Shown here: one piece after another, positions 1 through 34,245 of the stretch
Layout of the letters: the number at the start of each line of letters is the position of its first letter
Numbering within the stretch: position 1 is the stretch's first letter
Assembly: GCA_003963075.1 (NCBI GenBank)
Contig: RXJV01000150.1
Location: 9,586 to 43,830 of the forward strand
Reading direction: 5' to 3'
Length of the DNA stretch: 34,245 bases
Origin: Burkholderiales bacterium
GTDB lineage: Bacteria > Pseudomonadota > Gammaproteobacteria > Burkholderiales > Burkholderiaceae_C
Notes under the pieces: generated by a model
Told to the model about the DNA's origin: nothing
Seen by the model: the letters and a program-made list of their open reading frames with translations, nothing else
Database searches by the model: none
Position numbers and translations under genes: made by a program

Positions 1-21
1 CGCGCGCCGATACCTGAGGCG

Positions 22-423
22 ATGAAGCGCCTTCTCGTCGCCCTGCCCCTGCTCGCCGCGCTCAGTGCCTGCGAGCAGCTGGGCATTGACGACCCGGCCA
101 AGGTCGCGGCGGCCAAGGAAGCCGACGGCAAGGCCATCGGCAGCGCCTGCCGCCATGCGATGCGTGCGATCGAGGACTGCTACGTGCTCAACCCCAAGGC
201 CCAGAAGGCTGCCGTCTACGCCGGCTGGCGCGAGATGGACGAGTACATGCGCGAGAACAAGCTCGAGGGCATTGCGCCCGTCGTGCCGCGCCCGGGGTCC
301 GTCAAGCCAAAGGCCGACGAGGACGAGGCGGCCAAGCCGGCCGAGAAGTCTGCCGAGAAATCTGCCGACAAGCCCGCCGAGAAGTCCGGCGAAAAGTCCG
401 CTGACAAGGCCAAGGGCCGCTGA
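22..423 (+). CDS. Small lipoprotein with Lys/Ala-rich tail
   Basis: Unrecognised 133-residue protein. Residues 1-17 form a lipoprotein signal: two basic residues, a hydrophobic stretch, and a lipobox LSAC with Cys17 as the predicted lipidated residue. A mainly helical region follows (about 20-95) with two further cysteines in a CRHAM...EDC arrangement. From about residue 98 the tail is made of near-repeats of AEKS/ADK (EKSAEKSADKPAEKSGEKSADK spread over roughly 22 residues), highly charged and probably disordered. Such tails occur in envelope proteins that span or contact peptidoglycan, but that role is inference. The ATG at 22 directly precedes the signal. A TGA at 15-17 just before it may be the end of an upstream gene outside the window. 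Base composition matches the neighbours. Function unknown. Confidence 0.75.
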   Translation: MKRLLVALPLLAALSACEQLGIDDPAKVAAAKEADGKAIGSACRHAMRAIEDCYVLNPKAQKAAVYAGWREMDEYMRENKLEGIAPVVPRPGSVKPKADEDEAAKPAEKSAEKSADKPAEKSGEKSADKAKGR

Positions 424-557
424 TCCGACGCCGGCCTGACGGCCTGGGCGGCCAATCCGCATTTCGTACCGCAGATTTTGCGCATCGTCGCGGCGGGTGC
501 TGGCGAGCCGTAGCGGCGGGGCAAGATGCCGGCCACCACCACCCGCTGGAGCCCGTC

Positions 558-1304
558 ATGAACAACCGCCGCCTCTTCACCCTGGGCAGCCTGGCCGCCG
601 CGCTGGCCTTCTCGTCCGCCGCCCACGCCTGGGGCAGCGAGCGCGTCACCGGCAATGGCGACCTCGCCACCGAAGCGCGCGAGACCGGTGCCTTCGACGG
701 CGTCGCGCTCACCGGCGGCTTCCGGGTCGTCATCCGCCAGGGCGGCAGCCACAAGCTGGAGCTGCGGGCCGACCGCAACCTGCTGCCCTACATCGAAACC
801 CGCGTCGTCGAGGGCAGCAAGGGCCGCACGCTGGAGATCGGCCCGAAGAAGGGCTACAGCCTGTCCTCGTCAACGTCTCCCAGCTTCGTCATCGAGATGC
901 CCACGCTGCGCGCGGTGGCCGTCGCCGGCTCCGGCACGGTCAAGGTCGATGCGATGAAGGCCGGGGCGGTGGATGCCGCCATTGCCGGCTCGGGCGACAT
1001 CCAGTTCAAGGGCCTGGAGGCCGACCGGCTGGGCATGAAGGTCAGCGGCAGCGGCGACATCGTGGCCGTCGGCCGTGCGGGCAGCGCCATGGTCTCGATT
1101 GCCGGCAGCGGCAATGTGACGGCCGCCGAGCTGGCCGCCGACGAGGTCAAGGTCAGCATCACCGGCAGCGGCGACGCCCAGGTGCAGGCCGCCAAGCGCC
1201 TGCATGTGGCGATCGCCGGCAGCGGCGACGTGCGCTATGTCGGCTCGCCTGATATCACCACCTCGATCGCCGGCAGCGGCAGGCTGCGCCGTCTGGGGCA
1301 GTGA
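558..1304 (+). CDS. Secreted DUF2807 (head GIN) repeat protein
   Basis: A 248-residue exported protein of the DUF2807 / putative auto-transporter adhesin head GIN domain family. Residues 1-24 are a Sec signal peptide with a likely cleavage after AHA. The mature part opens with the family hallmark: a segment predicted to fold as beta strands, FDGVALTGGFRVVIRQGG, then a LELRADRNLLPYIETRV segment. From about residue 115 to the end there are seven copies of a short unit centred on (I/V)(A/S/T)GSG(D/N/T/R), about 15-22 residues apart, as expected for a right-handed beta-helix turn repeat. No membrane anchor or catalytic motif is visible, so it is probably periplasmic or surface-located. The family has no established biochemical role. 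It is separated by 134 bases from the lipoprotein gene upstream and shows no clear operon link. Confidence 0.88.
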   Translation: MNNRRLFTLGSLAAALAFSSAAHAWGSERVTGNGDLATEARETGAFDGVALTGGFRVVIRQGGSHKLELRADRNLLPYIETRVVEGSKGRTLEIGPKKGYSLSSSTSPSFVIEMPTLRAVAVAGSGTVKVDAMKAGAVDAAIAGSGDIQFKGLEADRLGMKVSGSGDIVAVGRAGSAMVSIAGSGNVTAAELAADEVKVSITGSGDAQVQAAKRLHVAIAGSGDVRYVGSPDITTSIAGSGRLRRLGQ

Positions 1305-1466
1305 GCCGCTGAGCGCGTCGCGGCCCTTCGCGTCGCGCGCATCAATTCCTTGCGCATTGCTCAACCCAGGGGGCGCCGGGGTGCGTAAGCTGCAGGCTTT
1401 GGTTTGCCGCAGCGGCCCGCCCTTCATGATGTTTGCCCCTGGCGCTTGGAGCGCCCACCCCGGTCG

Positions 1467-2201
1467 ATGCAGTTCCTAGATCGACTGCGCGCCTTCACCG
1501 CCCACCCCGAGTTCCGCCGCGGCGCGCGCGAGATGGCGCCACCGTCGCTGGGCATTGCCGCCTGGGGTCTGGTCACCGGGGTGGCCATGGTCAAGAGCCA
1601 CCTGACGATTGCCCAGGCGCTGGGCATGACGCTGTTCGTGTTCGCCGGCAGCGCCCAGCTCGCCAGCCTGCCGCTGATCGCCGCCAATGCACCGCTGTGG
1701 GTGCTGTTCGCCACGGCCTTCTGCGTCAACCTGCGCTTCGTCATCTTCAGCGCCACCTGGCGTCTCTATTTCGGCCACCTGCCGCTGCGGCGCCGGCTGG
1801 CCATCGGCTACCTGGCCGGCGACCTGAACTTTGTGTTTTTCACCAAGCGTTGGCCCGACCCCGTGCCCGCGCCCGGCCAGGAGCACTACCACTGGGGCAC
1901 CGTCGCGGTGAACTGGTCGGCGTGGCAGCTGGCGTCCCTGGTCGGCATCCTGCTGGCCGACCGGGTGCCAACCTCCTGGGGCCTGGGTTTTGCCGGCGTG
2001 CTGGCGCTGCTGGGCCTGACCTATTCGCTGCTGAACGAGCGCACGCTGTGGGCCGTAGGGGCCGTGGCGGGCGTGGTCTCGATCGCGGCCTATTCGCTGC
2101 CGCTGAAGCTCAACATCGTCTGCGCCATCGCGGTGGCGGGCGCCCTGGGCTGGTGGCTGGACGCACGGCGTGCCGGCGGCGCGGGAGCCTCCCATGGCTG
2201 A
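1467..2201 (+). CDS. azlC: AzlC family branched-chain amino-acid export permease
   Basis: A 244-residue inner-membrane protein of the AzlC family, the large subunit of the AzlCD branched-chain amino-acid exporter known from Bacillus. The N-terminal part carries the family pattern: a GAREMAPPSLGIAAWGLVTGVAM segment, then AGSAQLASLPLIAANAPLW and the CVNLRFVIFSATW stretch. Several hydrophobic segments run through to the C-terminus. The start at 1467 (MQFLDRL) is chosen because it begins just before the conserved domain; an upstream ATG in frame at 1404 would add 21 residues unlike the family. Its last codons overlap the next gene, azlD, by eight bases, so the two are translationally coupled and very probably form one transporter. 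Substrate (Leu/Ile/Val or analogues) is inferred from family. Confidence 0.92.
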   Translation: MQFLDRLRAFTAHPEFRRGAREMAPPSLGIAAWGLVTGVAMVKSHLTIAQALGMTLFVFAGSAQLASLPLIAANAPLWVLFATAFCVNLRFVIFSATWRLYFGHLPLRRRLAIGYLAGDLNFVFFTKRWPDPVPAPGQEHYHWGTVAVNWSAWQLASLVGILLADRVPTSWGLGFAGVLALLGLTYSLLNERTLWAVGAVAGVVSIAAYSLPLKLNIVCAIAVAGALGWWLDARRAGGAGASHG

Positions 2202-2523
2202 CGTCTGGATCTGGGTCGCCATCGGCGGGCTGACCGTGATCACCCTCGTGTCGCGCAGCTTCTTCATGCTCAGCCGCGACCCCTGGCCGATGCCGGGCTG
2301 GCTGCGCGAGGCGCTGAAGGTCGCGCCGCTGGCGGCACTGGTCGCGGTCATCGCGCCCGAGGTGTTCATGACGCAGGGGCAGCTCATCACGACGCTCAAG
2401 GACCCCCGCTGGCCGGCCGTGCTGGCCGCGACGGCCTGCTATTTCTGGAAGCGCGACATCCTCGGCACCATCGCGGTGGGCATGGCGGTGCTGCTGACCC
2501 TGAGGCTGGGCCTGGGCTGGTGA
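2194..2523 (+). CDS. azlD: AzlD family transporter small subunit
   Basis: A 109-residue membrane protein of the AzlD family, the small partner of AzlC. It has about four hydrophobic segments, beginning with [20 protein letters not shown]. It then shows the [28 protein letters not shown] pattern and ends in a Gly/Leu-rich helix. The start at 2194 lies within the azlC stop region (sequence ATGGCTGA), giving an eight-base overlap typical of stoichiometric membrane partners. An in-frame start at 2170 would overlap azlC further and is not preferred. Together AzlCD would export branched-chain amino acids or toxic analogues; this is family knowledge, not something the sequence proves. Confidence 0.9.
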
Positions 2524-2590
2524 GTCCGCGGTCACGTGGCGCGGAGACAATGCCTGGCATTCAGGCTTCTCAACTCCGCTCCACCCGACC

Positions 2591-3784
2591 ATGAACGTCA
2601 TCCGCTTCTCCGACCTGATCGCCGCCGGCCAGGTGGCCGGCCAGCGCGTCTTCATCCGTGCCGACCTCAACGTGCCCCAGGACGACGACGGCCGGATCAC
2701 CGAGGACACCCGCATCCGCGCGTCGCTGCCGGCCATCCAGATGGCGCTGGACGCCGGTGCGGCCGTGATGGTCACCTCCCACCTGGGCCGCCCCACCGAG
2801 GGTGAGTTCAAGCCCGAGGATTCGCTCGCGCCGGTCGCCGCGCGCATGGCCGAGCTGCTCGGCCGCCCGGTGCCGCTGAAGGCCGGCTGGGTCGACGGCG
2901 TGGACGTGGCGCCCGGCGAGCTGGTGCTGCTGGAGAACTGCCGCGTCAACAAAGGCGAGAAGAAGTGCGACGAGGCCCTGTCGAAGAAGCTCGCCGCGCT
3001 GTGCGACATCTTCGTGCACGACGCCTTCGGCACCGCCCACCGGGCCGAGGCCACCACCTACGGCATCGCCAAGTTCGCCAAGATCGCTTGCGCCGGCCCG
3101 CTGCTGGCCGCCGAGATCGACGCCATCTCCAAGGCCCTGGCCAACCCGAAGCGGCCGCTGCTGGCCATCGTTGCGGGCTCCAAGGTCTCGACCAAGCTGA
3201 CCATCCTGCAGGCGCTGGCAAGCAAGGTAGACGGCCTCATCGTCGGTGGCGGCATTGCCAACACCTTCATGCTGGCGGCCGGCCTGAAGATCGGCAAGTC
3301 GCTGGCCGAGCCGGACCTCGTCGACCAGGCCAAGGCCGTCATCGATGCGATGCAGGCGCGCGGCGCCGCGGTGCCCATCCCGGTGGACGTGGTCACCGCC
3401 AAGGCCTTCGCGGCCGACGCGCCGGCCACCGTCAAGGCTGCCACCGACGTGGCCGATGACGACCTCATCCTCGACATCGGCCCGCAAACTGCCGCGCTGC
3501 TGGCCGCGCAGCTCAAGGCCGCCGGCAGCATCGTCTGGAACGGCCCGGTTGGCGTGTTCGAGTTCGACGCCTTCGCCCACGGTACCGAGACCATCGCCCG
3601 CGCCATCGCCGCGAGCAGTGCCTTCAGCATTGCCGGCGGCGGCGACACGCTGGCGGCGATTGCCAAGTACGGTATCGAGCAGGACGTGGGCTATATCTCC
3701 ACCGGCGGCGGCGCCTTCCTGGAAGTGCTGGAGGGCAAGACCCTGCCGGCCTTCGAGATCCTGAGCCAGCGCGCGGCCGGCTGA
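2591..3784 (+). CDS. pgk: Phosphoglycerate kinase
   Basis: Cytosolic phosphoglycerate kinase (EC 2.7.2.3), interconverting 1,3-bisphosphoglycerate + ADP and 3-phosphoglycerate + ATP. The 397-residue length is normal for the family. Visible signatures in order: [11 protein letters not shown] near the N-terminus, the substrate-binding [13 protein letters not shown], the [14 protein letters not shown] segment, the hinge LDIGPQTA, and [17 protein letters not shown]. At the C-terminus GGGDTLAAI and [18 protein letters not shown] bind nucleotide phosphate. All expected active-site features are present. A strong intrinsic terminator follows 21 bases downstream, so it is probably transcribed alone or as the end of a unit. 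In many proteobacteria pgk sits beside pyk or fba; here pyk lies 5 kb downstream with unrelated genes between. Confidence 0.98.
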
Positions 3785-3805
3785 ACGGCATCCCCGAGGC
3801 GCCGA

Positions 3806-3829
3806 GGGGCCCCGCGTGGGCCCCTTTTT
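3806..3829 (+). terminator. Intrinsic terminator after pgk
   Basis: A perfect seven-base-pair GC-only stem (GGGGCCC at 3806-3812 and GGGCCCC at 3818-3824) with a five-base loop is followed immediately by TTTTT at 3825-3829. It begins 21 bases after the pgk stop. It is a textbook rho-independent terminator in the pgk direction. Confidence 0.9.
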
Positions 3830-3950
3830 CATGCGCGGCCGATCGCGTGGTCGGCATGAATCGCGAAGAAACCGGCATCAAGCGGGGCCGAAACGCGGCG
3901 TAACCTCGCGCATCTCCTGCATCTCTTCTCCCCCTGCGAGACCCAAGGCC

Positions 3951-6269
3951 ATGGACAAGAACAACGCCCCGCTGTCGCCCGCCGAAGCCGCGCTGCGCGA
4001 CGCCGCCCGCGACTACCACCGCGCACCCACGCGCGGCAAGATCTCCGTCACGCCCACCAAGGCGCTCAGCAACCAGCGCGACCTGTCGTTGGCCTATTCG
4101 CCTGGCGTGGCCTATCCCTGCCTCGACATCGAGGCCGACCCGTCGCTGGCGGCCGAGTTCACGTCGCGCGGCAACCTCGTCGGCGTGATCACCAACGGCA
4201 CGGCGGTGCTGGGCCTGGGTGACATCGGGCCGCTGGCCGCCAAGCCGGTGATGGAAGGCAAGGGCTGCTTGTTCAAGAAGTTCGCCGGCATCGATGTGTT
4301 CGACATCGAGCTGGCCGAGCGCGACCCCGACAAGCTCATCGACATCATCGCGGCGATGGAGCCGACGCTGGGCGGCATCAACCTCGAGGACATCAAGGCG
4401 CCCGAGTGCTTCTACATCGAGCGCGAGCTGTCCAAGCGCATGAACATCCCGGTCTTCCATGACGACCAGCACGGCACGGCCATCATCTCGTCGGCCGCGC
4501 TGCTGAACGGCCTGGAGCTGGTGGGCAAGGACATCGGCGCGGTCAAGGTCGCCGTGTCGGGCGCGGGTGCGGCGGCCATTGCCTGCCTGGACGTGATGGT
4601 GGGCCTGGGCGTGAAGCGCGAGCATGTCTTCGTCTGCGACTCGCGCGGCCTCATTCAGTCCGAACGTGAAGACGCCAAAGCCCGCAAGCTGGACGAGTCC
4701 AAGCAGCGCTACTGCCAGGTCACCACCGCCCGCACGCTGGCCGATGTGGTGGACGGCGCGGACGTCTTCCTGGGGTGTTCAGCGGCCGGCGTGCTGACGG
4801 CCGACATGGTCCGCACCATGGCCGACAAGCCCATCATCCTGGCCCTGGCCAACCCCGAGCCCGAGATCCGCCCCGAGCTGGCCAAGGCGGTGCGGCCGGA
4901 CTGCATCGTCGCCACCGGCCGCAGCGACTACCCCAACCAGGTCAACAACGTCCTGTGCTTCCCCTACATCTTCCGCGGCGCGCTGGACTGCGGCGCGACC
5001 AAGATCACCGAAGGCATGAAGCTGGCCTGCGTGCGCGAGATCGCCGCGCTCGCCAAGGCCGAGACCAGTGACGAGGTCGCCGCCGCCTACGCCGGCCAGG
5101 AGCTGGCCTTCGGCCCGGACTATCTGATCCCCAAGCCCTTCGACGCGCGGCTGATCCTGCGCATCGCACCCGCCGTGGCCGCCGCCGCGGCGGCCGACGG
5201 CGTGGCCACGCGCCCGGTGCCAGATCTGCCCGCCTACCGCCAATCGCTCGAGCGCTTCGTCTACCAGACTGGCATGTTCATGCGCCCGGTGTTCACCGTG
5301 GCCAAGGCCGAGCGGGCCCGGGTCATCTATGCCGAGGGCGAGGACGAGCGCGTGCTGCGCGCGGTGCAGGTGGCGCTTGACGAAGGCATCGCCAAGCCCA
5401 CGCTGATCGGCCGCCCCGCCGTGCTCGAAGCGCGCATCCAGCGCGCCGGCCTGCGCCTGAAGCTGGGCGCCGACGTGGCCGTCATCGACCCCGAGGACGA
5501 CCCACGCTTCCGCCGGTACTGGGAGGCCTACCACGCCCGCATGAAGCGCAATGGCGTGACGCCCGAGATGGCCAAGTCGGCGGTGCGCCGCTCCAACACC
5601 GCGATCGGCGCGCTGGCGCTGGAGCTGGGCGATGCCGACGCGATGATCTGCGGCCTGGTCGGCAAGTTCGACCGCCACCTCGAGCAGGTGCGCGACCTCG
5701 TCGGCCTGCATGCCGGAGCCCGCCAGTTCGCCGCGATGAACGCGCTGATGCTGGACAAGATGACGCTCTTCCTGACCGACACCTTCGTCAACGAAGACCC
5801 GACGGCCGAGGAGCTGGCCGACATCGCCGCGATGGCTTGCGAGGAGGTGCGCCGCTTCGGTCTGCCGCCCAAGCTGGCCTTTGTCAGCCATTCGATGTTC
5901 GGTTCCAGCACACGGCCCTCGGCGCTGAAGATGCGCCGCGCCCATGAGCTGTTCGCGGCCGCCCATCCCGAGGTCGAATGCGATGGCGAGATGCATGGTG
6001 ACGCGGCGCTGTCCGAGAGCGTGCGCCAGGCCTTCCTGCCCGACAGCAAGCTCACCGGCGCGGCCAACCTGCTGGTGCTGCCCACACTGGACGCCGCCAA
6101 CATCCTGTTCAACGTGCTGAAGATCAGCTCGGGCCAGGGCGTCACGGTCGGCCCCATCCTGCTGGGTGCAGCCCGGCCGGTGCACATCCTGACGCCCTCG
6201 GCCACGGTGCGCCGCATCGTCAACATGACGGCGCTGGCGGTGGCTGACGTGCGCGAGGCGCGCGGGTAG
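3951..6269 (+). CDS. maeB: NADP-dependent malic enzyme with phosphotransacetylase-like domain
   Basis: A 772-residue MaeB-type malic enzyme (EC 1.1.1.40), converting malate to pyruvate, CO2 and NADPH. Residues about 15-430 are the malic-enzyme part: [16 protein letters not shown], the [18 protein letters not shown] segment, [25 protein letters not shown] (metal and malate site), and a Rossmann region [16 protein letters not shown]. From about 440 to the end lies a phosphotransacetylase-like domain ([19 protein letters not shown] onward). In studied homologues this domain is regulatory (acetyl-CoA) rather than catalytic. The ATG at 3951 is chosen because the conserved domain starts soon after. 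An in-frame upstream start at 3816 would run through the pgk terminator and is rejected. The gene follows the pgk terminator and has its own transcription. Confidence 0.97.
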
Positions 6270-6298
6270 TTTCCCGGCTGGCCCGGGGCGGCGGGCTG

Positions 6299-6333
6299 CG
6301 CCAGCATGCAGGCCGGCCGGCAGGATGCTGGCG
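6299..6333. repeat. Inverted repeat between maeB and the M20 gene
   Basis: A nine-base perfect inverted repeat (CGCCAGCAT at 6299-6307, ATGCTGGCG at 6325-6333) encloses 17 bases that contain the self-complementary GCCGGCCGGC. It lies 30 bases after the maeB stop. It could fold as a transcript 3'-end hairpin, but there is no T tract after it, so a rho-independent terminator call is not safe. Confidence 0.4.
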
Positions 6334-6360
6334 AGCCTTCAGGACATGTGGGGAGTCAGC

Positions 6361-7748
6361 ATGAAAAGAATCGTCTTGGCGCTGCTGTCGGCGCTGAGCA
6401 GCACGGCCTGGGCCCAGGCCGATGACGCGCTGCTGCGCGCCACCTACCGGGAGCTGGTCGAGATCAACACCACGCCGTCGGTCGGCGACTTACGGTGGCG
6501 GTCCAGGCCATGGCCGCCCGGCTGCGCGCCGGGGGATTTCGCGACGAGGAACTGCAGATCGTCGTGCCGCCCGGCGGCGACAGGCACGGCAACCTCGTCG
6601 CGCGTCTCAAGGGCACGGGCGCGCAGCGGCCGCTGCTGCTGCTGGCCCATGTGGACGTGGTCGAGGCGCGGCGCGAGGACTGGGTGCGCGACCCCTTCAA
6701 GCTCGTCGAGGAGGGCGGGTATTTCTACGGCCGCGGAGTGTCGGACGACAAGTCGATGGCGGCCATCTACGTGGCCAACATGATCCGGGTCCGCAAGGAA
6801 GGGCTGAAGCCGGCGCGCGACCTCATCCTCGCCCTGACCTGCGGCGAGGAAGTCACTCCCGGCCCGTTCAACGGCGTGGAATACCTGCTCAAGCATCAGC
6901 GGCCGCTGATCGACGCCGAGCTGGCGCTCAACGAGGGCGGCGGCGGTGCGCTCACCGCCGAGGGCCAGCCCCTGTTCCATCGCGTGCAGGCCGGCGAGAA
7001 GGTGTTCCAGAGCTTCCAGTTCGAGGTCGTCAACAAGGGCGGCCACAGCTCGGTGCCCGAGCCCGACAACGCCATCTACCGGCTGGCCGACGCGCTCGGC
7101 CGGCTGTCGCGCTTCAGCTTCCCCTTGCGGCTGTCGCCGGTCACGCGGGCCTATTTCGAGCACCTGAGCCGCACCGAGAAGCCCGAGGTGGCGGCCGACA
7201 TCCGCGCCATCCTGCGCGACCTGCCCGACCCCGACGCCCAGACGCGCCTGTGGCAGTTCAGCGCGGCCTACAACGCCAGCGTGCGCACCACCTGCGTGGC
7301 CACGCAGCTGGACGCGGGGCATGCGATCAATGCGCTGCCGCAGCGGGCCAAGGCGAACGTGAACTGCCGCATCCTGCCCGGCGAGCGGGTGGACGAGGTG
7401 CAGGCCACGCTGGAGCGCGTCGTGGCGGACCCGCGCGTCAAGATCACGCCCATCGGCCAGGCGACCGAGGCGCCGATGCCGCCGATGAAGGAAAGCCTGC
7501 TGGACGCGATCAAGGCCGTCAACGAGGAGATCTGGCCCGGCGTGCCGGTCGTGCTGAGCCTGACGCCCGGGGCCACCGACGGCGTGTTCCTGAACAAGGC
7601 CGGCATCTGGACCTACGGCGTCACCGGGCTCTTCCACCCGCCCGGCGGCAGCAATGGCCACGGGCTCAACGAGCGGCTGCGGGTGCAGTCCCTGTTCGAC
7701 GCCGCGGAGTTCCAGTACCGCCTCGTCAGGCGTCTGGCCTGGCCTTGA
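6361..7748 (+). pseudogene. Secreted M20 family metallopeptidase, frameshifted near its N-terminus
   Basis: The gene resembles exported M20/M25/M40 peptidases of about 460 residues. Frame one from ATG 6361 encodes a Sec signal (MKRIVLALLSALSSTAWAQA) and the start of the domain, DALLRATYRELVEINTTPSVGD. Near 6487-6495 the reading must shift to a second frame, which continues AVQAMAARLRAGGFRDEELQ to the stop at 7748. One base appears to be missing. The rest has every catalytic feature: LLLAHVDVVEA (metal His and the HxD Asp), GRGVSDDKSM, the CGEEV catalytic Glu, and a C-terminal GATDGVFLNKAG...GGSNGHGLNE with the last metal His. Codon use is intact after the shift, so this is a very recent mutation or a sequencing error. 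Its 3' end overlaps the convergent EamA gene by 23 bases. Confidence 0.8.
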
Positions 7749-8649
7749 GTTCGCGCGGCATCGAGGGGCTGAACTGTGCGAGGGCGACGCCGGTCAGGAT
7801 GACGGCCGCGCCCAGCAGCTTGTGGGCGCTGAAGGGCTCGCTGCCCACCGCCCAGGCCGTGATGCCGGCGATCAGCGGCATCAGATAGATCAGCGGCGCG
7901 GTGCGGGCCACGCCGCGGCGCTCCACCGCCCAGCCCCAGGCCAGCCAGCCGAGGAACCCGCAGCTGATCACCTGCCACAGCAGCCCGCTCCACAGCCAGG
8001 CCGGCTGGGCCGCCCAGTCCAGCGCCCGCAGCGCCGGCGCGCACCAGAGCAGCATCGGCAGCGTGCAGACCAGGCTGCCGTAGGCCAGCACGGTCACGCC
8101 GCCATGGTGCTGGATCAGCGGCTTGGCGGCCACGGTGTAGTAGCTGAACAGCGCCGCGGCGACGAGCAGGGTCAGGTCGCCGAGCGAGGCCTGCCAGTCG
8201 GCGGCCAGCAGCTTGTCCGCCGTGAACAGCAGTGCCCCCGTGGCGGCCGCGGCCACGCCGGTGACCTGGCTGCGCGAGAGCCGCTCCAGCCCGCTCAGCC
8301 GCAGGATCAACAGCGTGAACACCGGCCCGCAGGCCAGCAGCACGCTGGCGCTGAAGGCGGTGGAGCCCTGCATGCCATAGGCCGACAGCAGCAGGTGCAG
8401 GCCCTGGCCGACCAGCGTCAGCCGTACCAGCGGGCCGATCTCGGCGCGGTCCAGCCGCGGCCAGCGCCGGCCGAAGCGCCAGCACAGCAGGGCCACCGCG
8501 CACAGCGGCATCAAGAGATAGCGCAGGCCCAAGAAGCCGGCGGCGCCGACCTGGTTGAAGAGCGCTTTGGAGAGCGGGAAGTTCAGGCCCCAGGTCAGCA
8601 CCACGGCGAGCGCGGCGAGCAGGGGCGCCGTGGGGGCGCGGTCGGGCAT
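7726..8649 (-). CDS. EamA/DMT superfamily transporter
   Basis: A 307-residue inner-membrane protein of the drug/metabolite transporter superfamily with two EamA repeats (about 8-140 and 150-290) and roughly ten hydrophobic segments. Family features are the N-terminal LLAALAVVLTWGLNFPLSKA, the repeat-ending YGMQGSTAFSASVLLACGPVFT, and the second-repeat RTAPLIYLMPLIAGITAWAVG followed by HKLLGAAVILTGVAL. The start at 8649 (MPDRAPTAP) is chosen because the first helix follows at once; the open frame upstream reads through the pyk promoter region and is not family-like. Substrate cannot be read from sequence; such proteins export amino acids, bases or unknown metabolites. It diverges from pyk and converges on the M20 gene, with a 23-base tail overlap. 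Confidence 0.9.
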   Translation of the reverse strand: MPDRAPTAPLLAALAVVLTWGLNFPLSKALFNQVGAAGFLGLRYLLMPLCAVALLCWRFGRRWPRLDRAEIGPLVRLTLVGQGLHLLLSAYGMQGSTAFSASVLLACGPVFTLLILRLSGLERLSRSQVTGVAAAATGALLFTADKLLAADWQASLGDLTLLVAAALFSYYTVAAKPLIQHHGGVTVLAYGSLVCTLPMLLWCAPALRALDWAAQPAWLWSGLLWQVISCGFLGWLAWGWAVERRGVARTAPLIYLMPLIAGITAWAVGSEPFSAHKLLGAAVILTGVALAQFSPSMPRELKARPDA

Positions 8650-8703
8650 GGCGGCGGATTCTGCCGGCCGGTCCCGGCACAGCCGGACGTAACACCGCGA
8701 AAC

Positions 8704-8729
8704 TTCTGCGGGCCTGCGCGGCCCATAAT
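8704..8729 (+). promoter_or_regulatory. Candidate pyk promoter
   Basis: CATAAT at 8724-8729 matches five of six bases of the sigma-70 -10 element and would place the start of transcription about 23 bases before the pyk ATG. The -35 is poor: TTCTGC at 8704-8709 is the nearest candidate, with a spacer of only 14. Only the -10 is convincing. Confidence 0.35.
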
Positions 8730-8758
8730 TCCGCGGCCCCCAAGACCAGAGACAAGCC

Positions 8759-10189
8759 ATGACCCGCGCCACCAAGATCGTTGCCACCCTCGGCCCCGCC
8801 TCCAACACGCCGGAGGTGCTGGAGCAGATGATCCGGGCCGGCGTCGATGTCGTGCGCCTGAACTTCTCCCACGGCAAGGCCCAGGACCACATCGACCGCG
8901 CGACCATGGTCCGCGAGGCGGCGGCCCGCGTCGGCAAGTCGGTGGCCATCATGGCCGACCTGCAGGGCCCCAAGATCCGCGTCGGCAAGTTCGAGAACGG
9001 CAAGATCGAGCTCATCCCCGGCGCGAAGTTCATCCTGGATGCCGACCGCACCGAGCTCGGCAACCCCGACATCGCCAGCCTCGACTACAAGGAGCTGCCG
9101 CGCGATGTGAAGCCCGGCGACACGCTGCTGCTGAACGACGGCCTGCTGGTGCTGACCGTCGAGGCCGTGCATGGCGCCCAGGTGCACACCATCGTCAAGC
9201 TCGGCGGCGAGCTGTCCAACAACAAGGGCATCAACAAGCAGGGCGGCGGCCTGACCGCGCCGGCCCTGACCGGCAAGGACATGGACGACATCAAGACCGC
9301 GATGTCCTTCCAGTGCGAATACCTCGCGGTGAGCTTCCCGAAGAACGCCACCGACATGGAGATGGCCCGCCAGCTCGCCAACGTGGCCGGCGAGCCCTAC
9401 CGCCACAAGCCGTCCATGATCGCCAAGATCGAGCGCTACGAGGCCATCCCCCACCTGGAGGCCATCCTGAAGGCGTCTGACGGCATCATGGTCGCGCGTG
9501 GCGACCTGGCCGTGGAAGTGGGCAACGCCGCGGTGCCGGCGCTGCAAAAGCGCATGATCAAGATGGCCCTGGAGCTCGACAAGGTGGCCATCACCGCGAC
9601 GCAGATGATGGAGTCGATGATCGTCAACCCGGTGCCCACGCGTGCCGAGGTCAGCGACGTGGCGAACGCGGTGCTGGACGGTACCGACGCCGTGATGCTG
9701 TCGGCCGAGACCGCCGCCGGCAAATACCCGGTCGAGACCATCGAGCAGATGGCCGCGATCGCGCTGGAGGCCGAACGCGCCGAGTTCGTGAGCCTGGACA
9801 CCGACTTCGCCGGCCGTCAGTTCGGCCGCATCGACCAGTCCATCGCGATGGGCGCGCTGTTCACCGCCTATCACCTCGGCTGCAAGGCCATCCTGGCGCT
9901 GACCGAGTCCGGCTCCACGGCGCTCTGGATGAGCCGCCACCGCATCCAGGTGCCCATCTACGCGCTGACGACGCAGCCGGTCAGCCAGCGCAAGATGGCG
10001 CTCTACCGCAATGTGCGCCCGTTGCTGATGCCCAAGTTCGACGACCGCGATGCTGCGCTGGCGGCGGCCGAGAAGATCCTGGTCGACAGCGGCGCACTGA
10101 TGCCCGGCGATACCTATGCCATCACCTGCGGCGAGCCCATGGGCTATCCGGGCGGCACCAATATGCTCAAGGTCTGCCGCGTCGCCTGA
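8759..10189 (+). CDS. pyk: Pyruvate kinase
   Basis: Cytosolic pyruvate kinase (EC 2.7.1.40), phosphoenolpyruvate + ADP to pyruvate + ATP; 476 residues, normal for the bacterial enzyme. Signatures in order: TKIVATLGPASNTPE, GVDVVRLNFSHG, MADLQGPKIRVGKF, a B domain of about 90 residues, and the catalytic MIAKIERYEAI with the essential Lys. Then come GIMVARGDLAVEVG, which binds metal and PEP, and ATQMMESMIVNPVPTRAEV with DVANAVLDGTDAVMLSAETA. The C-terminal regulatory domain (about 350-476) is complete. The start at 8759 is two residues before the conserved core. The next gene begins 28 bases after the stop on the same strand but is functionally unrelated. Confidence 0.98.
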   Translation: MTRATKIVATLGPASNTPEVLEQMIRAGVDVVRLNFSHGKAQDHIDRATMVREAAARVGKSVAIMADLQGPKIRVGKFENGKIELIPGAKFILDADRTELGNPDIASLDYKELPRDVKPGDTLLLNDGLLVLTVEAVHGAQVHTIVKLGGELSNNKGINKQGGGLTAPALTGKDMDDIKTAMSFQCEYLAVSFPKNATDMEMARQLANVAGEPYRHKPSMIAKIERYEAIPHLEAILKASDGIMVARGDLAVEVGNAAVPALQKRMIKMALELDKVAITATQMMESMIVNPVPTRAEVSDVANAVLDGTDAVMLSAETAAGKYPVETIEQMAAIALEAERAEFVSLDTDFAGRQFGRIDQSIAMGALFTAYHLGCKAILALTESGSTALWMSRHRIQVPIYALTTQPVSQRKMALYRNVRPLLMPKFDDRDAALAAAEKILVDSGALMPGDTYAITCGEPMGYPGGTNMLKVCRVA

Positions 10190-10217
10190 GGCCGCCGGCG
10201 CGCCGACAATGCGGGCC

Positions 10218-11174
10218 ATGCACACCGAAGCCCGTCCCGCCCGCGCCTCGCTCGACGTCGTTCTGCCCGCCTACAACGAGGCGGCCTCGCTGCCGCTGCT
10301 GCTGCCGATGCTGGCCGGGGTGCTGACGCCGCTGTCCGAGCGCTGGCGGCTGATCATCGTCGACGATGGCAGCAGCGATGCCACGCCCGTCGTCGTGCAG
10401 CAGGCCATCGCCGCCGGCCAGCCGATCCGCTATCTGCGCCTGTCGCGCAATTTCGGCAAGGAGGCCGCGCTGACCGCCGGCCTGGCCGTGGCCGACGCCG
10501 AGCGCGTGCTGCTGATGGACGCCGATGGCCAGCATGCGCCCGAGCTGGTGGCCCAGATGGATGCGGCCTGGCAGCGCGGGGCGGACATGGTCTGCGCGGT
10601 GCGCGCCGGCCGTGAAGACGAGGGCCTGCTCAAGCGCCTCGGCACGCGCGCCTTCTACGGCATCGTCAATGCGTCGTCGCAGCTCAAGATCCCGCCGGAC
10701 GCCGGCGACTTCCGGCTGCTGGACAGGCGCGTGGTGGCGGCGCTGAACGCGCTGCCCGAGCGCAACCGCTTCATGAAGGGCCTGTACGCCTGGGTGGGCT
10801 TTCGGACCGAATTCCTGCCCTACACGCCGCAGGCCCGCACCGCGGGCAGCAGCAGCTTCTCGGCACGCCGACTGATCCGCCTTGCACTGACCGGCGTCAC
10901 CGCGTTCAGCAATATGCCGCTGCGTATCTGGAGCGGCCTCGGCGCCCTGGTGGCCCTGGGCGGCCTGGGCTACGGCGCCTGGATCGTGCTGGACCATCTG
11001 ATCTGGGGCGACCAGATCCCGGGCTGGGCGACGCTGGTGGTCGGGCTGATGTTCTTCGGCGGCATCCAGATGCTGTCCATCGGCATCATCGGCGAGTACG
11101 TCGGCCGCATCTTCGACGAGGTCAAGCAGCGGCCGGTCTACCTGGTGCAGCACGACACGGGCAACCCGCCGTGA
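10218..11174 (+). CDS. GT2 polyprenyl-phosphate glycosyltransferase (ArnC/LgmA-like)
   Basis: A 318-residue family 2 glycosyltransferase of the ArnC/DPM1 type, which loads a sugar from a nucleotide donor onto undecaprenyl phosphate at the inner face of the membrane. It shows DVVLPAYNEAAS, the nucleotide-binding IIVDDGSSD (Asp49-Asp50), LSRNFGKEAALTAGL, the DADGQHAPEL DxD-type metal site near residue 100, and GDFRLLDRRVV. Two C-terminal membrane segments follow, then the GEYVGRIFDEVKQRPVYLV tail typical of this group. ATG 10218 is used; ATG 10209 in the same frame adds only three residues. Its stop overlaps the GTG of the deacetylase gene by four bases. With that deacetylase, GtrA and an ArnT-like transferase nearby, the likely product is Und-P-N-acetylhexosamine, as in Francisella FlmF2 or Bordetella LgmA; the exact sugar is inference. 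Confidence 0.92.
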   Translation: MHTEARPARASLDVVLPAYNEAASLPLLLPMLAGVLTPLSERWRLIIVDDGSSDATPVVVQQAIAAGQPIRYLRLSRNFGKEAALTAGLAVADAERVLLMDADGQHAPELVAQMDAAWQRGADMVCAVRAGREDEGLLKRLGTRAFYGIVNASSQLKIPPDAGDFRLLDRRVVAALNALPERNRFMKGLYAWVGFRTEFLPYTPQARTAGSSSFSARRLIRLALTGVTAFSNMPLRIWSGLGALVALGGLGYGAWIVLDHLIWGDQIPGWATLVVGLMFFGGIQMLSIGIIGEYVGRIFDEVKQRPVYLVQHDTGNPP

Positions 11175-11965
11175 GCCCGGCGCCGCGCCGGCTGGCGGTC
11201 TGTGCCGACGATTACGGCCTGAACGCGGCGGTGGACGACGGCATCCTGGCGCTGGCCGCGCAGCGGCGGATCAGTGCCTTCAGCTGCCTGGTCACCGCGC
11301 CGCGCTGGGCCACGGCGGCCACCGCGCTGGCCGGCAGCCCGGCCGCGGCGGGCCTGCACTTCAACCTGACCGAGGGCGAGCCGCTGAGCCCGGCGCTGCG
11401 CCGCCACTGGCCGCGCTTTCCGTCGCTCGGCGCGCTGCTGGCCCAGGCCGGTCTGGGCCGGCTGCCGGCGGCGGTGGCCGACGAGTTCGACCATCAGCTG
11501 GGCCGGTTCCGCGACGCCACCGGCCGCGCCCCGGCCTTCATCGACGGCCACCAGCATGTGCATGCACTGCCGGGCGTGCGGCCGGCCGTGCTGGCGGCGG
11601 TGCGCCGGCTGGCCGTGCCGGTGCGCAACACCGGGCGCGTGCTGGGCCCCGGCTTTGCGTTCAAGCGCCGCGTCATCGAGGCCTGCGGCGGCCGGGCGCT
11701 GGCGGCCGAGGCCCGCGCGGCCGGCTTGCAGACCGCGCCGGCACTGCTGGGGGTCTACGACTTCAAGCCCGGGGCGGACTACCGGGCCCTGATGCGCGGC
11801 TGGCTGGCCAGCGCGCCGGATGGCGCGCTGCTGTTCTGTCACCCGGCGCTGGGTGCGCCCGAGGCGGCCGACGCCATCGGCCCGGCGCGGGCCCGGGAGA
11901 TGGCCTATCTGGGCAGCGAGGCGTTTGCGGCCGACCTGGCCGAGTTCGGCATCAGCCTCGGTTGA
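11171..11965 (+). CDS. ChbG/HpnK (YdjC) family carbohydrate deacetylase, NaxD-like
   Basis: A 264-residue metal-dependent deacetylase of the YdjC/ChbG/HpnK family. Motifs: the N-terminal VCADDYGLNAAVDDGI with Asp13-Asp14, GLHFNLTEGEPL with His63, and FIDGHQHVHALPGV with His127 and His131. Asp14, His63 and His127 are the probable metal ligands by analogy with ChbG. The C-terminal CHPAL motif is also present. The gene starts on a GTG that overlaps the glycosyltransferase stop (GTGA), so the two are coupled. In Francisella the relative NaxD removes the acetyl group from undecaprenyl-P-GalNAc, and in Bordetella LgmC is thought to act likewise on the GlcNAc form. That fits this context better than chitooligosaccharide or hopanoid substrates, since no chitin or hopanoid genes are nearby. 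Its 3' end overlaps the convergent GtrA gene by 14 bases. Confidence 0.9.
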   Translation: MSPAPRRLAVCADDYGLNAAVDDGILALAAQRRISAFSCLVTAPRWATAATALAGSPAAAGLHFNLTEGEPLSPALRRHWPRFPSLGALLAQAGLGRLPAAVADEFDHQLGRFRDATGRAPAFIDGHQHVHALPGVRPAVLAAVRRLAVPVRNTGRVLGPGFAFKRRVIEACGGRALAAEARAAGLQTAPALLGVYDFKPGADYRALMRGWLASAPDGALLFCHPALGAPEAADAIGPARAREMAYLGSEAFAADLAEFGISLG

Positions 11966-12320
11966 AGGTCCAGACTCGGTTGGCCGCATAGCTGGCCAGC
12001 ATCACGAGGAGGGTCGCAGCGCCCTGGGCCAGCAGATAGTGCAGGCCGGCGCGCACGCCCGCCGCGACGAGGCCCATGCCCAGCAGTGCACCGGCCCCGG
12101 CCGTCACGTGGAAGCGGCACCAGGCCGGCCACCACGGGCCCCGGTGGTCGAAGGTGTAGCGCCGGTTGGCCCAGAACGCGACCTGCGCCCCCAGCAGCGC
12201 GCCGGCGCCCGAACCCAGCCAGGCCGGCCAGTGCCAGGCCTCGACGGCCAGGGCCAGCAGGGCATAGTGCACTGCGGTGGCCACGGCGCCGACGCCGGCG
12301 TAGCGGGCCAGCCGCTTCAT
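11952..12320 (-). CDS. GtrA family membrane protein
   Basis: A 122-residue protein of the GtrA family with four predicted membrane helices. The opening RYAGVGAVATAVHYALLALAV and the loop FWANRRYTFDHRG, echoed by the C-terminal ANRVWTFNRG, are the family's double signature. GtrA proteins are proposed flippases for undecaprenyl-phosphate-linked sugars. The start at 12320 overlaps the stop of the ArnT-like gene upstream (ATGA), so the two are translated together. Here it would carry the amino sugar made by the + strand pair to the periplasmic face; this is inferred from context. It converges on the deacetylase gene, sharing 14 bases at the 3' ends. Confidence 0.9.
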   Translation of the reverse strand: MKRLARYAGVGAVATAVHYALLALAVEAWHWPAWLGSGAGALLGAQVAFWANRRYTFDHRGPWWPAWCRFHVTAGAGALLGMGLVAAGVRAGLHYLLAQGAATLLVMLASYAANRVWTFNRG

Positions 12321-13762
12321 GAGCAGCCGGCGGGGCGCGGCAGCTCGTACAGCGTCGCGAGTCGTCCTTCGAAGACCGGCCGCGCGTCGGGCAGGGCATT
12401 CGAGGGCTCCGCGACGAGCCAGATGCTGCCAGGTGCGCAGCGCTCGCGCGCCAGGCGGGCCGGCGTCCACAGCACGCGCTCGCCGGCGGCGGGGTCGAAG
12501 CGGGATGCATCGAGCAGCTCCTGCCGCCAGCTGTCGCCACCCTGGCTGCGCAGCGCATCCCAGTCGTCCAGCACGGCCGGGGGCTCGGTCAGCCGGGCCT
12601 GCAGCCGCAGATCGAAGAAGGAGGCGCCGGTCTGCAGCACGCGGTCGCCGGGTGCGAGCCGCTCACGCAGCGCCACGCCGACGTCGCCATGGTCGGGCCG
12701 GCCCCAGAGCATGACGGCAGGCACCGTGAACAGGCAAAGCAATGCACTGGCCCACCAAGCGGCCCGGGCGCCGCGACGCCCGCGCCAGGCCTCGAACAGC
12801 ATCAGGGCCAGCGGCATCAGTGTCGGCAGCACATAGCCGACGAGCTTGGAGCGGGGCATCGAGAAAAAGGCCAGGATGACGACGATCCACCACAGGTCAA
12901 AGCCGACACGGCGCAGAGCGCCCGGCAGCCGCAGACACAGCGGCAGCGTGCCCAGCGGCAGCACGGCGAGGTAGAACCACCAGGGCTGCGGGTTGTTGAA
13001 GCGCGGCTGGGTGTAGCGCTGGAAGTGCTGCTCGACGATGAAATAGTCGAAGAAGCCGGGGTAGCGCTGCTGCATCGCCAGCATCCAGGGCAGGGCGATC
13101 GCGGCGAACACGGCCAGCGCCAGCGGATGCAGCGCAAAGCGCAGGTCGGCCCAGCGGCGCTCCCACAGCAGCCAGGGCAGCACGATGAGGCCGGGCAGCA
13201 CGACGCCGATCAGGCCCTTGGACAGCAGGGCCAGCGCCATCGCCGCCCAGGCGGCGCACAGCCAGGCCAGGCTGCGCCGGCCGGGCGCCAGCGCGCGCCG
13301 CGCGGCCACCACGGCCATCGAGATCCAGCCGGCGACCAGCATGTCGTGGTTGGCGTACTGGCCGCCAAAGTAGAAGAGCGGCAGCACGGCCAGCACGGCC
13401 AGGGCTTGCCGCGCGCCGTCGCGGCCATAGCGGGTGCCGGCCTCGATCCACAGCGCCAGGCCCATGATCCAGGCGCCCAGCAGCGGTGCGATGCGCAAGG
13501 CCAGCTTGGTGGGCCCGAGCAGTTGCAGGGCCGCCATGTCGATCCAGTACATCAGCGGCGGCTTGTGGAAATACGGCATGCCGAACAGCGTCGGCGTCAG
13601 CGCATCGCCGTTTTGCAGCATCTCGTAGGCGACGCCGCCATAGCGGCCTTCGTCGGGCAGCGCCAGTTGCCGCCACGCGGCCAGCGCGATCAGCCACAGC
13701 GGCAGTGCGGCCAGCGGCCACCAGTGCGGCCAACGGCGGGTGGGTTCGGTGGGTGAATGCAT
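12317..13762 (-). CDS. ArnT-like GT39 family glycosyltransferase
   Basis: A 481-residue polytopic transferase of the GT39/ArnT (PMT-like) family, which takes a sugar from undecaprenyl phosphate in the periplasm and adds it to lipid A or another acceptor. After the first helix comes LPDEGRYGGVAYEML with the catalytic-loop acidic pair Asp37-Glu38. Then GMPYFHKPPLMYW (66-72) matches ArnT's periplasmic loop. About ten further helices follow, ending in a short periplasmic domain (about 385-481), somewhat smaller than in E. coli ArnT. The start at 13762 sits just before the first helix; the frame stays open upstream through a tandem repeat but is not protein-like. The neighbouring GtrA, GT2 and deacetylase genes suggest the donor is an Und-P-hexosamine, as for FlmK or LgmB. 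Confidence 0.9.
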   Translation of the reverse strand: MHSPTEPTRRWPHWWPLAALPLWLIALAAWRQLALPDEGRYGGVAYEMLQNGDALTPTLFGMPYFHKPPLMYWIDMAALQLLGPTKLALRIAPLLGAWIMGLALWIEAGTRYGRDGARQALAVLAVLPLFYFGGQYANHDMLVAGWISMAVVAARRALAPGRRSLAWLCAAWAAMALALLSKGLIGVVLPGLIVLPWLLWERRWADLRFALHPLALAVFAAIALPWMLAMQQRYPGFFDYFIVEQHFQRYTQPRFNNPQPWWFYLAVLPLGTLPLCLRLPGALRRVGFDLWWIVVILAFFSMPRSKLVGYVLPTLMPLALMLFEAWRGRRGARAAWWASALLCLFTVPAVMLWGRPDHGDVGVALRERLAPGDRVLQTGASFFDLRLQARLTEPPAVLDDWDALRSQGGDSWRQELLDASRFDPAAGERVLWTPARLARERCAPGSIWLVAEPSNALPDARPVFEGRLATLYELPRPAGCS

Positions 13763-13912
13763 CGGGAGAGCCGGCGAAGGCGTTGGGTCGGCGGTGGACG
13801 CGCGGAGCGGTTGCGCGCGGCCGGACGACGACCCGGCACGCTCGCGCAAGGGCAGGAGTTTCGCCCAGCTTTGCCAGTGCGGCCGGGCCGCGGGGAGGCC
13901 AAGCGGCCGGGA

Positions 13913-13948
13913 GGCCAGGTGGCCAGGTGGCCAGGTGGCCAGGTGGCC
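13913..13948. repeat. 8-bp tandem repeat, 4.5 copies
   Basis: GGCCAGGT is repeated perfectly four times (13913-13944) followed by GGCC. It lies in the 239-base gap between the cphA stop (14002) and the ArnT-like gene start (13762), 150 bases upstream of the latter. The rest of the gap shows no terminator or gene. Eight-base units of this purity are prone to slippage. Confidence 0.9.
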
Positions 13949-14001
13949 GATGCGCGCCGCAGCGCCGGCGTGTCGCAGGCGTAGGCGCTCGCGCTCAGGC
14001 C

Positions 14002-16566
14002 CTAGCCGGCCTCGCCGATGCGCCGCGCCAGATGGGCCAGGGCCTCCTCGACCTGGTCCACCAGCACCAGGCACAGGTCGCCCGCCTGCAGCCGCGACAG
14101 GGCCCGGTCGATGGCGACGAACTCGCCGACGATCTCCTCGACATGGCGGGTGCGCGTGGCGCCGTCCAGGCCGGCACGCAGCAAGGCCACCACCTCGCCG
14201 GCCGCGCGGCCGCGCTGGCAGGCGTCTTCGTACAGGATGACCTCGTCGAAGGCGGCACCGAGGATCTCGGTCTGGATGCGGATGTCCTCGTCACGCCGGT
14301 CGCCCGCGCCGCTGATCACGACGACGCGCTTCTTGGCGGGCATCGCCGCGACCGCATCGACCAGGGCCTTCATCGCATCGCCGTTGTGGCCATAGTCGGC
14401 GATGACGGTGGCGCCGCGATAGTCCATCACATTGAAGCGGCCCGGCGCGTTGTCGGCATCGTTGGCGAAGCTGCCCACGCCGCGGCGGATGGTGTCCCAG
14501 TCCAGGCCGACGGCCCAGGCCGCGGCCACGGCGGCCATCGCGTTCTCGACCTGGAAGCCAATGACGCCGCCGCGCGTCAGCGGGATGTCGCGCAGCGGAA
14601 TGCTCTCGCGCCAGACGCCCTGGGCGGCCACCAGCTGATCGCCGTCGACGTAGACGCAGCGCTTGCCCTGGGCGCGGTGGGTGGCCATCAGCGGGTGGTA
14701 GCGGTCGGCGGCAAAGAAGATGACCTGGCCCGGGCAGGCGGCGGCCATCTGCGCCGTCAGCGGATCGACCGCGTTCAGCACCGCATAGCCGGTCGGCGCC
14801 ACGTTCTGGACGATGACGCGCTTGACCAACGCGATGTCGTCCGCCGTGTGCAGGAAGTTCATGCCGAGGTGGTCGCCCGCGCCGATGTTGGTGACGACGG
14901 CGACCTGGCAGCGGTCGAAGCCCAGGCCTTCGCGCAGGATGCCGCCGCGGGCGGTCTCCAGCACGGCGGCTTCCACATCCGGATGCATCAGCACGTTGCG
15001 GGCGCTCTTGGGGCCGGAGCAGTCGCCGCTGTCGATCTGGCGGCCGTCGACATAGACGCCGTCGGTGTTGGTCATGCCGACCTTCAGCCCGCAGCTGGCG
15101 AACAGGTGGGCGATCAGCCGCGTGACCGTGGTCTTGCCGTTGGTGCCGGTGACGGCCACGGTCGGGATGCGGCCGTCCTCGGCCCGGGCGCCGCTGCCGA
15201 ACAGGTGGCCGATGATGGCCTCGCCCACGTTGCGGCCCTTGCCGAAGCTGGGGTTGAGGTGCATGCGCAGCCCCGGCGCCGCATTGACCTCAACGATGCC
15301 GCCGTTGATCTCCTCCAGCGGCCGCAGCACGCTCTCGGCCACCACGTCCACGCCGCAGACATGCAGGCCCACCACCTGGGCGGCGGCGATGGCGCGGGCG
15401 GCTACCTCGGGGTGCACATCGTCGGTCACATCGGTGGCGGTGCCGCCGGTGGACAGGTTGGCGTTGTTGCGCAGGATGACGCGCTGGCCCTTGTCGGGCA
15501 CGGACTCCGGCGTCAGGCCCTGCTGGGTCAGGCGCGCGACTGCGATGTCGTCGAAGCGGATCTTGGTCAGCGAGGTCGCATGGCCGTCGCCGCGTTTCGG
15601 GTCGGCATTGACCTTGTCGACCAGCTGCTTGACGGTGTGGACGCCGTCGCCGATGACATGCGGCGGGTCGCGGCGGGCGGCAGCGATCAGCTTGTCGCCG
15701 ATCACCAGCAGCCGGTAGTCGCCGCCGGGCAGGAATTTCTCGACCATGACCTGGCCGATCTCGTCGGCGGCCTTGTAGGCGATGTCGAAGTGGGCGCGGT
15801 CCACGACGTTGACGGTGACGCCCTTGCCCTGGTTGCCGTCCTGCGGCTTGACGACGACCGGCAGGCCAATTTCCAGCGCCACGGCCCAGCCGTCGTCGGG
15901 TGAATCGACCGGCCGACCGATGGGCACCGGCACGCCGGCCGACTGCAGCAGGCGCTTGCAGAGGTCCTTGTCCTGGGCGATGGATTCGCTGACCGCGCTG
16001 GTGGCGTCGACCTCGGCGGCCCAGATGCGGCGCTGCTTGGCGCCCCAGCCGAACTGCACCAGGCTGCCCTGGGTCAGGCGGCGAAAGGGAATGCCGCGCG
16101 CGACGGCCGCGTTGACGATGGAGCCGGTGGAGGGGCCGAGGCGGATGTCCTCGTCCAGCTCGCGCAGCGCCGCGATGACGCTGTCGGCGTCGAATTCAGC
16201 GTCGCCGAGCGCCGCCTGGATCAGCTTGACGGCCTGCTCGAAGGCCAGGCGGCCGACGTCTTCCTCGCTGTACTCGATGACGATCTGGTAGGTGCCGGTC
16301 TCGGGCGTGACATGGGTCTGGCTGAAGGTGACCGGGCAGCCGGCCTGGGCCTGCAGCGCCAGCGTGGCCTGCTCCAGCACCTGGGCCAGCGAGGCATCGG
16401 CGCGCAGCTCGCCGATGGTCGGGAAACGCTGGCGCAGGCGGGCCTCGAAGCCGGGCAGGCGCTCCAGCGAACGCTCGGTCTCGCTGCAATGCACGACGGC
16501 CTCGATGGCCGTGTGGCGGCTCCACATGTTCGGGCCGCGCAGGGCGCGGGTGCGGGAAACGTCCAT
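14002..16566 (-). CDS. cphA: Cyanophycin synthetase
   Basis: An 854-residue cyanophycin synthetase, which builds the multi-L-arginyl-poly-L-aspartate storage polymer by alternately adding Asp to the backbone and Arg to side chains, each using ATP. Three parts are visible: an N-terminal domain (1-160) with ALRGPNMWSRHTAIEAVV, and an ATP-grasp domain (about 165-465) with VVKPQDGNQGKGVTVNV around Lys240 and EVNAAPGLRMHL. A full Mur-ligase-like domain follows, with intact Walker A GTNGKTT at 474-480 (Lys478), the NIGAGDHLG segment, GHNGDAMKALV and GDRRDEDI. The length is slightly below the usual 870-900. It follows the paralogue cphA' with 15 intervening bases, so they form an operon. No cyanophycinase gene is in the window. 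Confidence 0.97.
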   Translation of the reverse strand: MDVSRTRALRGPNMWSRHTAIEAVVHCSETERSLERLPGFEARLRQRFPTIGELRADASLAQVLEQATLALQAQAGCPVTFSQTHVTPETGTYQIVIEYSEEDVGRLAFEQAVKLIQAALGDAEFDADSVIAALRELDEDIRLGPSTGSIVNAAVARGIPFRRLTQGSLVQFGWGAKQRRIWAAEVDATSAVSESIAQDKDLCKRLLQSAGVPVPIGRPVDSPDDGWAVALEIGLPVVVKPQDGNQGKGVTVNVVDRAHFDIAYKAADEIGQVMVEKFLPGGDYRLLVIGDKLIAAARRDPPHVIGDGVHTVKQLVDKVNADPKRGDGHATSLTKIRFDDIAVARLTQQGLTPESVPDKGQRVILRNNANLSTGGTATDVTDDVHPEVAARAIAAAQVVGLHVCGVDVVAESVLRPLEEINGGIVEVNAAPGLRMHLNPSFGKGRNVGEAIIGHLFGSGARAEDGRIPTVAVTGTNGKTTVTRLIAHLFASCGLKVGMTNTDGVYVDGRQIDSGDCSGPKSARNVLMHPDVEAAVLETARGGILREGLGFDRCQVAVVTNIGAGDHLGMNFLHTADDIALVKRVIVQNVAPTGYAVLNAVDPLTAQMAAACPGQVIFFAADRYHPLMATHRAQGKRCVYVDGDQLVAAQGVWRESIPLRDIPLTRGGVIGFQVENAMAAVAAAWAVGLDWDTIRRGVGSFANDADNAPGRFNVMDYRGATVIADYGHNGDAMKALVDAVAAMPAKKRVVVISGAGDRRDEDIRIQTEILGAAFDEVILYEDACQRGRAAGEVVALLRAGLDGATRTRHVEEIVGEFVAIDRALSRLQAGDLCLVLVDQVEEALAHLARRIGEAG

Positions 16567-16581
16567 GAGTCGAGTTTTTCT

Positions 16582-18756
16582 TTAAGCCAGGTGGAGGTCC
16601 GGGACGAAGGTGTCGAGGCCGGCGGCAATCAGCTCGGGCGAGATGCCCTTGGCCCAAGCGGCGGCCACGGCGGCCAGCAGCGTGGCGGCGTCGGTGGCGT
16701 CAGCGCCGAAGCGGCGCAGCAGGGCGTCGATGTTGGCGCCGGGCGTCTCGGCGGGCCCGTGGGCCAGCACGGCGGCGCCGCCGCGCAGGAAGACGGCCCG
16801 GCCGCCGCGCTCGCGGTGGTGCCGGATGGCTTCGAGGCTGCCGTCCTCGGCGTAGAAGACGACCTCGCCGTCGCTGAGCTCGGCCATGTCGACCAGGCGC
16901 GGGTGTGCGGCATGGAGCACGCTGGCACCATCGCTGAGCACCACGTCCACCTGGGTGCGCAGCACCTTGTAGAGCTGGTCCACGTCCTGCACGTCGAACT
17001 CGGCCAGTGCCTCAATGCCGTCGAGGTCGGTGACGACGCCGACCTGGCAGCGGTCGTAGGCCAGTCCGTCGCGCAGGATCATTGCGGCATCGTTCTCGAC
17101 GACGACGGCGTTCACGCCGCGGTTCATCAGCAGCCGGTGTGCGGCATCCCAGCATGCGCTGTCGCGCTTCTCGACCCGGCGCGTGCCGAGGAACAGCCCG
17201 TCGCGGCAGGCCAGGCCGACATGGCGGCCGTTGAGGTGCAGCAGCCAGGCCACCAGGCGTGCGATTTGGCGCCCACCCTTCGAGCCGGCCACGCCGACGA
17301 TGGGGATGCGGCCGGTCTCGTCGGCGGCGAAAAGGTGGTCGATGATGGCCTGGCCGACCGGCTGGGGCGCACCGCCGGCGGGCTTGAGATGCATCAGCAG
17401 GCCCGGGCCGGCATTGACCTCGACGATGGCGCCGCCGGTCGCGGCCAGCGGCTTGGCGATGTCCTCGGTGACGAGGTCCACGCCGGCGATGTCCAGCCCC
17501 ACGGTGCGCGCGGCCAGCGAGACGGCATGCGCCACTTCGGGGTGGACCTCGGCGGTGCAGTCGATCGCGACATTGCCGTTGCGCTGGATCAGCACGCTCT
17601 TGCCAGCCGGCGGCACCGACTCGGGCGTGAAGCCCTGGCGCTGCAGGTCGAGCAGCACGACGGGGTCTTCGCCGAGCACGATGCGGTTGAGCGGGAAGTC
17701 TTCGGTCAGGCCGCGCCGTGGGTCGGTGTTGATCTGGCTGTCGACCAGCTGGGCGATGGTCTGGCTGCCGTCGCCATGCACCCAGGCGGCCTCGCCCCGC
17801 GCCGCGGCCACGACCTGGCCGCCGACCACCAGCACGCGGTGCTCGTTGCCGCGGATATAGCTTTCCACCAGCACCGAGGAGCCCTCGGCGTCGGCCAGCT
17901 TGAAGGCGGCCTCGCAGTCGGCCTGGGTGGCGATGTCGAGGGTGACGCCGCGGCCGTGGTTGCCGTCACTCGGCTTGATGACGACCGGCAGGCCGATGTC
18001 CTGCGCCACCTCCCAGGCCTCGGCAGCGGACTTGACCTCCTGGCCCTCGGGCACCGGCACGCCGACGGCCTTGAGCAGGGTCTTGGTCAGGTCCTTGTCG
18101 CTGGCGATGCCCTCGGCGATGGCGCTGGTCATGTCGGTCTCGGCCGTCCAGATGCGGCGCTGACGCTGGCCGTGGCCGAGCTGGACGAGGTTGCCGTCGT
18201 TCAGCCGGATGTGGGGGATGCGTCGGTCCGTCGCGGCCGCGACGATGGCGGCGGTGGAGGGGCCGAGGTAGCAGTCGTCGAGCTTGTCGCGCACTCGGGC
18301 CACGGCGGCGGGCACATCGAAGGCTTCGTCGTTGATCGTCGCCATGATCAGGGCGTGGCCCTCGGCCAGCGCGGCGCGGGCGACCTGTTCGTCGCGGGCG
18401 CGGAACACCATCCGGTAGACACCGCGCTGGCTGGTCGAGCGGGTCTGGCCGAAGCCGGTGGGCATGCCGGCCAGGTTGAGCAGCTCGATGACGATGTGCT
18501 CCAGCACATGGCCCATCCAGGTGCCGTCGCGCAGGCGCTCGATGAAGCCGCCGCGTTCGCCGACACCGCAGTGGTGCTCGATCAGCGCGGGCAGGGCCGT
18601 GGTCAGGCGGTCGTTGAATCCGGGCAGCAGGTGGCTGGGGAAGTCCTCCAGTTCGCCCAGGTCGAGCCACACCTCCAGGACCGGTCGGTAGGTCCACATG
18701 TTCGGCCCGCGCAGGTAATTGATGCGCAGCAGGCGGATATCGTTCTTCTTGCTCAT
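16582..18756 (-). CDS. Cyanophycin synthetase paralogue with degenerate Mur-ligase domain (CphA')
   Basis: A 724-residue paralogue of CphA, first gene of the pair. The N-terminal domain (INYLRGPNMWTYRPVLEV) and the ATP-grasp domain (VVIKPSDGNHGRGVTLDI, Lys261; IVEVNAGPGLLMHL) are well preserved. The Mur-ligase part is not. Where CphA has GTNGKTT, this protein has GSKGGRQ (491-497), so the P-loop Lys and Thr are Gly and Arg. The NIGAGDHLG motif reads DLDGIEALAE, and the C-terminal Mur subdomain of about 130 residues is absent. It is therefore unlikely to bind ATP there or to ligate Arg. Cyanobacterial CphA2 has a comparable truncation and polymerises beta-Asp-Arg dipeptides with one active site; a similar salvage role is plausible. 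A helper role for CphA is the alternative. Confidence 0.93.
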   Translation of the reverse strand: MSKKNDIRLLRINYLRGPNMWTYRPVLEVWLDLGELEDFPSHLLPGFNDRLTTALPALIEHHCGVGERGGFIERLRDGTWMGHVLEHIVIELLNLAGMPTGFGQTRSTSQRGVYRMVFRARDEQVARAALAEGHALIMATINDEAFDVPAAVARVRDKLDDCYLGPSTAAIVAAATDRRIPHIRLNDGNLVQLGHGQRQRRIWTAETDMTSAIAEGIASDKDLTKTLLKAVGVPVPEGQEVKSAAEAWEVAQDIGLPVVIKPSDGNHGRGVTLDIATQADCEAAFKLADAEGSSVLVESYIRGNEHRVLVVGGQVVAAARGEAAWVHGDGSQTIAQLVDSQINTDPRRGLTEDFPLNRIVLGEDPVVLLDLQRQGFTPESVPPAGKSVLIQRNGNVAIDCTAEVHPEVAHAVSLAARTVGLDIAGVDLVTEDIAKPLAATGGAIVEVNAGPGLLMHLKPAGGAPQPVGQAIIDHLFAADETGRIPIVGVAGSKGGRQIARLVAWLLHLNGRHVGLACRDGLFLGTRRVEKRDSACWDAAHRLLMNRGVNAVVVENDAAMILRDGLAYDRCQVGVVTDLDGIEALAEFDVQDVDQLYKVLRTQVDVVLSDGASVLHAAHPRLVDMAELSDGEVVFYAEDGSLEAIRHHRERGGRAVFLRGGAAVLAHGPAETPGANIDALLRRFGADATDAATLLAAVAAAWAKGISPELIAAGLDTFVPDLHLA

Positions 18757-18792
18757 GGAGTGGGGGGAGTTGGGCGCGGACAGCGCGTGGAA

Positions 18793-18820
18793 TTGTGCGC
18801 CGAACTCATCGGGGAGAATT
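18793..18820 (+). promoter_or_regulatory. Candidate promoter for the cyanophycin-linked ABC exporter
   Basis: In the 92-base gap between the divergent cphA' and exporter genes, TTGTGC (18793-18798) and AGAATT (18815-18820) are 16 bases apart. Transcription would begin about 20 bases before the ATG at 18849. Both elements are partial matches, and no equally good promoter was seen for cphA' on the other strand. The short gap means the two directions must share control. Confidence 0.3.
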
Positions 18821-18848
18821 GCAGCAGCCCGTCGGAGCCCACAACAAC

Positions 18849-21104
18849 ATGCAAGACCTTGCCACCGTCATCCCGTCGCATCCTCATTCAGCCGCCCTGC
18901 AGGGGCAGCTCCAGGCCGGCGAGAACGTGGTGGCGACGCTGGAGGTTGACCTGGACGCGGACGGTCGCTTCGCCCCGGGCCTGATCGCGCTGACCGATTC
19001 GCGGCTGCTGTCCTTCGAGCCGGCCGGTGCGCAATGGCTCGCTTTCCCGCTTGCGCCGGGCCAGAGCCTGCGGCTGAGCGACCACGGCGGCCTGGCCTTC
19101 ATGGAGCTGTTTGACCCGAGCCGCCGCCTCGCGCGCTGGCGCTTCACGTTGGCGTGCAATCCGTCGGCGGTGCGTTTCGCGGATGCCTTTGACCGTGAAC
19201 TGCAGCGCCTGTCGGGCCAGGTCGTGCCCGACGATGCCGGCGCGGACGAGGACTCGGATTTCGACTTTGGCGAAAGCACGACGCCGCCCAGCACCTGGGT
19301 GCTGCTGCGGCTGTGGCGCTTCGCGCGGCCCTACCAGGGCCAGTTGTTGCTGGGATTCGCGCTGATGCTGGGCGCGACCGGTGCGACCCTGGTCTCGCCC
19401 TACCTGACCATGCCGCTGATGGACAGGGTGTTGATTCCTTTCCAGAGCGGCCAGTCCATCGACCCGATGCTGGTGACGCTGCTGCTCGGCGGCTTGCTCG
19501 GCGCGGCGCTGTTCTCCTGGGCTTTGGGCTGGGCCAAGACCTACCTGCTGGCGCTGGTGTCGGAGCGCATCGCGGCCGACCTGCGCACCGCCACCTTCGA
19601 GCACCTGCTGGGGCTGTCGCTCGAATACTTCGGCAACAAGCGCACCGGCGACCTGATGTCGCGCATCGGCTCCGAGACCGACCGCATCAGCGTGTTCCTG
19701 AGCCTGCATGCGCTGGACTTCATCACCGATGTGCTGATGCTGGCGATGACCTCCATCATCCTGTTCAGCATCCACCCCGGGCTGGCGCTGGCCACGCTGG
19801 TGCCGCTGCCCTTCATTGCCTGGCTGATCCACCTGGTGCGCGACCGGTTGCGCACCGGCTTCGAGAAGATCGACCGGGTCTGGGGCGAGATCACCAATGT
19901 GCTGGCCGACACGATTCCGGGCATCCGCGTCGTCAAGGCCTTCGCTCAGGAGAAACGCGAAGCGGCGCGGTTTCGCGAAGCAAATGCGAAGAACCTGCAG
20001 GTCAATGACCGGCTGAACCGCACCTGGAGCCTGTTCACGCCCAGCGTCGCGCTGCTGACCGAGATGGGCCTGCTGGTGGTCTGGGGCGTGGGCATCTGGC
20101 TGATCGCCCACCAGAGCATCACGGTGGGCACGCTGACCGCCTTTCTGGCCTATATCGGCCGCTTCTACGGTCGCCTCGACTCGATGAGCCGTATCGTGTC
20201 CGTCACGCAGAAGGCCGCGGCCGGTGCCAAGCGCATCTTCGACATCCTGGACCATGTCTCCAACGTGCCCGACCCGGCGCAGCCGCTGCCGTTCAGCGAT
20301 GTCAAGGGCTCGATCGCGATGCAGGGGGTTCATTTCCGCTACGGCTCGCGCTCGGTCATCCGCAACCTGAACCTGGACATCCGCCCTGGCGAGATGGTGG
20401 GGCTGGTGGGCCACAGCGGCTCGGGCAAGAGCACGCTGGTGAATCTGATCTGCCGCTTCTACGACGTGACCGAGGGATCGATCAAGGTCGACGGCGTCGA
20501 CCTGCGCCGCATCAAGGTGGCCGACTACCGCCGCCACATCGGCCTGGTGCTGCAGGAGCCCTTCCTGTTCTTCGGCACCATTGCCGAGAACATCGCCTAC
20601 GGCAAGCCGGATGCGACGCGCGCCGAGATCGTCGCGGCCGCCCGTGCGGCCCATGCCCACGAGTTCATCCTGCGCCTGCCGCATGGCTACGACAGCCTGG
20701 TGGGTGAGCGCGGCCAGGGCCTGTCCGGCGGCGAGCGCCAGCGCATTTCCATCGCCCGCGCGTTGTTGATCGACCCCGCGGTTCTGATCCTCGACGAGGC
20801 CACCAGCGCGGTCGACACCGAGACCGAAAAGGAGATCCAGCGCGCGCTGGACAACCTGGTGAAGGGCCGCACCACCATCGCCATTGCCCACCGACTGTCG
20901 ACGCTGCGCAAGGCCGACCGTCTCGTCGTGATGGACCGCGGCGAGGTCGTCGAGCTCGGGCCGCATGACGAGCTGATCGCGCGCCAGGGCCACTACTGGC
21001 GGCTGTGGGAAGCCCAGGCCCGGCGCGTCGACGCCGAGGCGGCCGAGGACGGTGGCCTGTTGGTCGTCGCACCCAACCCGAACGCACACACGGTGAATGC
21101 ATGA
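18849..21104 (+). CDS. Cyanophycin-associated ABC exporter with extra N-terminal domain
   Basis: A 751-residue half-size ABC exporter with fused membrane and ATPase domains, of the type found beside cphA genes. Residues 1-140 are an added soluble domain: VATLEVDLDADGRFAPGLIALTDSRLLSF, then strands and an amphipathic segment, resembling a PH-like or GRAM-like fold. An acidic linker (DDAGADEDSDFDFGES) leads to six membrane helices (about 165-460) and an ATPase. The ATPase has Walker A GHSGSGKST at 521-529 (Lys527), the signature LSGGERQRISIARALL, Walker B VLILDEATSAVD and the AIAHRLSTL switch His, all intact. It probably works as a homodimer in the inner membrane. The next gene overlaps its stop by four bases. 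The substrate is unknown; the link with cyanophycin rests on location and on the recurrence of this family beside cphA. Confidence 0.93.
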   Translation: MQDLATVIPSHPHSAALQGQLQAGENVVATLEVDLDADGRFAPGLIALTDSRLLSFEPAGAQWLAFPLAPGQSLRLSDHGGLAFMELFDPSRRLARWRFTLACNPSAVRFADAFDRELQRLSGQVVPDDAGADEDSDFDFGESTTPPSTWVLLRLWRFARPYQGQLLLGFALMLGATGATLVSPYLTMPLMDRVLIPFQSGQSIDPMLVTLLLGGLLGAALFSWALGWAKTYLLALVSERIAADLRTATFEHLLGLSLEYFGNKRTGDLMSRIGSETDRISVFLSLHALDFITDVLMLAMTSIILFSIHPGLALATLVPLPFIAWLIHLVRDRLRTGFEKIDRVWGEITNVLADTIPGIRVVKAFAQEKREAARFREANAKNLQVNDRLNRTWSLFTPSVALLTEMGLLVVWGVGIWLIAHQSITVGTLTAFLAYIGRFYGRLDSMSRIVSVTQKAAAGAKRIFDILDHVSNVPDPAQPLPFSDVKGSIAMQGVHFRYGSRSVIRNLNLDIRPGEMVGLVGHSGSGKSTLVNLICRFYDVTEGSIKVDGVDLRRIKVADYRRHIGLVLQEPFLFFGTIAENIAYGKPDATRAEIVAAARAAHAHEFILRLPHGYDSLVGERGQGLSGGERQRISIARALLIDPAVLILDEATSAVDTETEKEIQRALDNLVKGRTTIAIAHRLSTLRKADRLVVMDRGEVVELGPHDELIARQGHYWRLWEAQARRVDAEAAEDGGLLVVAPNPNAHTVNA

Positions 21105-21577
21105 GCACGACGCTGCCCTTCCGCGAGCTGCACCTCGACGCTTTTGGCAAGCTGGTGATGGTCGACCTGAACGGCGATGCCCACGTGGGGGTGTCGCTGG
21201 TGCGTGCCCATCCCATTTCGGCGCCGGACGAGGGCGTGTCCCTCATCGGGGGGCACGGGCATGAACTGGCCTGGATCGAGCGCCTGTCGGCACTGCCCGA
21301 CGGCCCGCGCCGCCTGCTGGAGGCTGAACTGGCTGCGCGCGAGTTCCACCCAACGCTCAAGCGGCTGATCTCGGTGAATACCTTCGGCACGCCCAGCACC
21401 TGGCGCATCGAGACCGACCGGGGCGAGGTGGACTTCGTGCTGAAGACCGAGGAAGACATCCGGCGGCTGGAAGAGGGCCGCCTCCTCATCACATCCACCC
21501 ACGGCGTGCAGCTGCAGGTGCCGGACCGCTGGGCGCTGGACCGGCAGTCCAAGCGGTTGCTGGAACGCTTCCTCTAA
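21101..21577 (+). CDS. DUF1854 family protein associated with cyanophycin genes
   Basis: A 158-residue soluble protein of the DUF1854 family, found repeatedly with cyanophycin synthetase and this ABC exporter. No signal peptide or membrane segment is seen. The N-terminal half is predicted beta (LPFRELHLDAFGKLVMVDLNG...HVGVSLVRAHPISAPDEGVS). The second half holds LAAREFHPTLKRLISVNTFGTPSTWRIETDRGEVDFVLKTEEDIRRL and ends LQVPDRWALDRQSKRLLERFL. The family is recognised from this overall pattern; no catalytic motif is evident. Its ATG overlaps the exporter stop (ATGA), so the two proteins are made together and may bind each other. Biochemical function is not established. Confidence 0.88.
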   Translation: MSTTLPFRELHLDAFGKLVMVDLNGDAHVGVSLVRAHPISAPDEGVSLIGGHGHELAWIERLSALPDGPRRLLEAELAAREFHPTLKRLISVNTFGTPSTWRIETDRGEVDFVLKTEEDIRRLEEGRLLITSTHGVQLQVPDRWALDRQSKRLLERFL

Positions 21578-21602
21578 GCCCGCCGCGGGGCAGGGCGCCT
21601 GC

Positions 21603-22079
21603 TCAGCTGGCGTCGCCCATCTGCGACTGCAGATAGTTCTGCTCGCCCACCGTCTTGACCAGCTCGAGCTGGGTCTCGAGATGGTCGATGTGCTCCTCGG
21701 TGTCGTCGAGGATGTCGACGAAGATCTCGCGTGAGACGTAGTCGCGCACGCTTTCGCAATAGGCCACGGCCTCCTTCAGGTGCACGTGGGACGCAGTCTC
21801 GATCTGCAGGTCGCAGCGCAAGGTCTCGATCGCGTTTTCGCCGATCAGCAGCTTGCCGAGGTCCTGCAGATTGGGCAGGCCTTCCAGCAACAGCACACGC
21901 TCGATGAGCTTGTCGGCGTGCTTCATCTCCTCGATGGACTCCTCGTACTCATGCTTGGCCATCTTGGTCAGGCCCCAGTTCTTCAGCATGCGGGCATGCA
22001 AAAAGTACTGGTTGATGGCCGTCAGCTCCAGCTTGAGCTGCTGGTTGAGGTGGGCGATGACTTGGGGGTCGCCTTGCAT
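21603..22079 (-). CDS. bfr: Bacterioferritin
   Basis: A 158-residue bacterioferritin, subunit of the 24-mer haem-containing iron store. It has the family start [31 protein letters not shown]. The haem ligand Met52 lies in [16 protein letters not shown]. Ferroxidase residues Glu18, Glu51, His54, Glu94 and His130 fall at the E. coli positions. The position equivalent to Glu127 is Thr, with Glu at 128 and 129 (DDTEEH); this may be a lineage form rather than a defect. It is divergent from bfd, which encodes the ferredoxin that releases its iron, across a 106-base gap with a Fur-like site. Its 3' end lies 25 bases from that of the DUF1854 gene. Confidence 0.96.
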
Positions 22080-22109
22080 GGGAAGCTCCGAAACGTGAAA
22101 TTGGTCCGG

Positions 22110-22137
22110 AGTATCCCCAGCCCCGCCTGCCGATCAA
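22110..22137 (-). promoter_or_regulatory. Candidate bfr promoter
   Basis: On the - strand TTGATC (22137-22132) and GATACT (22115-22110) are separated by 16 bases and resemble sigma-70 -35 and -10 elements. Transcription would start about 25 bases upstream of the bfr ATG. It lies next to the Fur-like site but does not overlap it. Confidence 0.45.
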
Positions 22138-22153
22138 AACCGGTCTTTTTGCA

Positions 22154-22172
22154 AATGAGATCGATTCGCATT
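22154..22172. promoter_or_regulatory. Fur-like operator upstream of bfd
   Basis: AATGAGATCGATTCGCATT is an imperfect 19-base palindrome in which six of seven outer positions of each arm are complementary (AATGaGA / TTCgCATT). Its AATGA...CATT arms recall the Fur box. It lies 14 bases before the bfd start, where binding would block transcription when iron is plentiful. That agrees with bfd being iron-starvation induced in other bacteria. Confidence 0.55.
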
Positions 22173-22185
22173 AGACTTCGTGTCC

Positions 22186-22410
22186 ATGATTGTCTGTGTC
22201 TGCCACCGCGTCTCCGATCGCGACATTGCCGTGGCCGCTGCGAGCGGTTGCCCGAGCTTCGAGTCCCTGCAGGACGAATTGCGCGTGGCGACAGCCTGTG
22301 GGGCCTGCCGCGAATGCGCCTGCGCGGTCTTCGAGGAGAGCCGTGTCGAGGGCGGTTCTCCGCGCGCCCGGGGCATGGCCGCTGCGGTAGCGCCGCTGCT
22401 GGCGGTCTGA
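22186..22410 (+). CDS. bfd: Bacterioferritin-associated ferredoxin
   Basis: A 74-residue [2Fe-2S] ferredoxin of the Bfd type, which passes electrons to bacterioferritin haem so that stored iron is released. The cluster ligands are Cys4 and Cys6 (MIVCVCHRVSD) and Cys38 and Cys41 (TACGACREC), the characteristic CxC...CxxC spacing. The ATG at 22186 gives the conserved N-terminus at once; a GTG at 22180 would only add two residues. The C-terminal 25 residues are a variable tail rich in Ala, Arg and Val. It is transcribed away from bfr, with a Fur-like site just upstream. Confidence 0.95.
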   Translation: MIVCVCHRVSDRDIAVAAASGCPSFESLQDELRVATACGACRECACAVFEESRVEGGSPRARGMAAAVAPLLAV

Positions 22411-22415
22411 GCCCC

Positions 22416-22421
22416 TACAAT
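22416..22421 (+). promoter_or_regulatory. Candidate -10 element of the cold-shock gene
   Basis: TACAAT at 22416-22421 matches five of six bases of the -10 consensus, six bases after the bfd stop. No good -35 is visible at the right distance. If used, it gives the cold-shock gene a leader of about 115 bases. Confidence 0.3.
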
Positions 22422-22485
22422 CTGCGGCCTCGGCCGGCAGTTGCCGCCGACGTCCGCTGTGTCTGATCTTGAGTGTTGTGTTTTG

Positions 22486-22506
22486 CCGCAGCCGCTCGGG
22501 CTGCGG
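22486..22506 (+). promoter_or_regulatory. Hairpin in the cold-shock gene leader
   Basis: An eight-base-pair stem (CCGCAGCC at 22486-22493, GGCTGCGG at 22499-22506) with a five-base loop lies 36 bases before the cold-shock ATG and 23 before its ribosome site. There is no T tract, so it is not a terminator. Structured leaders are known for cspA-type genes, but a thermosensor role here is only a suggestion. Confidence 0.4.
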
Positions 22507-22542
22507 ACGAAACCTCATCCAACAACACCAAGGAAATCTTTC

Positions 22543-22758
22543 ATGAGCACCATGCAAACCGGCATCGTCAAGTGGTTCGACGACGGCAAGGGCTTCGGCT
22601 TCATCACGCCGGCCGACGGCGGCAAGGACCTGTTCGCCCACCACAGCGAAATCAAGAACGGCGGCGGCTTCCGCACGCTGGCCGAAGGCGCCCAGGTCGA
22701 ATTCGAAGTGAAGCAGGGCCCCAAGGGCCTGCAGGCCTCGAACATCCGCGCGCTGTAA
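22543..22758 (+). CDS. Cold-shock domain protein
   Basis: A 71-residue single-domain cold-shock protein that binds single-stranded RNA and DNA and acts as an RNA chaperone. It begins [23 protein letters not shown], holding RNP1 (KGFGFI), followed by RNP2 in the form DLFAHHSEI. It ends with the usual [20 protein letters not shown]. Length is standard. ATG 22543 is preceded at six bases by AAGGAAA, a good ribosome-binding site, which excludes the upstream start at 22441. A strong hairpin terminator follows. Whether it is cold-induced cannot be told; the leader of more than 100 bases with a hairpin is compatible with post-transcriptional control. Confidence 0.97.
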
Positions 22759-22778
22759 TTCACGCGGTTCGCCGATGC

Positions 22779-22803
22779 AAAGCCCGCGCCTGGCGCGGGC
22801 TTT
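22779..22803 (+). terminator. Terminator after the cold-shock gene
   Basis: An 11-base-pair perfect stem (AAAGCCCGCGC at 22779-22789, GCGCGGGCTTT at 22793-22803) with a three-base loop sits 20 bases after the stop. The T residues of the stem end and a following GTGCTTT supply the U-rich 3' side. Confidence 0.85.
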
Positions 22804-22842
22804 GTGCTTTCAGCGACCACCCGACGACGACAATTGAAGGCT

Positions 22843-25107
<2,265 letters not shown>

Positions 25108-25112
25108 GGGGG

Positions 25113-25136
25113 AGGGCGGGAGTTTTGCCCGCCCTT
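25113..25136 (+). terminator. Possible terminator after the YgiQ gene
   Basis: AGGGCGGG (25113-25120) and CCCGCCCT (25128-25135) form a perfect eight-base-pair GC-rich stem with a seven-base loop five bases after the stop codon. Only two T residues follow, so efficiency is doubtful. Confidence 0.45.
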
Positions 25137-25235
25137 CGCGTGACAGGCTGCGCGCGGATGCACTACGCTTGCGGCACTTGACCGCCGAGGCTGCCGCCAC
25201 CGTGGCTGCCGCCCGTGCCCGGAGCCCTCGCCCCC

Positions 25236-27446
25236 ATGCAAGACTCGCCCGCCGACGACGACCTGCTTGAACTGCTCGACGAGCCCGAGCACACCGACGC
25301 GGAGCATCGCCCTCAGGACCGCCCCTGGCGGGTGCTGATCGTCGATGACGATGGTGACGTCCACAAGGCCACCGAGCTGGCCATGCAAGGCCTGACTGTC
25401 GAGGGCCAGCCCCTTGTTTTCCTGCACGCCTCATCTGCGGCTCAGGCGCGCCAGCTGCTTGCCAGCGAGGACGACCTCGCGGTCGTGCTGCTCGACGTCG
25501 TCATGGAGAGCGAGGATGCCGGCCTGCAGCTGGTTCGCCACATCCGCGAAGGCCTGCGCCTGAACGCCGTGCGCATCGTGCTGCGCACCGGTCAGCCCGG
25601 CTATGCGCCCGAGATCGAGACGGTGCAGGCCTATGACATCAACGACTACAAGACCAAGTCTGAGCTGACCCGCACCCGGCTCTACACGGTGCTGACCGCT
25701 GCGGTGCGTTCCTACCGCCAGATCTGTGCGCTGGAGGCCAACCGCCGTGGCCTGGAGATGATTGTCGAGAGCAGCACCTCGCTGTCGCGCATGCGCGGTC
25801 TGTCGCGCTTTGCCGAGGGCGTGGTCACCCAGCTCTGCGCCCTGCTGGGCATCCTGCCCGAGGGTCTGGTCTGCGCCCAGGTGGGCGGCGATGCCGGCGA
25901 TGAGGTGCGCATCATCGCCGCCGCCGGCCAATACAGCGGCCTCATCGACCGGCCGCTGTCCCAGGTCAAGATCGTCAATGTGCGCAACCGCCTGGAGCGT
26001 TGCCTGAGCGAGCACAGGAACCTCTACGACGACGGCACCTGCCTGTATTTCGGCATGGGTGAGGGGCGCGCGATGGCGGCGCTGGTCGATGTCGGCCGCG
26101 AGCTCAGCGATCTCGACCAGCAGTTGCTACGGGCCTTCTGCTCCAACATCGCGGTCGGCTTCGAGAACGTCGTGCTCTACAGCCAGCTGCTTGACCAGGC
26201 CTACAACGACCCGCTGCTGCGCCTGCCCAACCGCAACCGCTTCGTCGAGCTGCTCGACAAGAACCTGAAAGATCCCGCCGGTGTCACCCTCGCGCTGATC
26301 GACATCGACGACTTCTCCGACATCAACGACGCCTTCGGCCACCACTTCGGCGATCAGGTGCTGCAGGCCGTGGTGCACCGCCTGAGTGACATGCTGGGGC
26401 TGAGCACCGCAATGGCCCGCGTCGGTGCCGACACCTTTGGCGTGCTCGGCGAGCATGTCAAGGTCTGCCCCGAAACCGTCAGCGCCGTGTTCGGTGAGCC
26501 CTTTGTCGTGGCCGGAGAACGGCTGCAGCTGTCGGCCACCACCGGCCTGGTGCGCCTGGGGGAATCGCGGGCGATCGGCTCCGAATTGCTGCTTGACGCC
26601 CAGATCGCGCTCAAGCGCGCCAAACAGCAGCAGCGCGGCGCGTCGCAGTACTTCTCCGCCGCGATGGGCAGTGATGCCCGCGAGCGCTTCAAGCTGCTCA
26701 AGGGCCTGCGCGCCGGTTTCGAGGAGAACCGGCTCTTCGTGGTCTACCAGCCTCAGGTCGAGCTGGCCAGCGGCCGCGTGATCGGTGCCGAGGCGTTGCT
26801 GCGCTGGCGCACCGATGATGGCCGCTACATCGCGCCCGACCAGTTCATTCCGCTTGCCGAGCAAAGCGGCCTGATCATCCCGATCGGCGAGTTCGTCCTG
26901 CGCACGGCCTGCCATCAGCTCAAGAGACTGCAGGCCCTGGGCCACGCCGACTTCCGGATGGCCGTCAATGTGTCGATGGCGCAGTTCCGCCACCCACGCT
27001 TCCTGGACACCTTGTCCCGCGCGCTGAGCGATTCCGGCGTCGCCGGCCAGAACCTCGAACTCGAAATCACCGAGTCGATGGCCATGGACGATGCCGAACT
27101 CGTGCTGCGTGTGCTGGCCGGCATCAAGCGCCTGGGCTTCAGCGTCGCGATCGACGACTTTGGCACCGGCTTCTCCAGCTTGAGCCAGCTCCGCCAGCTG
27201 CAGGTCGACCGCCTGAAGATCGACCGCGCCTTCGTGCAGGAGGCCCAGTCTTCCACGGCCGGCTCGACCATCGCACAGATGGTCGTCAACCTCGGCCATG
27301 GCCTGGGCCTGACCGTCATCGCCGAAGGCATCGAGACCGAGGAGCAGCGCCAATACCTTATCGGCCTGGGCTGCCACGAAGGCCAGGGCTGGCTGTTCGC
27401 CAAGCCGATGCCGGTCGCCGAGTTGGAAGCCTTCTTGAGCCGTTAG
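25236..27446 (+). CDS. REC-DUF3369-GGDEF-EAL response regulator, probable c-di-GMP phosphodiesterase
   Basis: A 736-residue cytosolic signalling protein. Receiver domain about 30-160: acidic Asp37-Asp39, phospho-acceptor Asp87 (VVLLDVVMES), Thr119 and Lys139. DUF3369 domain about 165-315. GGDEF-like domain about 320-470, with the active motif degraded to GADTF (397-401), so diguanylate cyclase activity is unlikely; it may bind GTP as a regulator. EAL domain about 490-735 with all key parts: EALLRW (Glu519), NVS (Asn578), LELEITES (Glu610), DDFGTG (Asp640-641), KIDRAF (Lys661) and AEGIETEEQ (Glu697). It probably hydrolyses c-di-GMP when phosphorylated by an unseen kinase. No histidine kinase gene is adjacent. 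A weak promoter, GTGACA-18-TACGCT, lies at 25140-25169. ATG 25236 is used; a GTG at 25215 is possible. Confidence 0.93.
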   Translation: MQDSPADDDLLELLDEPEHTDAEHRPQDRPWRVLIVDDDGDVHKATELAMQGLTVEGQPLVFLHASSAAQARQLLASEDDLAVVLLDVVMESEDAGLQLVRHIREGLRLNAVRIVLRTGQPGYAPEIETVQAYDINDYKTKSELTRTRLYTVLTAAVRSYRQICALEANRRGLEMIVESSTSLSRMRGLSRFAEGVVTQLCALLGILPEGLVCAQVGGDAGDEVRIIAAAGQYSGLIDRPLSQVKIVNVRNRLERCLSEHRNLYDDGTCLYFGMGEGRAMAALVDVGRELSDLDQQLLRAFCSNIAVGFENVVLYSQLLDQAYNDPLLRLPNRNRFVELLDKNLKDPAGVTLALIDIDDFSDINDAFGHHFGDQVLQAVVHRLSDMLGLSTAMARVGADTFGVLGEHVKVCPETVSAVFGEPFVVAGERLQLSATTGLVRLGESRAIGSELLLDAQIALKRAKQQQRGASQYFSAAMGSDARERFKLLKGLRAGFEENRLFVVYQPQVELASGRVIGAEALLRWRTDDGRYIAPDQFIPLAEQSGLIIPIGEFVLRTACHQLKRLQALGHADFRMAVNVSMAQFRHPRFLDTLSRALSDSGVAGQNLELEITESMAMDDAELVLRVLAGIKRLGFSVAIDDFGTGFSSLSQLRQLQVDRLKIDRAFVQEAQSSTAGSTIAQMVVNLGHGLGLTVIAEGIETEEQRQYLIGLGCHEGQGWLFAKPMPVAELEAFLSR

Positions 27447-27502
27447 GCAGCGGTCCGGCGCTCCTACACTGCGTCGTCCCTTGACGACTGCCAGGAGCGT
27501 CC

Positions 27503-28720
27503 ATGAGTCTTGCCAAGATCCTCGTCGCCCAGGGCGGCGGGCCCACCGCCGTCATCAACCAGAGCCTGGTCGGCGTCGTGCTGGAAGCGCGGCGGCAGGC
27601 CGGTGTGGGCAAGGTCTATGGCGCGCGCCATGGCGTGCGCGGCATCGTCAACGAAGACTTCGTCGACCTCACGCAGGAGACCAGCCACAACCTCGAGCTG
27701 GTGGCCAACACGCCGGCGTCGGCGCTCGGCTCGACGCGCGACAAGCCCGATGCGGCCTACTGCCACGAGATCTTCACGGTGCTGCGGGCGCACGGCATCA
27801 CGCACTTCTTCTACATCGGCGGCAACGACTCGTCCGACACCGTGCGCATCGTGTCGGACGAGGCCCAGGCCGCCGGCTACCCGCTGCGCTGCATCCACAT
27901 CCCCAAGACCATCGACAACGACCTGGTCGGCAACGACCACACGCCCGGCTATGCCTCGGCCGCGCGCTTCGTCGCCCAGGCCTTTGCCGGCGCCAACCTC
28001 GACAACGCGGCCCTGCCCGGCGTCTACGTCGGCGTCGTGATGGGCCGCCACGCGGGCTTCCTGACCGCCGCGGCAGCCTTGGGCAAGAAGTTCGACGACG
28101 ACGGCCCCCACCTCGTCTATCTGCCCGAGCGCGCCTTCGACACCGAGCAGTTCCTGCGCGACGTCAAGGCCACGCACGAACGCTACGGCCGCTGCGTCAT
28201 CGCCGTCAGCGAGGGCATCCACGATGCGGCCGGCGCGCCCATGCTCGCCAAGCTCGCGGGCGAGCTCGAGCGCGACGCCCATGGCAATGTGCAGCTCAGC
28301 GGCACCGGCGCGCTGGCCGACCTGCTGTGCGAGGAGATCAAGGCCAAGCTCGGCATCAAGCGCGTGCGCGGCGACACCTTCGGCTATCTGCAGCGCAGCT
28401 TCCTGGGCTGCGTGAGCGACGTGGATGCCCGCGAAGCCCGCGAGGTCGGCGAGAAGGCCGTGCAGTACGCCTTCCACGGCGAGCAGGACGGTTCGGTTGC
28501 GATCAAGCGCACCGGCACCTACGCCGTCGACTACGAACTGCTGCCGCTGGCCGCCGTGGCAGGCAAGACGCGCACAATGGAAGACCACTTCATCAACGCC
28601 GCCGGCACCGACGTGACCGACGCCTTCCGCCTCTACCTGCGCCCGCTGCTGGGGTCGGGCATGCCGGATGCGTTCCGGCTGCGGCCGAACCCGGTGCCCA
28701 AGGTGCTGGGGCGCGGTTGA
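27503..28720 (+). CDS. pfp: Pyrophosphate-dependent 6-phosphofructokinase
   Basis: A 405-residue phosphofructokinase. The key selectivity residues point to pyrophosphate instead of ATP (EC 2.7.1.90): FYIGGNDSSDT carries Asp109 where ATP enzymes have Gly, and IPKTIDNDL has Lys135 where ATP enzymes have Gly. The TIDND motif holds the catalytic Asp138. Other features are AQGGGPTAVINQSL at the N-terminus and GVVMGRHAGFL in the middle. The PPi enzyme works reversibly, so it can serve glycolysis and gluconeogenesis. AGGAG lies five bases before ATG 27503. The gene follows the EAL gene by 56 bases and converges with the HD-GYP-like gene across a 24-base gap without an evident terminator. Confidence 0.95.
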   Translation: MSLAKILVAQGGGPTAVINQSLVGVVLEARRQAGVGKVYGARHGVRGIVNEDFVDLTQETSHNLELVANTPASALGSTRDKPDAAYCHEIFTVLRAHGITHFFYIGGNDSSDTVRIVSDEAQAAGYPLRCIHIPKTIDNDLVGNDHTPGYASAARFVAQAFAGANLDNAALPGVYVGVVMGRHAGFLTAAAALGKKFDDDGPHLVYLPERAFDTEQFLRDVKATHERYGRCVIAVSEGIHDAAGAPMLAKLAGELERDAHGNVQLSGTGALADLLCEEIKAKLGIKRVRGDTFGYLQRSFLGCVSDVDAREAREVGEKAVQYAFHGEQDGSVAIKRTGTYAVDYELLPLAAVAGKTRTMEDHFINAAGTDVTDAFRLYLRPLLGSGMPDAFRLRPNPVPKVLGRG

Positions 28721-28744
28721 GCCGGCGTTCGCGGCACTCGGCCC

Positions 28745-29872
28745 TCAGGCCGCCGCCGCGACCAGCAGTTTTTCAAGCCCCACCCGAACCTTGAGCCCGG
28801 CCAAGGGCACGACGCCCTGCACGCTGAACTCGGCCCGGGCGGTGTCGCGCCGCGCAGGCTCGGTGCGCAGCAGGCCGGAGCGGTCGGTCAGTACCGCCAC
28901 CACCGGCGTGTTGGCGCTCTCGCCGCGGCGCATCACCATGCCAGTCTCGCCGGAGCGCAGGCGCACCGCACAACCCGGCGGGTAGAGCCCGAACTCCTTG
29001 ATCAGCGCGGCTGTCAGCGGGTCGCCGCGGCCGTGCTGGTACTGCAGCCGCGCGGCCGCATCGGCCAGCAGCGGCTGTCGGTGGGCCCGCGCCGCGAATT
29101 TGGCGGTGAAGCTGTCCGCATGGTGCACCAGCAGGGCCACCTCCTGCACCTGGGTCAGCCGGCGCGGGTAGCCGCGGCCCTCGGGCTCCTCATGATGCTG
29201 GCGCACGGCCTCCAGCCATTCGGGGTCGGTGACCCCGGCCATCTCCAGCAGCGCTGCGCTGCGTTCGGGATGGGTCTCAATTTCTGCACGCTGCAGCGAG
29301 GTCAGCGGCGACACCTGGGTCACCAGCCGGTTCTGCAGTTCGGTCATCGACATATTCATCGTCAGCGCGGTGCGCAGCACGCAGCGCCGCTGCTCGGTCG
29401 ACCAGCCCAGCCGGCCCGCGGCCAGGCAGGCGGCCGTCGCGGTGTGCACCGCATGGCGGCTGGCATAGCCGCTGTTCAATACCGCGGAGGTGTCTGCCAG
29501 CACGGCCTGCAGGATGGCGAGGTCGGGGTCGCGCTCGATCAGGGCCAGCAGCGGGCGCGAGGCCTGGTCCAGCGATTGGGTGAAGTCCAGCGATGCCTTT
29601 GCGCGTAGCAACCGCGCCATCTCGCCCATGCTCTCTTCCCAGTAGGCCGGCAACTGCTCGGGCCTGGCCTGCTGGATGCGGCTGGAGCGGTCGACCATTT
29701 CGCGCATGTCGACGGTCGCCTCGCGCTCGATCAGCCGCTCAAGCTGTTCGAGGTCGTCGAACTGGTGGCCGCGCGCCAGCAGCAATCGGCCCTGCGGGTC
29801 GAAGATGCCATACGGCGTCGGCTTGCCGGGCGAGAAGCGATGGCGGTGAACGTGCAGCGGCTCGAAGTTCAT
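28745..29872 (-). CDS. Degenerate HD-GYP-like protein
   Basis: A 375-residue protein whose central part (about 130-265) aligns by eye with HD-GYP c-di-GMP phosphodiesterase domains. RHAVHTATAACLAAGRLG (His140) matches the first helix, and HPERSAALLE (His201) is kept. HHEEPEGRGYP (226-236) matches HHExxDGxGYP with Asp replaced by Glu. The defining HD pair, expected near residues 171-174, is absent: the segment reads ALTMNMSMTEL. The later ADxYDA motif reads ADSFTA. Metal binding is therefore doubtful, and it may be a c-di-GMP sensor or pseudo-enzyme. The N-terminal 120 residues are a separate domain (FDPQGRLLLARGHQF). The C-terminal part (about 290-365) resembles a small beta domain. ATG 29872 is preferred; a GTG at 29890 in frame is possible. 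A near-consensus promoter lies upstream. Confidence 0.82.
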   Translation of the reverse strand: MNFEPLHVHRHRFSPGKPTPYGIFDPQGRLLLARGHQFDDLEQLERLIEREATVDMREMVDRSSRIQQARPEQLPAYWEESMGEMARLLRAKASLDFTQSLDQASRPLLALIERDPDLAILQAVLADTSAVLNSGYASRHAVHTATAACLAAGRLGWSTEQRRCVLRTALTMNMSMTELQNRLVTQVSPLTSLQRAEIETHPERSAALLEMAGVTDPEWLEAVRQHHEEPEGRGYPRRLTQVQEVALLVHHADSFTAKFAARAHRQPLLADAAARLQYQHGRGDPLTAALIKEFGLYPPGCAVRLRSGETGMVMRRGESANTPVVAVLTDRSGLLRTEPARRDTARAEFSVQGVVPLAGLKVRVGLEKLLVAAAA

Positions 29873-29947
29873 GATTTCTGCCGGCAGCACCGGGCCTGCT
29901 CATGCAAGCACCGATGCCGTCCCAACACCTTGTTTTTGGTGGGGCGG

Positions 29948-29978
29948 ATTACAGCCGGCGGGGGGGTGGGGGTGTCAA
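29948..29978 (-). promoter_or_regulatory. Promoter of the HD-GYP-like gene with C-tract spacer
   Basis: On the - strand a perfect -35 TTGACA (29978-29973) and a good -10 TGTAAT (29953-29948) are separated by 19 bases. Twelve of the first 13 spacer bases are C (five C, one A, seven C). The start of transcription would be near 29941, giving a leader of about 70 bases. The spacer is two bases longer than the optimum. The 261-base gap 29873-30133 that contains it holds no other recognisable element. Confidence 0.5.
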
Positions 29979-30133
29979 TCGGGCAGAGCGGCGGCGCGTG
30001 AGAACTTGCACGCCGTCATGCGCATTGATGCGCCCGGGCCACAATTTCTGAGTGCCAGCCGCTGCGGCGAGCGCGCCGAGAACCCCGATGGATACGGGCC
30101 TGGGGCGCGCCCAGCTGGCGCGCGGCGCGGCCC

Positions 30134-31042
30134 TCAGGCCCCGCGCTTGGCGAGCAGGGCCCGCGCGACGCGCGATACCGGCTCGCGCCCGAGCACGCCG
30201 GAGATGAAGGCGCCGGCATCCACCAGGCGGTCCAGGTCGATGCCCGTCTCGATGCCCAGCCCATTGAGCAGGAACACCACGTCCTCGGTCGCGACATTGC
30301 CGGTTGCACCCTTGGCATAGGGGCAGCCGCCCAGGCCGGCCACGCTGGCGTGGAAGCTGTGCACGCCCAGCTCGAGGCTGGCATAGAGATTGGTCAGCGC
30401 CTGGCCATAGGTGTCGTGGAAATGGCCCGACACCTCGGCCAGCGGGAAGTGCTTCAGCGCCCGCTCCATGGCGGCCTGCACCCGGCGCGGCGTGCCGACG
30501 CCAATGGTGTCGGCGATATCGATCGCGTCCACGCCGAGGGCCTTCAGCGGCTTCACGACGGCCTCCACCTGGTCGGCCGTGATCTCGCCTTCGTAGGGGC
30601 AGCCTAAAGCGCAGGACAGCGCTGCGCGCACCTTCACGCCCGCGGCATGCGCGCCTTCGATGACCGGCGCAAAGCGCTCCAGGCTCTCGGCGATGGAGCA
30701 GTTGATGTTCTTCTGCGTGAAGGCTTCGCTCGCCGCGGTGAACACCAGGATCTCGTCGGGCTTGCTGGCCAGCGCCGGCTCCAGCCCCTTGAGGTTGGGC
30801 ACCAGCACGGAATAGCGAACCCCGCGCCGACGCTCGATCGCGGCCATCACGGCGGTGTTGTCGCCCATCTGCGGCACCCACTTGGGGCTGACGAAGCTGG
30901 TGACCTCGATCTCCTTGAGGCCGGCGTCCTGCAGCTTCGCAATCAGCTGCGCCTTGTGCTCGGTGGCAACATTGGCCTTCTCGTTCTGCAGGCCGTCGCG
31001 GGGGCCGACGTCGAGCAGTTTGACGTGGGTGGGAAGGGACAT
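30134..31042 (-). CDS. mvaB: Hydroxymethylglutaryl-CoA lyase
   Basis: A 302-residue HMG-CoA lyase (EC 4.1.3.4) that splits HMG-CoA into acetyl-CoA and acetoacetate, the last step of leucine and isovalerate breakdown. It has the catalytic LLDVGPRDGLQNEK, EVTSFVSPKWVPQMGD, the metal-binding SGHFHDTYGQAL (His-x-His) and the glycine-rich loop VAGLGGCPYAKGATGNVATED with the active-site Cys. Length is normal. It is the last gene of the - strand operon that contains mccA, whose product makes methylglutaconyl-CoA two steps earlier. Three bases separate it from the nucleotidyltransferase gene. The methylglutaconyl-CoA hydratase and mccB genes are not in the window and probably lie beyond its right edge. 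Confidence 0.97.
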   Translation of the reverse strand: MSLPTHVKLLDVGPRDGLQNEKANVATEHKAQLIAKLQDAGLKEIEVTSFVSPKWVPQMGDNTAVMAAIERRRGVRYSVLVPNLKGLEPALASKPDEILVFTAASEAFTQKNINCSIAESLERFAPVIEGAHAAGVKVRAALSCALGCPYEGEITADQVEAVVKPLKALGVDAIDIADTIGVGTPRRVQAAMERALKHFPLAEVSGHFHDTYGQALTNLYASLELGVHSFHASVAGLGGCPYAKGATGNVATEDVVFLLNGLGIETGIDLDRLVDAGAFISGVLGREPVSRVARALLAKRGA

Positions 31043-31045
31043 GGG

Positions 31046-31489
31046 TCAGCTCTTGTCGTCGAGCGCGTCCAGGTCTGCCAGGTCCTTCAGGCGACCCGTG
31101 GCACGCTTGTTCTGTTTGAAGTCGTCGAGCCCGATGAAGCTCAATGGGACGCCATCCACCGCGATGACCTCGCGCCGTGCGTGACAGTCGGCGAATTGCA
31201 CACCGTCGATGCCCATCAGGAGGTCGATGCGACGTGGGGGCTGGCCGAGCTGGATCACCGCATCCGGAGCGAAATCTGCGATGGACAGCCCCAGCGACTC
31301 GAAGCCGAAAGCGCGAAGCACCAACAGCAGACGCTCGATGTTGGCGTCGTTCCGGTCGAGCCAGAAGTCGATGTCTCCGGTGTAGCGAGGATGCCCATGC
31401 GCAGCGAGCGCGTAGCCGCCCACCACGAGGTAGTCAACGCCGTGCGCGTTGAGCAACTCGGCAAACTCTTTGAAGTCGGGGTTGAGCAT
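31046..31489 (-). CDS. Nucleotidyltransferase-fold protein (DUF6036-like)
   Basis: A 147-residue protein with the minimal nucleotidyltransferase core: VDYLVVGGYALAAHGHPRYTGDIDFWLD, i.e. the Gly24-Gly25 helix-capping pair followed by the Asp39-x-Asp41 metal site. It then has RLLLVLRAFGF, IDLLMGIDGVQFADC and a C-terminal LDDFKQNKRATGRLKDLADLDAL. This pattern is shared with AbiEii/MNT-type nucleotidyltransferases, many of which are toxins or antitoxins. The start at 31489 matches the family N-terminus (LNPDFKEFAELLNAHGV). It overlaps the upstream 65-residue gene by 56 bases and is three bases from the HMG-CoA lyase gene, so it is cotranscribed with catabolic genes. The acceptor (tRNA, protein or small molecule) is unknown. 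Confidence 0.85.
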   Translation of the reverse strand: MLNPDFKEFAELLNAHGVDYLVVGGYALAAHGHPRYTGDIDFWLDRNDANIERLLLVLRAFGFESLGLSIADFAPDAVIQLGQPPRRIDLLMGIDGVQFADCHARREVIAVDGVPLSFIGLDDFKQNKRATGRLKDLADLDALDDKS

Positions 31490-31631
31490 CGGGGTGTTCC
31501 GCCAAGCCTTCGTGCTGCAGGCGCAGGGTCTCGACCGCCGCCACACGCTCCGCCGCCGGGCGCGAGCGCCAGAACGCGAGGTCGTCCTGCGCCTGGCGTT
31601 GGCGAGTGGTGATGATCAATGTGCGTGGCAT
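31434..31631 (-). CDS. Small partner of the nucleotidyltransferase
   Basis: A 65-residue basic, helical protein. The core DDLAFWRSRPAAERVAAVETLR followed by PRLQRVCRVAQR matches a small family that I recall as repeatedly encoded just upstream of this type of nucleotidyltransferase. That recollection needs a search to confirm. Its 3' end overlaps the nucleotidyltransferase gene by 56 bases in a different frame, a strong form of coupling. It begins ten bases after the mccA stop. By analogy with two-gene nucleotidyltransferase modules it may be the antitoxin or a specificity partner, but no activity is known. Confidence 0.7.
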   Translation of the reverse strand: MPRTLIITTRQRQAQDDLAFWRSRPAAERVAAVETLRLQHEGLAEHPDAQPRLQRVCRVAQRARR

Positions 31632-31641
31632 GGCCGGATTG

Positions 31642-33624
<1,983 letters not shown>

Positions 33625-33719
33625 CTCGTCTTGTCTCCGGTCTCGTGAACCTTCTGCATGGGCTTGTTCTGTGCGGGCCAGGATCACCGCCGCTGATGAA
33701 GCCAGGCTGGACCAGGCGA

Positions 33720-33935
33720 CTAGCCCGGCTTGCCGTCCTGCAGGCGCTGGCGGCGTGCCTCGTAGTCGTCGTAGCTCGGGCCGTTGCGCTTCTCGCAGTC
33801 GCGGCGGTCCTGGCCATTGGCCACCGAAGCGCACTGCGCCAGCGCGGCGTCTTGCGCGTAGTCGTACAGCAGGCTGCACCCGGCCAGTGCCGAAACGGCC
33901 AGGGCGAGGAGGGAGGTGCGCAGGAAGTTGTGCAT
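33720..33935 (-). CDS. Small lipoprotein between bioB and mccA
   Basis: A 71-residue unrecognised protein. Residues 1-20 are a lipoprotein signal ending in the lipobox LAGC, with Cys20 as the lipid site. The mature part is about 50 residues, polar, with two Cys (CASVANGQDRRDC) and an ending RNGPSYDDYEARRQRLQDGKPG. The ATG at 33935 is one base from the bioB stop, so it is cotranscribed. No function can be assigned; it may simply travel with the operon. Confidence 0.8.
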   Translation of the reverse strand: MHNFLRTSLLALAVSALAGCSLLYDYAQDAALAQCASVANGQDRRDCEKRNGPSYDDYEARRQRLQDGKPG

Positions 33936-33936
33936 G

Positions 33937-34245
33937 TCAGTGCGTGCAGAGTTCAACTTTGGTGGCGGCATCCGTCGCCAAGCCCGACTCGGTGGCGCAG
34001 CGCATCCCCAGCCGCTCCAGCAGCGCGCGGTCCTTCTCGGCTTGCGGGTTGCTGGTGGTGAGCAGCTTGTCGCCATAGAACATGGAGTTGGCGCCGGCCA
34101 GGAAGCACAGCGCCTGCATGGTCTCGGGCATTTCCTCGCGGCCGGCCGAGAGGCGCACCATGGCGCGCGGCATCGTGATGCGGGCCACGGCGATGGTGCG
34201 GATGAACTCCAGCGGGTCCAGCGGCGCGGTGCCGGCCAGCGGCGT
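33937..34245 (-). CDS. bioB: Biotin synthase, C-terminal part (continues beyond the window)
   Basis: The last 102 residues of biotin synthase (EC 2.8.1.6), the radical SAM enzyme that inserts sulfur into dethiobiotin. The visible part reads [29 protein letters not shown], with the conserved Arg that coordinates the 2Fe-2S cluster, then [23 protein letters not shown], a BioB hallmark, and a short C-terminal extension. The radical SAM CxxxCxxC motif lies outside. The reading frame is open to the window edge. Being directly upstream of a biotin-dependent carboxylase gene suggests joint expression of enzyme and cofactor supply. Confidence 0.96.

Follow-up and report, generated by a model that had tools for sequence, protein, structure and literature searches.

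Cyanobacterial CphA2 has a dead M site. In CphA1 (7lg5, 7wac and others) the N, G and M domains follow one another in that order, and all three sites are usually carried on a single chain. The N-site motif Cx19HxxEH, which CphA2 lacks, is present in 83% of CphA1 and is thus usual rather than required; the isolated N domain functions in trans, and mixed dimers of N- and N+ chains are active, making polymer more slowly in the absence of primer than dimers whose sites all lie on a single chain (PMC9262961). Passages of three papers (PMC5178258, PMC5670224, PMC10206079) remark that beta-proteobacterial cphA genes, often two of them, occur without cyanophycinase, and according to Table 2 of the last the enzyme occurs in 2.8% of the 903 CphA1 genomes from beta-proteobacteria, compared with 70 to 100% in the other clades.

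The 'Group 1' activated-sludge bacteria of Farmer 2023 (PMC10687191) resemble the present locus in having two cphA genes, an adjoining unclassified ABC transporter gene and no cphB; the passages concerned suggest a composite transposon and mention neither DUF1854 nor complementary sites. The association with cphA is also part of the NCBIfam family names 'cyanophycin metabolism-associated ABC transporter' (NF052233) and 'cyanophycin metabolism-associated DUF1854 family protein' (NF052234), and both genes described here exceed the curated cut-offs (1317 bits against 880 and 206 bits against 150, respectively). Thus, the link between exporter and cphA was already known. The search lines for the two families contain no mechanism, PH-like domain or split synthetase.

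The window is the whole stretch of DNA analysed, 34,245 nucleotides from a Burkholderiales bacterium. In it, cphA and its twin cphA' diverge from genes for an ABC exporter and a DUF1854 protein (Table 1), a layout confirmed by an open reading frame check; gene starts in one computed set were chosen by a simple rule. The coordinates agree with the initial annotation, which had described the divergent arrangement, the 92-base gap and the four-base overlap of the exporter stop with the DUF1854 start, which reads ATGA. A bacterioferritin gene adjoins the locus and was rejected as a member of the unit, relatives being found at only 6 of 80 loci.

Table 1. Features of the cyanophycin locus, in positions of the window.
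Feature	Position	Strand	Description
cphA	14002-16566	-	854 aa; cyanophycin synthetase subunit, N site lost, Mur-ligase M site intact
GTNGKTT P-loop, cphA M (Mur-ligase) domain, aa 474-480	15127-15147	-	intact
Gln 246 of cphA, place of SuCphA1 H267, G-domain loop	15829-15831	-	Q in 92/93 partner cphA
cphA'	16582-18756	-	724 aa; shorter twin, N site and G loop intact, M P-loop degenerate, without C-terminal Mur lobe
cphA' N-domain metallopeptidase-like site: H61, C63, H83, E86, H87 (HxC, HxxEH)	18496-18576	-	motif per PMC9262961
Divergent intergenic region	18757-18848	.	92 bases, between cphA' and exporter starts
ABC exporter	18849 (ATG)-21104	+	751 aa; type IV (ABCB-like) half-transporter, NF052233
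Exporter N-terminal PH-like domain, aa 27-121	18927-19211	+	structure model
Exporter TM3 acidic pair D290/D294	19716-19730	+	alignment
Exporter TM6 charged stretch R438, R442, D444, R448	20160-20192	+	alignment
DUF1854 partner	21101-21577	+	158 aa; NF052234 / PF08909

Of 22 whole-genome loci, 21 had the four genes clustered; the contig of the remaining one (G446) stops when only one cphA has been reached. A database scan, from which 80 loci were retained, showed the same cluster at 71 of them (63 divergent, 8 on the same strand). CphA was found in every genome with DUF1854, both in a draw across the phylum (21/21; 398 genomes) and in a draw within the order (100/100; 290 genomes, including some with the pair elsewhere), although nearly all loci lie within one order and these counts are therefore not independent. 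The exporter and DUF1854 pair was absent from all 178 order-draw genomes lacking a CphA match. In four genomes the pair was kept at a distance from cphA, 17.6 kb to 2.3 Mb away on the same contig, and it was also unlinked at L160; two lineages outside the order, one family (G091 and G213) and G446, carry it as well. The DUF1854-exporter module was also found without cphA. A functional tie between the four genes is almost certain, and the initial annotation was right to attach the exporter and DUF1854 to cyanophycin synthetase.

Cyanophycinase and the pair seldom occurred in the same genome. The enzyme scored above cut-off in 7 of the 100 order-draw genomes with DUF1854, never beside the locus, and in 9 of the 12 with CphA and no DUF1854. 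Outside the order, all eight CphA genomes with a strong cyanophycinase were missing the pair, as were nine such genomes inside it, eight of them with a single CphA match and one (G864) with two weaker ones. A survey of cphA neighbourhoods, as initially proposed, therefore gives a divided answer: the pair accompanies the two-gene synthetase, whereas CphA genomes with a strong cyanophycinase do without it. Twin genes by themselves are compatible with cyanophycinase, since Tetrasphaera is described in a passage of PMC10687191 as having two cphA copies and cphB. Some genomes encode cyanophycinase-like proteins with signal-like N-termini. Among nine matches far from the locus that were scored for export signals (weak, partial or unclear ones at L190, L191, L194, L196 and L197 were left out), at least one, the protein from the window's own genome (L195), had none.

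Both twins have the CphA1 domain order and align with CphA1 along most of their length, but here the N and M sites are on separate chains. The cphA product passed the cut-off of TIGR02068 (948 bits against 850), whereas that of cphA' fell below it (700 bits) and exceeded the cut-off of NF010623 (1020 bits against 877). An active M domain of CphA1 type, as judged by P-loop, ETARGG, DH and C-terminal lobe, was present in cphA and not in cphA'. The N-domain motif was complete in 96/96 CphA' and in 0/93 partner CphA; every CphA' was N+ M- (96/96), and CphA was N- M+ in 92/93, the remaining one being a fragment at a contig end. At 92 of the 93 loci with both genes, the twins were thus complementary in N and M. 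One-gene CphA had all three sites in 8/8 cases, leaving out the second locus of G553.

The G-domain loop also differs between the twins. The position of H267 was His in 93 of 96 CphA' and Gln in 92 of 93 CphA, and among the matches listed HGR occupied this place in five solved CphA1 chains from four different enzymes. The two second-locus copies of G553 have a Q/K loop as well, as does G446, which is N+ M+. The G domain of CphA could therefore be functional, which would leave N and M as the only sites divided between the twins. A second copy may be present in G446, whose contig stops just past its cphA. We consider a split synthetase likely, and a division of labour between the twins is probable; passages of PMC10687191 report even expression of both cphA copies in Accumulibacter. 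The complementary twin sites, overlooked by the initial annotation, are new here: a literature search, with most subscription papers outside its scope, did not find them in print. A neighbouring twin in Sideroxydans is termed 'CphA2' in a passage of PMC5178258. CphA' does share a dead M site with CphA2, but has the N-site motif that CphA2 lacks, and we rejected that assignment.

All ATPase motifs were present in the exporter: GHSGSGKST (Walker A), LSGGERQR (signature), LILDEATS (Walker B) and AHRLST (H-loop). It shares a half-transporter architecture with the lipid A flippase MsbA, from which it differs in an extra N-terminal domain, modelled as a PH-like superfold of seven strands and a C-terminal helix (pLDDT 87). 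Nearly all fold matches listed for this domain were of PH/PTB/FERM type (probability 0.96-1.00), the best at E 3.7e-3 and none at 0.001. Against Pfam the window copy had no match and five relatives only weak ones, mostly to zinc ribbons; of 96 exporters, 65 show a zinc-ribbon pattern. Charged residues of the membrane helices are specific to the family. By helix positions derived from alignment, D290, D294, E/D405, R438, R442, D444 and R448 were conserved in 95 or 96 of 96 exporters and uncharged in two relatives without cphA, and the TM3 and TM6 positions were uncharged in TM0288. These exporter features are new here, as are the pair's association with the split synthetase and its avoidance of cyanophycinase.

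Lipid flipping was one of the roles suggested initially; in its MsbA form it is disfavoured, as is a chance neighbour. The exporter scored 470.7 bits against MsbA TIGR02203, below the cut-off of 602, and at R78, R148, R296 and K299 of MsbA, which we take to be lipid A contacts, the 96 exporters mostly have S/A/G, T, T/G and D. We therefore rejected an MsbA-type lipid A flippase. MsbA also has an acid, E149, where D294 of the exporter stands.

The DUF1854 protein also matched PF08909 (152.7 bits, cut-off 26.8). Its structure model was locally good (pLDDT 90, pTM 0.57) and gave no fold match at E ≤ 0.001; by sequence there was no clear relative among solved structures (best E 0.059). The literature search found no paper on DUF1854, alone, with cyanophycin or under its NCBIfam name. 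Plasmid cargo was rejected, as tblastn of the protein against 72,556 plasmid records, plasmids only, returned no match at E 1e-5.

We tentatively read the four genes as one system, a two-protein synthetase with its own exporter of a charged Asp-Arg product, and put this at close to, though short of, an even chance. CphA would add Arg through its intact Mur-ligase (M) site. CphA', whose ATP-grasp (G) loop for adding Asp has the usual form, would by homology use its N site to trim young chains to primers or oligomers, and the two proteins are most likely a heteromer, for which the trans-acting N domain and active mixed dimers of PMC9262961 are a precedent. Short Asp-Arg material, (beta-Asp-Arg)n or beta-Asp-Arg, is most likely carried over the inner membrane by the exporter, with DUF1854 as its partner in the cytoplasm; this outlet would replace the cyanophycinase of one-gene systems. 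That no cyanophycin was observed in wild-type R. eutropha, which has two homologues (PMC11362209, citing Adames 2013), is in keeping with this reading. We infer the heteromer, the direction of transport, the substrate and the role of DUF1854; a charged Asp-Arg oligomer or dipeptide as substrate is possible, at rather less than an even chance. Export of Asp-Arg during mobilisation of stores was put forward in the initial annotation and is the best fit of its suggested roles, but mobilisation driven by cyanophycinase is disfavoured because that enzyme is mostly absent from genomes with the pair.

The split synthetase and the exporter offer two concrete handles on the puzzle of beta-proteobacterial cphA without cyanophycinase. 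R. eutropha synthetases made singly reportedly gave little polymer, for which a split synthetase would offer a reason. Many bacteria of soil and water seem to carry a divided synthetase and a dedicated exporter where cyanophycinase is usual, a hint that their product may be exported instead of stored. We consider it somewhat unlikely that cyanophycin in Burkholderiales is secreted altogether rather than kept as a storage granule, with a two-subunit synthetase making and trimming short (beta-Asp-Arg)n chains, the ABC exporter, with its PH-like domain, and DUF1854 exporting them, and secreted cyanophycinase-type peptidases recovering them in some species. If true, this would explain the general absence of intracellular cyanophycinase in the order, and would describe the first export system for the cyanophycin polymer family to our knowledge. 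Export of the product would give a 'storage polymer' a secreted role as well.

The polymer might instead be stored inside the cell, with the exporter as an overflow valve for excess arginine or beta-Asp-Arg from breakdown by the CphA' N site or an unknown peptidase. The N site retained in every CphA' and the charged residues of the exporter fit such a valve, as does the frequency of IadA/IaaA in beta-Proteobacteria (70.9% of 903; PMC10206079). However, a valve would not need such strict co-retention (100/100), and wild-type R. eutropha, with two homologues, had no cyanophycin observed, according to a passage of PMC11362209 citing Adames 2013; we regard this explanation as unlikely.

It is less likely still that the pair organises or senses granules at the membrane, the PH-like domain and DUF1854 tethering the synthetase or granule and the ABC part flipping lipid or acting as an ATP-driven sensor. 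The initial annotation had suggested sensing of granule state through the N-terminal domain, and the PH-like model gives this putative role a basis. The PH-like fold and the zinc-ribbon pattern would suit an organiser or sensor, but PH folds bind peptides and proteins too, and the low MsbA score (471 bits) and loss of the basic positions argue against it.

A few type IV 'exporters' act as importers, and this one could take up Asp-Arg dipeptides or arginine for CphA' to polymerise as CphA2 does. The dead M site of CphA' and the cyanophycinase-like proteins with signal-like N-termini are compatible with import. We nevertheless hold it to be very unlikely, given the N-site motif of CphA', the scarcity of cyanophycinase (7/100), and the lack of a shared binding-protein gene among the window's open reading frames, of which only those overlapping the four genes had relatives at most of the 80 loci.

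Descent within one order without common function, which most loci being in that order would suit, is scarcely credible, because within the order the pair is missing from the nine strong-cyanophycinase CphA genomes and from all 178 CphA-free ones, and because it is retained when unlinked, in two gene orders and in two lineages outside. Returning to export of an Asp-Arg product, the carriers of the locus include Accumulibacter and nitrifiers, with which export, if it occurs, would be relevant to nitrogen recovery.

The initial annotation had described a four-gene cyanophycin locus in the window, and this observation holds, with all four genes found where it had placed them. The cyanophycin link of the exporter-DUF1854 pair is already known, by family name: NCBIfam labels both families 'cyanophycin metabolism-associated'. 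No mechanism for that link was found in the literature searched. The best-supported account is that cphA and cphA' would act as a two-subunit synthetase, and that the exporter and DUF1854 protein would form a dedicated outlet in cyanophycinase's place. The nucleotide-binding motifs of the window exporter are all intact, and the named relatives closest to the window DUF1854, among the matches listed, are mostly Roseateles/Pelomonas (75-87% identity in DUF1854).

Coordinates of features in the window and in stretches from other genomes
Stretch	Feature	Position	Strand	Basis
Window	ORF resembling ArnT-type membrane glycosyltransferase (putative)	12317-14074	-	ORF
Window	cphA	14002-16566	-	ORF
Window	cphA'	16582-18756	-	ORF
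Window	intergenic gap, cphA' to exporter			92 bases
Window	ABC exporter	18849-21104	+	NF052233, 1317 bits, over cut-off
Window	DUF1854 gene	21101-21577	+	NF052234, 206 bits, over cut-off; overlaps exporter via ATGA
L095 (G553)	second cyanophycin locus	C1:5335000-5354900		
L084	exporter + DUF1854	7525-10218		
L085	exporter + DUF1854	2606-5304		
L086	short DUF1854 ORF	9444-9776	+	

The arrangement recurs in other genomes. In the whole-genome set of 22 loci with DUF1854 over cut-off (L062-L083), cphA-cphA' was divergent from exporter-DUF1854 at 21, the remaining one (G446) meeting a contig end after one cphA. With starts assigned by a simple rule, exporter and DUF1854 overlapped by 4 bases at 11/22 loci and lay within 31 bases of each other at 21/22. 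A scan of named-species genomes gave at least 556 DUF1854 relatives among 597 stretches. Of the best 80, which were kept, 63 had the window-like divergent order (one, L124, with cphA in two pieces), eight were cut by a contig end, and eight had the single-strand order exporter-DUF1854-cphA'-cphA (two Nitrosomonas, two Nitrosospira, two Accumulibacter, one Azonexaceae genome and one uncultured proteobacterium). In the last, from Propionivibrio (L160), the pair stood alone, with cphA and cphA' on another contig of the same genome. Bacterioferritin relatives occurred at only 6/80 kept loci; for the ArnT-like ORF just past cphA in the window, taken from stop to stop, relatives occurred at 21/80. 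Two genomes of one family outside Burkholderiales (G091 and G213) also carry the four-gene locus. In G091, cphA, exporter and DUF1854 were each matched over nearly their whole length; the best cphA' stretch covers only the first 319 residues and has lost G-loop residues, and this cphA' looks broken.

DUF1854 was confined to genomes with CphA in both the phylum and order draws. In the phylum draw, CphA (E <= 1e-150) was present in 29/398 genomes and DUF1854 passed its cut-off in 21, all within those 29. The other eight had a single CphA match each (two candidates scored per genome), and all eight had a cyanophycinase <1 kb from cphA. The class draw (274 genomes) gave DUF1854 in eight genomes at E <= 0.001 and in five over cut-off. 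In the order draw, CphA was present in 112/290 genomes and DUF1854 in 100/290, again all within the CphA set (Fisher P = 7e-65, kinship ignored). Placement, which covers 97 of these 100, put DUF1854 no more than 15 kb from a cphA in 87, farther away on the same contig in four (17.6 kb to 2.3 Mb) and on a separate contig in six. Nine of the 12 CphA genomes without DUF1854 had a strong cyanophycinase, eight of them with one CphA match and G864 with two weaker ones. The 12 also include G763, whose contig stops inside the exporter gene, and two incomplete assemblies (G776, 79%; G918, 82%).

Cyanophycinase passed its cut-off in 21/290 order-draw genomes: 7/100 with DUF1854 versus 9/12 with CphA and no DUF1854 (Fisher P = 4e-7), and 5/178 CphA-free genomes. 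It lay within 2.3 kb of cphA in seven of those nine, and near the four-gene locus in none of the seven DUF1854 genomes having one, where it either occupied a different contig or lay some 180 kb or more away. Two of 23 pair genomes checked had it over cut-off (the window's own, G000, and G553), with a weak match below cut-off in G587. The scarcity beside DUF1854 agrees with Table 2 of PMC10206079, where 2.8% of 903 beta-proteobacterial CphA1 genomes carry cyanophycinase; the same table gives 95.6-100% for six further clades and 70% for the group labelled 'other'. Passages in PMC5178258 and PMC5670224 likewise describe two copies of the synthetase gene, or two adjacent ones, with cyanophycinase absent. 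Nine far cyanophycinases from pair genomes were scored for a hydrophobic stretch before the domain (mean hydropathy, 11 residues). By this proxy, cruder than a signal-peptide predictor, six had a strongly hydrophobic stretch directly before the domain (2.1-2.7), and the others scored 1.5 (L207), 1.07 (L189, with another hydrophobic stretch further upstream) and 0.85 (L195); nine comparison cyanophycinases from one-gene loci and the second G553 locus reached at most 1.03. G000 has three cyanophycinase-like proteins over cut-off (L189, L193 and L195), encoded away from the window on contigs C58 and C63; in at least one of them the N-terminus is clearly signal-like.

Two of the three CphA1 sites, N and M, are divided between the two synthetase genes. 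As described in PMC9262961, the three are N (Cx19HxxEH, primer-making), G (lost in H267A) and M (lost in D585A/H586A). We scored them in ORFs >400 bits: 93 cphA with cphA' beside them (92 distinct), 96 cphA' (94 distinct), one G446 gene and 10 one-gene or second-locus cphA. The N motif was complete in 96/96 cphA', and their M site scored as dead in 96/96 (P-loop Lys kept in 16, ETARGG Arg in none, C-terminal lobe residues in two). In partner cphA the N motif was incomplete in 93/93 (Cys in none, second His in three, first His in 71) and the M site intact in 92/93, the exception being a contig-end fragment. The division was thus complementary at 92/93 loci having both genes, and all three sites were present in 8/8 one-gene cphA. 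At the G-loop, cphA' has H at 267 in 93/96 and R at 269 in 95/96, and solved CphA1 chains (five shown, four different enzymes) have HGR; partner cphA has Q in 92/93 and K in 93/93. Q/K also occurs in G446 and in the two extra cphA of G553, the latter being N- M+, so the G site of partner cphA may be active. A quick 45-row tree, with SH-aLRT as its only support measure, split off cphA, cphA' and one-gene CphA each by a branch with support 100 and placed G446 near the middle. PMC9262961 reports that an isolated N domain in trans allows primer-independent synthesis, and that mixed N-/N+ dimers are active, but slower without primer. By analogy, dividing the synthetase over two chains would be chemically reasonable. 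PMC10687191 mentions even expression of both cphA copies in Accumulibacter, and twin cphA together with cphB in Tetrasphaera. The extra cphA of G553 are convergent, with a cyanophycinase adjoining, and extra copies in G901 likewise adjoin one. Five one-gene loci (L089-L092, L210) have an adjoining Mur-ligase-only gene matching cphA from residue 466 onward.

The cargo of the outlet is a matter of hypothesis. In the exporter's membrane part, seven charges are fixed in the 96 exporters (D290 in 95; D294, E/D405, R438, R442, D444 and R448 in 96 each) and aligned with uncharged residues in both cphA-free relatives; further fixed charges, not all of them within the membrane, include those at 230 and 239. 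In the alignment, TM0288 has Q and G at the charged places of TM3 and Q, P, N and N at those of TM6. E. coli MsbA R148 is mostly T in the exporters and K299 is D, and MsbA has Glu at the D294 position. From the alignment we infer that fixed acidic and basic residues in the cavity would favour a zwitterionic Asp-Arg substrate over lipid A. The exporter's first 150 residues were modelled as seven strands and a C-terminal helix (pLDDT 87), and nearly all 50 listed fold matches were PH, PTB or FERM-type (probability 0.96-1.00, best E 3.7e-3). A zinc-ribbon pattern follows this domain in 65/96 exporters and both cphA-free relatives, and is absent from the window exporter and its seven nearest kin. 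DUF1854 was modelled as strands, then a helix, then strands (pLDDT 90 locally, pTM 0.57); sequence and fold searches found no solved-structure relatives. Across 40 sequences it has 31 invariant residues, including W101, T105, G108, D119, R122, D147 and S150.

Three genomes with distant DUF1854 matches (G184, G001 and G043) had no CphA at E <= 1e-100, and in two of them an exporter adjoins DUF1854; the module is therefore wider than its cyanophycin role. At L084 and L085, in genomes without CphA, DUF1854 accompanies an exporter with a similar N-terminal region and zinc ribbon, and the module would have some other use. DUF1854 adjoined an exporter in all contexts observed, whether cphA was present or absent, except at contig ends and in a shortened copy (L086). 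This suggests that DUF1854 partners primarily with the exporter and secondarily with the synthetase. In L084 a membrane protein gene lies upstream of the exporter; by eye, its start resembles the N-terminus of the short L086 ORF, and this ORF looks like a relic of a deletion that took out the exporter.
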